A DNA stretch of 64,000 bases. Source: Prorocentrum cordatum (lineage: Eukaryota > Sar > Dinophyceae > Prorocentrales > Prorocentraceae). The translations under genes and the position numbers were made by a program. Shown here one piece after another: positions 1 to 64,000 of the stretch. The DNA lies in contig CAUYUJ010003559.1 of the NCBI GenBank assembly GCA_963575745.1, positions 5,001 to 69,000 of the forward strand, read 5' to 3'. The notes beneath the pieces are model-generated. The model was not told where the DNA came from. It did not search any database and was given only the letters and a program-made list of their open reading frames with translations. Numbering within the stretch: position 1 is the first letter of the stretch; each line of letters begins with the position of its first letter.

Positions 1-127
1 CCTAGCCTGCGGCTTCCCTGCGGCGGCCTGCGTCCCCTGGGGCTCCAAACCTATGAAAATGCAACGTGCGGCGCCCTTTCGGCCGTCCGTGGGGCCGCAA
101 ACCATATGTAAATACAGCATGCGGCGC

Positions 128-790
128 CCTTTCGGCTGGCGCACGTCCCAGGCTCTCCCAAGCGCTCCCAAGCGCTCCCAGGCGCTCCCAGAAGCGCTCC
201 CAAGCGTTCCCAAGCGCCCCCAAGCGCTCCCAGGCGCTCCCCGGCGCTCCCAAGCGTTCCCAAACGCTCCCAGGCGCTCCCGGCACGCTCCCAGGAGCTC
301 CCGGCACGCTCCCGGGCGCTTTCGGCACGCTCCCAAGCGCTCCCAGGCGCATGGCGCTCCCAGGCGCTCCCAAGCGCTCCCGGCACGCTCCCGGGCGCTC
401 CCTGGCGCTCCCAGCATGTTCTCAGGCGCTCCCAGGCGCTCCCAAGCGCTCCCAAGCGCTTTCAGGTACCCCCAAGCGCTCCCGGCACGCTCCCAGGCGC
501 TCCCAACATGCTCAGGCGCTCCCTGCGCGCTCCCAAGCGCTCCTTGGCGCTTCCGAGCGCTCCGGCGCGCTCCCAGGCGCTCCCGGCACGCTCCCAGCAC
601 GCTCCCAAGCGCTCCCAGGCGTTCCCATGCGCTCCCAGGCGCTCCCAAGCTCCCACAAGTGCTCCCAAGCGCTCCCTGGCGCTCCCAAGCGCGTTTAAGC
701 AGTCCAAGCGGTCCCATGGCGCTCCCAAGCGTTTCCATGCATTCGCAAGCGCTCGGCAGCGCTCCCTGGCGGTACTTCCCGGCGCTCCCC
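128..790. repeat. GC-rich minisatellite, 10-11 bp unit
   Basis: Irregular tandem repetition of a unit close to GCGCTCCCAAG or GCGCTCCCAGG, with occasional GGCACGCTCCC variants. All frames stay open on both strands because the unit lacks stops, giving artificial Ala/Pro/Ser/Arg-rich translations. I see no gene. Confidence 0.85.
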
Positions 791-794
791 CGCC

Positions 795-1800
795 ATGCAG
801 GTGCTGCCGCAGCCATGCGCGCGCATCGTATCGAGGGGGTGCCAGACCCACCCCCTCGCGCTCCCCCTCCAGCCATGCGAAATTCGCGCCGAAGGCGGCT
901 GCGTCGACAATGCAATCGCTTCAGCGGGGGCGACGCCAACGGTCAAGCCCAACGGGCAATTCACGGCTCGCACTCGCGGTGCACTCTGCGTGTCCTGTCG
1001 CGCTCCCAGACGCTCCCACGTACTTCCATCCTGGGGAAAGGTCGAGGCGCTCCCCCAGCGCTCCCAGAGAGCTCCCCCGAGGCATTCCAGAGGGTCTGCC
1101 ATGGACGTGCTGCCGCAGCCATGCGCGCGCATCGTAGCGAGGGGGTGCCAGACCCACCCCCTCGCGCTCCTCCTCCCGCCTTCCGAAGCTCGCGCCGACA
1201 GCGTCTGCGTCGATGACTGCAATCGCTTCAGCGGGGGCGGCCTCAAAGGCGAAACCCAAAGCCGCGGGCGAATGCAACTGCCGTGCGCGTCGCCGTCAGC
1301 GAGGAGCCCAACGGCGCGGCCACTCGCTCGAGGCCCACGGGAACCCATGGGATTGCCACGGCAGCGCCCTCGCAGTGCTGCTTTCCTACGCCGAAGGCAA
1401 ATGCCAAACCCCTGTGGATCTGCTGCGCCAGCGGCAGCCCAACGGCGAAGCCCCCTGCCGAAGGCGCAAACGGCTGCCTCATCGACGAGGCGAGCTGGCG
1501 CGCCAGCGCCATGCACCCTGCGCGCGTGTTCGCATGGGCGCGCATTGCCACGGCCGCGGCCGCGCGCGCGCTTCCCAGCATTCGCAGCCCAGTGTCACAA
1601 CCCAGTGCCGACAGCAAAAGCGACAACACATGGGCATGCTGCGCCAGCGGCAGCCCAACGGCGAAGCTAATCGCCGCCATCGCCAACGGCTGCCTCTTCG
1701 ACGGGACAACGAGCCGAAGCGCCGCCTACGCCACGCGCCCTGCGCGCGTGCTCACATGGATGCGCAGTGCCACGGCCGCGTCGGCGATCGCCTGCGCGCG
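795..1800. repeat. Diverged direct repeats, GC-rich
   Basis: Two pairs of diverged direct repeats. About 795-936 matches 1109-1246; both contain a block with GAGGGGGTGCCAGACC and end near CAATCGCTTCAGCGGGGGCG. About 1426-1560 matches 1642-1790; both start near TGCGCCAGCGGCAGCCCAAC and end near GCCACGGCCGCG. Frames are open by composition only and no protein family is recognised. Confidence 0.7.
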
Positions 1801-1840
1801 CCACTTCGACAGCCCCCCGTGATAGGGGGGTTGGGGGGAG

Positions 1841-1857
1841 AAACCCTAAACCCTAAA
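1841..1857. repeat. Interstitial telomere-like block 1
   Basis: Two CCCTAAA units directly after a G-rich run. The unit is the complement of TTTAGGG, the telomere repeat of plants and many algae and dinoflagellates. Confidence 0.8.
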
Positions 1858-1986
1858 AGGCTTCACTCTGGGTGGTCTGGGGCGGGAGTGCGACTAACCG
1901 TGGCGCGCGCGGCTTGGGCAGCGATCCCCCCCAACAACCTTGATGTGGGGGGGATCGCAGCCAGCGCGCGCTTGCGCTAATGCAGG

Positions 1987-2014
1987 CCCTAAGCCCTAAA
2001 CCCTAAACCCTAAA
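1987..2014. repeat. Interstitial telomere-like block 2
   Basis: Four heptamer units, one CCCTAAG then three CCCTAAA. It marks a sharp change from GC-rich sequence on the left to AT-richer sequence on the right. Confidence 0.85.
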
Positions 2015-2050
2015 CAGGCCATGTCTGGTGGGGCAGTTGTATTTATTATA

Positions 2051-2505
2051 ATCGGTGTGGCCATGAGTGTGCAACGGATATTCGTGTATTCATCATATTG
2101 CGGTTACTCTTTCGCTGCTTGTTGTGCTATGTTTACCATGCTCGGAGTGGCTATGCGAGTGCAACGGTCATTCGAGTATTCATCTTATTGTGGTTTCTCT
2201 TTCTGTTTGTTGTGCTATGGCTTGTCATGCTATGGTGAGATATGGTTTTACGATGCTATTTTGCAGTTTATGCCCAGCTGCGCTGTGCGTCATTCCGTCT
2301 AACAGCATCCGTTCATTTTATTCAGTGTCGTGTTTTATCGGTCTGAGGTTTTGCTTTTATCAACTTCTATGTTGTGGCAGGGCTTTTTCTGGCGGGCATG
2401 CATATTTACTATGATCGGTGTGGTCATTCTTGTGCCACGGGCATCTGTGTATCCATTCCATCGCGATTACTTTTTGGTAGTGTTTCGTCTGCTTTGTTGT
2501 GGGCC
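2051..2505. repeat. Three diverged copies of a ~88-bp unit
   Basis: Copies start at about 2051, 2141 and 2413. Each begins near TCGGTGTGG or TCGGAGTGG, continues through a GTGCAACGG-like segment and ends near TTTGTTGTG or CTTGTTGTG. The first two are adjacent. The third is more diverged and lies about 190 bp further on. Confidence 0.6.
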
Positions 2506-2727
2506 TTTCTATCTTCTTCTGTGTTGTTGCTGCGATTTGTTTACTGAGTGTATGTCTGCAGCCTTCTCTCAGCGGGGCTATCGTGACCCGCCGGGGCTAT
2601 CTTTCATGGGGACCAGGGCCCGCTCTGCGACCCGCACCCCGGCGGGTGCCAGGGCTCGCTCGCAGAGCCGCCCTGCGGCGGCCTATGATCCTCAGCTTAT
2701 GCTTTGTGATTTTCGCGCCAGCAAACT

Positions 2728-3309
2728 ATGTGCGTCCAGGTTCGAGAACAGCTGGCCTATGGATATCACAGAGGACGATGTCGTGATGTCGTCTATTACG
2801 TGCAGCGCGTGTGCACTTTGAATAAATGTGCGGCGGCGCCTGGCATCTTATCCGATGCGAAAGAGAGCCTGGAGCCGTGGCTCACACCTATCATCGCTTG
2901 GCGTGAGGGTGTCTACATGGACATGCGGCGCTCGTGGAGTTGCATTTCACCTTTGAATCTTTTGAATTTCGTGTTATTGACTATTCAGTCTCGCTGGGCG
3001 TTTATGGTAGCCTGGGTATGGGTACCGTTGCTCATGGACTATGCTCGTCCTCGTGCTTCTGCTGGGGAAGTTCTTCAGGGTGTTCTTGGCTATGTCCACG
3101 AGCACGGTCCGCTCTCTTGGCAGTCGGCTGTCAACCTGTTGTGCCGAGAGCTACCTCCTCGCCGCCTGGCTATTATTGAATTCACTGTGTGGATGCGCGC
3201 CCACCAATATGAGCATCGTTCCGAGACAGCTGTTTTTTGGAGTGTCTATCGTGAGTTTTGTGTCGTCGGACCTCCGAATGCGGGCTGCTATGCGCTTGAC
3301 ATAGATTGA
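2728..3309 (+). CDS. Unrecognised ORF, 193 codons
   Basis: An ATG-initiated open frame of 193 codons in the AT-richer block between two telomere-like patches. The composition is protein-like, with Trp-, Leu- and Arg-containing stretches and no simple repeat, which sets it apart from the repeat-driven frames nearby. No family, signal peptide or clear membrane segment is recognised. Shorter overlapping frames in the same block are also open, so it could be chance. If the DNA is a dinoflagellate's, small introns could also hide the true gene. Confidence 0.2.
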   Translation: MCVQVREQLAYGYHRGRCRDVVYYVQRVCTLNKCAAAPGILSDAKESLEPWLTPIIAWREGVYMDMRRSWSCISPLNLLNFVLLTIQSRWAFMVAWVWVPLLMDYARPRASAGEVLQGVLGYVHEHGPLSWQSAVNLLCRELPPRRLAIIEFTVWMRAHQYEHRSETAVFWSVYREFCVVGPPNAGCYALDID

Positions 3310-3670
3310 TTTGCTATGAGGGCCTCGCAGTAGTTTTCCGCGCATGGGCGCTGTGTCCGGGCGCCATCGCTTGAGCTGTTTCAAGCATCCCACCAGGGGT
3401 ATCTGTTAGGCTGCGGTGTGGTCGGCGTATCGTCGGCTCTTCTCTCATGGTCTCCGCCAATCCTATCTCTCGGAGTGCTCTACTGTTATGTCATTGATTA
3501 TGTTTCTATTGATTTTTCTTTCTCTGTTAGTTTCCTTCGCGACCACGCGGGCGCCATGGCGATCGATGTTTTGACGACGACGACGTCGACCGGGATTATT
3601 GTTTGTTTACCTTCTCTGCCCATGCACATACTTATTAATTGTTTCTGCGGCCACGGCCGGGCCCACCACC

Positions 3671-3820
3671 CGGTATAACCGCGGTATAACATGAGAGGGG
3701 AGATGATCTTTATGTGGGGGTGGAGATGCGGGGGGGATTGATAGCCGCCGCAGGTGGGCGCCTATGCGGGTAGGTATTCTTGGCCTTGCCCTGTTAGACC
3801 CTAAACCCTACCCTAAACCC
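3671..3820. repeat. Dispersed ~145-bp module ending in telomere repeat, copy 1
   Basis: This block, from GGTATAACATGAGAGG through TATGCGGGTAGGTATTC to TTAGACCCTAAACCCTA, recurs with few changes at about 5869-6003. Both copies end in CCCTAAA units (here 3799-3820) in the same orientation. Confidence 0.85.
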
Positions 3821-4114
3821 AGATAGGAAATAGAGAACACAAAGAATGTCCGTGCGTAGATATGCATAAGCATGAGCGCATGTTAGCATACAACTGCCAG
3901 TTCACGCTCAAGATCAAGAGCGCCAGAAGAGATGCGAACCTTTTGTTTAACAAGAGATGTCCATCGATGCGCTCCGTCTCTACCTACAAGGAAAACGGTA
4001 GCGGCGCCTGTGTGCGCGCAATAGATGCGCACCGCCTCTGCATACCAGCAAAACGGTACTGGCGCTCGTGTGCGAAGCCCTGGCCACGCAACGGTCCCGA
4101 ATGAGTATAGCCAC

Positions 4115-4855
4115 CTAAGCCTTGACAGCAGCATAGTCACTCGCCCCCGACGACCCGGACGCCTGCACGCCGTCAAAGCGCCGGAGCATCATGGCCACGA
4201 AGGCGTCCTTGTCCAGCTGGCGCTCAGACACATGCGCACGAAGGCACTTCTCATATACCTGGGCATTGTGCGATAGCCCATTCGCACCGAAGATCATGAT
4301 GAGCAACTTCAAGTCCGAGGGCTTCTTGTTGATCCACGTGTATAGCGCAGTCGCAGCACTCTCCACCTTCGCCTTCTCCGGCACAACTGCGTCGATGCGC
4401 TGGCGCTTGAACATGGCCCTCCGGTCATCCTTGGACTTGCTGTCCGGCATGGGCACACCAGCGGCGTTCAGCACCATCAAATGAGGCAATAGGTCCGCGG
4501 CCTCCTTCTTGGCGTTCTTGCGAATAGGATCCTTGAGCACTTGCTCGATGAAAGGTGCCGACAACACGTCCGTCACGAAGGCCTGGATCGCCCCAGCGGC
4601 GCGGGACACGGCGACAGACTGGCGCAGCGTATCCTCGTCAACACCCTCATAGAAGAACGGAACCGACTTGTTCCCCTGCGCGAGCACCTTCCACAACTGC
4701 GGTCGTTCTGCATCGGATAGGTGGTTGGAGCCGCACGCGTTCAGCAACTGCGCAGGCGCCGTAGCCCACGGCCATAGCTTGTTGCTCTTCTCCTGCGGCT
4801 TGTCCATGTCGTCACCTCCCGCGCTCGCCCCAAACATAGCGGAGAAGTCACTCAT
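4115..4855 (-). CDS. Hypothetical protein, 246 aa
   Basis: A coherent 246-codon frame. The first ATG of the frame (4853-4855) begins Met-Ser-Asp-Phe; the frame is open 12 codons further upstream, but without an ATG. Composition is normal and globular: an acidic/polar N-terminus, then mostly helical-looking segments, a Lys-rich stretch near residues 140-150, an aliphatic patch (LKLLIMIFG) near residue 190 and a C-terminal helical region. No catalytic motif, zinc site or membrane segment is visible and I do not recognise the family. It stands alone between repeat blocks. It could be a host gene, an exon, or cargo of the segment bounded by the two telomere-ended repeat modules. Confidence 0.55.
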   Translation of the reverse strand: MSDFSAMFGASAGGDDMDKPQEKSNKLWPWATAPAQLLNACGSNHLSDAERPQLWKVLAQGNKSVPFFYEGVDEDTLRQSVAVSRAAGAIQAFVTDVLSAPFIEQVLKDPIRKNAKKEAADLLPHLMVLNAAGVPMPDSKSKDDRRAMFKRQRIDAVVPEKAKVESAATALYTWINKKPSDLKLLIMIFGANGLSHNAQVYEKCLRAHVSERQLDKDAFVAMMLRRFDGVQASGSSGASDYAAVKA

Positions 4856-4959
4856 AGTAGATAGAGAGCCTGGCGCAGAAACCAGGTGCAACTGACAGCT
4901 TGAGCACTAATCAGCAGCCGCATGGCAGAGTCATCAAGAGTGCTCCAAGACGGTCCACG

Positions 4960-5170
4960 AGAACTCCAAGACGGCACAAGAGCGCCCCTAGAACACCACA
5001 AGAGAGGCCCCAGGGGGAATCACGAAACAATACCTCGAGCCCTCGGTCCTCAGAAGTCCCCAGGAGGCCCCAAGAGATCCATAACAGGCACCAGGAGGCT
5101 CCCAACAATCCCTCAGGAGGCCCCCAAGAGGCCCCAAAGCGGCTCCAGCAGGCCACCCACATGCCTCCCC
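4960..5170. repeat. CCAAGAGGCC-type low-complexity DNA
   Basis: Short purine/pyrimidine words such as CCAAGAGGCCCC and CCAAGACGG, the same composition as the long blocks near 33.2, 47.2, 60.6 and 63.5 kb. Frames on both strands are open for compositional reasons. Confidence 0.7.
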
Positions 5171-5771
5171 CAACACGCAAGCAAGTGCCAGCGACGCTAC
5201 ACGATGGTCAGGCGGAATGAGCGAAGCGATTCAATAAGTGAACTGACGTCATAGAGTGACCTCACAACCAAAACACATATGATAATCTAAGTATAGAGTG
5301 GTTGAAGCCGAGCATACCAGAGGACAATCGCCTGAGAAGAGACACGCCGTGGAAATAGATCGAAACATCGCATGCGCATATGCACAGAAAATGAGAAATA
5401 GACAACACTCGACATCGCAGAAATAATAACACAATTCAATGGAATGCCATGCCAAAAATCATGAGATAGAAATCCCAATAGTGTGAACGCGATTTGCCTC
5501 TCGCATGTTATGGCAGCATAACATAGATTACAAAAGGCGAGTTCCACATCATCTGGGTAACCCCAGCTTCTAGCGCGGCTGCCGCATAACAGCAAGCGTG
5601 CCGAAACAACACAATGCATCAAGATGGAGATCAATGTCGAACTGTGAATCATATATAGTTCGGCTTCACGACAACCCAAGACAGCCCAAGAAGGGCCTGA
5701 GACAGCCTCAAGAGAGTGTTTCGTGAGGCTCCCACGGGCTTTCGCATAGTGAGATAGGTGCATGGTAAGGA
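5171..5771. other. No gene recognised
   Basis: AT-richer sequence between the low-complexity block and the next telomere-like patch. A 158-codon minus-strand frame spans most of it, but I recognise no domain and would not call it a gene. Confidence 0.4.
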
Positions 5772-5785
5772 TTTAGGGTTTAGGG
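5772..5785. repeat. Interstitial telomere-like block, inverted
   Basis: Two TTTAGGG units, opposite in orientation to the other telomere-like blocks in this window. Confidence 0.75.
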
Positions 5786-5868
5786 TCCCGCCCGCCCGAC
5801 CTGCCCGTTAGGGTCCCGCCCGCCCGACCCGCCCGTTAGGGTCCCGCCCGCCCGACTCGCCCGTTAGG
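5781..5868. repeat. 28-bp tandem repeat, three copies
   Basis: Unit TAGGGTCCCGCCCGCCCGAC followed by CYGCCCGT, repeated at 5781, 5809 and 5837. Each unit starts with TAGGG, so the array grows out of the adjacent telomere-like heptamers. Confidence 0.85.
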
Positions 5869-6003
5869 GTATAACATGAGAGGATCGATGATCTTTATGT
5901 GGGGGTGGAGATGCGGGGGGAATTGATAGCCACCGCAGGTGGGTGCCTATGCGGGTAGGTATTCTTGGCCTTGCCGTGTTAGACCCTAAACCCTAAACCC
6001 TAA
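5869..6003. repeat. Dispersed ~145-bp module ending in telomere repeat, copy 2
   Basis: Second copy of the module at 3671-3820, same orientation, ending in nearly three CCCTAAA units (5984-6003). It abuts the 132-bp satellite array. Confidence 0.85.
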
Positions 6004-6008
6004 GAGCC

Positions 6009-7050
6009 CTTCCTCTATAAAACTCCCACCGCCTTCTCGTTCCGAGAAGGCGCTTCCCGTCATCCGCCAAGCGATGGACCCGGCCCAATCGCGAGCCCGT
6101 TGTCCCTCGCGTCTCTGTTCTTTAAACATACTGCGGAACGCTTCCTCTATAAAACTCCCACCACCTTCTCGTTCCGAGAAGGCGCTCCCCGTCATCCGCC
6201 AAGCGATGGACCTGGCCCAATCGCGAGCCCGTTGTCCCTCGCGTCTCTGTTCTTTAAATATACAGAAGAACCCTTCCTCTATAAAACTCCCACCACCTTC
6301 TCGTTCCGAGAAGGCGCTTCCCGTCATCCGCCAAGCGATGGACCCGGCCCAATCGCGAGCCCGTTGTCCCTCGCGTCTCTGTTCTTTAAACATACTGCGG
6401 AACGCTTCCTCTATAAAACTCCCACCACCTTCTCGTTCCGAGAAGGCGCTCCCCGTCATCCGCCAAGCGATGGACCTGGCCCAATCGCGAGCCCGTTGTC
6501 CCTCGCGTCTCTGTTCTTTAAATATACAGAAGAACCCTTCCTCTATAAAACTCCCACCACCTTCTCGTTCCGAGAAGGCGCTTCCCGTCATCCGCCAAGC
6601 GATGGACCCGGCCCAATCGCGAGCCCGTTGTCCCTCGCGTCTCTGTTCTTTAAACATACTGCGGAACGCTTCCTCTATAAAACTCCCACCACCTTCTCGT
6701 TCCGAGAAGGCGCTCCCCGTCATCCGCCAAGCGATGGACCTGGCCCAATCGCGAGCCCGTTGTCCCTCGCGTCTCTGTTCTTTAAATATACTGCGGAACG
6801 CTTCCTCTATAAAACTCCCACCACCTTCTCGTTCCGAGAAGGCGCTTCCCGTCATCCGCCAAGCGATGGACCCCGGCCCAATCGCGAGCCCGTTGTCCCT
6901 CGCGTCTCTGTTCTTTCAATATACTGCGGAACGCTTCCCCTATAAAACTCCCACCACCTTCTCGTTCCGAGAAGGCGCTTCCCGTCATCCGCCAAACGAT
7001 GGACCCCGCCCAATCGCGAGCCCGTTGTCCCTCGCGTCTCTGTTCTGTAA
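6009..7050. repeat. 132-bp satellite array, eight units
   Basis: Units start at 6009, 6141, 6273, 6405, 6537, 6669, 6801 and 6934. Each contains CTCTATAAAACTCCC, then a palindrome with a three-base TTC loop (arms CCTTCTCG/CGAGAAGG), then GCGCTTCCCGTCATCCGCCA, then GTCCCTCGCGTCTCTGTTCT. Two unit types alternate over most of the array, giving a 264-bp higher-order period. Long frames on both strands simply follow the period, since 132 is divisible by three. Confidence 0.95.
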
Positions 7051-7079
7051 ATTCTGCGAAGGCCTTACGGCTGGTGCCG

Positions 7080-7385
7080 CCGACCCTGAATGGCGACGAC
7101 GACGACGACGACGAGCGCTCTTGGGGGCCTCTTGGGGGTAGTTTGTGGGCCTCTTGGGAAGCTCTTAGGGGCCGCTTGGAAGCCTCGTGGGGGCCTCTTG
7201 GGGCTTCCTGGGGGTCTCTTGGAGGGGGCCTGGGACGTCTTGGAGGCTTCTTGGACGGTCTTGGGGCTATCTTGGGCGTTTTCGGCCGATCTTTGGGCGA
7301 CTCGGGGCCCTCTTGGGCCGTCTCGGGGGCCATCTGGGGCATTCGGACCTCATTTGGAGTGTTTTCGAGGTTTCTAGGCCGCCCG
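7080..7385. repeat. G-rich low-complexity block
   Basis: Repeated CTTGGGGGCC / TCTTGGG words, the reverse-strand counterpart of the CCAAGAGGCC blocks. The three frames open here are compositional. Confidence 0.7.
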
Positions 7386-7397
7386 AGGAAAACGAAT

Positions 7398-7572
7398 CTG
7401 CCCCCCCACCCCCCCCCCCCCCCCCCCCCGGGACCCCCCCCGGGACCCCCCCCGGGATCCCCCCGGGACCCCCCCCGGGACCCCCCCCGGGACCCCCCCG
7501 GACCCCGCCCGGGAGCCCTCCCGGGACCCCCCCTGGGACCCCCCCCGGGACCCCCCGCCCCCCCCCCCCTGG
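7398..7572. repeat. Poly-C / CCCCCCCGGGA microsatellite
   Basis: Long C runs broken by GGGA or GGGAC. The homopolymers make the sequence itself unreliable here. Confidence 0.9.
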
Positions 7573-7761
7573 GGAAGGGATCAAAGGGAAGGGGCTTCCC
7601 TTCGACTCGATTACAAAACTGCTCGGTTTTTCTCTCGCTCACGAGCTTGAGAAGGAAGCTGCAGGGAAAGGGGACGACGGAGGCGACGACCGACGGAGAC
7701 GACGACTCGAACAGCCAAGACCCTCGCACACGCCGACAGGGTCGGCGGATACTGAGGAACG

Positions 7762-7945
7762 CTTCCTCTATAAAACTCCCACCACTTTCTCGTTCCGAGA
7801 AAGCGCTTCCCGTCATCCGCCAAGCGATGGACCCCGCCCAATCGCGAGCCCGTTGTCCCTCGCATCTTTAAATATACTGAGGAACGCTTCCTCTATAAAA
7901 CTCCCACCACCTTCTCGTTCTGAGAAGGCGCTTCCAGTCATTAGG
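7762..7945. repeat. Two outlying units of the 132-bp satellite
   Basis: Units start at 7762 and 7887. In the first, the palindrome arms read CTTTCTCG/CGAGAAAG instead of CCTTCTCG/CGAGAAGG, so both arms changed together. In the second, one arm has C to T. Confidence 0.9.
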
Positions 7946-7946
7946 A

Positions 7947-8240
7947 CGTCGATTTCGATATCCCGATTTTTTGAGGGTGTCTCGAACGAAACGTCCAGTT
8001 TTAGCAAACGATGCCTTACAAGAGCTCTGTCGGCTTTCATGTGTTCGCGGATGTCTCGGGCGAAACGCTATTTTCGAGGATCCGAAGATTAGGCGAGCGA
8101 GTTTGAGATCCCCATTGTTGGAGGATGTCTCGAGCGAAATGCCCATTTGTAGCAAAACGATAGCCTCCAGCATCCCCATGTTCGGAGGATGTCTCTAGCG
8201 AAACGGCAGTTTTAAGGGGGAATCCGACAAGCAAAACGCA
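7947..8240. repeat. ~75-bp repeat array, copy 1
   Basis: Units share GGATGTCTCGAGCGAAACG followed by CCATTTTTAGCAAACGA-like sequence. Occurrences are near 7974, 8049, 8124 and 8190. The same family recurs at 9055-9290. Confidence 0.8.
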
Positions 8241-8279
8241 TTTGCAGCGGCGCGGCCACGGTCACTCGCATTGTAGTTT

Positions 8280-8760
8280 CATACTTATTATTAGAAAGCG
8301 TGGCCTAACAAACTGCAAACACCTTCTCGTTCCGAGAAGGCGCTTCCCGTAATCCGCTAAACAAAAAGCATATGCAGCGGGACGGCCATGGTCCCTCGCG
8401 TCTTAGTTCTTCATGTATCCTTAGAAAGCTTGGCCTAACCAACTGCCAACACCTTCTCGTTCCGAGAAGGCGCTTCCCGTAATCCGCCAAACAAAAAGCA
8501 TTTCGAGCGGGGCGGCCAGGGTCCCTCGCGTCTTATTTCTTTATTTATTCTTAGAAAGCTTGGCCTAACAAACTGCCAACACCTTCTCGTTCCGAGAAGG
8601 CGCTTCCCGTAATCCGCCAAGCGACAAAAACATGTGCAGCCAGGCGGCCATGGTCCCTCGCGTCTTAGTTCTTTGTTTATTATTAGAAAGCTTGGCCTAA
8701 CAAACTGCCAACACCTTCTCGTTCCCAGAAGGCGCTTCACGTACTCCGCCAGGTCCCCGA
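8280..8760. repeat. ~130-bp satellite family 2, four units
   Basis: Palindromes lie near 8322, 8451, 8581 and 8713. The unit shares CCTTCTCGTTCCGAGAAGG plus GCGCTTCCCGTMATCCGCC and a CCCTCGCGTCTTAGTTCTT segment with the 132-bp family. The remainder (AGAAAGCTTGGCCTAAC and flanks) differs. Confidence 0.9.
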
Positions 8761-8998
8761 CCATGAGGCGATCCCGCGCGTTCCCCCCCAGACCCCCCCC
8801 TTTACAAAGAATCCCTCTGGGCACACAAACGTCCATCGCGCGACTCTTCGAGTCTAAGCGCGCTTCCCGTCATCCGCCAGGTCCCCGACAGCGAGGCGGC
8901 CCCGCGCGTTCCCCCCTCCAGACCCCCCACCCAGTTGATACTGCCTCTGACCGAGAGAACGTCCATCGCGCGACTCGTCGAGTCTTAGCGCGCTTCCC
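8761..8998. repeat. ~130-bp satellite family 3, first block
   Basis: Units carry GTCCATCGCGCGACTC, a TTC or GTC loop, GAGTC, then GCGCGCTTCCCGTCATCCGCC and a run of C. The palindrome arms GACTC/GAGTC differ from families 1 and 2, but the downstream tail is the same. Confidence 0.85.
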
Positions 8999-9054
8999 GT
9001 CAACACGTGGGTTTTTCCATATTTTCGCTTCTTGGGCCATCTTGGGGGTCATCC

Positions 9055-9290
9055 GAGATCGTTCCGAAAAGATGCCTTACAAGAACTATGTCGGCATCCC
9101 ATGTTTTCGAACATGTCTCGGGCGAAACGCCAATTTTCGAGGAACCGAGAATTAGAACGTCGATTTCGACATCCCGATTTGTTGAGGATGTCACGAGCGA
9201 AACTCCCATTTTTAGCAAACGACGTCTTAAGATACGACCCCCAACTTCACGATTGTGTGAGGATGTCTTAAGCGAAACGCTCATTTTGGG
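9055..9290. repeat. ~75-bp repeat array, copy 2
   Basis: Second patch of the family at 7947-8240, with GATGTCTCGGGCGAAACG-type motifs near 9110, 9188 and 9260. It lies between two blocks of satellite family 3. Confidence 0.8.
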
Positions 9291-9672
9291 ACTCCGCCAG
9301 GTCCTGCACCCCGAGGCGATCCCGCTCGTTCCCCCCCCAAACCCCTCCTAATTGATACTGCCTCTGGCCGAGAGAACGTCCATCGCGCGACTCTTCGAGT
9401 CTTAGCGCGCTTCCCGTCATCCGCCAGGTCCCCGACCACGAGGTGATCCCGAGCGTTCCCCCCCTCAGACCCCCCCCCAGCTGATACTGCCTCTGGTCGA
9501 GAGAACGTCCATCGCGCGACTCTTCGAGTCTTAGCGCGCTTCCCGTCATCCGCCAGGTCCTGGACCCCGAGGCGGCCCCGCGCGTTCCCCCCCCAGACCC
9601 CCCCCTTTACAAAGAATCCCTCTGGACACACAGACGTCCATCGCGCGACTCTTCGAGTCTAAGCGCGCTTAA
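9291..9672. repeat. ~130-bp satellite family 3, second block
   Basis: Three more units with the GACTC-TTC-GAGTC palindrome (near 9385, 9512 and 9642), each followed by GCGCGCTT and, in two of them, CCCGTCATCCGCCAGGTCC. Confidence 0.85.
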
Positions 9673-9922
9673 ATCCGAAACATGATGAAGGCCCGGTCCG
9701 CGGTATCATGGCTGGAGATATGTTGCGCCGCTTACTTGCAAAAGCGCTTGCAAAACAAACCAATAAGCTCTTCTCCGAACAATGCAATGCACAATCATTG
9801 GGATGTTGCCATCCACTTACTACCGTATTTGGTGAAATCGCACTCTGATCAGAATGAGGGGGCCGAACGGTCATTCACTGTCCCTGGGTGCGTGGCTGAA
9901 GTGAGATTCCGCGGTGCGGATT

Positions 9923-9944
9923 CGTGTTGTTGTTGTTGTTGTTG
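9923..9944. repeat. (TTG)n microsatellite
   Basis: Short uninterrupted GTT/TTG trinucleotide run. Confidence 0.9.
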
Positions 9945-10159
9945 AACACTATTACTTCTAAAGAATTATTATTGTTGGACCCCCTGGTGCACGCCCCCCG
10001 CCCAAAACCTAGGCCGCAGCTACATTTTCATCATTTTTCTGCGAAAGCTTCAGAAAAGTGGATTACCCCCGGATCCGGTTTTTTGTTGACGCTCGTTTTC
10101 CCTTGCAAAAAACAATAGAAAATGAAAATTCTTGTTCTTAGTTGATCAAATTTCAAGAA

Positions 10160-10570
10160 TCCCTTGCAAAAAATAAGGTAAAGTGGACATTCGCGCTCGC
10201 AAGACGAAATCCTTCCAAAACCTTAGGTTTCGTAGCGATTTTAACATAACAACATCAAAAACCCAATGGTTTTTTAAGAAAAAATTGTCAAAATGTCCTT
10301 CCGCGCGCTCTTGCGGATTCATAGGAAACACACCACTTTTTAAACATTTCTGTCAAAAGGGTCTTTGCGTGCTACTTCTTCAGGTGCTTTGAACTTCTCC
10401 AACAACGGTTGCGCGCCTGCGAGGGCCACCATCCCTTGCAAAAAATGAGACGAAGTGCACATGCGCGCGGCCGCCGCGCGCGCATGTCGAAATCCTGCCA
10501 AACACAATGGGTTTTCAATAATTTCAAGATGCGATGTTCAGAAAACATGTGAAAACGCACTACTTTCTCA
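10160..10570. repeat. Two diverged copies of a ~180-270-bp repeat
   Basis: Sequence starting CCCTTGCAAAAAATRAG at about 10162 recurs at about 10433. Both continue with GACATTCGCGCTCGCAAG- or CACATGCGCGCG-like segments and GAAATCCTNCCAAA. A shorter CCCTTGCAAAAAA start is at 10101. The second copy contains a GCGCGCGGCCGCCGCGCGCGC palindrome. Confidence 0.5.
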
Positions 10571-11370
10571 TCCAAAAAATCTCGAAATCCATTCGCGGTC
10601 TCTTGATGAATCTTTAAAACCCAAGATGGCCCCAACAGGCGCGCAAGATGGCCCCAAGAGGCGTCCATGAGGCCCAAACGCTCCGCGCCGTCTGCGTTCT
10701 TCCTTTCTCGCTTCTCTCCTTTCCTCCTTGTCCTGCTCCTCCTCCCCCTCTTCCGCCTTGGAGCCGTATTGGAACTGTCGATGGCCATCTCCCTTTCTCC
10801 CTCGCATGTCTGCTTGTACATACGTATAATTTCAGAACTTACCGTGCATGCGATCGTTTACAACATGGTGGACCGTGCGTATGTCACGAACCTTGTATAC
10901 ATGTGTTTCTCTCCCTCCGTCTGGCTGTGCACGCGCGCGTTGGGCACTGAGAGTTAGGATCATAGCGCCATGAGTCTATGAGCAATGCATGCGTCATCCT
11001 TGGGACTGTATAACATCAGTGTAACACATGTACTTCTGTAATCGCATCCCCACGAATTTGCCCCAAAAATGTGACCAACTATCTTGGCACTGCGTACCAT
11101 CTCACGTGTACCGTGTACCACATCATATGTAACAGATGTGATCAACCTCTGTGGGTGTGTACCCCACGCCAGTGTAGTAGCCAGGGTCGTCCGCACGCCA
11201 CGAAGTGAAGTGTCCCAACGTCATAGGGCGGGAAGCTGGGTGTGGGTGGTCTCGAAGAGTCGTTTGGATATTTGGTAGAGCTTGAACGGCCCCCCCACGA
11301 AGTGGGGGTATTGGCTGGTGTCGCAAGAAAACCCTGGCACTGGGGAGAACACTGAGCGTTCGGGTAAAAT
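10571..11370. other. No gene recognised
   Basis: Mixed-composition sequence without a convincing frame, RNA gene or repeat. Confidence 0.4.
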
Positions 11371-11371
11371 G

Positions 11372-11417
<46 letters not shown>

Positions 11418-11440
11418 GTTGTTGTTGTTGTTTGTTGTCG
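11372..11440. repeat. (GTT)n microsatellite
   Basis: About 70 bp of GTT repeats with small interruptions. Confidence 0.95.
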
Positions 11441-11715
11441 TCGTCCCACCCGCAACCCGCCCCGCGACCCACCCGCGACCCATCCCGCGACCTACCCGCG
11501 ACCACCCACCCGCCCCGCGCCCCGCGACCCACCCGCGACCCACCCCGCGACCCACCCGCGACCCACCCGCGACCCACCCGCGACCCACCCCGCGACCCAC
11601 CCCGCGACCCACCCGCGACCCGCCCGCGGCCCACCCCGCGACCCACCCGCGACCCACCCGCGACCCACCCGCGACCCACGACCACCCCGCGACCCACCCG
11701 CGACCCACCTTCGAC
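11441..11715. repeat. GCGACCCACC minisatellite
   Basis: Irregular 10-11-bp units GCGACCCACCC and GCGACCCACCCC. All six frames are open by composition. Confidence 0.9.
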
Positions 11716-12075
11716 CCAAACCACGTTCAAGGTACAAACCAACATTTTCGGCGCCTGCGGCGGGCTTTTTTTGCATTCCTTCCAGGTGGAGAGCCCGCGA
11801 CCCACCCCGCGATCAACTCGCGACCAACCCGCGACCCAAACCACGTTCAGGGTACAAACCACATTTTTCGGTGCCTGCGGCGGGCATCTTTTGCATTTGT
11901 TCTAGGTGGAGAGACCGCGGCCCACCCGCGACCACGTTCAGGGTACAAACTACATTTTTCGGCGCCTGCGGCGGGCATCTTTTGCATTCGTTCCCGGTGG
12001 AGAACCCGCGGCCCACCCGCGACCCAAACCACGTTCAGTGTACAAACCAAATTTTTCGGCGCCTGCGGCGGGCTG
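11715..12075. repeat. Four units of a ~90-120-bp repeat
   Basis: Each unit has CACGTTCAGGGTACAAACC, a TTTTTCGGYGCCTGCGGCGGG segment, TTTTGCATT and GGTGGAGA, followed by GCGACCCACC words. CACGTTCA lies at about 11722, 11842, 11933 and 12032. Confidence 0.85.
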
Positions 12076-12079
12076 CTTT

Positions 12080-12455
12080 TGCAGGAGGACGAGGAGGAGA
12101 AGGAGGATGAGGATGAGAGGATGAGGGATGAGGATGAGGAGGAGGAGGAGGAGGAGGAGGACGAGGAAGGGGACGACGACGACGTCGACGACGACGACGA
12201 CGAAAAGGAGGAGGGGGGAGGATCGGGAGGGGGGGAAGAGGAGGAGGACGACGAGGAGGAACATGACGACAATGGGAGGACGATGATGGAAGGACGAGGG
12301 GGGCAGAGGGAGGACGAGGAAGAAGCGGAGGAGGAGGAGGAGGACGAGGTGGAGGAGGAGGACGACGATGACGATGAGGACGAGGACGAGGACGAGGAAG
12401 AGGAGGAGGAGGAGGCGGAGGAGGAGGAGGAGGAGGAGGAGGAGGAGAGCGCCAT
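12080..12455. repeat. Purine-only (GAGGA)n tract
   Basis: Almost pure purine on the + strand, translating as Glu/Asp runs or, in reverse, as Ser runs. Compositional, not a credible gene. Confidence 0.85.
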
Positions 12456-13665
12456 CGACAGGGAAGGTGGGGGCCACGAGGTCCGCCGGCTTGACGACGC
12501 CCGCGTCGCCCGCGCCCGCCCCCTCACTCTTATCCGCAATTGCGGGGTGCTACGTATATTTTTCTGAGCGTGGATGGCGCGGGTTGTTTTCGATTCTATC
12601 AAATGTGCCCATATATCGAGCTTTGCACACTTCGGCTTGTGCCGATGCGGTCCAGCACGCAATCCTCATTTAGATGATGAACCAAGGCTGGACAACCGCA
12701 TGCAACATTACAAGAAGGACAGTGGACGAGAGCGAGATCAATAAGCAGATGAACAGAGGGAAGGGAGAGGAAGCGTGACACACGTACAAGACAATGCTCA
12801 TAGGTAAGGGAGATGCGGGTAGAGAACTATGGGGCAGAGAGGAACGCTACATCCGAAGTTCTCCTCAAGGACCCATCTGAGACCAGGCACGGGATGGGAC
12901 AGAGTCAGGACGAGCGAGGTTGGAGCCGAGGTTGTCATGGCGTATAGCTGGCCCTGCCTGCAACTGCACGATGAACTCCGGTGCTCGGGGGCGGCCAAAA
13001 GGGGGGCGTCCCAGAGGGGGAGGCACAAATCATGGCTGGCGGCATGTGCGCGGCCCAGGGGGGGGCTGGGGACGTATTGAAATACGAAGGGGCGCCATGA
13101 AATCTGGGGAGATCTCATGGCCCCCGCCCCCCCTAGTCATCACCCCCCTCTTTGCCACCCCCGAGGTGCGTGGGAAACAGGCTCGCCCGGGCTACCAGGC
13201 AAGAGCGAGGCTACGGTCACGCGCTGCAGGGCTGCGGCGCGGCCTAAAACCAGATGGCCACCTCCCAATCCTCCCCGTGTCGGCGGCGCGCTCAAGGGGA
13301 TGAGGCGAGGGGGGCGGTCTGGTAGTAGAGCAGGGCGCTCCTCAAAGGCCCCCCGGCTTCCAAGAAGCCTTCTTGGAGGCTCTGGAGAATTACTACGACG
13401 CCCCCTGCTGTCATCCGCCCGTACCTGCATGCAGTGGGCGTGTTATACCAATGGAGGCCAGTCCATAAGAAACCTTCCACACGAAACCCAACCCTGAGAC
13501 CCCAGGACGTCCATGGACTTTTCGTGTGGGAACGCCATGCCTTCCACCGCAAAACCGTCGAAACCCAAGAAACGCAGGGCACCCTGGAGGCAAGCAGGGT
13601 GTTTGTTGGCATGGGCCTCCGCTGTAATGCGGGTCTGTTGTCGGGGAGGTTTCGACAACAAATCG
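12456..13665. other. No gene recognised
   Basis: GC-rich to mixed sequence with several short overlapping frames and no recognisable domain. Confidence 0.4.
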
Positions 13666-15130
13666 CAACCATTCTGAGGTGTTGGGTCCTCGTTTTGAAA
13701 TGACGGTCTCCGCGTCCCTCCTCCCTCCTTCCTCCCCCTCACTCCTCCTCCTTCCTCCCTGCGTTTCACCCACCCAGATCAACGTTTAGTGGCCCCATAA
13801 GGAACTCCACCGAACCCCCCACTGGGACCGCCCACATGCGCCCTGGAAAACCAGTTTAACATTTTCACCCACCGAATGCCGCGCTTCGTGGCCCAATAGG
13901 GAACTCCACCGAAACCCCTAGTGGGACCGCCCGCATGCGCCCTGGAAGCCCAATTTGGCATTTTCACCCACCCAGTACAGCGCTTCGTGGCCCCATAGGG
14001 AGCTCCACCGAAGCCCCATTTAGCATTTTCGCCCACCCAGTACAGCGCTTCGTGGTCCCATAAGGAACCGCACCAACCCCCCAATGCTACCGCCCGCATG
14101 CGTCCCGGAAAGTAATCTCGGCATTTTCACCCACGCAGTACAACGTTTCGTGGCCCCATAGGGAACTCCACCGATACCCCCAGTGGGACCGCCCACATGC
14201 GTCCCGGAAACCCCATTTGGCATTTCCACCCACCCAATGCAACGCTTCGTGGCCCCATAGGGAGCTCCACCGAAGCCCGCAGTGGGACCGTCCGCGTGCG
14301 TCCCAGAAGCTCAATTTGGCATTTTCACCCGCCAAGGACATTGTTTCGTGGGCACATAGGGAACTCCACCGAAGCCCCCAGCGGGACCGCCCGCATGCGT
14401 CGCGGAACCCCAATTTGGCATTTTCGCCCACGCAATACAGCGCTTCGTGGCCCATGCGCCCCGGAAGCCCAATTTGGCATTTTCGCCCACCCAGTACAGC
14501 ACCGAAAACCCTAGCGGGACCGCGTGCATGCGTCCCCGAAGCCCGAAAACCAAATTTGGTATTTTCACATCCGCAATACAGCGTGTCGTGGCCCCATAGG
14601 GGGCTCCACCGAAGCTCCCAGTGGGACTGCCCGCATGCGTCCCGGGAACACAATTTGGCAGCCCCACCCACGCATCACAACGCTTCGTGGCCCCATGGAG
14701 GGGATGCACCGAAACCCCCTGTGGGACCGCCCGCATGCGTCTTGGAAGCCCAATTCGGCATTTTCCCCACCCAATACAGCGCTTCGTGGCCCCATAGAGA
14801 GCTCCGCCGAAGCCCCCAGTGGGACAGTCCGCGTGCGCACCGGAAACCAAATTTGGCACACCCCTCGCACGTGTCGCAACCCCATAGGGAACTCCACCGA
14901 AGCCACCAGTGGGACCGCCCGCATGCGTCCCACACACTAAATGTTACATTTTCATACACACACACTCACTCAGTGCCACCGAAGCCCCGAGTGGGACCGC
15001 GCGCATGCGTTCCCCCCCACCCAGTGCGGCGTTTTGTGGCCCCACAGGGAGCTTCACCGTAGAAGATATTCACACTTGCGGCCCCCACAACTGCAGATGG
15101 TTGGGCCCTTCGCCCGGATGATTATTCCCC
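13666..15130. mobile_element. Satellite-bearing repeat element, copy 1
   Basis: The left end has CAACCATTCTGAGGTGTTGG continuing GTCCTCGTTTTGAA, followed by a CTCCTCCTTCC-rich leader. The interior is an array of ~98-bp units (CGCTTCGTGGCCCCATAGGG, AGCTCCACCGAAGCC, GTGGGACCGCCCGCATGCG). The right end has CACAACTGCAGATGGTTGGG then CCCTTCGCC. The same left end, unit and right end recur at 22941-25066, so this is a defined element rather than a free satellite. No protein is encoded and the class is unknown. Confidence 0.6.
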
Positions 15131-15476
15131 CCCGCCCCTCGACGCACGGGCGCCTCAAAACATCGGCCGCCCCTGCTGAAATTGCTTTCTGGTGGTCTTT
15201 TCGACCTCCAGACGGTCTGGAAGTTTGAAGGGGGCTGGAAAGCCCAGCCAACAGCTTCGCCTCAGGCGAAGCCAAGCTCCCACTCTGTTGTACCGAAGTA
15301 ACGATAGTCCCAGTATGAGAGGAGATGCCATCTCAAGCAATAGGGACATCCTTTGAGTCTCGATAGCGATAGTGTGCCTCGCGGTGGGGCGCAGTCAAAT
15401 CTGGGCGGCCGGCCGCTTGAGCTAGCGCGGCCGCGGGCGCGCGCTCGTTTCCACCCCTCGCGCCCCTCAGCTCGCT
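15131..15476. other. No gene recognised
   Basis: GC-rich sequence between the satellite element and the end of the retroelement. I looked for an LTR and could not identify one. Confidence 0.35.
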
Positions 15477-16290
15477 TTAGAGTCGGGGGGGGGGGGGGGG
15501 GGGGGCGAGCGAGCCCGTCGCCCCTGTGTAGCAGGCGCAGCAGCTAACCTGCGCAAGGGCAGGAATGGAAATGGGCCAAAGAAAGGTGGGCCCGCCAGCA
15601 AGTTGCCTCGCATATGTATGACATACTTGTCGGGCGGCGTCAGAACTTGATGTCTGGCCGGCTCGATATGGAGTATGTCTCTTCAGGCCATGTTTGAAGG
15701 TCTGTATGCCTCGCATGACTTGTAGGGGCATTTCTCTGTCGATGCTCCCCTTGGTGTGGCCATCCGCAGTCATATCGCGGGTATCGCACCACTGAATACT
15801 CTGCGCGATTCCACGCTCCATCATCTGTCGTATCCAACTGATGTGTCCTGAAAGGGTGCACTCAGTCGGCTTTTTCAAATCTGCGCCTGACAAGAACTTT
15901 AAAACAGACTCAGCATCGATGGTCAAACTCAGTGCTCAGGCCACCCAACTCAAGTATATTCTTCAACTGAGTGTGTGTGTGTGTGTGAGCGGCCACGCGT
16001 GGAGCTCGTGCAGAGTCAATCGTGGGATAACAGTCCTCCAATTTATGGGCTGCTGCTAGTGTCTCTGCTGAATAGCTCGAGCGGGCCTGCAGGCGGTGAG
16101 ACTTGCAGCGCGCATCAATCAAGTGAACGACAGGCTTACCGAATAACGTGTTTCACGTCGTAGCAAGGTTGCCCCGCGAATACGATCGCCTTCGACGTCG
16201 TCGTCGGCGTCTCCTCTCAAGCGTCGAAATCCTGAGTCGCTATGTATGTCGACCTCGCCCGTGGGGTTCATCGCCTGGTAGACGATTTTC
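15477..16290 (-). pseudogene. Ty1/copia RNase H domain, broken
   Basis: C-terminal RNase H part of the copia-type polyprotein, which would cut the RNA strand of the RNA/DNA hybrid during reverse transcription. In sense order: a first acidic motif HSDSGFR (Asp at 16236-16238), a SYSAET motif (usual RSxxSAE region), and WCDTRDMTADGHTKG near the end. The last motif is typical of the copia RNase H tail that carries the final acidic residues. The motifs lie in different frames separated by frameshifts and a CA-type microsatellite, so no intact product is possible. The end near 15486 is a long poly-G run. Confidence 0.75.
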
Positions 16291-16304
16291 TTCGGGCAGG
16301 CCTG

Positions 16305-18035
16305 TCATTTTCTGGTGATAGCGTTCAGTCGTCGCACTTGAGTGTTGGTCGGTTCTTGGACGTGCTGTTGAGATACAACATACACCATTAACCACGCCTG
16401 GGTGATCAGTGTGTATGCCAGCGCACCCCTGAGACTGACGAACATGTCTGCCACCACCTTGGTTGCTTGCGCGTCAGCGTCAGCGCCGGTTACTTCGGAA
16501 TGTTGTATAGGAGAAAGCTGTTTAATATATTCATCTTGATCCAAGGTAACATTACCGTCCTCGTCCTTAGTGTATCTGAGAGCACAATTAGTATGTGTGT
16601 GCTTGTTGAGTTTACACTTGCCGAAATTCTCTTCAAGGCATTTGACAGATTTGTCAATGGTGTCCTCAGTACCGGCCATATTAATGCAATCAACATGCTT
16701 GGCCGTGGGCAAGTCATTGCTCGTCTCGAACTCCTCGTCGTAAGACGCGGGTCGGAGGCCAAATCCTCTGGTGGTTCTTCTGAGCTTAAATGAGAGAGCC
16801 CGCGGAGCGTCCAAAGTGCCTATGCCCGGTTTCAAGCGCTGTAGACAGTGCTTTAACTCCTCGTAGTTCTCGAATCCTGGAAGAGTACGGAGCGCAGTGG
16901 CCGATCCAGGCAGCAAAGTAAAGCACGCCACGCGTCCCCTTGCACCAGTAGCCCCGGCAACTTCCTGATAGGTCAATCCCTTCAGGAAGGCCATGTTGAC
17001 GTCGAGGGGAGCAAGGATCCAATGCTTCTTGCACGCTGCCGTGCTAGCGAGTAACCTCTGTATTGGCCTTCATGCTTCCCGAAGATGTTTCTACGTCAAA
17101 AACTTCAAGGTCCATGAAGCCTCGGAGTACCAAGCGTAGTCGGATGGCACGTTCCATTGCGCCCTTTTCGTTCTTCACGAATTTCCAATTGTACATGCAT
17201 CTCGACATCGTGATGTTCGACGCTTTAGCTATCTCCTGCATCTCAAAGCATTTGTTGTCGAACCAAGTCTTGAGCTCGGTGAAGAGGGCCTTCGATACTT
17301 TATCGGGATTTGCCTGAGTGTCAGCTTTAGTGAGGAAGTCGTCTTCCTTGACGACCACGGCTCGCTTTGCAGCGGCGGTAACGCATACTCGCATATTGGT
17401 CACCCGGTCGGCATCTAATATCACGTGTTGCTGCTCGGACATGACTACCTTCGACATTTCTGTCGTAAAGCATAATTCAACGCATCGACCGTTTTCGTCT
17501 GAGTCGAGTCCGTAGCTGTCGTCTTCGACCGTGGTGCAAAAGGGGCCGTAGTACGTCTCCTCGATATCGGAGTCGTGAGTGCGTCCCCACTTCGGCAGGT
17601 GTCCCCGCTGTTCATTAGCTACAGTGATCAGCGCGCTCTGATCTGGAACCATCTGTGTGGATATGGTCAAGAGGTCTTCTGGTGGATCTACCTCCAACAA
17701 TTCCCTCTCCTCTTGCAATTCTGCGCGACACACCTCCATAACATGCGACTCGAGATCAACTTCTGATTCCTCGTAAATCGTAGAGAACCGTCCGTCATCA
17801 TATGCTGGTTCGGCTTCCGAAGCCTATCTTGCGGTTCCTTCCGGTGTCGGCGCATCTGCCAAGTCCTCAAATTCTGATATGTCCTGATCGAAACCTGCTT
17901 GAGGTTTAGTGGACATAAGGCATTTGATGATTCGTGAATGTGCTGATCCAGTAATATCATGTATACATTCAGAGCAGTACCTTCTGCTTCGTAATAATGG
18001 AATCCTGGAATCACGTCGTTGTCGTAATGAACCAA
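16305..18035 (-). pseudogene. Ty1/copia reverse transcriptase, broken
   Basis: Reverse transcriptase region (RVT_2 type). In sense order: a linker rich in acidic residues; TWFDNKCFEMQEI; MYNWKFVKNEKG; RLRLVLRGFMDLE (usual KARLVxRGF motif); VETSSGS; APLDVNMAFLKG (usual DVKTAFLxG, the first catalytic Asp region); APRALSFKLRRTTRGFGLRP; and a C-terminal MVYVVSQQHV motif. Frameshifts separate the blocks near 17040 and 16990, and one premature TAG sits at the first. The usual Y/H-x-DD catalytic pair is not visible where expected, where the frame reads INMAGTEDTID, so activity is unlikely even apart from the frameshifts. About 18036-18318 holds no clear domain. Confidence 0.85.
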
Positions 18036-18318
18036 TGTGAAGCTGTCGGCTTAAGTAACCGGAGGTAGCTCATGGATACTCTTGGCTAATCTGGCCGAAA
18101 CTACATTCTCAATACGAAAGAAGATTATGATAAGACATTGTAGGGCCAAATGTACCTTAGGGGATAGACGACTTGCAGTCTTCATCTGAAGCGTACCTTT
18201 CTTAGTCGGCAGATAGCCAAATGTCAAAGCAGGTCTCCCCGCTGATAGGCTGGCTACGAATGTCAACACTGTGCGTCGTGCAGTGTTGTCGGAGCCATTC
18301 TCTCGGGCTATGAGTGCT

Positions 18319-19460
18319 TCAATGTATAATGAATGTATTGCATCGCCGTACAGTACTTGAACATCTCGATTGCCTACTCGGACGATGACCTGACCCCTTT
18401 AAGGGATCATTCCTTACGACTGGGAACGGGCCGTTCCAGCCTCCCCAGTCATCCTTCGTGGTCGTAGGGCGATGGTAGTCGACCAAGTCTCCTTCGTCAT
18501 AATAGTGCTGACCGGTAATTGTCGTCTTAGTGCGTAATGCACGATTGGTCTTAGCTACTGCCGTGGCCTGTGTGATAGCTTCCATGCATGCCCTGCGCAT
18601 CCTCCGTCCACGAGAACGATATGATGTTTCCGTCGGCTGCTCGTGGTCCAGAACAGGGAGGTCAGGGAGCATTGCTGGTTGCCGTCCGAATCGAGCGTTG
18701 TATGGAGACACTGCGTTATAGAAGGCGAATGCGTGGGCGGCGAACAAGGCTTCGTGCAGTAGTCTGGTGAACGCAAGAAGTATCTCTAACCTATTGAGTT
18801 CAGCCTCCATGGCGTGAAGTAAATGACGTAGGATGCCATTTCTGGCCTCGATCGTTGTGGCGTGCTGTCCACGCGCGCGTATTCTAAGTTCAGTGCCTTT
18901 TTGCCTTGAGGACTGCTTTCGCAGTGTCGTTGTTAAGGGCACCTTCTCCATCGGAGTAAAGTAGCTTGGCCGGTCCAAACTGCATCCAGCACTGGTGATA
19001 TGCATCCAGGATAGTGGTCGTAGTCTTGTCTGGTATTTCAGTCCCAGTAGCATATCGTATACAACGATGGATAATGTGAAATATATTGTATTCTTGCTTG
19101 TAGAACATCAAATCGCATTCCACGTCCTCATTGAATTTACCGGGTAATGCAGTAGAAGGCACACCAGTGTGTCCAGGTTTGTCCCAAGCTCTGCATTCTC
19201 GGCATGCGTCGCAGACACCCATGCTGAGGTTGAGTCTGACACTGTCCAGACCTATTTGCTTAATATGAGTCTCATCTTAGGCTCCTTCGACTGGAACCGC
19301 GTAAATGTAGCTTTCGAAACTCGCGTGTTACCACGTTGGGGTCAAAGCTTCGCAGGTTTTGTCGACTGATTTGTACATCGAACCGTGGCCAGTCTGGTAG
19401 TCGTGGTCGTGCAGCAGGGTTCCCCGCTGGTGGTGGTGGAGGTGCTTCTCCACCTTTTTG
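18319..19460 (-). pseudogene. Ty1/copia integrase (DDE), broken
   Basis: Integrase of the same element, inserting the cDNA into host DNA. Sense order: FDVQISRQNLRSFDPN, a conserved region before the integrase; a CDACRECRAW zinc-type segment; core motif VECDLMFYKQEYN (first Asp); AKLLYSDGEGAL (second Asp); TIEARNGILRHLL (catalytic Glu); then a C-terminal part with ALFAAHAFAFYNAVSPY and a basic tail. All three DDE residues are present, but the frame shifts at about 18900 and again near 19330, so it cannot be made as one protein. One hairpin motif lies at 19414-19427 and reads AGNPA in the true frame. Confidence 0.85.
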
Positions 19461-19464
19461 TCGA

Positions 19465-20378
19465 CCACGTCTGACTCTAACCTGCGGTAGTCGGAGATGG
19501 CCATCCGAACTACCAGCTCAACTGGAGGCAGGTTGCCCTGCAGCAGGCTCAGCAGCATGTCTTCCAACAGTGTCGTGGCTGCTTGCGCCCGCGGTGGGTC
19601 CAACTCTGGAGCCGGGTCTCGGTGCTCTCAGTCGCGTAAGTGATGGTGCTGCTGGCGTCTCGGGTGGTGGTGCTGCTACCTCAGCAGGATCTGGCAGTGC
19701 AGGTCTTGCTGCCGGCTCGGGAGGAACCGGCGGAATCTGTCCATGATTGTCGGGCAACTTCCAAGGCTTGGCAAATTTGCATTTGCCAGGTGTTAGTACA
19801 TGTCCAGGTTTGTTCTTCCCGTAGCTCTTCTGACGGCTCGGATACTCCCAATGGTAGTCGTCTTTTTCGAACCATCTGCACTGTCTCGGATCTCTGTCGT
19901 GAGAGGAAGAACGCACGTTAATTTTATCCGCGCAAGCAGGACAGCCAAGCCCTCCCGACGGTGGTCTCGTAATCGGGCCATCCGGTTGTCGGGGAAGACT
20001 CGGGTAGTCCAAATTGCATCCCCTTGCGTTGGTGACCAATGCGGTGGGCGGATACGGGTAGCCATGGAAAGGGCCACGGGTTGTCTGAAAGAGATCGTGT
20101 GCGATCTGAACAGATTCGACAAAGAGCGACTGCATCTTTAATGTATATTGCGCAGCCGTGGACAATTCCTTATTGCATACCAGCGCGTGTTGACGATGGT
20201 CACTGCGTCGTTTCCGTTCAAAAGGGGTGAGTAATAGACGATGGTTGGCCATGATCTCGGTCGGTTTTCGCATCGGTACCCCGTGGGGATCACGTGCGCC
20301 AGTAGTGCATTGACCCATGTTCACCTTGCAAGTGCCCTTGCTTTTGACCAACGTAGTCCATGGTGGTATCTGACCCAC
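19465..20378 (-). pseudogene. Copia-type Cys-rich / Pro-rich region before integrase
   Basis: One open stretch of 286 codons (19518-20378). It contains Cys pairs (LGCPACAD, RQCRWFEKDD, GKCKFAKPWKLPD) that suggest a zinc-binding module, followed by a Pro/Ala-rich tail ending AAGQPASS. I associate this layout (Cys-rich block, HVLTPGKC-type motif, Pro-rich spacer, then integrase) with dinoflagellate copia polyproteins. Specific function unknown. It carries hairpin motif 19528-19541. It is intact by itself but out of frame with its neighbours. Confidence 0.6.
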
Positions 20379-20401
20379 CCAAGTCCCAACTGGTTTTTCT
20401 C

Positions 20402-21031
20402 TTAGATAAAACCGTCGTACATTATTTTGACGTACAGCTTGATGTGTGGTAGGTCTTGTTGATGTTGTTCATGCCAGGTGTCGTAGTTAACCTTTGCATT
20501 GAAATTGGAAGGTAAGCCGATTCTTCTGCAATTGGGCTGGCGCATGACAACCTTGACGAAACAAACGTCTAAATCGTGCATCGCTGCATATTGGACCTCC
20601 CGGTTGCCAAGATCAACAAAATACGTTTGTCGAGGTTTCCCCCTGAAGACAGACCTCGGCTGAATGCTAGTTGGGAGATGCCTCCAATTCTTCCACATGG
20701 CTCTAACACATCTACCTTAGTGTACCGTCGCACAGGGTGGGGATTATGTAGAATACATCTGCGTAAGATTCAGCAGGTTGCCCCGCGGGTAGGTGACGAA
20801 GGTCTCCTCTCCATCGTCGCTATCCGCGTCAGAGTCCAGAGGTGCGTCGGCGTAGTACGTGCTACACCCGAGTCCTCTCAGGTCGTCTCCACAGTCGTCG
20901 TTGCCTTCTTCGACTATTTTGGGTATCTTGCGTGGTTTGACGCCACATTCTGCGTCTGCTTTCATGTTTCCCCACATTCTAAGTGGGGTTCTGATTTTCT
21001 CTACACCCGCGTCGCACCCGCGTTCACTCAC
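20402..21031 (-). pseudogene. Copia polyprotein fragment, unknown domain
   Basis: Coding remnants in two frames. The downstream piece contains KVNYDTWHEQHQQDLPHIKL and ends in a stop at 20402. Upstream, the frame after a hairpin motif (20773-20786, AGQPA) continues as ESYADVFY. These match the style of the rest of the polyprotein, but no enzyme is recognised. The coding piece is interrupted by stops and abuts the 90-bp satellite array at 21170. Confidence 0.5.
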
Positions 21032-21169
21032 CTCCCCTTCTCTACACCCGCGTCACACCTGCGTTCCCACCTCACCTCCTCCTTCTCGCTCGTGCACACA
21101 CGCACCACGCCACACCGCGCCACATCGCGCCACACCACACCACGCCACACCACACACCACCACACCACA

Positions 21170-21870
21170 GAGAGTGCGCAGAGGGTGGTCCCTCAGCGCA
21201 GCCTCTATCCGTGACGCGCTCGCAGATCGTGGTAGGAACGGCACTTTCTCGACACCAGAGGGGGTGCGCAGAGGGTGGTCCCTCAGCGGGGCCTCTATCC
21301 GTGACACGCTCGCAGGGCGTGGCAGGCGCGGCACTTTCTCGACATGACATGGGGGTGCGCAGAGAGTGGTCCCTCACCGCAGCCTCTATCCGCGACGCGC
21401 TCGCAGATCGTGGTAGGAGCGGCACTTTCTCGACACCACAGGGGGTGCGCAGAGGGTGGTCCCTCAGCGGGGCCTCTATCCGTGGCACGCTCGCAGGGCG
21501 TGGCAGGCGAGGCACTTTCTCGACACCGCTGGGGGGGCGCAAAGGGTGGTCCCTCAGCGGGGCCTCTATCCGTGACACGCTCGCAGGGCGTGGCAGGCGC
21601 GGCACATTCTCGACATCACATGGGGGTGCGCAGAGGGTGGTCCCTCAGTGTGGCCTCTATCCGTGACACGCTCGCAGAGCGTGGCAGGCGCGGCACTTTC
21701 TCGACGCCGCTGGGGGGGCGCAGAGGGTGGTCCCTCAGCGGGGCCTCTATCCGTGACACGCTCGCAGGGCGTGGCAGGCGCGGCACATTCTCGACATCGC
21801 ATGGGGGTGCGCAGAGGGTGGTCCCTCAGTGCGGCCTCTATCCGTGATGCGCTCGCAGGGGTGTGGCAGG
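21170..21870. repeat. 90-91-bp satellite array, eight units
   Basis: The motif GTGGTCCCTCA recurs near 21185, 21275, 21366, 21456, 21546, 21637, 21727 and 21818. The unit holds GCCTCTATCCGTGACACGCT, then CGCAGGGCGTGGCAGGCGCG or CGCAGATCGTGGTAGGAGCG, then CACTTTCTCGACA. It lies inside the retroelement region. Confidence 0.95.
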
Positions 21871-22328
21871 ACTTGGGGGCGCTCTCTCTTTCAGGCTTCC
21901 AGGGCGCGTCAGGCGTAACAGTTCCTCGACGCCAGAGGGCGGCGCATGGGGTGGGGAGCTCCACATATCGACATATGGGACACATGTCTGTGACCCTCGA
22001 GCATCCTGATATGTAACGCATTGGCTCAAGCCGGCTCAGCGCGCATAGTTTTCCACTCAGACGCGCCCTGCTTCCGTATCTTAAAGCAGCAAGCGATCCC
22101 TTGCGGTGTGCGGCACTCATGCCGCCGAAAATTGCCATCGCCGCCCTGCCACCACCTTGTTTGGCGCTGAAGGAGGCAATGAGTGGGATGGGCCTTGAGG
22201 TCAATCTGGCAGGCTTGCGCGGCTACAAGGATGCGCAAGGAGACCTTCGGGATCGAAACGCATTTAATGCTTATCATCGACAACTCGCCAACTGGTGGCC
22301 TCATACTCTTCTCATCAGGTACAACGAG
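21871..22328. other. Unassigned sequence inside the retroelement region
   Basis: Between two satellite arrays. The minus strand has a protein-like stretch (TPQGIACCFKIRKQGASEWK) that could be more retroelement polyprotein, but I cannot assign a domain. Confidence 0.3.
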
Positions 22329-22450
22329 GTGTGTGTGTGTGTGTGTGTGCGTGTGTGTGTGTGTGTGTGTGTGCGAGTCTCCATCTCCCTCTCTCTTTCT
22401 CATTATTTCTCTCTCTCTCTCTCTCTCCCTGTCGCCCTCTCTCTCTATGG
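22329..22450. repeat. (GT)n and (CT)n microsatellites
   Basis: A GTGTGT tract followed by a CTCTCT tract. Confidence 0.95.
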
Positions 22451-22940
22451 GTGAGAGGGGCCGCAAGGCTCCCGCAGTGCTTTCACTCGCAGAAGCAAGC
22501 CTCGCATGACCACGCTGGTGCACTTGTCATCACGCGAATTTTCGCTGACGTTTCTTTCTTGTCATGTAGCTCTGGTAGATGCTCTGCTGCTGTGTCTAGC
22601 ATTCGGTTCTGCAGTGGTCATTCAGTTCGGGCCGAGGCCAAACGAGCTGGAGGGTAGGGAAGCAGCTAACAACAAAACGATATCCCGGGAGACTTTTCGT
22701 CAAAGGGAAGCGCCGTGCCATAGACAATTCCGCCCACTGGGTCTTCGAAAAAGGAAGGGCGGAGGAGGGCGAGAAGGATAAAGGGGAACGCAGGACTGTG
22801 CATAGATGATAATGACACGCGGAAGCACCAGCCCCCCCATGACCGTGCCCAGCAAGGCGCCCACATGATAATGACAAGCAAACACATAATATTATATATC
22901 AGTATGTGGGGTTCCTCGGTAGCGTAATTGTTTTTTCCCC

Positions 22941-25066
22941 AACCATCCTGTGGTGTTGGGTCCTCGTTTTGAAGGGACGTCGCCCCGCGTTCCTCCTTCC
23001 TGCTCCTTCCTCCTCCTCCCCTTCCTCCCCCCTCCTCCCCCTCCCACACCCATTCTGGCACGCCCCTCGCGCGTTTCGTGGCCCCATAGGGAGCTCCACC
23101 GAAGGCGCCAGTGGCTGCGCCCGCATGCGGTTCCACCCCCCATTCTGGCACACCCCTCACACGCTTCGTGGCCCCATAGAAAGCCCCACCGAAGGCCCCA
23201 GTGGTTGCGCCCGCATGCGGTTCCACCTTCTCATTCTGGCACACCGCTCACACGTTTCGTGACCCCATAGGGAGCTCCACCGAAGGCCTCAGTGGCTGCG
23301 CCCGCATGCGGTTCCACCCCCCATTCTGGCACACCCCTCGCAGGTTTCGTGGCCCCATAGGGGGGGAGCTCAACCGAAGGCCCCAGTGGCTGCGCCCGCA
23401 TGCGGTTCCACCCCCCATTCTGGCACACCCCTCCACGTTTCGTGGCCCCATAGGGAGCTCCACCGAAGGCCCCAGTGGCTGCGCCCGCATGCGTTCCCCC
23501 CATTCTGGCACACCCCTCGCGTTTCGTGGCCCCATAGGGAGCTCCACCGAAGGCCCCAGTGGCTGCGCCCGCATGCGGTTCCACCCCCCATTCTGGCACA
23601 CCCCTCACACGTTTCGTGGCCCCATAGGGAGCTCCACCGAAGGCCCCAGTGGCTGCGCCCGCATGCGGTTCCACCCCCCATTCTGGCACACCCCTCATGG
23701 CCCCATAGGGGGGTCCACCGAAGGCCCCAGTGGCTGCGCCCGCATGCGGTTCCCTCCCTTTTCGGCACGCCCTTCGCGCGTCTCGTGGCCCCATAGGGAG
23801 CTCCACCGAACGCCGCAGTGGCTGCGCTCGCATGCGGTTCCAGCCCCTATTTCGGCACACCCCTCACACGTTTCGTGGCCCCATAGGGAGCTCCACCGAA
23901 GGCCCCAGTGGCTGCGCCCGCATGCGGTTCCACCCCCCATTCTGGCACACCCCTCACACGCTTCGTGGCCCCATAGGGAGCTCCACCGAAGGCCCCAGTG
24001 GCTGCGCCCGCATGCGGTTCCACCCCCCATTCTGGCACACCCCTCACACGTTTCGTGGCCCCATAGGGAGCTCCACCGAAGGCCCCAGTGGCTGCGCCCG
24101 CATGCGGTTCCACCCCCCATTCTGGCACACCCCTCACACGTTTCGTGGCCCCATGGGGAGCTCCACCGAACGCTCCAGTGGCTGCGCTCGCTCCGGTTCC
24201 ACCTCCCATTTCGGCACAACCCTCACGCGCTTCGTGGGTGGCTCCACGGGGAGCTCCATCGAACGCCCCAGTGGCTGCGCTCGCATGTGGTTCTCCCACC
24301 CCCCATTTCGGCACACCCCTCACGCGGTTCGTGGCCCCATAGGGAGCTCCACCGAAGGCCCCAGTGGCTGCGCCCGCATGCGGTTCCACCCCCTTTTCGG
24401 CACGCCTTTCACACGTCTCGTGGCCCCATAGGGAGCTCCACCGAACGCCGCAGTGGCTGCGCTCGCATGCGGTTCCAGCCCCCATTTCGGCACACCCCTC
24501 ACACGTTTCGTGACCCCATAGGGAGCTCCACCGAAGGCCCCAGGTGGCTGCGCTGGCATGCGGTTCCACACCCCATTCTGGCACACCCCTCCCACGAATC
24601 GTGGCCCCATAGGGGGCTCCACCAAAGGCCCCAGTGGCACTGCCCGCTTGCGTCCGCCACCACCCAGCACAGCCCTTGTTCCCTGCGCTTCACCCACCCA
24701 GAACAGCGCTTCGTAGCCCTATAGGGAGCTCCACCAAAGGTCCCAGCGGCACCGCCCGCATGCGTCCGCCACCACCCTGCGCAGCCCTTGCTCCCTGCCT
24801 GCGTTTCACCCACCCAGTACAGCGTTTCGTGGCCCCATAGGGAGCTCCACCGAAGGTCCCAGTGGCACCGCTCGCATGCGTCCGCCACCACGCAGCACAG
24901 CCCTTGCTGACCGCGTCTCACCCACCCAGTACAGCGCTTCGTGGCCCCATAGGGAGCTCCACCGAAGGTCCCAGTGGCACCGCCCGCATGCGTCCGCCAC
25001 CACCCAGCACAATTGCGGCATTCACAACTGCATATGGTTGGGTCCTTCGCCAGGCTAATTTTTTTG
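22941..25066. mobile_element. Satellite-bearing repeat element, copy 2 (nested)
   Basis: The left end CAACCATCCTGTGGTGTTGG continuing GTCCTCGTTTTGAA and the right end CACAACTGCATATGGTTGGG continuing TCCTTCGCC match copy 1 at 13666-15130. The interior is an array of ~92-bp units (TTTCGTGGCCCCATAGGG, AGCTCCACCGAAGGCCCCAG, GGCTGCGCCCGCATGCG). Near the right end the units change to a ~115-bp type with CACCCACCCAGTACAGCG, like copy 1. It lies between two parts of the copia-type coding region. Confidence 0.65.
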
Positions 25067-26004
25067 TTTAATTCTGGCATCTGTTGGTCGCGCTGTTTGT
25101 TGCTCTGTCTCAGGTGAGCTAAGTGTCGGAAATTCAGGAACAGAGGGTACCGCGCTGCCGCGCTCAATCGAAGGGGGAGGGAGACGATCGTCATCGATGA
25201 TCGCTACTCGTCTTGAGCGTGGTCGTGAACTGCCATCTCCCAAGAGAGCCGGTTCCGGCTGCTCCCAGTACAGTCGAGTACGGATGTTGGTAACACCATT
25301 GGGTAATGGTGCGTTGTAGTTGTGCCCAGTCGGCTGGTCCTGGATCTTGATGTCCTGGATGATGGCGTTGTCGTCCAGGTTCATCGTCACCCGTCTCACA
25401 ACATGGTCCCACTCGGGGCCATTCTTGGGAGACTGAACGTAAGTTCGAGCTCCTTTTATCAACGCGAGTATGGATACTCAGATGTACAGCGCTTGTGTGA
25501 TTTCTTTGCGTTTTATGTAAATCCATTTGATAAATCAACCTTGCGGTCATGATCGCTACGTGTCTTGTTCCGCCATTCGGCCTTCTGAACACCTTGTCCC
25601 TACCAGTCTAAAATATGCTCAGTCGGTTCTGCAGGCTCCCCTGCTATATTGCATGCGCATCGCCATAGATTAGTGGGGATGCGCGCGCACGTAGTCGCCA
25701 CTTGCAGATATGATCCGCTGGGCAACGTGTTAGCGCGGTCGTTCTTGAAGCCGAAGTGGCAAAAACGCATGCGCATGACTTGAACATCAATATCTTCAAT
25801 CACATCTCGTATGGGACCTGGTTTCCAGAAATATCCTGGTGGCCCCACAAGAACAATGGTCATGCGTAGAGCCCGAGCATTGGACATCATATTTTGGATG
25901 CGCTGGTAGTGCGGCCCTGCCCTATTGCCAGGCAGCCTCACATACCAGTCAGCAGGTGTTGCTACCCACAACAGTAGGTAATCACCCGAGAGCAACGCAT
26001 CCAA
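25067..26004 (-). pseudogene. Copia polyprotein domain of unknown function
   Basis: The upstream part (25600-26004) is a 134-codon open stretch with IVLVGPPGYFWKPG, MRMRFCHFGFKND, LPSGSYLQVATTC, LWRCACN and PTEHILDWYG. I associate this set with the region after the protease in dinoflagellate copia-like proteins; its function is unknown. It holds a hairpin motif (25631-25644, AGEPA) placed between CACNI and EPTEH, as though inserted. Downstream pieces (WRNKT, IMTARLIYQMD, then PEWDHVVRRVTMNLDDN) are in other frames, so this part too is broken. The last readable piece ends next to the right end of the satellite element. Confidence 0.6.
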
Positions 26005-26346
26005 ATACTATGTACCAGTGGAGGTCATTACCTCGGCATGTGTAGTACGATCGCACATGTATCCACGGGCTCGGAGTTCAGCGCAAGCTGTCCGTATATC
26101 CTCAATGACAAGTGCACGAGAGTGATAATGATGCGACAGTCCTTCTCTTTCTGCAGCGGCCACACAGCCGGGTCCGCTGCTGTTCGCGGCAGCCGCGCAG
26201 CCGGGCTTGCCGCGGTCCCTGGCACGCAGCGCCGGTGCCTGGGCGGCGCCTGGGAAGAGAATGCAGGTTTCCCCGCGTTTGCTGACAGCGCCTGAATGTT
26301 CGGCCTGTCTGAGCAAGCGCGAGTGGCCGTGGCGCACCTGCCCCCG

Positions 26347-26850
26347 TCACTCGTTTGGCGACGGGGGCGTCCAAAGACCAGTGCCGTGCTGCGCTGCAGA
26401 GGCGCTGCCCGAAGTAAAAATATCAAACTTCTCAGCGGCATCATCCACTTCCGCAGGTGCCCCTGCCTGTGCATCGGGAGGCGTCCACTTCGTATCCTCC
26501 TCGTAGATGGCCTGATATATCTTCGCCTGCAAATTGCGGAGGGCGAAGTCCTCGTCGGCCGAGGTAGGGGTAGTCCCACAGGACGTATCTCTACGATGAC
26601 ATGTCTTCTAAATATGATTCACCAAAGTCTGGATCGTGAAAGCGAACGCCTCGTCATTAATAAAGAAACTGATGCCCTTCGTATCCTGACATCATGTGTG
26701 CGTGGGCATCAATCATGCACAGCAGGTGCCCCTGCGATCTGCTGTGGAACGGGCACATCCTTGACGAGTAATGAAGTTTCTTCGCGCTGAGGGTTGGCCG
26801 TGTTAATAAACGACATCGGCCCTTGATCCTCAGTAGCCATCTCGTACTCG
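26347..26850 (-). pseudogene. Linker coding remnants
   Basis: Short protein-like pieces with hairpin motifs at 26453-26466 (QAGAPAEVDD) and 26722-26735 (QIAGAPAVHD, followed by a TGA). IYQAIYEEDTKWTPPD lies just upstream of the first. No domain recognised. Confidence 0.4.
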
Positions 26851-27511
26851 TCAGCCTTGTGCCAGATGCCCGGAGGGCGTCTTCATCAGGTCGAGTACCC
26901 AGGCACCTTTTCCGAGTAGAACCTCGTGCATCTCCGCGCCAGGGATGATCGTCTTCTCGCGCCCCTGCTCAAGGATCAGGATGGCCCTCATGTTGGACAT
27001 GCTCCTCAGACCCAAGATGGCAGGGAGGTTCTCCCCAGAGCCCTCAGCCACATTTGCTGAGTACGTATCAAGTATCGTAGCAGCAGGTTGCCCCGCGGGA
27101 TCCCCCCTTTCCTTTGTCGCAAATCGCGGCGCCATGTCCCGCCCCTGACACGTCAAGCCTCTTCGTGAGGTTCAGCCTTTTAATAGCGTGTCCGTGGGGA
27201 CGTGATACCTGCTCAAAGGTCTGTGCTGTCTTCAATCAAATAATATTGATATTACTGCCAATCTCCAAAAGAATAGTAAACATACCATTGAACATACTTC
27301 CACTGTTAGCTGCCAAGGCTAGCTCATCGCGTTCACCAAATATTCCAGGAACTTCATATACTGTCGTACCATGCAAGCCTTTACGGCGCCTCTGCTCCAA
27401 CACCCAATCATTTCTTGACAAAGATGTGAAATCATTCGTATACCCACGAGCCTCTTCTTCTGCAATGGGATTCTTTGCAAAGATCCAGGGTGTAGGATAT
27501 TCGCCATACAT
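26851..27511 (-). pseudogene. Retropepsin-like protease region, altered
   Basis: Aspartic-protease-like region of the retroelement, which would mature the polyprotein. In sense order: FTILLEIGSNINII at the position of the catalytic D-[ST]-G motif; then an in-frame TGA (27236); KTAQTFEQVSRPHGH; LTKRLDVSGAGHGAAICDKG; a hairpin motif (27083-27096, AGQPA); SGENLPAILGLRSM; IIPG; and a closing PSGHL motif. Expected catalytic Asp-Thr/Ser-Gly reads Glu-Ile-Gly here, so the enzyme would be inactive. The TGA appears to replace a glycine codon. Confidence in the assignment rests on the order and the LPAILG and PSGHL motifs. Confidence 0.6.
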
Positions 27512-28718
27512 ATGGTTGTGATGTGGAGGTAATGGGTAATATCAGAAACGTGTCCTCATCCGCGCGCGTGCTCATCTGACCGTCAGTATCTATCATAAGT
27601 ACCGTGCGCAACATGTCGCGTTCGGATATCCCACTATTGCCACTGCGCATGCTTGCAGGGCTCTCCGCCCTGCGCTGACTGCGTGGACGGAGATCTCGCC
27701 CATATGGCAAATATGAATGCGAAGACTGAAGCCATTGAGCGCTCCGGTCGGTAGCCCATTCCATGCGCCTCAACCACGTATCGTTCACTGGTGCCGGAGG
27801 TGGGGCCGATCTAGCAGGTGCCCCTGCGTTGTTGTCGGTCTCTGCCACCAATGGCATAGGCGCGTCTATAGACAGTGCCCCTGCGAGTGTGGTTGTCTCC
27901 GTTACTAGCCCCGCGTTGGCTGGCGACGCAGGTGGCCCCGCTGGTGTCGCCATCGAGACGGCCGCGGTGCCCGTCATCATGGCCGTAACGCGGTTGAGCT
28001 CTTCACGGAGACCCCTGAGCTCGTTCGCCCCTCGGAGTGCGTCTTCATGACGATTGAGTGGCTCTTGATCTCCAGCAAAGGCGTTGTGGAACTCGGCAGT
28101 AATGAGGCCAACGCCCCTGCATATAGCACAGGGGGCCTCACTTGCGGAACCCTCCATGTTCCCAGCCAGCTGTCTATCCACGTGGGCGTGTACCACTCGA
28201 TCCCAGCATTGTGCGTGGAATATGTGGCCGCACTGGAGGCGCCAGACCTTGTCGTGATTCATGAACAAGTCCAGGCATATGGCACACTTACTGAAGTCAC
28301 CGCCGCTGATGATGGGCGGTGTTGCCGATGGCCTGATACGCGTCTGACGCTCCAGGGTGGATTCACCAGCCTCGAACCGAATCGGTGATACCGTCGGTAG
28401 CTGCGTTGATGCAACCATGGCTGAACTGCTCGCAGGTGTCCCTGCTATATTGCGATTAGCAGGTTGCCCCGCGCGGCTTAGCATTCTGTTGGCCTGGCGA
28501 TCTTGATTTCGGCGCTGGCGTGAAGCCTGCAGAGCCAAATTGGCGTGCTGCGCCTCGTGCGTGGCTAGGATCTCAGTGCGCAGATCTCCCATGGTCGGCG
28601 GCAGCACTCGGCCTGGAGCCTGTTGCTGTGCACCTTGATCCATGGAGGAAGCCAAATAAAAGTGAGGCATCTGTCCTGGCACGCCTGATGCATGCCCTGA
28701 GCCACGTGTCAACTGCGA
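27432..28718 (-). CDS. RING-H2 finger protein region of the retroelement
   Basis: An intact stretch of about 430 codons. A Gln/Ala-rich N-terminus holds two hairpin motifs (28459-28472 AGQPA, 28432-28445 AGTPA). Then comes a RING-H2 finger: CAICL, a 13-residue spacer, CGHIFHAQC, then CAIC, i.e. C-x2-C, C-x-H-x2-H-x2-C, C-x2-C. The C-terminal half is Ala/Pro-rich with AGPPA and AGAPA motifs, then DTDGQMSTRADEDTF before the frame shifts into the protease region. RING-H2 fingers usually recruit E2 enzymes for ubiquitin transfer; whether that applies here is inference. It lies directly upstream of the protease and is probably part of the same polyprotein or gag-like protein. Confidence 0.7.
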   Translation of the reverse strand, partial: SQLTRGSGHASGVPGQMPHFYLASSMDQGAQQQAPGRVLPPTMGDLRTEILATHEAQHANLALQASRQRRNQDRQANRMLSRAGQPANRNIAGTPASSSAMVASTQLPTVSPIRFEAGESTLERQTRIRPSATPPIISGGDFSKCAICLDLFMNHDKVWRLQCGHIFHAQCWDRVVHAHVDRQLAGNMEGSASEAPCAICRGVGLITAEFHNAFAGDQEPLNRHEDALRGANELRGLREELNRVTAMMTGTAAVSMATPAGPPASPANAGLVTETTTLAGALSIDAPMPLVAETDNNAGAPARSAPPPAPVNDTWLRRMEWATDRSAQWLQSSHSYLPYGRDLRPRSQRRAESPASMRSGNSGISERDMLRTVLMIDTDGQMSTRADEDTFLILPITSTSQPYVWRISYTLDLCKESHCRRRGSWVYE

Positions 28719-28791
28719 CTGGTAGAAGTCGCCGGCCGTCGCCCGAACATGGATTTTCGGGCTGTGTTCCCACCCGAGGAATACCACTCAC
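28719..28791 (-). other. Candidate 73-nt GT-AG intron
   Basis: On the minus strand the coding text ends CCCAG, then GTGAGTGG (donor at 28791-28790), and 73 nt later comes CTACCAG (acceptor end 28719). Removing it joins the upstream frame (YLDYHAQ) to the RING frame (SQLTRGSG) in phase. A plain frameshift would explain the frame change equally well. Confidence 0.4.
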
Positions 28792-29448
28792 CTGGGCATG
28801 ATAGTCAAGATAGAATGGATGATCCATTGGCGCTGCTGTAAAACGATTATCATACGTTGGGTCGTAAGTCGGATGACTGAAGAATGCTGGCACGTAGCCG
28901 AACATATTGGGATTGTCAGATGAAGGATTTGGATCCGGAAAATACTCCCACGGCGGCGTCCAGTTGGCATTAGGGAGGTCAATACCAGCCCTCCGCATGC
29001 TCTGAGCAGCCTCATGCATCTGCCGATGCGTCCACTCTTGCTGACCAACTCAACTTCTCTGTATGGCGCATTGGTCAGGAATAGCAGGTTGCCCCGCATG
29101 TGGACGTGGCGATGCGAATGGCGATGTCGCCTGTAGAGCCTGGTAGATCTGCGGATCCATCCCCATGCTTTGGAGCCTCGCCTGCAGGCGGATGTTGCTC
29201 CCAGCGCTCTGTGGAGTGCCAAATGGTGTAGTAGCTCTGCTCATAGGAGCAAATGAGGCAGGTTGCCCTGAAGGTGGTGGCAGCTGTTGTACATGAGCAC
29301 GCCACGGATCGTTGACGTACAAGGTTTCGGAAGGCGTAATGCCACTTGGTGTAATGCCTGTCACATCGGCGCTTTGAGCCTGTATCCATGATCCATCAGA
29401 TCCCCCCTTCAGGTGCCCCCGCGTGATACGCGTCCACCATGAGCACAC
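28792..29448 (-). pseudogene. Pro-rich linker with in-frame TGA
   Basis: A single frame interrupted once by TGA (29050-29052). It contains Pro/Thr/Ser-rich text, ITPSGITPSETLYVNDPW, SGQPASFAP (imperfect hairpin 29258-29271), PHAGQPA (29084-29097), then WTPPWEYFPDPNPSS and PMDHPFYLDYHAQ. No domain recognised; gag-like by position. A run of six C near 29402-29407 marks a frame change at its upstream end. Confidence 0.5.
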
Positions 29449-29508
29449 GTGAGAACACGACCTCCTGGACCGGAGGCGGATCGGGGCACTTCAGGTTGTA
29501 AGGGGTAT

Positions 29509-29616
29509 CTGGAAAAAACAAAAAAAACAATCAAGGATGATGCACCATTGCGGATCTCGTACATTTAACACTCGGGAGCGGCTGATTGTCGCCCCGCAGA
29601 TGAAAAGGATCCATAC
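29509..29616 (-). other. Candidate 108-nt GT-AG intron
   Basis: Minus strand: donor GGACAG/GTATGG (29616), acceptor after a strong pyrimidine run TTTTTTTTGTTTTTTCCAG (29509). Coding-like text lies on both sides (CQYNRVGQ upstream, YNLKCPDPPPVQEVVF downstream), but the phases do not join perfectly, so an extra indel is needed. Confidence 0.4.
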
Positions 29617-31137
29617 CTGTCCCACGCGATTATACTGACAAGTATGGCTGGGCAGGATCCCGATCAATTGGGCGATGTCGCAGGAGGAATCCTTCCATTC
29701 CGGCCCGCTATCATGGCGATGTCATTAGCTGGGCGCCAGATCGGAATGTTGTCCCGAACCAGGTTCTTCATGCTGAACCTTGATCAGGACCTCCGAATCG
29801 ACGCGTAGGCCCGACTGAATCCGGTTGTCACCAGGAAGGTAGGGGCAACCATGTGCAAACTGTCTGCCCCTTTTCTTGGTGGTGTCGTCGGCGCGGCATG
29901 ATAATCCAATGTTAAGAATACTCGGCATATTCTCCCATTGAGTTCCATGAATGAAATAACAGGGCGCCCCAGGAGCGGACAGGTCCGTAATTCCCACATA
30001 TATATAATAATAACTCAGGGCACTTAATACCAGGGCTGCTGTGTCCGTTAACTGGCCGGATGAAGTATGTGTCGTAATTCATGTCGGAATGCTTCATCTT
30101 CTTGATCTGCAGCCTATTCTCTTTCATTCCAGACTCATCTATCATACCGATACGTTCCAAGAAAGCATGCGCCTGGTACGCCCAGTGCTGGTCCTTGAGC
30201 ATGTGGCGTACCGTGTCCAAGTGCAGGGGGGGTGTCTCCCGTATCCTTCTGCAGGCCATGTGTTGAGTTACTGTGATAGTTCTGCCCACCCGTCGTACTC
30301 ACCATACGTCGTCACTTCACGAATGAATCTGTCCGACAAATTGCCATTATGAAGCGGCTTGTGACGGGCAGTTGTCAACCACTCAGAAACCTGACGTTGA
30401 TCGTCGTTCTTGAACTTCGGCCTGCGAACATTCTCTGACCTGAGGATGTTATCCAAATTGTCCTTTTCAGAGTCAAACGTGAGTGCTGGGCGTTTCCGCA
30501 GGATGTTGCGCACTGTTCGGCGCGTGTGTGCACCTTGATCAGCAAGGACAGCAGTGTCCAGGACGTTGTACTGCACCACCATGTATCGTTCAGATCCATC
30601 GTCAATCCGCGGATGATACGCTGGATTGATCTTCGTGCGGTTGGAAGTGCGCATCCTATCCCAGAACTCTTTGCATTCCGGTGGTACCTCCAGCGCAGGG
30701 GCAGGTTGCCCCGCTGAACTTTGACCCGGTTGCCCCGCAAAACTCTGAGCAGGTTGCCCCGCAGAACGTGGGGCAGCCTTTGGCGCGGCAGGCGCTGCTG
30801 CGCTCGCTGCCGGCGCGGTAGCGCCAACAGATCCTCTGGGCGTCCTTGGAGTTCCTTGCGGGGTACTGATATCGAAGTCCTGGTGCTTCTCCTCCTTTGT
30901 GTTGTAGGACTCGGCAGCCTTATCCCTGGGCGCTGCTCCTGGCACCTTTGGTGTGGTAACAGGGAGCTTCCCAGCACGTTGCGTGGGGGAAGCATCCCTT
31001 GCGCTGTTGCACACGCGCGGTGGCGGGGTTTGCCGCAAGCAACTGGATATAAGGCCCCTTCCTAGCCACACCCGCTTGCACGCGTCGCTAACCATTCCAA
31101 TCGTGATGCCTCTGCGACCACAACAACCACTGAGCAA
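29617..31137 (-). pseudogene. Tpt1/KptA-like RNA 2'-phosphotransferase, frameshifted
   Basis: Family role: Tpt1/KptA removes the 2'-phosphate left at RNA ligation junctions (e.g. spliced tRNA), transferring it to NAD+. Visible motifs in order: an Ala/Pro-rich N-terminus with three AGQP repeats (30701-30762); SEWLTTARHKPL (Arg-His motif); GWAELSQ; LERIGMIDESGMKENRLQI; YFIRPVNGHSS (the IRAxQGHS motif with its Arg); CYFIHGTQWENMPSILNIGL (HGT...W..IL..GL motif); and IQSGLRVDSEVLIKV (C-terminal Arg motif). The Arg-His-Arg-Arg set expected of the family is therefore present. Two frame changes, near 30270-30290 and 29910-30000, break it into three frames. It lies immediately upstream of the gag-like and RING parts on the same strand. 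Whether it is part of the retroelement or a neighbour gene is inference. Confidence 0.75.
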
Positions 31138-32110
31138 CTGTCACCGTCTTCGCTGCTGCCGCGGAAGGTACCACCTTATCCCCAGGAGAGCCCAGACTCG
31201 ACTCGACAAGTCGAATCGGCGATCGAAACCAATCGGATCGACGGAAATCCGCAGCCGCCGAGTCGGGAGAAGTCGAATCGGCAGAAATCGGCAGGCTAGT
31301 GGGCCTCCTTGGAGAAATCGGATCCCACATCGTAATCCGATGTCGAATCGAATCGACATCAAAATCCATCGAAATCGAATCGAATCGAACTGGAGGAATC
31401 GAAACGAGTCCTGCATCCCTGACGTTTCCCTGGCGTGGTAAGCGCGTTGCCAGAACTGGGCATCGCCTGTGCGCAATCCCGCAATGCGACAGTCTTGGTT
31501 CTCGGCCGTCGGGCGGACGGCTAGCTGTACCACCAGTGGGTGCAGGATGACTGTGCAGCAAAGCCCGCTTCCCGAGTGCGCGTAGCAAAGGCGAAATATG
31601 TTTGTTCAAGTGTCTGTATTGGTGTGCATGTATGTAGCGATGCCTATGCAGATGTACATTGTATACGCGCGTCTACACATGTAGATGCTTAACTGCTATA
31701 TATATATATATATATATGGTCTGGGAGCATGGCCTGAGCCGATGGGAGAGGACCACTCTGAGCTGGAGATCTGGCTGGAGCGAAGGCGAACATGCAATTC
31801 CGAAGGTTGTAAGATGATTCGATCAAGAACCCCAATCATTACGAGGGCACACCCTGTTTTAGCACAACGCCCAAGAAAACCAATACCGCTGGTGACAAAC
31901 CTGAGGCGGCTGGGGCGGCAACACAATGCTGAGCCGAGAGCGTGGCCAGAGCTAACGCGAGAGAGCAATGTGAAGGCTGAGACGACCTCGATGGTAAAAG
32001 ATGTGTAATACTACGGGTATACGGTATGGGTTTCTGACCATGGGTAGTGGGAAAGAGAGGGAGAGAGAGAGAGAGAGAAATAGAGGGAGAGAGAGAGAGA
32101 GGGAGAGAAA

Positions 32111-32185
<75 letters not shown>

Positions 32186-32354
32186 GATAGATCCGCCAGC
32201 ACCCTTGCGGGGCCACAAGTCTGCGAGGGTGAGGATTGCAGCTCCCTGTTCCAAATGTAGTTTCCAGGTTCCACCGTTACAGTCATGCTTTCTGCTTCCT
32301 TACTGTTAATTGTTGCTGGACGCGCGAGGGGGGGGGGGGCGCAGAAAAACGTCC
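31138..32354. other. No gene; simple-sequence patches
   Basis: Contains a TCGAATCG-rich patch (about 31195-31400), a (TA)n run (about 31698-31718), and a GA-rich then (GACA)n block (about 32055-32190). No credible gene. Confidence 0.6.
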
Positions 32355-33010
32355 TGGCTAGCGTCCCCGAATCGCGTTGTCTGAATTCCCAGGGGGTCGT
32401 GGGATACGAACATTTACATTCGCGTCCCCGAGGCCATCAACCATTGACAATTACTAAATATTCGCGTCCACGAGGCCACACACCATAGTAAACTACACAA
32501 GATTCGCGATCCCAACGCCGCACTCCTCTGTAAATTAAACAACATGTCCGCGTCCCCGAAGCCACAATCCCTCGTACAATATACGATTCTCGCGCTCCCG
32601 AAGCCATACACCCTCGTAAATTTTGCCATATTCGCGCCCCCGAAGCTAACTTCCTGGTAACTTATGCAGTATTCGCGTCCCCGAAGCCATAAACCGTTTA
32701 CATGACTCAATATTCGCGCCCCCGGAGCCATACACCGTTTTAAATTACTGCGTATTCGCGACCCCGAAACCACAACCCAAAGAAACTCATGTAATATTCG
32801 TGTCCCCAAGGCCACACACCGGTGTAAATTAAACAATACTCGCGTCCCCGAAACCATAAAACCTGATAAAGTATGCAAGAGTTGCGTCCCCGAGGCCATG
32901 CATCTTCCTAAATTGCGCAACAGCCGAAGCCACAATCCTTAGTAAATGACTCCATTTTCGCGTCCCCAAGGCCATAAACTCTGGTATATTACACAATTCT
33001 TGCGTCCCCG
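32355..33010. repeat. ~42-bp minisatellite, about 16 units
   Basis: Units carry TTCGCGTCCCCGAAGCCAT, then ACACCNTNGTAAATTA and a CAATA-like end. CGTCCCCGA-like cores lie near 32361, 32422, 32464, 32507, 32552, 32591, 32632, 32675, 32713, 32757, 32799, 32841, 32883, 32926, 32959 and 33001. Diverged, so old. Confidence 0.85.
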
Positions 33011-33790
33011 AAATCCGCCGACCCCTTGTGGGTCCCTAGGCGTGTGAGATAGTTCCCCCCCCTACAGTCCCCCCCCAGGGACCCCAAACTGGCGATTTGA
33101 CCCCCCCCCCATGGCCCCGCCCGAGCGACTCACGGAGCTTCTTTGGGCTCAAAAGTCTCTCAAGGCGGCCCAAGAAGGCCCCAAGACTCCTCCAAGACGG
33201 CCCACGAGGGCCCCGAGACGCCAAACGAACGCTCCAAGGCGCCCAAGATGGCCCCAAGACGGGCCAAGAGGCCTCCAAGACGGCCCATGAGGCCTCCAAG
33301 AGCAGTTCTCAGAAGGGCCGAAGAGCCGAAAATCTTCAAATTCCTATGGAAAACGTACATTTTGATCATATACGGCTTCTCGGCCTTCACGGCGTTGAAC
33401 ACGGTCCAAGAGCACCCCAAGACCGCCCCAAGACGGCCCAAGAGGCCCCCAACACGCGCCCAAGTCCGCCCAAGAGGGCGCCAAGACAGCCCAAGAGGCC
33501 CCCAGGACGGCCCAAGAGAGCCCCAAGACGGCCCCAAGAGGGGCCCAAGAGAGGGAGCCCGAACTGACATCCCGAGCCTTCCGCCCCGAGACGGCCCTAA
33601 AAGGCCCCGAGAGGCCCCAAGAGGCCCCCAAGACGCCCCCAAGAGGCCCCAAGAGGCCCCCCAAGAGGCCCCAGAACGGCCCCAAAACGGCCCCCAAGAG
33701 GCTTCGAAACTGCCTCCAAGAGTCCCGCGAAAAGCACCACCAGAGATCCCAGCGATCATCGCACAAGCGGGATTCGCGCTCCCGAGGCGA
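33011..33790. repeat. CCAAGA-rich element with conserved head
   Basis: Begins with AAATCCGCCGACCCCTTGTG followed by GGCGTGTGAGAT; the same head is at 63020-63058. Next come C runs, then CCAAGACGGCC / CCAAGAGGCC words, with an AT-richer spacer near 33330-33400. Both strands are open in several frames for compositional reasons (Pro-Lys-Arg on +, Gly-Ala-Ser-Trp on -). Confidence 0.6.
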
Positions 33791-34164
33791 AGAATTCCAA
33801 AACCATGACCCAGAATATTTCCTCCGCGTCCCCCTCCTCCTCCCCCTCACCCGCCTTGTCCACGTCGGCCCCCCAGTGGCGTCAAAACTGCTTTCCAGAG
33901 GCCCCCGAAAGGAGTGCCGCGAAATTCCGATACACATACAAGAACCTCTCACCCAAAGACCATAACCCAGAGCCTCCTCTCAGTGTCCCCCTCATCCTCC
34001 TCCTCAACCACCCTCTCCTCGTCCCCCTCCTCCTCGTCCCCCTCCTCTTGTTCATGGCCCGTCACCTCGACACGTTCGATGATTCTCCCCTGTGTCCTCC
34101 GCCTCACCCCCCATTCTCCTGTCCTCGTTCTCCTTTTTCCTCAGCGCGCGCGCCCGATTCGGCA
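33791..34164. other. No gene; region downstream of the Helitron-like ORF
   Basis: Pyrimidine-rich (CCTCCTC words). It is the 3' flank of the Helitron-like gene. I could not identify a CTRR terminus with a preceding hairpin. Confidence 0.35.
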
Positions 34165-37100
34165 TCATTTGCAGGTCTTGCACTTCAGAGTGCCTTTTTT
34201 TGCGTCGCGCGGGACATTGTGAGGGTCGGGGAACGCCGACTTCGGTAGTCTTCTCTTGCACGCGCCGCTGCACTGATACGCCTGGCAACTGCGGGCTGTG
34301 AACCCGAGTGCCGCGCAGCTTCCGCACGCCACCTTTTTTTGATTCGACCATCGATGATGTTCTTTTTGGCTCTGCCTCAAATGTTTCGTGTCTGAGAACG
34401 CTCCTCCGCACGCCGCGCACGTCAGCGGCTTCGCTTCCGCCTCGGCTCTCCGTTTCCTATTATTGGACTCAAGCGTCGTCCTCTGACGTTCTTCCGCGCA
34501 TTTCCGACAGAGCCTCTCCCCCGCTGTATTGTGTTTTTTCTGCGCATCCGACATTTCCGCCTGCTTGTCAAACAGCGACAGGCACTTACCGTTCGTACAC
34601 CGCACCTTGCCGACGCTCTCGTCCCACTTCGCGTTGCCGCTCCGCGACTTCTGCTTGGCTTTGACATGGCTGCACTTCGCGCAAGGCATTGTCCGAACCC
34701 TTCTTGGCTCCCCGCCGCCGGCCGCTGCATCCCCACTCCGATCGCCACCGTGCCGCGTCGCATCGTCACCCTCCGCTCTCGTTGCCCACCCTCTGCACGT
34801 GGTGCACCATTTCTCGTCGGCGTTCTTCATCTCTTCCGTGCACTCTTTGCAGAACGCTGGCCTTTCCTTCCTCTGGAACTCGTACTTCGAGAACGCCTCT
34901 ACCAGCAACCTCCGCCGGCAGCGCTCGCACTGGTCTCTTGGCATCAACTCCGCCTCCCACTCATCCCAATTCACGCTCTCCCCTCGCAGCACCTGCAACA
35001 ATTTTTTCGTGCCCGCCATCTCACCCGCGTTGTACGGTCTCCTATCAAACGGCCTGAAAATCAACAAGTTCTCCCGTCTGCGCACGCGCGTGATGGCAAC
35101 GTAACTGGACATCCAACTCACGCCGCGCCCTCTTTCCAGGTCCGCTATCACTGCAGCCATGGTCCGGCCCTGCGCAGAGTGCGCCGTTACTGCCAAAGCC
35201 GGAGTGATCATGAACTGGGTGCGCTTCACACTCAATACTGGATGCTTCCGATATCCGTCCAAGAACCATTGCCGCCCTTTCGATGGGAAGATCGGATACA
35301 GCCCCGGCTCCCACCCTGGCAGGTGCCACTCTTTCGTATGGAAGTCCAACACAATCACTCTCGGCAGATGCATCAATACCTCCTTTTCTTCATCTCCAAC
35401 GACCTCATCCTCGTGCAACACCCATCCATGGATCGTCGCTGTGCGCCCCCGCAGTAGCTGCTTCTTTGACCGATCCAAGTGATCGCCCAAAGCCACGGGC
35501 ATCCCCTTGGCCAACGGCAGCCAGCCAGGCAAGCTTGCGCACTCCTTCTCGTGGTACCCCAGCCAACGTATCTTATCCTCCACCGTGTACGGCCGCCTCT
35601 GTTCCCCCCCGTGGCAAGGGCGGTCCCTGGCTGCGACCCACAGCAGCTGTTCTCCTCGCTCCTTCGCCCATCGCACAGCTCTCTGCTTCCCGACGTGGCA
35701 GCGAATGTCCTGATTAGCATAAATAGCGACAGCGTCATGGAATTTATCCTCCCGAAACCGCGCGTCTTCGGGCGACGTCGCGACGAGCTTCCTCTTCTGC
35801 CTTTCACCTTTGCAAGCCTCACATTCTAGATCGTTGTTCTTCGCAATTGCTTCTTTCCCATCGAGACAACGCGGGTTCCCGCACAATGGTGCGCCGTTCA
35901 CCCACGATCCCGGCACGTCCGTCGGTCTGCCATGCAAAAAGTTGTGCGTTCGTTCAGACAAGTCGCCTCGGCGAAACTCGTCCTGCACTCCAAGGAACCA
36001 GTCGTCCTGGTCCTCGACGCGCTTGCACTCCGTCAACTCAGTCATCCCTTGCACTGCGCCTTCGCCACCGGCGCCCCAAAAGATATACTGTCCGTGGTCC
36101 TCCGTGGCGCCCGGCGCGTATTTTCTCGCGTTCTTCAAGTACGACGTCGGAAGCGCATTAATGGCTGTCCCAGACGGCGGCTCCAACTGATAGAAGTCCC
36201 CGCAGAACAACGCATTCACGCCTCCGAAAGGCCTGGGCACGCCGTCTCCATCTACCTTCGCGCCACTGGCTGCTGACATGCACGAACGCAACTGCGATTC
36301 GAGCTCTGCCAGGAAGTTCGCGCTGACCATGCTGACCTCGTCCACTATCAGCCACTTCCACTGCGACATGCGCTGCGCGGCCAACTCCTTCTTCGTCTTC
36401 TTCTTCGACTCCGAGCTCGCATCGCCCCCCGCATTCGGCTCCTTCGTCTTGTTCACACCGAGCCCAAATGCACTGTGAATTGTGTTCCCGTCCAGAGCTG
36501 ACGCGTTTGTAGCCTGCAACGCTGCCACCTGGAAATCTATGCCGTGAGTCCACCCCATTTCTTCTTCGAACAGTTCCTTCCGTATCTTGTCTATTACGAA
36601 ACTCTTCCCGGTCCCTGGGCCACCATGCAACATCCACACGAGGGGCTGCATATCAGAAAGACTCTTGCCTGTTTTCGCGCCGCTCGCGGAACCCGCGAAT
36701 TCTTGCGCCACCACCCGATCTGCCACCTTCTCAACGACGCTACGCTGCCCCGCGTTCAACCCGCTATCCGCCAGCCCTCGTCTCCACTTCCGCACGCTAG
36801 AGGCCGATGCTTTTTTAGCCGCCACCACTTCTGGGCCACCTTCCGTCTCACCCGCGCCGCTTCCTTCTGCGGCTCTTGACGCCGCGGCCGCCGCTTGCGC
36901 CCTCTGAACTTCCGCGTCATCCCACCTCAACACGCCGTCCCCTTCGCGCTTCTTGCGCTTTCCGCTCTTCCGACTGGTGCTCGCGCCCCACACGGCGTCG
37001 CCTCTGGCCATGGCCTCCCGGCTTTTCTCCTTTTCGCACTCTGCATCGACATTCGTCCGCCTGTCCTCTCTCTCCATGGACGTACCTCCCACGTGCGTCT

Positions 37101-40100
37101 TCCGTCTCGTCGCCGCGTCGACAATCCTCGGATCCAGCTCTTCGTCGCTGTATAGCTCGTCCTCGTGCTTCACGAGATCTTCCTCCGTGACTGGTCGCAA
37201 GTCCACCACGCCCATGTAGTTCTGCACGTACCTCTTCGTTTCTTCACATGGCATGCCTTTCTTTAACCACTCTAACGAGGCCTCCGCCCACGACCCTTGC
37301 GCTCCGCGGAAATCGCGCAGGTGCGGTACTCCACAATCGACATCGTCGCGAAGTGTAAACGCCCTGAAATATACCATCAACAAGAGCCCGTTTCTGTCCT
37401 CCTCCCCCGTTCCGTGTTTCGGCTGCGGCGCTCCATGAAAACTTGGGTTCCTCGGGCGCTCGTTCCGCACCAACACCCACGTGTGTCTCAAAGTTTCCAG
37501 CTCTGGAACATCCGGAAACGGCACCCACGAATAACTGCCCCATTCTTCCTTAATCACATAATCCACTCCGGCTGTCAACTGGGCTCCCGGCCGCGCCCCG
37601 TCTGCGTCGGGATTCGCTCTCTCCTGGTCAGCATCGCGAACCTTCTGGATTCCGGAATACGTCAGTTGCGCTTGGTAATCGTCGCTGGCCGCAGCTGCTA
37701 TCTCTGCTCCGGTACGGGGAAATGCAGCCAACTCGATGCGCCAATACCGCAAGAACTCATACAACGATAGGTGTGCCAAGTCGGGCGCACCAGGAGCGTC
37801 CACCGGCCGCATGCCATACAAGTACACTGGACTCTTAGACACGATTCGTACCTTTTTCGACCCTTCGCGTTTGTCCGCTTCCAGAGCCCCCGACGTCGCG
37901 ACGGCAACACCGCCCCCGTCTGCACAGATCTGCTCCGCCATGCGCACGGCTTCTGCTCCCGGGATCATGGCTGTTTTCGCAGTCTTGATACTCTCGGCAC
38001 CGGTCACGTCTCTGGGGTCTCTGTACGCTCGCAGATTCGCACTCTCCTGCGCTGACCGCACGACGCCTCTACCGTGCATGTCACTGAGAAATCTCTTCAT
38101 GTGCCTGTTCGCCCTGTACGCCGCGGTCCTGTCCTTCGTCTGCTCCGCCAGCGCGTGGCGCCCCTTTTTGATTTCCCTCACCTCGTTGAACGACGGGGCA
38201 CAACGCTTGCACTGATAGTCCGCCGCATACCCCGCTGCTGCATTCTGCGCTCGTTGCGCTGCCAGGACCATGTCTATCGGGCTATCCGTCTGCCAGCACC
38301 GCTCTTCGCACACACAGCTATCGTGCGTCGCTTCCGTCACTGGGAACCTGTACGGGATCTGCAAATCGCTGTTGAAATTCAATCCTACAGCGCCGCTCAG
38401 CATCGCTGGCAGCGTTCCGTTCAGGTTTTCTTCGTTCATGGGTCCGTGCAAGCACCCTGTCATATTCCTCCTCCCTGCTCGCGGCATGTCGCGTTCTTTC
38501 AGAAAGCCTTGGCACAACACTACGGCGCGATCAATCAGCCACGCCGTCCGCGGAAAGAAGCTTTTGCACTGCGTCATATCATCTTTCCTCTGACAATGCG
38601 CCAGCGGTACAACGCGCTGCAAACGCTTGCTCCATTGGTGCACGTGGTTCTGACGAAACTCCTGACCCTTTTGCACCCACGCGCCCAGGTACTCCTGCAA
38701 CCACGATCGCCCATCCTCACCTTCCTCCTTCCCATTTTCTCTTGCAACACAATCAGAAACGCACGGGGTCAGGCCGCTCGTGGCTTCCGCGCTGCCTCCT
38801 TCCGTCTCTCCCATCCCGCCAGCCCGTCCGCCGTGCAGGTACTCCGGCGCTGCGACCAGATCCGTCGTCTCGCGGTACGTGGGCCACGCCTTTTCGACCT
38901 CCTGTTTCCTTTCCCTCCATCCTTCTACGTCTGCGTACTCCTGACGACTCGCGTTTCTCTTGTACGCCTTGTACTCCTCCACCAGCCTCTTCAGCACGTC
39001 AGGCGGCAGCCGGACCAGTTCGTGCAACGGCGTGTGCTGGTGCAAGCATTGCACGAAGACCTGCACGTGCAGATGAAGACTGCCAGCCGACTTCTGAGCT
39101 TCAATGCTGCCGCACACCCCGTCCACTCGGCCCAAGCACCCGCCCACCGCCGTAGCGTTGCTGCCGAGCAAATCCGCGCAATCACAATCTGGGCATTTCG
39201 GGCAATACCGCATCCCCAGTATGTACTCAAATACAAGGCCCACAATGACGCGAAATCCATCAACGCCCGCCAGCGGGTCCCGGGCGAGCACTGCCCTTCT
39301 CTCGTCCGACGCGGGCACGGCATCCGCCAACATCGCGAGAGGCACTGCCATGTTCACGTCGTCGTCATCCTGTGCCCCCTCGGTGCCCGGTCCATTCTGG
39401 TCCGCCTGCTCGCGCCAAGGCCCCGTTGCGTCATCTCCTGATCTTTCTGGCGCGTGCGCCAACGACGGTTCCCACAACCCGCCGTGCGTGGGGCCGTGCA
39501 GTTCCCGCGCAGCACGACGATTCACTGGGTCCTTTCTTCGCGACCGCGACAACCGCACCATGACCAGGTTGTGCCGCTCGTCCGGAGACATGGTGAAAAA
39601 TAACGGCACCCCATGGGCGATTCGAGCCGCATGCGTGTCGTATCTCATGAGCGTCCGCACCTCGTTCGTCCCTTCAATCTTCCGAGCGACCGCACTGGCC
39701 CCTGCAGCCAATCGTCTCGCTATCGGGTCGAGCGACTGCACAAACTTGAGCTTAGAGAAATCTCCACGCACGTTCGTGGACTTCCCAGTGGACGGATCCT
39801 TGTATGTACCATACAAAGCATCGACGATGCTCACAGCTGCCTTCTCCAGTTCTCCCTGCGAATATCGGCATTCCGTCTCTCCGTCCTTCCTGTAGTCCGC
39901 CAAGCGAACTGTCCGGGCCATATTCACGGAACTTTGAAACAAAACCGACGACAGCGTGAAGCCGAACCGCCACTCACGCCGGAATTGAGACTCCACCCGA
40001 CGCGTCATGATGCGCGCCCACAGAGCCAGTTCCACGCGGGGCGCCGCCGGCCCACGTCGGTGTCGCGCATTCTCTTGCCATTCCGGCATGTCCGGCATCC

Positions 40101-43100
40101 CCACTCTGTACTTGAAACAAAATGGGAATGCCACGCCGAAGAACCATGGAACAAACTGATCCATCATTGCGCGCCCCGGATAAACCACGTAACGAATGCG
40201 GGTCGCGTCCGTTTCCAGCATCTCCCAGAGCCGAAACTGCAGTGTCGTCATATCAGCGTTCGCCGCACGGTCTCCCGTTCTGCACGTCCTCGCCAGAGCG
40301 CGCTCGTCTCTCTCCCCACCGCACGGACACTCGGGTCTGTCGCACCTGCCTGTCCACGTACTTGCCAGACGCAGAGCGAAGCTCTTCGCTGCCACGTCCA
40401 ATGCACCTGGCTGAACAACTCCGTTCGCGCCTGGATCTGGAGATCCGTGCCCTCCGCGCGACCTGCCCGACACGTGTTCCAACGCACCCTGTCTCAATCT
40501 GTTCGCATCCACTTCGTCCACCGACGACTTCTCCATCATGACGGCATTCGGCGTCCACAAGTCCATGTCGCGCGCAGCCGCTCCCACCGAATCTCGCGCC
40601 CCATCACAGGGCGTCGCGTTTTTCTGCACCATAAGTTTGTCCAACGTTGTGTCGTGCGGCAGCAGCCGGACAATCTCCGGCGGCACGCCGTCCTGCGGCA
40701 ACTGATCCGCCTTTCTCTCCATCGCCTCCACGTTGACGTTCGCGAAAGCTCGGTGCCCGCGATGCTTCATCATCTTGATGTGGCGCTTCACAACTTCGCG
40801 CCGCACATTCGCCTGATGAATGAACCGCGGCAAGTTGTCCTTACTGGTGGCGTCGTTGATTTTCAGAAGGATCTGCACCACAGACCCCAACTTCTCTCCC
40901 ACGATCGGCACCGCCGAGTCGCCGCCCTGGCGTCCTTCCTTCTCGAGCTGACGGAGCTCTCGTAATATCCCCTGCCACGGCAACAAGAAGCTTGTGGCAT
41001 TCCCGCGCGCCGCCAGACGCCCGTCGTGGAACCCTGCGGCGCTGTCAAACAGGTTCTCCCTGCCCGTACCGCTTCCCTGGTCGCTCTGATACTTCACCTC
41101 CAAAGAAAAGCAAATCATCGACGTGATGCAAGGGCTGCAGCAAATCATCTCCATCACCGTCATGCCTTCGACGTACATGCGATCTGGCGCATAGAACGCC
41201 ATCAAGTCGTTCGCAAGACTCCGGCGCGGGACCGCCGGGGTTGCGGAAGCGCGCCACCGGTATGGCGTTTCCACCTCTACCTTGCATTCCTCGCAGAGAG
41301 GCACTTCGCATTCGGGGCACGCGGTTCCCTTCTCCTGGCACCCCCTGTGGCATCGCTGATCTTCGGGGCAACACAGAATTAGCACTTCACCGCACGGTGT
41401 CGACACTTTCACGAACCAGTCCGTGAAGTCTTCCCGATACCACGCCTCCTCGAGGTCCAATGCGCTGTTCCCTGGCTCGTGACAGTAGTCCCGCAGGTAC
41501 GCGTCGACGCTGAACCGCGCTTGCACTTCCGTCATAGTCCAATCACCAAACCGAATCACCCGCGCCGGGTCCCCGACGGCTGCCTTAAACGGGTGCTTCC
41601 AGGCAATCTGATTCCCCCGTCGGCCTTCCACCCATGGAAAAGTGCACGCGCACAGAAAACAAATCGGTGACGCTATGCTCCTCTGTTGCGTTGCTTTCGC
41701 GTATGCGGCCAGGCTCCGTCTGTGCAAGGAGTATGCCGACAGCGGCGCCCCGCCCCGAACAGCATGTGCAACGATTGCATTGTACGCCGCCGTGATACGG
41801 AGATCCTCGTCCTCATCCGCTGGATGAATCAATTCGGCGATTGGCAGCACGACGGCACCGTGCACCTCGCGGACGTGCCCGCACAAGTCCTCTGCTGACG
41901 CAGACTGCCACGTACACCCGACAAACGCACAATGCACGACTGGCAGCTCCACGGCCATGTCCCCCGCCAGGGCTTGTGACCACGGTTGCGCGGAGTCGTC
42001 TGGATCCGCAGGAACGGTCGGGTGACGCCGCACACTGGCCGCAGCCGCTGCAACGAGGATTTCCCTGGCCCGCCGTGGATCTTTCGACATTCCGTCTACA
42101 CCAACGTTGTAGAAAGCTTGTTGCATCGCATCCGCCACCGGAACCTCTTCTCCGCCGCTGTCCGCTTGTGCCTGCGCCTGTCCTTTCCTCCCAACCAGCA
42201 CCCCATCGCCGCAGACCCCCGATCCAGTCGCGCGCGCCGCGCAGTCGGCTTCGCACCCTGCTCCATCGCTACATCCCCCGCCACTCCACGCGGCAACCAA
42301 ACCTTTCCTCGGTGTGCCGCTGCCGCCCATGCTTGCCCCAGCCCGCCACCGTTTCCGCGCCTCAGCCTCTAGTGGCCCACGCACATTGCCAGTTAGTGGC
42401 GGCGCCGCCTCAGACACATCACCTAGCAGCGCGCTATCTCCAGCGCCGTTGCGCGCCTTCTCATTCCAGCCCCCACTCTCCTGAGCGCTCCCCTCGCGCG
42501 CATCTGGCCTCGCATTATCACTGACCCGCGCCCTCTTCGCCGTCGCGTTCAAACTATCGCCTGTTTCGGCCTCTCGTCGCCCCTGTTCGCCCCCCTCTGC
42601 GCGCTGCGTCTCTCTGACCATGCCCGCGCGCCGGTTTGCGCCGATAGCCCTGCCGTCGGACGGCGACGTGTTTTCGCATTCGCCACATGCTTCAGCCCCA
42701 CCGACCGTTGCACGCTCATAAACCAGCATGTACACTTTCGCCCCCTCTGCCACCTGCCACTCTTCGGTTTCTGCAGGATGCCGCGCCACACTCACCGCCC
42801 CATCGTCCCGCAACAACCACTTCTGTTCACCATCGATGGCACTGGCGCAAGACGCCGTGTAGTGCCCGCCCCGCGCAGTGGCGCCGTGGTGGAAAACGCA
42901 GCTTCGAAGCACGTAACGCTCTCCCCCTGCGGAGACCTCCTCGCGCGCTCTCACGTTGTGTCCAGCAAGAACCTCCCTCTGCGCAGCGGCGTCCCAAGTC
43001 CACCTCTTCAACTGCAGCCACAACACCTCCGGCGCCGCGGACATGGACGTCACCTTCCTCGCCGATCCGTGGCCGCACGCGCGGGGGCACTCCCACTGAT

Positions 43101-46100
43101 AGCTCGCAGCTATGTCCGACTCACCGTACGCTTCATTTATCGCTCTCTGTGCCGTCGTTATCAGAATGCCCGCTTCCGTCAAAACCGGCACCTGCAAACA
43201 CGTCTGCGGCCGCGCGTCCCCCACAGTCTTGCGCCCGCCGCAGCGCTCGCCGAGGCATTCGATCACCTCCGCATTCACGAAAGCAAAAGGGCCCGCCGAC
43301 CGCTCGGCTCTGTCGGGATCCAGCAACTCCATGAGAAATTCGTGGGCGTCCTCTTGTTCACCCTCATAAAACATATCTGCGATGGCCTCTGCCAGAATTG
43401 GGGGGGCCCTCACATCGCCCTCAACCTCTCGCAGGGTGCCGCCCAACAAAACATCGAAGTCAGGCTCCCCCAAGCGCACTTGCAACTGCCCAGGCCCTCG
43501 CCGACTAAAACGCCACCAGTCCCACGTCTCTCGGGGGGCGCGAGGGATAGACCGAACGACTGCCCTCACGACTTCCGGCGCCAATATCCCTTGGATCGCT
43601 GCGTTTATCCAACAATAATTTTCTGGATTCGCCAACCGCCTCAACGGTGACGCCGCCGCGAGCACGACGCGCCCGCTCCCCCGCCCGGCGCCCCCGCCCG
43701 ACTGCTGCGGGAGCGTCGCTGTGTTTGGCGGAAACAACGGCCACGCGTGCGCGGCTGCACTCCATGTGGCGCGCAAGCACACCCCAGCTTCGGCCGAGGC
43801 CTGTCGCAACACCTCGGTTGTCAATGCCACGCAGCTTTGGACAGTCCTACAGTGTACCCCACGTTGCCACAGCTCCAGCGCATTCCGCGCAGTGCAGGAC
43901 CCCAACATGTCACACAAGCGCAAGACTGCGAGCACTGGGTTCTCCACCACGCCGTGGAACCCTCCACGAATATCAAAGCTAACACCGGACGGGCCGCCAC
44001 GACAGTACATGCCCAAAACATGAGTGCGTCGATCGCAGCCCACAGTGGTGCCACGGCAGAGGCAGCGGGCAGCTCCAACCGAAAAACAGCGGCAGAGATC
44101 ATCACCACGAACCGTTTCGCATGCGCAACCCAGAGTATTTGAATAAAAGTGCGGCCACACTTTGCCAGAAAACTGCGAGAATTGGCAACACTGCACATTC
44201 AGGAACGTACGGCCGTCCTCAAGAGTCAAGAATGGTGCCACCATGGTCCACTCGACCGGGTACGCGGCGCATACCTTCCAACCTATGTTCCGCAGCTCGT
44301 GGGTCACGAGACGTTCCCAGCGAACTTCAAGGTCCATTCCCCCGCGCGCATGTTGCGCACAATCATCGCCCATCGACACCGCGGTAACCAGGATGCAACA
44401 ACAGCACACGCCGCGCGAAGCGCACGTGCCTTCCCCTGTCCGACTGCCTCGGGCATCCTCCAGGAGTTCCACTGCGACTCCGCAACCATGCGCGTGCGTG
44501 CGCGGGGCGGGGAATTTGTAACCCGCGGGTAAATCCACTGCGCCCGCGTCCACGCGACTGTTCACCATTGCAACATTCAGCTCCCGCTGCCGCTCGTAAG
44601 CCGTTTTGGAAAACCTTCGATAGCGACGCACTCCTGCGCGCGCGGGGCCAGAGACGAGGAATTTGTAGCCCGCGGGTACATCCACTCCGCCACAGCGACT
44701 GTGACTAGCAGCACTTCCACAGCGGCGACCGGGAACACCGCCACCTGTTTGACGATGGGCAGCTGCAACGTCACAGCGAACAGAAACCCACAAACACGCG
44801 TGGCCAACACCAATGCTATGGTAGCACCGGACAACGCACCCTCTACAACGACCGATGGCAGCAATCCAGACCTGCTCGACACGACCGCAGGCATCACCGC
44901 CATGCCAAATGCGAACGACTGCGCCACCCTGTCGACTGCAAACGCCAGCGTCGCCAAAACGACCGTGAGCGACAACAATCCCACAAGTACGGCCAAAACC
45001 AAACCTACTACGAACACCACCACGCCGACCAGCACACCGACGTTCATAACTGCGACCAACAGCGCCATCACGACACCTATTGCGGCCTGCACCGCCGCCG
45101 CAGTGGAAGACAATAGCAAGCCCATAACGAGCGGCACGAGCGCGACAAACTGTAGCACCACAGTGGCGGCAGCCAACAGAAACACGACGATTACAATTCG
45201 GACTAGCGCGACTCTGGCCGGACGCCTCACCACCCCGAAAATCACAATTGCGGCTACCGCAAACGATGGCACAACGTCGACAACAAACGGCCCCACCACC
45301 GCCAAAACAGCGGCCAGCAGCAGCACCACATCGAGAAACACGACTGCGATATGCACTCCCACGGCCACGTCGACCGTCGAAACACGGCGTGCGATTCAGG
45401 AGCCATTGATGCAGGGAAACCTTAGCAGACCACAGCACCTGCCAGTGACAACGACAAGGCGTTCTGAACGAGAAACCGTCGCCAGGGCACTGGCACCCAC
45501 CACCACAACAGCACCCCGAGAGAGAGCCTGAAGGACAACCGCGCCTGGGATCACCACCACCATCACAACAGCACGAGACAGCAACGTCATCACCGCAACC
45601 GCGGCGGCGACCGGCAGCGCCAGTCGGAAAGCCGACAAAAAACCCGCGGCCAATAGTACGGCACACGGCAGCTGAATTCGAACGAGCACCCCGTCTGCGA
45701 CTGGCGGCGTTCCCGCCAAGGCGACCGCGAACGCCACCTCCACCACAACGATGGTAGGCGCACGCGGCACCAGTGCGACCACCGCGATTGCGACCACAAT
45801 CACCGCCCGCGCGACGGCGCGACCCCGCTGCCCCACCACCACGATAGCGGCAGCCAACGACTCCGCGCCAAGAGAAGCCGACACGAGCACTACACCCAAC
45901 ACCCGAGAGACAACCCGCAATGCCACCACGACAAAGGCAAACAGCAACGCCCTTAAGACGGCGGCTCACGGCGGCAGCACCACAGACGCCACGACCACCG
46001 CCACCGGAAGGTCCACCACGACGGCGGAGACTCCCGGTAAAACCATCACCGCAACAACGCCCACCAGCACCAACTGACAACCAAATTCGACCAGATAACC

Positions 46101-46605
46101 CCTTTCGGGGACGCCCCGGAGGGCACGGGTTATACCCGCTAAGTGCCAATCGGCACCTCGACTTTACGGCAAGTCGGCAGCCCACGACTTTACGGGAAGT
46201 CGGCGCCCCACGACTGATACGGACAGTCGGCACCCCACGACTTTCACGGTAAGTCGGCAACCGTTTCGCCATGGCTTCCACCGGCGTTCGCGCCCTCGGT
46301 CCGGGGCAAGTTCCCGACAGAAGCAGTGAGCAGCCACTGATGGCTTGAGAGCGCGCCGTCGAGAAGTAAACTGTTCCCCACTCCTCGTCCGTCTCCTCCG
46401 CATTATGTCCACCAAATGGCGTTCCTGTTACCCCCCTCGCCGTCCTCGCTTCCACTCGCCATTCCTCCCCTCCCCACCGCGCTTCGACGTCTACCTCATG
46501 CTCCTGTTCATCTTCCGCATTCTCATCCCCCTTCAACACTGCTAAAAATGAAAGGGCGTACGGATGGCGAGCGAGACTGAAAAAAAGAGGCAGCTCGGAG
46601 ATCAC
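34165..46605 (-). CDS. Helitron-like Rep/PIF1 helicase with USP domain
   Basis: One 4146-codon frame. Landmarks (residues): USP/C19 domain about 985-1300, with the Cys box ENYCWINAAIQ (Cys998), GGHYTASC (His1248), RDDG (Asp1267/1268) and closing VYMLVYER; a C2H2 finger about 1558-1583; a Cys-rich CPECEVPLCEEC module; a Helitron-like N region with FVPWFFGVAFPF; HUH motif LHLHVQVFV (His2511, His2513); two-tyrosine motif GYAADYQCK (Tyr2793, Tyr2797); PIF1 helicase Walker A GGPGTGKS (Lys3334), Walker B LIVDEVSM about 3420, GDFYQLEPP, AHSAQGRT, YVAITRVRRR about 3838; and many CxxC pairs from about 3880 to the end. HUH/Y2 plus PIF1 is the rolling-circle transposase of Helitrons; USP cleaves ubiquitin conjugates. 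The start is uncertain: residues before about Met757 (44335-44337) are Cys/Gly/Arg-biased and may be a shadow frame. Confidence 0.85.
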   Translation of the reverse strand: MISELPLFFSLARHPYALSFLAVLKGDENAEDEQEHEVDVEARWGGEEWRVEARTARGVTGTPFGGHNAEETDEEWGTVYFSTARSQAISGCSLLLSGTCPGPRARTPVEAMAKRLPTYRESRGVPTVRISRGAPTSRKVVGCRLAVKSRCRLALSGYNPCPPGRPRKGLSGRIWLSVGAGGRCCGDGFTGSLRRRGGPSGGGGRGVCGAAAVSRRLKGVAVCLCRGGIAGCLSGVGCSARVGFSWRGVVGCRYRGGGAAGSRRRAGGDCGRNRGGRTGAACAYHRCGGGGVRGRLGGNAASRRRGARSNSAAVCRTIGRGFFVGFPTGAAGRRRGCGDDVAVSCCCDGGGDPRRGCPSGSLSGCCCGGGCQCPGDGFSFRTPCRCHWQVLWSAKVSLHQWLLNRTPCFDGRRGRGSAYRSRVSRCGAAAGRCFGGGGAVCCRRCAIVCGSRNCDFRGGEASGQSRASPNCNRRVSVGCRHCGATVCRARAARYGLAIVFHCGGGAGRNRCRDGAVGRSYERRCAGRRGGVRSRFGFGRTCGIVVAHGRFGDAGVCSRQGGAVVRIWHGGDACGRVEQVWIAAIGRCRGCVVRCYHSIGVGHACLWVSVRCDVAAAHRQTGGGVPGRRCGSAASHSRCGGVDVPAGYKFLVSGPARAGVRRYRRFSKTAYERQRELNVAMVNSRVDAGAVDLPAGYKFPAPRTHAHGCGVAVELLEDARGSRTGEGTCASRGVCCCCILVTAVSMGDDCAQHARGGMDLEVRWERLVTHELRNIGWKVCAAYPVEWTMVAPFLTLEDGRTFLNVQCCQFSQFSGKVWPHFYSNTLGCACETVRGDDLCRCFSVGAARCLCRGTTVGCDRRTHVLGMYCRGGPSGVSFDIRGGFHGVVENPVLAVLRLCDMLGSCTARNALELWQRGVHCRTVQSCVALTTEVLRQASAEAGVCLRATWSAAAHAWPLFPPNTATLPQQSGGGAGRGSGRVVLAAASPLRRLANPENYCWINAAIQGILAPEVVRAVVRSIPRAPRETWDWWRFSRRGPGQLQVRLGEPDFDVLLGGTLREVEGDVRAPPILAEAIADMFYEGEQEDAHEFLMELLDPDRAERSAGPFAFVNAEVIECLGERCGGRKTVGDARPQTCLQVPVLTEAGILITTAQRAINEAYGESDIAASYQWECPRACGHGSARKVTSMSAAPEVLWLQLKRWTWDAAAQREVLAGHNVRAREEVSAGGERYVLRSCVFHHGATARGGHYTASCASAIDGEQKWLLRDDGAVSVARHPAETEEWQVAEGAKVYMLVYERATVGGAEACGECENTSPSDGRAIGANRRAGMVRETQRAEGGEQGRREAETGDSLNATAKRARVSDNARPDAREGSAQESGGWNEKARNGAGDSALLGDVSEAAPPLTGNVRGPLEAEARKRWRAGASMGGSGTPRKGLVAAWSGGGCSDGAGCEADCAARATGSGVCGDGVLVGRKGQAQAQADSGGEEVPVADAMQQAFYNVGVDGMSKDPRRAREILVAAAAASVRRHPTVPADPDDSAQPWSQALAGDMAVELPVVHCAFVGCTWQSASAEDLCGHVREVHGAVVLPIAELIHPADEDEDLRITAAYNAIVAHAVRGGAPLSAYSLHRRSLAAYAKATQQRSIASPICFLCACTFPWVEGRRGNQIAWKHPFKAAVGDPARVIRFGDWTMTEVQARFSVDAYLRDYCHEPGNSALDLEEAWYREDFTDWFVKVSTPCGEVLILCCPEDQRCHRGCQEKGTACPECEVPLCEECKVEVETPYRWRASATPAVPRRSLANDLMAFYAPDRMYVEGMTVMEMICCSPCITSMICFSLEVKYQSDQGSGTGRENLFDSAAGFHDGRLAARGNATSFLLPWQGILRELRQLEKEGRQGGDSAVPIVGEKLGSVVQILLKINDATSKDNLPRFIHQANVRREVVKRHIKMMKHRGHRAFANVNVEAMERKADQLPQDGVPPEIVRLLPHDTTLDKLMVQKNATPCDGARDSVGAAARDMDLWTPNAVMMEKSSVDEVDANRLRQGALEHVSGRSRGGHGSPDPGANGVVQPGALDVAAKSFALRLASTWTGRCDRPECPCGGERDERALARTCRTGDRAANADMTTLQFRLWEMLETDATRIRYVVYPGRAMMDQFVPWFFGVAFPFCFKYRVGMPDMPEWQENARHRRGPAAPRVELALWARIMTRRVESQFRREWRFGFTLSSVLFQSSVNMARTVRLADYRKDGETECRYSQGELEKAAVSIVDALYGTYKDPSTGKSTNVRGDFSKLKFVQSLDPIARRLAAGASAVARKIEGTNEVRTLMRYDTHAARIAHGVPLFFTMSPDERHNLVMVRLSRSRRKDPVNRRAARELHGPTHGGLWEPSLAHAPERSGDDATGPWREQADQNGPGTEGAQDDDDVNMAVPLAMLADAVPASDERRAVLARDPLAGVDGFRVIVGLVFEYILGMRYCPKCPDCDCADLLGSNATAVGGCLGRVDGVCGSIEAQKSAGSLHLHVQVFVQCLHQHTPLHELVRLPPDVLKRLVEEYKAYKRNASRQEYADVEGWRERKQEVEKAWPTYRETTDLVAAPEYLHGGRAGGMGETEGGSAEATSGLTPCVSDCVARENGKEEGEDGRSWLQEYLGAWVQKGQEFRQNHVHQWSKRLQRVVPLAHCQRKDDMTQCKSFFPRTAWLIDRAVVLCQGFLKERDMPRAGRRNMTGCLHGPMNEENLNGTLPAMLSGAVGLNFNSDLQIPYRFPVTEATHDSCVCEERCWQTDSPIDMVLAAQRAQNAAAGYAADYQCKRCAPSFNEVREIKKGRHALAEQTKDRTAAYRANRHMKRFLSDMHGRGVVRSAQESANLRAYRDPRDVTGAESIKTAKTAMIPGAEAVRMAEQICADGGGVAVATSGALEADKREGSKKVRIVSKSPVYLYGMRPVDAPGAPDLAHLSLYEFLRYWRIELAAFPRTGAEIAAAASDDYQAQLTYSGIQKVRDADQERANPDADGARPGAQLTAGVDYVIKEEWGSYSWVPFPDVPELETLRHTWVLVRNERPRNPSFHGAPQPKHGTGEEDRNGLLLMVYFRAFTLRDDVDCGVPHLRDFRGAQGSWAEASLEWLKKGMPCEETKRYVQNYMGVVDLRPVTEEDLVKHEDELYSDEELDPRIVDAATRRKTHVGGTSMEREDRRTNVDAECEKEKSREAMARGDAVWGASTSRKSGKRKKREGDGVLRWDDAEVQRAQAAAAASRAAEGSGAGETEGGPEVVAAKKASASSVRKWRRGLADSGLNAGQRSVVEKVADRVVAQEFAGSASGAKTGKSLSDMQPLVWMLHGGPGTGKSFVIDKIRKELFEEEMGWTHGIDFQVAALQATNASALDGNTIHSAFGLGVNKTKEPNAGGDASSESKKKTKKELAAQRMSQWKWLIVDEVSMVSANFLAELESQLRSCMSAASGAKVDGDGVPRPFGGVNALFCGDFYQLEPPSGTAINALPTSYLKNARKYAPGATEDHGQYIFWGAGGEGAVQGMTELTECKRVEDQDDWFLGVQDEFRRGDLSERTHNFLHGRPTDVPGSWVNGAPLCGNPRCLDGKEAIAKNNDLECEACKGERQKRKLVATSPEDARFREDKFHDAVAIYANQDIRCHVGKQRAVRWAKERGEQLLWVAARDRPCHGGEQRRPYTVEDKIRWLGYHEKECASLPGWLPLAKGMPVALGDHLDRSKKQLLRGRTATIHGWVLHEDEVVGDEEKEVLMHLPRVIVLDFHTKEWHLPGWEPGLYPIFPSKGRQWFLDGYRKHPVLSVKRTQFMITPALAVTAHSAQGRTMAAVIADLERGRGVSWMSSYVAITRVRRRENLLIFRPFDRRPYNAGEMAGTKKLLQVLRGESVNWDEWEAELMPRDQCERCRRRLLVEAFSKYEFQRKERPAFCKECTEEMKNADEKWCTTCRGWATRAEGDDATRHGGDRSGDAAAGGGEPRRVRTMPCAKCSHVKAKQKSRSGNAKWDESVGKVRCTNGKCLSLFDKQAEMSDAQKKHNTAGERLCRKCAEERQRTTLESNNRKRRAEAEAKPLTCAACGGAFSDTKHLRQSQKEHHRWSNQKKVACGSCAALGFTARSCQAYQCSGACKRRLPKSAFPDPHNVPRDAKKGTLKCKTCK
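44577..45947 (-). other. Overlapping hydrophobic reading frame, split by one TGA
   Basis: In the +1 frame relative to the Helitron-like ORF, two adjacent stretches in the same frame (45396-45947, 183 codons; 44577-45368, 263 codons) are separated by one TGA at 45396-45398 and 27 nt. They are dominated by Val/Ala/Leu runs, with perhaps eight or more membrane-length segments separated by short Arg or polar loops. In the long ORF's own frame the same DNA gives an odd Cys/Gly/Arg-rich text. The opposite strand is also open (Thr/Ala/Asn-rich, 276 codons), so repeated GTGGTG-type composition may explain all three. Confidence 0.35.
46096..46262. repeat. Cluster of short hairpins, copy 1
   Basis: Consecutive palindromes: ATAACCC...GGGTTAT with inner CCCCTTTCGGGG; GTGCC-AATC-GGCAC; CGACTT-TACGGC-AAGTCG; CGACTT-TACGGG-AAGTCG; CGACTG-ATACGGA-CAGTCG; CGACTT-TCACGGT-AAGTCG. 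The last four form a ~30-bp direct repeat. In the third of them both arms differ in a base-pair-preserving way. Confidence 0.85.
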
Positions 46606-48547
46606 GGTGGACCATCCAGGGGACCTACACCTGTGGGAACACCGGGAGTATCAGGAAGCCTTGGGCTGATGACAAGACGTCTGGACCAGAAGCACGCGAC
46701 TGAACATAGACCTACAGAACGCGTCGAAACGGATCCATGATGACGGATAGAGAAACCACGTGATCTTACCATGGGCTATGCTATACTACGCACGCTATCG
46801 TACCCGACTGGCACACTTGCGATCGAGACTCTTTGAAGCCCTGCGATCGAGACTCTTTGAGCCCAAGAAGATCTCCGGTAACTGCTTTACAATATTTCTA
46901 CTTCGCGCGCGCGGGGCGGCCCCTGGGGGTCCCCTGAGGAAAAATACCCCAGGCGATCCCTGGCAGACTCGGATAAGAGATGGTTTACCTCCTGGGAGCC
47001 GCCCTCGAGCCCTCCAGAAAGCCCCAAGAAGGACCAAGACGCCCCCAAGAGGCCCCCACGATGGTACACGAGGGGTCCGAGATGCCACAAGATCGCTCCA
47101 AGACGTCCAAGATGGCCCCCAGACGCCCGGAGAGGCCTCCCAGAGCACTCCCAAGAGGGCCCCAAAAGGCAAAATTCATTGCTTTCCCTTAGGTTTTGGT
47201 CAGATTTTGGTGTTTCTACCTTTTCGGCTTCCCGACGCCCCAAGACGGCCCAAGAGGCCCTCAAGACCGCCTCAAGAGGGCCCAAGAGGCCCCCAAAAAG
47301 GCTCCAAGACGGCCCAAGGCGGCTCTAAGACGGCCCAAGAGGCCTCCAAGACGGCCCAAGAGAGCCCCAAGAACGCCCCAAGAGGGGCCCCAGGGGGGGG
47401 GAACACGGAACAACATTTCGAGCCCTCGGCCCTAAGAACCCCCCAGGAGGTACCAAGAGGCCCCTCAGAGGCCCCAAGACGACGAGGCGGAAGGGGGAAG
47501 CAGCGGGTGGACAAAACACCGAGATGACGGAAGCAAAGAGAGAGGTACAAGGGGGGAGAAGGCGAGAGGAGGAGGAGGAGGGGGAGGAGGGCGAGAAGCA
47601 GCAGGGCGAGGAGCTGGAAAGGGACTCAAGGAAATCCCCGAATGTCCCCGGAAGTCCCCCGCGGCCCTCCGAGACATTTGCTTTGCCATAGACTCTTCGT
47701 GGCTTCCGACACCTCGCCTGCGGGTTCCAAGGCCCATTTCGGGCCCCAGGGGCCTTCACAAGCCAACCCAAGGCGCGATATCGATACTGAAGATAAGGTC
47801 GGAGGCCTCCGGGGGCCATCGGACCCGCGATCGAGGATCGAGGACCGATCCTCCTCCTACTCCTGACGTTCAATCTTCGGGAGCCCTCAGCACGCCAAGT
47901 CCCCCCAAGACACGACTCCGACCTGTTCCCCTACTCCGTGAGTCTCGGGTCCGACAGGTCTGGTCAAGTGGTCACTGTGCCCAGAGTCACTGGCATGGCC
48001 GAGCTGCCTGCAGGCGCTCCAGGCTTGAGGATGGGAGCGTGAAAGGTAGTAAGGGCTCATGTAAGAGGGGAGGGGGCTCCAGCGCAGGGATATTCCGAGC
48101 CCGCGCGCGGGCCTGAAGTATTTAAAGTCCGCGCGCAGGCGCCGGTAAGATTAACCGATTTGAGCGGCGATGTCTAAGGATCGATGCCTAATGTTACAGA
48201 TTGCGGGCGTTTCTCGCACAGGCGCCGTGTTGGCCGCGTGCGGCCCCGGTAAGATTAACCGATTAGAGCGGAAGCTGGAACAAATAACGGTAACGGCTGT
48301 ACACGGAAGCGCCCGGGCGAGGAAGACAAGCGACGTGCTTCAAAGTTCCTCCTGCTGGCGCCCGCAACGGGGCCCCCCCGTCGGGTAAAAAACAACACGC
48401 GCTGCCCATGAGAGTTTTCTGAGCAACGCGTTCGTCGCCGCCTCTTCTGCAGCGCCCACACATAGGGCGCGGAGCCAGAGGAAAGTGTTCGCTACGCAGC
48501 CCGCCCAAACCCTGCCCCCATACTCCCCTCCCCTATCGCACCAACTC
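46606..48547. other. 5' flank of the Helitron-like gene, up to the gap
   Basis: Contains a two-copy repeat GCGATCGAGACTCTTTGA (46818-46863), a CCAAGAGGCC-rich block (about 46980-47500), a GGAGGA patch, and two copies of CCGGTAAGATTAACCGATT (48142-48160 and 48246-48264). TATTTAAAG lies at about 48119. No convincing gene. Nearly identical to 59986-61936. Confidence 0.6.
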
Positions 48548-48647
48548 NNNNNNNNNNNNNNNNNNNNNNNNNNNNNNNNNNNNNNNNNNNNNNNNNNNNN
48601 NNNNNNNNNNNNNNNNNNNNNNNNNNNNNNNNNNNNNNNNNNNNNNN
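48548..48647. other. Assembly gap, 100 N
   Basis: Exactly 100 N, the conventional size for a gap of unknown length. Frames drawn across it are artificial. Confidence 0.99.
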
Positions 48648-51600
48648 ATTGCCGCCCTTTCGATGGGAAGATCGGATACAGCCCCGGCTCCCACCCTGGC
48701 AGGTGCCACTCTTTCGTATGGAAGTCCAACACAATCACTCTCGGCAGATGCATCAATACCTCCTTTTCTTCATCTCCAACGACCTCATCCTCGTGCAACA
48801 CCCATCCATGGATCGTCGCTGTGCGCCCCCGCAGTAGCTGCTTCTTTGACCGATCCAAGTGATCGCCCAAAGCCACGGGCATCCCCTTGGCCAACGGCAG
48901 CCAGCCAGGCAAGCTTGCGCACTCCTTCTCGTGGTACCCCAGCCAACGTATCTTATCCTCCACCGTGTACGGCCGCCTCTGTTCCCCCCCGTGGCAAGGG
49001 CGGTCCCTGGCTGCGACCCACAGCAGCTGTTCTCCTCGCTCCTTCGCCCATCGCACAGCTCTCTGCTTCCCGACGTGGCAGCGAATGTCCTGATTAGCAT
49101 AAATAGCGACAGCGTCATGGAATTTATCCTCCCGAAACCGCGCGTCTTCGGGCGACGTCGCGACGAGCTTCCTCTTCTGCCTTTCACCTTTGCAAGCCTC
49201 ACATTCTAGATCGTTGTTCTTCGCAATTGCTTCTTTCCCATCGAGACAACGCGGGTTCCCGCACAATGGTGCGCCGTTCACCCACGATCCCGGCACGTCC
49301 GTCGGTCTGCCATGCAAAAAGTTGTGCGTTCGTTCAGACAAGTCGCCTCGGCGAAACTCGTCCTGCACTCCAAGGAACCAGTCGTCCTGGTCCTCGACGC
49401 GCTTGCACTCCGTCAACTCAGTCATCCCTTGCACTGCGCCTTCGCCACCGGCGCCCCAAAAGATATACTGTCCGTGGTCCTCCGTGGCGCCCGGCGCGTA
49501 TTTTCTCGCGTTCTTCAAGTACGACGTCGGAAGCGCATTAATGGCTGTCCCAGACGGCGGCTCCAACTGATAGAAGTCCCCGCAGAACAACGCATTCACG
49601 CCTCCGAAAGGCCTGGGCACGCCGTCTCCATCTACCTTCGCGCCACTGGCTGCTGACATGCACGAACGCAACTGCGATTCGAGCTCTGCCAGGAAGTTCG
49701 CGCTGACCATGCTGACCTCGTCCACTATCAGCCACTTCCACTGCGACATGCGCTGCGCGGCCAACTCCTTCTTCGTCTTCTTCTTCGACTCCGAGCTCGC
49801 ATCGCCCCCCGCATTCGGCTCCTTCGTCTTGTTCACACCGAGCCCAAATGCACTGTGAATTGTGTTCCCGTCCAGAGCTGACGCGTTTGTAGCCTGCAAC
49901 GCTGCCACCTGGAAATCTATGCCGTGAGTCCACCCCATTTCTTCTTCGAACAGTTCCTTCCGTATCTTGTCTATTACGAAACTCTTCCCGGTCCCTGGGC
50001 CACCATGCAACATCCACACGAGGGGCTGCATATCAGAAAGACTCTTGCCTGTTTTCGCGCCGCTCGCGGAACCCGCGAATTCTTGCGCCACCACCCGATC
50101 TGCCACCTTCTCAACGACGCTACGCTGCCCCGCGTTCAACCCGCTATCCGCCAGCCCTCGTCTCCACTTCCGCACGCTAGAGGCCGATGCTTTTTTAGCC
50201 GCCACCACTTCTGGGCCACCTTCCGTCTCACCCGCGCCGCTTCCTTCTGCGGCTCTTGACGCCGCGGCCGCCGCTTGCGCCCTCTGAACTTCCGCGTCAT
50301 CCCACCTCAACACGCCGTCCCCTTCGCGCTTCTTGCGCTTTCCGCTCTTCCGACTGGTGCTCGCGCCCCACACGGCGTCGCCTCTGGCCATGGCCTCCCG
50401 GCTTTTCTCCTTTTCGCACTCTGCATCGACATTCGTCCGCCTGTCCTCTCTCTCCATGGACGTACCTCCCACGTGCGTCTTCCGTCTCGTCGCCGCGTCG
50501 ACAATCCTCGGATCCAGCTCTTCGTCGCTGTATAGCTCGTCCTCGTGCTTCACGAGATCTTCCTCCGTGACTGGTCGCAAGTCCACCACGCCCATGTAGT
50601 TCTGCACGTACCTCTTCGTTTCTTCACATGGCATGCCTTTCTTTAACCACTCTAACGAGGCCTCCGCCCACGACCCTTGCGCTCCGCGGAAATCGCGCAG
50701 GTGCGGTACTCCACAATCGACATCGTCGCGAAGTGTAAACGCCCTGAAATATACCATCAACAAGAGCCCGTTTCTGTCCTCCTCCCCCGTTCCGTGTTTC
50801 GGCTGCGGCGCTCCATGAAAACTTGGGTTCCTCGGGCGCTCGTTCCGCACCAACACCCACGTGTGTCTCAAAGTTTCCAGCTCTGGAACATCCGGAAACG
50901 GCACCCACGAATAACTGCCCCATTCTTCCTTAATCACATAATCCACTCCGGCTGTCAACTGGGCTCCCGGCCGCGCCCCGTCTGCGTCGGGATTCGCTCT
51001 CTCCTGGTCAGCATCGCGAACCTTCTGGATTCCGGAATACGTCAGTTGCGCTTGGTAATCGTCGCTGGCCGCAGCTGCTATCTCTGCTCCGGTACGGGGA
51101 AATGCAGCCAACTCGATGCGCCAATACCGCAAGAACTCATACAACGATAGGTGTGCCAAGTCGGGCGCACCAGGAGCGTCCACCGGCCGCATGCCATACA
51201 AGTACACTGGACTCTTAGACACGATTCGTACCTTTTTCGACCCTTCGCGTTTGTCCGCTTCCAGAGCCCCCGACGTCGCGACGGCAACACCGCCCCCGTC
51301 TGCACAGATCTGCTCCGCCATGCGCACGGCTTCTGCTCCCGGGATCATGGCTGTTTTCGCAGTCTTGATACTCTCGGCACCGGTCACGTCTCTGGGGTCT
51401 CTGTACGCTCGCAGATTCGCACTCTCCTGCGCTGACCGCACGACGCCTCTACCGTGCATGTCACTGAGAAATCTCTTCATGTGCCTGTTCGCCCTGTACG
51501 CCGCGGTCCTGTCCTTCGTCTGCTCCGCCAGCGCGTGGCGCCCCTTTTTGATTTCCCTCACCTCGTTGAACGACGGGGCACAACGCTTGCACTGATAGTC

Positions 51601-54600
51601 CGCCGCATACCCCGCTGCTGCATTCTGCGCTCGTTGCGCTGCCAGGACCATGTCTATCGGGCTATCCGTCTGCCAGCACCGCTCTTCGCACACACAGCTA
51701 TCGTGCGTCGCTTCCGTCACTGGGAACCTGTACGGGATCTGCAAATCGCTGTTGAAATTCAATCCTACAGCGCCGCTCAGCATCGCTGGCAGCGTTCCGT
51801 TCAGGTTTTCTTCGTTCATGGGTCCGTGCAAGCACCCTGTCATATTCCTCCTCCCTGCTCGCGGCATGTCGCGTTCTTTCAGAAAGCCTTGGCACAACAC
51901 TACGGCGCGATCAATCAGCCACGCCGTCCGCGGAAAGAAGCTTTTGCACTGCGTCATATCATCTTTCCTCTGACAATGCGCCAGCGGTACAACGCGCTGC
52001 AAACGCTTGCTCCATTGGTGCACGTGGTTCTGACGAAACTCCTGACCCTTTTGCACCCACGCGCCCAGGTACTCCTGCAACCACGATCGCCCATCCTCAC
52101 CTTCCTCCTTCCCATTTTCTCTTGCAACACAATCAGAAACGCACGGGGTCAGGCCGCTCGTGGCTTCCGCGCTGCCTCCTTCCGTCTCTCCCATCCCGCC
52201 AGCCCGTCCGCCGTGCAGGTACTCCGGCGCTGCGACCAGATCCGTCGTCTCGCGGTACGTGGGCCACGCCTTTTCGACCTCCTGTTTCCTTTCCCTCCAT
52301 CCTTCTACGTCTGCGTACTCCTGACGACTCGCGTTTCTCTTGTGCGCCTTGTACTCCTCCACCAGCCTCTTCAGCACGTCAGGCGGCAGCCGGACCAGTT
52401 CGTGCAACGGCGTGTGCTGGTGCAAGCATTGCACGAAGACCTGCACGTGCAGATGAAGACTGCCAGCCGACTTCTGAGCTTCAATGCTGCCGTACACCCC
52501 GTCCACTCGGCCCAAGCACCCGCCCACCGCCGTAGCGTTGCTGCCGAGCAAATCCGCGCAATCACAATCTGGGCATTTCGGGCAATACCGCATCCCCAGT
52601 ATGTACTCAAATACAAGGCCCACAATGACGCGAAATCCATCAACGCCCGCCAGCGGGTCCCGGGCGAGCACTGCCCTTCTCTCGTCCGACGCGGGCACGG
52701 CATCCGCCAACATCGCGAGAGGCACTGCCATGTTCACGTCGTCGTCATCCTGTGCCCCCTCGGTGCCCGGTCCATTCTGGTCCGCCTGCTCGCGCCAAGG
52801 CCCCGTTGCGTCATCTCCTGATCTTTCTGGCGCGTGCGCCAACGACGGTTCCCACAACCCGCCGTGCGTGGGGCCGTGCAGTTCCCGCGCAGCACGACGA
52901 TTCACTGGGTCCTTTCTTCGCGACCGCGACAACCGCACCATGACCAGGTTGTGCCGCTCGTCCGGAGACATGGTGAAAAATAACGGCACCCCATGGGCGA
53001 TTCGAGCCGCATGCGTGTCGTATCTCATGAGCGTCCGCACCTCGTTCGTCCCTTCAATCTTCCGAGCGACCGCACTGGCCCCTGCAGCCAATCGTCTCGC
53101 TATCGGGTCGAGCGACTGCACAAACTTGAGCTTAGAGAAATCTCCACGCACGTTCGTGGACTTCCCAGTGGACGGATCCTTGTATGTACCATACAAAGCA
53201 TCGACGATGCTCACAGCTGCCTTCTCCAGTTCTCCCTGCGAATATCGGCATTCCGTCTCTCCGTCCTTCCTGTAGTCCGCCAAGCGAACTGACCGGGCCA
53301 TATTCACGGAACTTTGAAACAAAACCGACGACAGCGTGAAGCCGAACCACCACTCACGCCGGAATTGAGACTCCACCCGGCGCGTCATGATGCGCGCCCA
53401 CAGAGCCAGTTCCACGCGGGGCGCCGCTGGCCCACGTCGGTGTCGCGCATTCTCTTGCCATTCCGGCATGTCCGGCATCCCCACTCCGTACTTGAAACAA
53501 AACGGGAATGCCACACCGAAGAACCATGGAACAAACTGATTCATCATTGCGCGCCCCGGATAAACCACGTAACGAGTGCGGGTCGCGTCCGTTTCCAGCA
53601 TCTCCCAGAGCCGAAACTGCAGTGTCGTCATATCAACGTTGGCCGCACGGTCTCCCATTCTGCACGTCCTCGCCAGAGCGCGCTCGTCTCTCTCCCCGCC
53701 GCACGGACACTCGGGTCTGTCGCACCTGCCTGTCCACGTACTTGCCAGACGCAGTGCGAAGCTCTTCGCTGCCACGTCCAATGCACCTGACTCAACAACT
53801 CCGTTTGCGCCTGCATCTGGAGATCCGCGCCCTCCGCGCGACCTGCCCGACACGTGTTCAAACGCACCCTGCCTCAACCTGTTCGCATCCACTTCGTCCA
53901 CCGACGACTTCTCCATCATGACGGCATTCGGCGCACGCAAGTCCATGTCGCGCGCAGCCGCTCCCACCGAATCTCGCGCCCCATCACAGGGCGTCGCATT
54001 TTTCTGCACCATAAGTTTGTCCAACGTTGTGTCGTGCGGCAGCAGCCGGACAATCTCCGGCGGCACGCCGTCCCGCGGCAACTGATCCGCCTTTCTCTCC
54101 ATCGCCTCCAAGTTGACGTTTGCGAAAGCTCGGTGCCCGCGGTGCTTCATCATCTTGATGTGGCGCTTCACAACTTCGCGCCGCACATTCGCCTGATGAA
54201 TGAAACGCGGCAAGTTGTCCTTACTGGTGGCGTCGTTGATTTTCAGGAGGATCTGCACCACAGACCCCAACTTCTCACCCGCGATCGGCACCGCCGAGTC
54301 GCCGCCCTGGCGTCCTTCCTTCTCGAGCTGACGGAGCTCTCGTAATATCCCCTGCCACGGCAACAAGAAGCTCGTAGCATTCCCGCGCGCCGCCAGACGC
54401 CCGTCGTGGAACCCTGCGGCGCTGTCAAACAGGTTCTCCCTGCCCGTGCCGCTTCCCTGGTCGCTCTGATACTTCACCTCCAAAGAAAAGCAAATCGTCG
54501 ACGTGATGCAAGGGCTGCAGCAAATCATCTCCATCACCGTCATGCCTTCGACGTACATGCGATCTGGCGGATAGAACGCCATCCAGTCGTTCGCAAGACT

Positions 54601-57600
54601 CCGGCGCGGGACCGCCGGGGTCGCGGAAGCTCGCCACCGGTATGGCGTTTTCACTTCTACCTTGCACTCCTCGCAAAGAGGCACTTCGCATTCGGGACGC
54701 GCGGTTCCCTTCTCCTGGCACCCCCTGTGGCATCGCTGATCTTCGGGGCAACACAGAATTAGCACTTCACCGCACGGTGTCGACACTTTCACGAACCAGT
54801 CCGTGAAGTCTTCCCGATACCACGCCTCCTCGAGGTCCAATGCGCTGTTCCCTGGCTCGTGACAGTAGTCCCGCAGGTACGCGTCGACGCTGAACCGCGC
54901 TTGCACTTCCGTCATAGTCCAATCACCAAACCGAATCACCCGCGCCGGGTCCCCGACGGCTGCCTTAAACGGGTGCTTCCAGGCAATCTGATTCCCCCGT
55001 CGGCCTTCCACCCATGGAAAAGTGCACGCGCACAGAAAACAAATCGGTGACGCCATGCTCCTCTGTTGCGTTGCTTTCGCGTATGCGGCCAGGCTCCGTC
55101 TGTGCAAGGAGTATGCCGACAGCGGCGCCCCGCCCCGAACAGCATGTGCAACGATTGCATTGTACGCCGCCGTGATACGGAGATCCTCGTCCTCATCCGC
55201 TGGATGAATCAATTCGGCGATTGGCAGCACGACGGCACCGTGCACCTCGCGGACGTGCCCGCACAAGTCCTCTGCTGAAGCAGACTGCCACGTACACCCG
55301 ACAAACGCACAATGCACGACTGGCAGCTCCACGGCCATGTCCCCCGCCAGGGCTTGTGACCACGGTTGCGCGGAGTCGTCTGGATCCGCAGGAACGGTCG
55401 GGTGACGCCGCACACTGGCCGCAGCCGCTGCAACGAGGATTTCCCTGGCCCGCCGTGGATCTTTCGACATTCCGTCTACACCAACGTTGTAGAAAGCTTG
55501 TTGCATCGCATCCGCCACCGGAACCTCTTCTCCGCCGCTGTCCGCTTGTGCCTGCGCCTGTCCTTTCCTCCCAACCAGCACCCCATCGCCGCAGACCCCC
55601 GATCCAGTCGCGCGCGCCGCGCAGTCGGCTTCGCACCCTGCTCCATCGCTACATCCCCCGCCACTCCACGCGGCAACCAAACCTTTCCTCGGTGTGCCGC
55701 TGCCGCCCATGCTTGCCCCAGCCCGCCACCGTTTCCGCGCCTCAGCCTCTAGTGGCCCACGCACATTGCCAGTTAGTGGCGGCGCCGCCTCAGACACATC
55801 ACCTAGCAGCGCGCTATCTCCAGCGCCGTTGCGCGCCTTCTCATTCCAGCCCCCACTCTCCTGAGCGCTCCCCTCGCGCGCATCTGGCCTCGCATTATCA
55901 CTGACCCGCGCCCTCTTCGCCGTCGCGTTCAAACTATCGCCTGTTTCGGCCTCTCGTCGCCCCTGTTCGCCCCCCTCTGCGCGCTGCGTCTCTCTGACCA
56001 TGCCCGCGCGCCGGTTTGCGCCGATAGCCCTGCCGTCGGACGGCGACGTGTTTTCGCATTCGCCACATGCTTCAGCCCCACCGACCGTTGCACGCTCATA
56101 AACCAGCATGTACACTTTCGCCCCCTCTGCCACCTGCCACTCTTCGGTTTCTGCAGGATGCCGCGCCACACTCACCGCCCCATCGTCCCGCAACAACCAC
56201 TTCTGTTCACCATCGATGGCACTGGCGCAAGACGCCGTGTAGTGCCCGCCCCGCGCAGTGGCGCCGTGGTGGAAAACGCAGCTTCGAAGCACGTAACGCT
56301 CTCCCCCTGCGGAGACCTCCTCGCGCGCTCTCACGTTGTGTCCAGCAAGAACCTCCCTCTGCGCAGCGGCGTCCCAAGTCCACCTCTTCAACTGCAGCCA
56401 CAACACCTCCGGCGCCGCGGACATGGACGTCACCTTCCTCGCCGATCCGTGGCCGCACGCGCGGGGGCACTCCCACTGATAGCTCGCAGCTATGTCCGAC
56501 TCACCGTACGCTTCATTTATCGCTCTCTGTGCCGTCGTTATCAGAATGCCCGCTTCCGTCAAAACCGGCACCTGCAAACACGTCTGCGGCCGCGCGTCCC
56601 CCACAGTCTTGCGCCCGCCGCAGCGCTCGCCGAGGCATTCGATCACCTCCGCATTCACGAAAGCAAAAGGGCCCGCCGACCGCTCGGCTCTGTCGGGATC
56701 CAGCAACTCCATGAGAAATTCGTGGGCGTCCTCTTGTTCACCCTCATAAAACATATCTGCGATGGCCTCTGCCAGAATTGGGGGGGCCCTCACATCGCCC
56801 TCAACCTCTCGCAGGGTGCCGCCCAACAAAACATCGAAGTCAGGCTCCCCCAAGCGCACTTGCAACTGCCCAGGCCCTCGCCGACTAAAACGCCACCAGT
56901 CCCACGTCTCTCGGGGGGCGCGAGGGATAGACCGAACGACTGCCCTCACGACTTCCGGCGCCAATATCCCTTGGATCGCTGCGTTTATCCAACAATAATT
57001 TTCTGGATTCGCCAACCGCCTCAACGGTGACGCCGCCGCGAGCACGACGCGCCCGCTCCCCCGCCCGGCGCCCCCGCCCGACTGCTGCGGGAGCGTCGCT
57101 GTGTTTGGCGGAAACAACGGCCACGCGTGCGCGGCTGCACTCCATGTGGCGCGCAAGCACACCCCAGCTTCGGCCGAGGCCTGTCGCAACACCTCGGTTG
57201 TCAATGCCACGCAGCTTTGGACAGTCCTACAGTGTACCCCACGTTGCCACAGCTCCAGCGCATTCCGCGCAGTGCAGGACCCCAACATGTCACACAAGCG
57301 CAAGACTGCGAGCACTGGGTTCTCCACCACGCCGTGGAACCCTCCACGAATATCAAAGCTAACACCGGACGGGCCGCCACGACAGTACATGCCCAAAACA
57401 TGAGTGCGTCGATCGCAGCCCACAGTGGTGCCACGGCAGAGGCAGCGGGCAGCTCCAACCGAAAAACAGCGGCAGAGATCATCACCACGAACCGTTTCGC
57501 ATGCGCAACCCAGAGTATTTGAATAAAAGTGCGGCCACACTTTGCCAGAAAACTGCGAGAATTGGCAACACTGCACATTCAGGAACGTACGGCCGTCCTC

Positions 57601-59985
57601 AAGAGTCAAGAATGGTGCCACCATGGTCCACTCGACCGGGTACGCGGCGCATACCTTCCAACCTATGTTCCGCAGCTCGTGGGTCACGAGACGTTCCCAG
57701 CGAACTTCAAGGTCCATTCCCCCGCGCGCATGTTGCGCACAATCATCGCCCATCGACACCGCGGTAACCAGGATGCAACAACAGCACACGCCGCGCGAAG
57801 CGCACGTGCCTTCCCCTGTCCGACTGCCTCGGGCATCCTCCAGGAGTTCCACTGCGACTCCGCAACCATGCGCGTGCGTGCGCGGGGCGGGGAATTTGTA
57901 ACCCGCGGGTAAATCCACTGCGCCCGCGTCCACGCGACTGTTCACCATTGCAACATTCAGCTCCCGCTGCCGCTCGTAAGCCGTTTTGGAAAACCTTCGA
58001 TAGCGACGCACTCCTGCGCGCGCGGGGCCAGAGACGAGGAATTTGTAGCCCGCGGGTACATCCACTCCGCCACAGCGACTGTGACTAGCAGCACTTCCAC
58101 AGCGGCGACCGGGAACACCGCCACCTGTTTGACGATGGGCAGCTGCAACGTCACAGCGAACAGAAACCCACAAACACGCGTGGCCAACACCAATGCTATG
58201 GTAGCACCGGACAACGCACCCTCTACAACGACCGATGGCAGCAATCCAGACCTGCTCGACACGACCGCAGGCATCACCGCCATGCCAAATGCGAACGACT
58301 GCGCCACCCTGTCGACTGCAAACGCCAGCGTCGCCAAAACGACCGTGAGCGACAACAATCCCACAAGTACGGCCAAAACCAAACCTACTACGAACACCAC
58401 CACGCCGACCAGCACACCGACGTTCATAACTGCGACCAACAGCGCCATCACGACACCTATTGCGGCCTGCACCGCCGCCGCAGTGGAAGACAATAGCAAG
58501 CCCATAACGAGCGGCACGAGCGCGACAAACTGTAGCACCACAGTGGCGGCAGCCAACAGAAACACGACGATTACAATTCGGACTAGCGCGACTCTGGCCG
58601 GACGCCTCACCACCCCGAAAATCACAATTGCGGCTACCGCAAACGATGGCACAACGTCGACAACAAACGGCCCCACCACCGCCAAAACAGCGGCCAGCAG
58701 CAGCACCACATCGAGAAACACGACTGCGATATGCACTCCCACGGCCACGTCGACCGTCGAAACACGGCGTGCGATTCAGGAGCCATTGATGCAGGGAAAC
58801 CTTAGCAGACCACAGCACCTGCCAGTGACAACGACAAGGCGTTCTGAACGAGAAACCGTCGCCAGGGCACTGGCACCCACCACCACAACAGCACCCCGAG
58901 AGAGAGCCTGAAGGACAACCGCGCCTGGGATCACCACCACCATCACAACAGCACGAGACAGCAACGTCATCACCGCAACCGCGGCGGCGACCGGCAGCGC
59001 CAGTCGGAAAGCCGACAAAAAACCCGCGGCCAATAGTACGGCACACGGCAGCTGAATTCGAACGAGCACCCCGTCTGCGACTGGCGGCGTTCCCGCCAAG
59101 GCGACCGCGAACGCCACCTCCACCACAACGATGGTAGGCGCACGCGGCACCAGTGCGACCACCGCGATTGCGACCACAATCACCGCCCGCGCGACGGCGC
59201 GACCCCGCTGCCCCACCACCACGATAGCGGCAGCCAACGACTCCGCGCCAAGAGAAGCCGACACGAGCACTACACCCAACACCCGAGAGACAACCCGCAA
59301 TGCCACCACGACAAAGGCAAACAGCAACGCCCTTAAGACGGCGGCTCACGGCGGCAGCACCACAGACGCCACGACCACCGCCACCGGAAGGTCCACCACG
59401 ACGGCGGAGACTCCCGGTAAAACCATCACCGCAACAACGCCCACCAGCACCAACTGACAACCAAATTCGACCAGATAACCCCTTTCGGGGACGCCCCGGA
59501 GGGCACGGGTTATACCCGCTAAGTGCCAATCGGCACCTCGACTTTACGGCAAGTCGGCAGCCCACGACTTTACGGGAAGTCGGCGCCCCACGACTGATAC
59601 GGACAGTCGGCACCCCACGACTTTCACGGTAAGTCGGCAACCGTTTCGCCATGGCTTCCACCGGCGTTCGCGCCCTCGGTCCGGGGCAAGTTCCCGACAG
59701 AAGCAGTGAGCAGCCACTGATGGCTTGAGAGCGCGCCGTCGAGAAGTAAACTGTTCCCCACTCCTCGTCCGTCTCCTCCGCATTATGTCCACCAAATGGC
59801 GTTCCTGTTACCCCCCTCGCCGTCCTCGCTTCCACTCGCCATTCCTCCCCTCCCCACCGCGCTTCGACGTCTACCTCATGCTCCTGTTCATCTTCCGCAT
59901 TCTCATCCCCCTTCAACACTGCTAAAAATGAAAGGGCGTACGGATGGCGAGCGAGACTGAAAAAAAGAGGCAGCTCGGAGATCAC
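48648..59985 (-). CDS. Helitron-like Rep/helicase with USP, second copy, 3' end lost in gap
   Basis: Same protein as 34165-46605, from residue 1 to about 3779. It contains USP, C2H2, HUH, Y2 and the PIF1 Walker motifs, but loses the last ~367 residues (helicase motifs V-VI and the CxxC-rich tail) to the N gap. Any codons read beyond 48648 are not part of the gene. No stop or frameshift occurs in the covered part. Substitutions relative to the first copy cluster at about 53290-54720 (examples: AYAPDR/YPPDR, TACPE/TARPE, AMMDQF/AMMNQF, REWRFGF/REWWFGF); elsewhere the two are almost identical. It is probably the second allele or an unmerged contig rather than a second locus. Confidence 0.8.
57957..59327 (-). 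other. Overlapping hydrophobic frame, second copy
   Basis: Duplicate of 44577-45947, with the same single TGA between the two stretches (58776-59327 and 57957-58748). No differences noticed. Confidence 0.35.
59476..59642. repeat. Cluster of short hairpins, copy 2
   Basis: Duplicate of 46096-46262, unchanged as far as I can see. Confidence 0.85.
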
Positions 59986-61936
59986 GGTGGACCATCCAGG
60001 GGACCTACACCTGTGGGAACACCGGGAGTATCAGGAAGCCTTGGGCTGATGACAAGACGTCTGGACCAGAAGCACGCGACTGAACATAGACCTACAGAAC
60101 GCGTCGAAACGGATCCATGATGACGGATAGAGAAACCACGTGATCTTACCATGGGCTATCCTATACTACGCACGCTATCGTACCCGACTGGCACACTTGC
60201 GATCGAGACTCTTTGATGCCCTGCGATCGAGACTCTTTGAGCCCAAGAAGATCTCCGGTAACTGCTTTACAATATTTCTACTTCGCGCGCGCGGGGCGGC
60301 CCCTGGGGGTCCCCTGAGGAAAAATACCCCAGGCGATCCCTGGCAGACTCGGATAAGAGATGGTTTACCTCCTGGGAGCCGCCCTCGAGCCCTCCAGAAA
60401 GCCCCAAGAAGGACCAAGACGCCCCCAAGAGGCCCCCACGATGGTACACGAGGGGTCCGAGATGCCACAAGATCGCTCCAAGACGTCCAAGATGGCCCCC
60501 AGACGCCCGGAGAGGCCTCCCAGAGCACTCCCAAGAGGGCCCCAAAAGGCAAAATTCATTGCTTTCCCTTAGGTTTTGGTCAGATTTTGGTGTTTCTACC
60601 TTTTCGGCTTCCCGACGCCCCAAGACGGCCCAAGAGGCCCTCAAGACCGCCTCAAGAGGGCCCAAGAGGCCCCCAAAAAGGCTCCAAGACGGCCCAAGGC
60701 GGCTCTAAGACGGCCCAAGAGGCCTCCAAGACGGCCCAAGAGAGCCCCAAGAACGCCCCAAGAGGGGCCCCAGGGGGGGGGAACACGGAACAACATTTCG
60801 AGCCCTCGGCCCTAAGAACCCCCCAGGAGGTACCAAGAGGCCCCTCAGAGGCCCCAAGACGACGAGGCGGAAGGGGGAAGCAGCGGGTGGACAAAACACC
60901 GAGATGACGGAAGCAAAGAGAGAGGTACAAGGGGGGAGAAGGCGAGAGGAGGAGGAGGGGGAGGAGGGCGAGAAGCAGCAGGGCGAGGAGCTGGAAAGGG
61001 ACTCAAGGAAATCCCCGAATGTCCCCGGAAGTCCCCCGCGGCCCTCCGAGACATTTGCTTTGCCATAGACTCTTCGTGGCTTCCGACACCTCGCCTGCGG
61101 GTTCCAAGGCCCATTTCGGGCCCCAGGGGCCTTCACAAGGGCCTTCACAAGCCAACCCAAGGCGCGATATCGATACTGAAGATAAGGTCGGAGGCCTCCG
61201 GGGGCCATCGGACCCGCGATCGAGGATCGAGGACCGATCCTCCTCCTACTCCTGACGTTCAATCTTCGGGAGCCCTCAGCACGCCAAGTCCCCCCAAGAC
61301 ACGACTCCGACCTGTTCCCCTACTCCGTGAGTCTCGGGTCCGACAGGTCTGGTCAAGTGGTCACTGTGCCCAGAGTCACTGGCATGGCCGAGCTGCCTGC
61401 AGGCGCTCCAGGCTTGAGGATGGGAGCGTGAAAGGTAGTAAGGGCTCATGTAAGAGGGGAGGGGGCTCCAGCGCAGGGATATTCCGAGCCCGCGCGCGGG
61501 CCTGAAGTATTTAAAGTCCGCGCGCAGGCGCCGGTAAGATTAACCGATTTGAGCGGCGATGTCTAAGGATCGATGCCTAATGTTACAGATTGCGGGCGTT
61601 TCTCGCACAGGCGCCGTGTTGGCCGCGTGCGGCCCCGGTAAGATTAACCGATTAGAGCGGAAGCTGGAACAAATAACGGTAACGGCTGTACACGGAAGCG
61701 CCCGGGCGAGGAAGACAAGCGACGTGCTTCAAAGTTCCTCCTGCTGGCGCCCGCAACGGGGTCTCCCCGTCGGGTAAAAAACAACACGCGCTGCCCATGA
61801 GAGTTTTCTGAGCAACGCGTTCGTCGCCGCCTCTTCTGCAGCGCCCATACATAGGGCGCGGAGCCAGAGGAAAGTGCTCGCTACGCAGCCCGCCCAAACC
61901 CTGCCCCCATACTCCCCTCCCCTATCGCACCAACTC
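59986..61936. other. 5' flank of the Helitron-like gene, second copy
   Basis: Copy of 46606-48547. Differences include single bases near 60160 and 60216, loss of one GGA near 60955, a 12-bp tandem duplication GGCCTTCACAAG near 61130-61150, and GTCTCC for GCCCCC near 61761. CCGGTAAGATTAACCGATT is at 61531-61549 and 61635-61653. Confidence 0.8.
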
Positions 61937-62310
61937 ACCTTCCCTCTCTGTCCCGCCTGTCCCAGAAAGCTTACGCGCTTCACTCGTCCTCCGCGCGAAC
62001 TGCATCTTCGACCCCGCCACCGGACACGCGGCCGCCGACCCCGCCTGGATCCTCCGATGCGTCAGCCGGGGACGCCGGTTCCTCCGCGGGCGCTGCACTG
62101 GGCGCCGAGTCGACGGGCGGCCCTCCCACCGCGGCGGAACGATCACCTCCCGCGTCTTCGTCTCCGCGCGGCTCTGGCGCCCGCCCCTCAGCACGCGCGT
62201 TGTCAGCTGCGACGGCTGCTGGGCCGGAGGGGGGTGTTCCGGCAGGGAGCCCCGCCGCCGCGCCTGCGGCTGGCGCGCCTGGAATCGCCGGCGTGCTGCC
62301 CGCATTCCGC
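61937..62310. other. GC-rich sequence, no gene called
   Basis: First sequence beyond the duplicated block. An open minus-strand frame (127 codons, Arg-rich) exists, but I recognise nothing in it. Confidence 0.35.
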
Positions 62311-62321
62311 CCGTGCTGCCC

Positions 62322-62938
<617 letters not shown>

Positions 62939-63019
62939 TTACATTGGTTCCAGGTGGGAGCTACTGTGGCCACTTTTGCCTGCGCGGACCGCATTCCCGA
63001 AAGGGTTGCGAATCTTTCC

Positions 63020-64000
63020 AAATCCGCCGACCCTTTGGGGTTCATCGGCGTGTGAGATTCCCCCTCCCCAAACCCCTCCCGTGGGAGCCTGGTCCGGTCG
63101 ATTTGGAGGGGGGGGGGGGGTCCGGCCAAATTCCCCGATTCCCCCGATTCTCCCGATTCCCCCGAAGGGGAATCATCCGCTCCCGAAAATCCTGCAAGGA
63201 CTCCTCCGGTGGCTTCGAAATGGCCCCGAGACGCCAAACGAGCGCTCCAAGACGCCCAAGGTGGCCCTAAGACGGGCTACGAGACCTCCTAGACGGCACA
63301 AGGTCCCCACGAGCCCCAAGAGGCCTCCAAGATGCGTCCCAAGAGGGTCCCTAGACGCAAAAATTTGCCAATTCCCTCCGTTAAACGGACATTTTTCACA
63401 AGTTCGCCTTCTGGGTTTTCCGATGCTCCCGCCAAGAAGCCTCCAAGAGGGTCACAAAATAGACCAAGAGGGCCCCAAGACGGGCCAACAGGCGCCCAAG
63501 ACGGCCCAAGAGGGCCCCGAAAACGGCCCCAAGAGCGCTCCAGGAGCGCTCCGAATGGCCTCCAAGCCGGGAGCCTGGTCCGGTCGATTTGGAGTGAGGG
63601 GTGGGTCCGGCCAAATTCCCCGATTCCTCCGATTCCCCCGAAGGAGGGTCATCCGCTCCCAAAAATCCTGCAAGGACTCCTCCGGTGGCCTCGAAATGGC
63701 CCCGTGACGCCAAACGAGCGCTCCAAGACGCCCAAGGTGGCCCAAAGACGGGCTACGAGGCCTCCTAGACGGCACAAGAGGTCCCCACGAGGCCCCAAGA
63801 GGCCTCCAAGATGTGTCCCAAGAGGGTCCCTAGACGCACAAACTTGCCCGTTAAACGCACATGTTTCACAAGTTCGCCGTCTGGGTCTTCCGATGCTCCC
63901 AGACGGCCCAAGAGGCCCCGAAGACCGCCCCAAGACGGCCCAAGAAGCCTCCAAGACGGTCCCAAAATAGCCCAAGAGGGCGCCAAGACGGCTCAAGAGG
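63020..64000. repeat. CCAAGA-rich element, tandem ~486-bp units
   Basis: Head AAATCCGCCGACCCTTTGGG followed by GGCGTGTGAGAT at 63020-63058 (as at 33011-33050). Then two tandem units starting at about 63084 and 63569. Each has GGGAGCCTGGTCCGGTCGAT, a run of ATTCCCCCGATTC words, ATCCTGCAAGGACTCCTCCG, CCAAGACGCCCAAGGTGGCC-like words and an AT-richer spacer. The second unit runs to the window edge. Confidence 0.8.

What the first reader, a model, noticed from the sequence alone, without database searches (positions are those of the whole stretch)
19414..30762. A 14-nt hairpin, GCRGGGNNNCCTGC, seeded at least 14 times through one retroelement
Seen: 14 perfect copies, all on the sense (minus) strand, spread across Tpt1-like, gag-like, RING, protease and integrase-side sequence. 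Stem bases and the GGG and CCT codons are fixed even at synonymous positions. The middle codon is free (CAA, GCA, ACA, GAG, CCA, AAC), so the conservation is at nucleic-acid level, not just Ala-Gly-X-Pro-Ala. The stem varies only A/G opposite T, which stays paired in sense RNA (A-U or G-U) but not in the antisense. The loop is often the GNRA tetraloop GCAA. About 0.015 matches are expected by chance in 15 kb on both strands with equal bases. At 25631-25644 it looks inserted between CACNI and EPTEH. Inference: a tiny in-frame-tolerated mobile or structural element, or a packaging/processing hairpin of the retroelement RNA.
Basis: partly seen in the sequence, partly recalled or inferred. Interest (0 to 1): 0.9.

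Follow-up and report, generated by a model that had tools for sequence, protein, structure and literature searches.

The report
Retrotransposon RNA studded with identical hairpins
A large family of jumping genes in a dinoflagellate genome carries dozens of copies of one tiny RNA hairpin spread along its message, kept by compensating base changes even inside protein-coding sequence, which looks like a built-in set of docking sites, perhaps for the element's own shell protein.

Summary
The motif occurs 18 times in the window, all on one strand (0.27 expected). It is one case of a general RNA hairpin, 5'-GC NN G-GNNA-C N'N' GC-3': conserved outer, second and closing pairs and a G..A loop; inner pairs and loop middle vary. 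In a relative with open reading frames (family F2), the frame GCNNGGNNACNNGC occurs 40 times sense, 0 antisense; 37 of 40 pair at both inner positions. In 37 distinct sequences 97.8% of pair cells hold; covariation 0.465 against 0.101 shuffled. Homologous sites show compensatory double changes. Hairpins lie in all three codon phases and past the last ORF; synonymous shuffling removes them, 25 to 1.39 in ORF1. So selection acts on RNA structure rather than peptide, and clean insertions are rare. The carriers are Copia-like LTR retrotransposons with Tpt1, RING and a Gag whose arginine-rich segment is nearly invariant. Best reading: dispersed Gag-binding assembly/packaging signals. The structure is close to proven; the function is inferred.

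The parts
15222..15487 (-). LTR (3' end) of the window element
   Evidence: matches LTR-like ends of relatives at 68-84%
15598..15611 (-). hairpin GCGAG-GCAA-CTTGC (general class)
15627..17069 (-). reverse transcriptase / RNase H region, frameshifted
   Evidence: tblastn to F2 ORF2, 58.5% over 487 aa; RVT_2 in the F2 homologue
17595..17608 (-). hairpin GCGGG-GACA-CCTGC, codon phase 2 (QRGHLP)
18229..18242 (-). hairpin GCGGG-GAGA-CCTGC, phase 0; site shared with distant family F2 (L039)
19414..19427 (-). motif GCGGGGAACCCTGC (loop GAAC, outside the GNNA class), phase 0
19528..19541 (-). hairpin GCAGG-GCAA-CCTGC, phase 0
20773..20786 (-). hairpin GCGGG-GCAA-CCTGC
20973..25061 (.). stretch absent at this point from the four relatives that span it (L031, L035, L037, L040): a later insertion or array splitting the element
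   Evidence: ~90-bp tandem repeats
25631..25644 (-). motif GCAGGGGAGCCTGC (loop GGAG), phase 0; F2 is 15 nt shorter here
26263..26276 (-). hairpin GCGGG-GAAA-CCTGC
26453..26466 (-). hairpin GCAGG-GGCA-CCTGC
26722..26735 (-). hairpin GCAGG-GGCA-CCTGC
27083..27096 (-). hairpin GCGGG-GCAA-CCTGC
27814..27827 (-). hairpin GCAGG-GGCA-CCTGC, phase 0
27928..27941 (-). hairpin GCGGG-GCCA-CCTGC, phase 0; relative L034 lacks it in a gap
28119..28289 (-). RING finger
   Evidence: Pfam zf-RING_2 / zf-RING_11, E 6e-7 / 4e-7, in window:27432-28787:-
28432..28445 (-). hairpin GCAGG-GACA-CCTGC, phase 0
28459..28472 (-). hairpin GCGGG-GCAA-CCTGC, phase 0
29084..29097 (-). hairpin GCGGG-GCAA-CCTGC, phase 0
29258..29271 (-). 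near copy TCAGGGCAACCTGC
29409..29422 (-). near copy GCGGGGGCACCTGA
29682..29973 (-). Tpt1-like region
   Evidence: tblastn to the F3 Tpt1-RING frame, 65 aa at 71% plus 30 aa at 43%; PF01885 in the F2 and F3 homologues
30701..30714 (-). hairpin GCGGG-GCAA-CCTGC
30749..30762 (-). hairpin GCGGG-GCAA-CCTGC

Best explanation
A superfamily of large Copia-like LTR retrotransposons in this dinoflagellate (most likely Prorocentrum cordatum) carries along its sense RNA an array of near-identical 14-nt hairpins (GCNNG-GNNA-CNNGC; 37 paired ones in one copy with open frames, one per ~420 nt), overlaid on the coding sequence in every phase. Shown by sequence: selection keeps the RNA hairpin itself. Inferred: the hairpins are repeated docking sites for the element's own Gag, read by its nearly invariant arginine-rich segment (in F2 with a CCHC zinc knuckle nearby), so that many Gag molecules assemble on and select the genomic RNA (dispersed packaging/assembly signals).
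For: RNA level: 37 of 40 sense frames paired, 0 antisense; 97.8% of pair cells against 80.1% shuffled and covariation 0.465 against 0.101, 0 of 500 shuffles for either; homologous double changes, e.g. GCTCG/CGAGC to GCTGG/CCAGC and GCGAG/CTCGC to GCGGG/CCCGC; in F2, of 46 changed inner-pair comparisons 23 are compensated doubles, 8 wobbles, 15 single breaks, 0 double breaks; G-U accepted; three phases and two hairpins past ORF2; synonymous shuffles 25 to 1.39, max 5 in 500. A ligand-like code: of all sense-strand 5-bp GNNA hairpins, 37 of 51 (F2), 81 of 149 (F1) and 13 of 20 (F3) have GC..G stems; stem columns change far less than flanks while loop columns change like flanks; A ends the loop in 64/79, 70/72 and 13/13 strict-motif sites. 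Candidate reader: Gag segment KRRWRRF[M/T][K/R]KPVR[K/R][V/A]RR in all three families, although Gag is 46% identical between F2 and F3 and 42-47% in the main F1 matches. Literature: dispersed stem-loops with a shared coat-protein motif drive ssRNA virus assembly (PMC6281560, passages); GACG tetraloops act in retroviral packaging (PMC516450, passages); the lambda N arginine-rich peptide reads a GNRA fold with a specific closing pair (PMC12027372, preprint, passages).
Against: No binding, packaging or RNA data. The arginine-rich segment could be a nonspecific RNA binder. Context folding is strong in F2 (33 of 37 sites P>0.5, but its antisense also folds at 26 of 37), middling in the window element (9 of 17) and weak in F3 (5 of 13). 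The A.C-mismatched form is also above control genome-wide (1754 against 531), and 4 of 72 strict-motif F2 sites are A.C. 22 of 102 (F1) and 15 of 46 (F2) changed inner pairs break pairing, and 54 of 717 (F1) and 30 of 1443 (F2) outer pairs changed. In one search two of the five measures (pairs with a change on both sides, 479 of 500 shuffles as high; further pair types, 60 of 500) do not exceed shuffles. Pairing beyond 5 bp is rare in F2 (4 of 72) but not in F1 (18 of 79) or F3 (5 of 13). The window's own element lacks gag, and CCHC was recognised only in F2.
Confidence: 0.5

Rival explanations
1. The hairpins are binding sites for a host RNA-binding protein (export, stability, translation or localisation of a very long RNA), captured in many copies by the element.
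For: A uniform short ligand spread over the transcript fits any multivalent RNA-binding protein; the GNRA fold is described as recognised by many such proteins (PMC12027372, preprint, passage).
Against: In the window the class is concentrated in the element: 17 paired matches there; outside it 3 frame matches, 1 unpaired and 2 identical ones opposite a duplicated ORF. Loop type differs by family (GCAA, GAAA, GNCA), which suits a reader that evolves with the element (inference). Host mRNAs elsewhere were not examined.
Confidence: 0.25
2. The hairpins act RNA-to-RNA: GNRA-type loops dock into helices or receptors and compact or dimerise the long genome, without a specific protein.
For: Dominant GAAA/GCAA loops in F2 and F1; GACG tetraloops take part in retroviral RNA dimerisation (PMC516450, passages).
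Against: No partner receptor motif was sought; conserved outer and closing pairs are not obviously needed for docking; F3 loops are mostly GNCA (11 of 13).
Confidence: 0.08
3. The hairpins are RNA processing or repair sites linked to the element-encoded Tpt1 RNA 2'-phosphotransferase.
For: The element does encode a Tpt1/KptA domain (PF01885, E 2e-19 in F2, 5e-9 in F3).
Against: About 37 cut sites per genome, inside open frames, would destroy the message (inference).
Confidence: 0.06
4. The hairpin is a tiny mobile or copy-pasted 14-15-nt insert that spreads within elements.
For: Each family has its own favourite stem, loop and phase; a 15-nt length difference between F1 and F2 at 25631; neighbouring copies 15 and 18 nt apart in F3.
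Against: Whole-motif gaps in only 3 of 253 (F1) and 4 of 486 (F2) homologous comparisons; in the six directed F2 comparisons presence/absence is by substitution in all but one case; ten different stems in one element.
Confidence: 0.05
5. A repeated pentapeptide (AGxPA, or xGNxP) is selected, and the DNA pattern follows from it.
For: Most window sites placed by homology read AGxPA-like peptides (9 of 11), and 25 of 35 F2 in-frame sites share phase 2.
Against: All three phases occur; synonymous shuffling destroys the hairpins; residues 1 and 4 of xGNxP vary together as base pairing dictates (Q..L, R..P, L..E, P..R, R..S, L..Q); stem columns are nearly fixed while loop columns vary.
Confidence: 0.01

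Closest known systems
Dispersed packaging signals of ssRNA viruses (e.g. MS2, HBV pregenome)
   Same: Many short stem-loops with a shared loop motif spread along a genomic RNA (PMC6281560 passages; PMC7612645, abstract start in listing).
   Different: Here in a retrotransposon; one strict code with conserved outer and closing pairs and a 5-bp stem; 37 in one genome; protein binding not shown.
Retroviral packaging hairpins (GACG tetraloops of alpha- and gammaretroviruses; HIV-1 SL3 GGAG, the latter recalled)
   Same: Hairpins with G-starting tetraloops that take part in packaging (PMC516450 passages).
   Different: As I recall, these are a few hairpins in the leader; here dozens from just after the 5' LTR to just before the 3' LTR, through the ORFs.
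Lambda boxB / N peptide
   Same: Short stem with a GNRA fold, read by an arginine-rich peptide, closing pair important (PMC12027372, preprint, passages).
Copia (Ty1/copia) LTR retrotransposons
   Same: RVT_2 reverse transcriptase, CCHC in F2, LTRs.
   Different: About 15.5 kb between 276-bp LTRs in the C20766 copy, Tpt1 and RING domains, open frames of 2915 and 2167 aa separated by an in-frame TGA, hairpin array.
Introner elements of dinoflagellates
   Same: Inverted repeats; introns of P. cordatum are reported enriched in them (PMC10666404 passages).
   Different: Introners are introns with inverted repeats near both ends; these are 14-nt hairpins inside open reading frames.

Membership tests
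Dispersed packaging signals | Multiple dispersed stem-loops sharing a recognition motif along the genomic RNA | tested here: met
   40 sense frames, 37 paired, from 378 to 15500 of one element
Dispersed packaging signals | Structure kept by selection on RNA, genomic sense strand only | tested here: met
   0 antisense frames in F2; covariation; synonymous shuffles
Dispersed packaging signals | Specific binding by capsid protein/Gag | not testable with these tools
   Only a candidate reader: arginine-rich segment, CCHC in F2
Dispersed packaging signals | Needed for packaging or assembly | not testable with these tools
   none
Copia-like LTR retrotransposon | RVT_2-type reverse transcriptase | tested here: met
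   PF07727 E 4e-9 in the L039 frame; window RT/RH 58.5% identical to F2 ORF2. Two window ORFs from this side of the element matched no Pfam family
Copia-like LTR retrotransposon | Flanking LTRs | tested here: met
   253-bp direct repeats at 97% around the C2 copy, 276 bp at 98-99% around the C20766 copy; none >=150 bp found for the C14429 copy in the pieces fetched. The window element shows one LTR only
Copia-like LTR retrotransposon | Integrase upstream of reverse transcriptase | tested here: inconclusive
   The stretch upstream of RT looks integrase-like by eye, but no Pfam integrase model matched
Introner element | Intron with inverted repeats near both ends | tested here: not met
   Hairpins lie inside uninterrupted open frames of 2915 and 2167 aa
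Mobile mini-hairpin (REP/GPHE type, names recalled) | Clean presence/absence of the unit at homologous sites | tested here: not met
   Whole-motif gaps in 3 of 253 and 4 of 486 comparisons
Rfam families | Match to any of 4227 models at gathering score | tested here: not met
   0 matches in L046, L047, L010, L011 and window 15000-32300

The most novel reading that the evidence does not exclude
The element's genome is a coded RNA scaffold: a single hairpin ligand of conserved recognition bases, written dozens of times over a ~15-kb coding RNA in all reading phases and shared by three diverged families, through which Gag counts, condenses and selects its own RNA. It would be, to my knowledge, the first dispersed assembly code in an LTR retrotransposon and an unusually strict case of RNA structure overlaid on protein code.
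Probability: 0.4. Interest if true: 0.93.

Novelty: new variant of a known kind. Interest (0 to 1): 0.86.

Why it matters
Dispersed packaging signals have been proposed as a widespread principle of RNA genome assembly (PMC6281560, passages); as I recall, the known examples are degenerate and debated. Here one genome shows the same ligand 37 times with a strict code and natural compensatory mutations, in abundant elements (a reverse-transcriptase query drew 10,027 first-look candidates; the 138 best were scored, at 97-100% identity). It gives a ready test of Gag recognition in a retrotransposon, and a caution: repeated peptides such as xGNxP or AGxPA in protist polyproteins can be shadows of RNA structure. 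In the searches made (some listings capped, e.g. 10 of 9,804 and 15 of 28) no listed title or abstract start appeared to describe dispersed hairpins in a retrotransposon or a Tpt1-bearing LTR element; only four papers were read, in passages, and subscription journals are mostly not held.

Tried and rejected
Peptide repeat, mobile insert and processing site were considered and set aside (see rivals). A DNA-level palindrome was rejected: the loop is asymmetric (GNNA), antisense frames are 0 in the F2 pieces, and G-U pairs are accepted. Relatives in viral contigs: one scan with the F2 reverse-transcriptase ORF confirmed none (the tool notes that records near this genome may be left out). Other dinoflagellate genomes could not be searched. 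Genome-wide counts for A-U and G-U stems with GNRA loops and for the GCTCG stem could not be obtained, so the genome-wide stem comparison is incomplete (two of four forms). The evenness test placed random hairpins over an interval about 110 nt too long, judged by the LTR ends found later.

Full report
What was checked. Seventeen lie in 17595-30762, the eighteenth (62242) outside the element. The window is contig C3559:5001-69000 of a 4.128-Gb genome in 21,875 contigs. Size and the longest contig seen (C1, 3,562,531 bases) agree with the published Prorocentrum cordatum CCMP1329 assembly (4.15 Gb, longest scaffold 3.56 Mb; PMC10666404, passages), though that lists 22,724 scaffolds; the name is an inference.

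The carrier. Relatives of the window element sit at several places. At 64-75% DNA identity in the long matches they align to window 15222-20972 and 25062-30950; the stretch between is absent at that point from the four relatives that span it. tblastn and Pfam give, in sense order, Tpt1-like (29973-29682), RING (about 28289-28119), RT/RNase H (17069-15627), then an LTR (15487-15222). Gag was not found in the window, so the element is probably truncated at its 5' end; it is also frameshifted. I call this family F1. Family F2 (L038/L039; L046-L048; L049-L051; diverged members L052, L053) has copies with long open frames: in C20766 ORF1 is open for 2915 aa up to the edge of the fetched piece and ORF2 for 2167 aa, in the same frame with one TGA between; 276-bp LTRs lie about 15.5 kb apart. 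F2 carries CCHC (E 0.0013, a little below Pfam's cut-off), Tpt1 (PF01885, 2e-19), RING and RVT_2 (4e-9). Family F3 (L010/L011, relatives L054/L055) has part of Tpt1 and RING in one open frame, and a Gag-like frame without a Pfam match.

The motif is one member of a hairpin class. Scanning the elements for any 5-bp hairpin with a GNNA loop gave 51 sense against 11 antisense in the F2 copy (6.9 in block shuffles), 149 against 50 in F1 (35.7) and 20 against 6 in F3 (1.9); hairpins with other loops stayed nearer the shuffles on the sense strand (121 against 104, 529 against 484, 64 against 38.5). Of the sense GNNA hairpins 37 of 51, 81 of 149 and 13 of 20 have GC..G stems. In F2 ten 5' arms appear: GCRGG, GCTCG, GCGAG, GCCTG, GCTGG, GCCAG, GCACG, GCGCG, GCGTG, each with its complement. 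I then fixed only the frame GCNNGGNNACNNGC and asked whether the inner Ns pair. Paired of total on the sense strand: F2 copies 37/40 (C20766), 37/39 (C2), 37/37 (C14429), 20/22 (L052), 19/22 (L053); F1 74/82; F3 13/13; window element alone 17/17. Antisense: 0 frames in the F2 pieces, 3 in F1 and 1 in F3, none with both inner pairs. The first three F2 copies are close relatives and not independent; F1 is dominated by GG/CT and AG/CT stems.

Covariation. For 56 frame matches (all 40 of the C20766 copy including the 3 unpaired; 10 of the 17 window frames; 6 of the 13 F3 frames) the alignment is gapless. On the 37 distinct rows 97.8% of pair cells hold against 80.1% shuffled; covariation 0.465 against 0.101; 0 of 500 shuffles reach either; cells with a double change 31 against 7.6. 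Two measures do not exceed shuffles (pairs with a change on both sides; further pair types). Slid structures give 26-51% paired. Pairs 1-14, 2-13 and 5-10 are fixed by the choice of frame and say nothing there; pairs 3-12 and 4-11 show six and five standard types. At homologous sites, F2 has 46 changed inner-pair comparisons: 23 compensated doubles, 8 wobbles, 15 single breaks, no double break; F1 has 102: 70 wobbles, 10 compensated doubles, 20 single breaks, 2 double breaks; outer pairs changed in 30 of 1443 and 54 of 717. These are directed pairwise comparisons, not independent events. Examples at unshifted sites: GCTCG/CGAGC to GCTGG/CCAGC, GCGAG/CTCGC to GCGGG/CCCGC, GCAGG/CCTGC to GCGGG/CCCGC.

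Constraint by column. For strict-motif sites, flanks differ at 27.9% (F1) and 14.0% (F2). Stem columns 1, 2, 4, 5, 10, 11, 13, 14 differ at 0-8% (F1) and 0-2% (F2), loop column 6 at 7% and 0%; loop columns 7-9 at 38/31/22% and 21/16/7%; columns 3 and 12 at 20/20% and 2/9% and mostly stay paired. Two F3 copies, 94.8% and 92.5% identical in the two pieces compared, differ at one position, in a loop, over 13 motifs.

Not the peptide. In the C20766 copy the 37 paired hairpins fall in codon phase 2 (25), 0 (6), 1 (4) and beyond ORF2 (2). In the window, 11 of 19 examined sites could be placed by homology: phase 0 nine times, phase 1 once (20341), phase 2 once (17608). Synonymous shuffling of open frames, 500 each, takes paired hairpins from 25 to 1.39 (ORF1), 3 to 0.06 and 7 to 0.24 (ORF2 pieces), 4 to 0.02 and 9 to 0.31 (F3). 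The phase-2 peptides of ORF1 mostly read xGNxP with the two x changing together as pairing dictates.

Distribution. In the C20766 copy hairpins run from about 217 nt after the 5' LTR to about 110 nt before the 3' LTR, mean spacing 420 nt, slightly more even than random (CV 0.71, P 0.023; the largest gap, P 0.17, is not unusual). The last is also raised, which I read as decayed copies plus diverged F2 members (L052 and L053 hold 4 such sites), but the other two stem forms could not be counted.

Folding. In 134-nt contexts the hairpin (probability of its weakest pair) has mean 0.83 in F2 (33 of 37 above 0.5), 0.53 in the window element (9 of 17) and 0.42 in F3 (5 of 13); the same sites antisense give 0.62 (26 of 37), 0.17 (3) and 0.22 (3). 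The weaker F1 and F3 values count against simple local folding, or against folding without a bound protein.

Mechanism. A strict, strand-specific, short ligand with a conserved closing pair and loop G..A, repeated along the RNA and independent of the protein code, is what a multivalent RNA-binding protein would select. Two features point to Gag: the segment KRRWRRF[M/T][K/R]KPVR[K/R][V/A]RR in Gag of F1 (L034, L036), F2 and F3, although Gag is 46% identical between F2 and F3 and 42-47% in the main F1 matches, and loop preference that differs by family (GCAA, GAAA, GNCA). Dispersed stem-loops guide assembly in ssRNA viruses (PMC6281560, passages), tetraloop hairpins take part in retroviral packaging (PMC516450, passages), and an arginine-rich peptide reads a GNRA fold in boxB (PMC12027372, preprint, passages). 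Shown: RNA hairpin under selection, array, strand, phases. Inferred: Gag as reader and assembly as purpose (about 0.5); a host reader is the main rival (about 0.25).

Verdict. Structure: very likely real (about 0.97). Function: open but directly testable. It works like dispersed packaging signals; membership cannot be claimed until binding is shown.

Noticed in passing
window 34165-46650 and 48340-60030, minus strand: Two giant ORFs (4161 and 3896 aa) whose ORF patterns repeat each other; the first has PIF1 helicase, ubiquitin hydrolase (UCH) and DUF6570 domains, suggesting a Helitron-like element in tandem. The second was not scanned.
   Followed up: partly
window 20973-25061: Stretch missing at this point from the four relatives that span it, holding two arrays of ~90-bp tandem repeats.
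   Followed up: partly
L038:4504-7170, L011:1-3012; window 29682-29973: An LTR retrotransposon polyprotein with an RNA 2'-phosphotransferase (Tpt1/KptA) domain and a RING finger; what either does for the element is unknown.
   Followed up: partly
L047 (minus strand), between ORF1 and ORF2: ORF1 and ORF2 are in the same frame, separated by a single TGA, as in stop-codon readthrough.
   Followed up: no
G000, reverse-transcriptase search: F2 looks abundant and partly young: 10,027 first-look candidates; the 138 best, scored, are 97-100% identical and mostly free of stops. Only the best were scored, so the age of the rest is unknown.
   Followed up: no
window 32404-32978: Array of ~42-bp tandem repeats (D6-D8) just upstream of the element's probable 5' truncation.
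   Followed up: no
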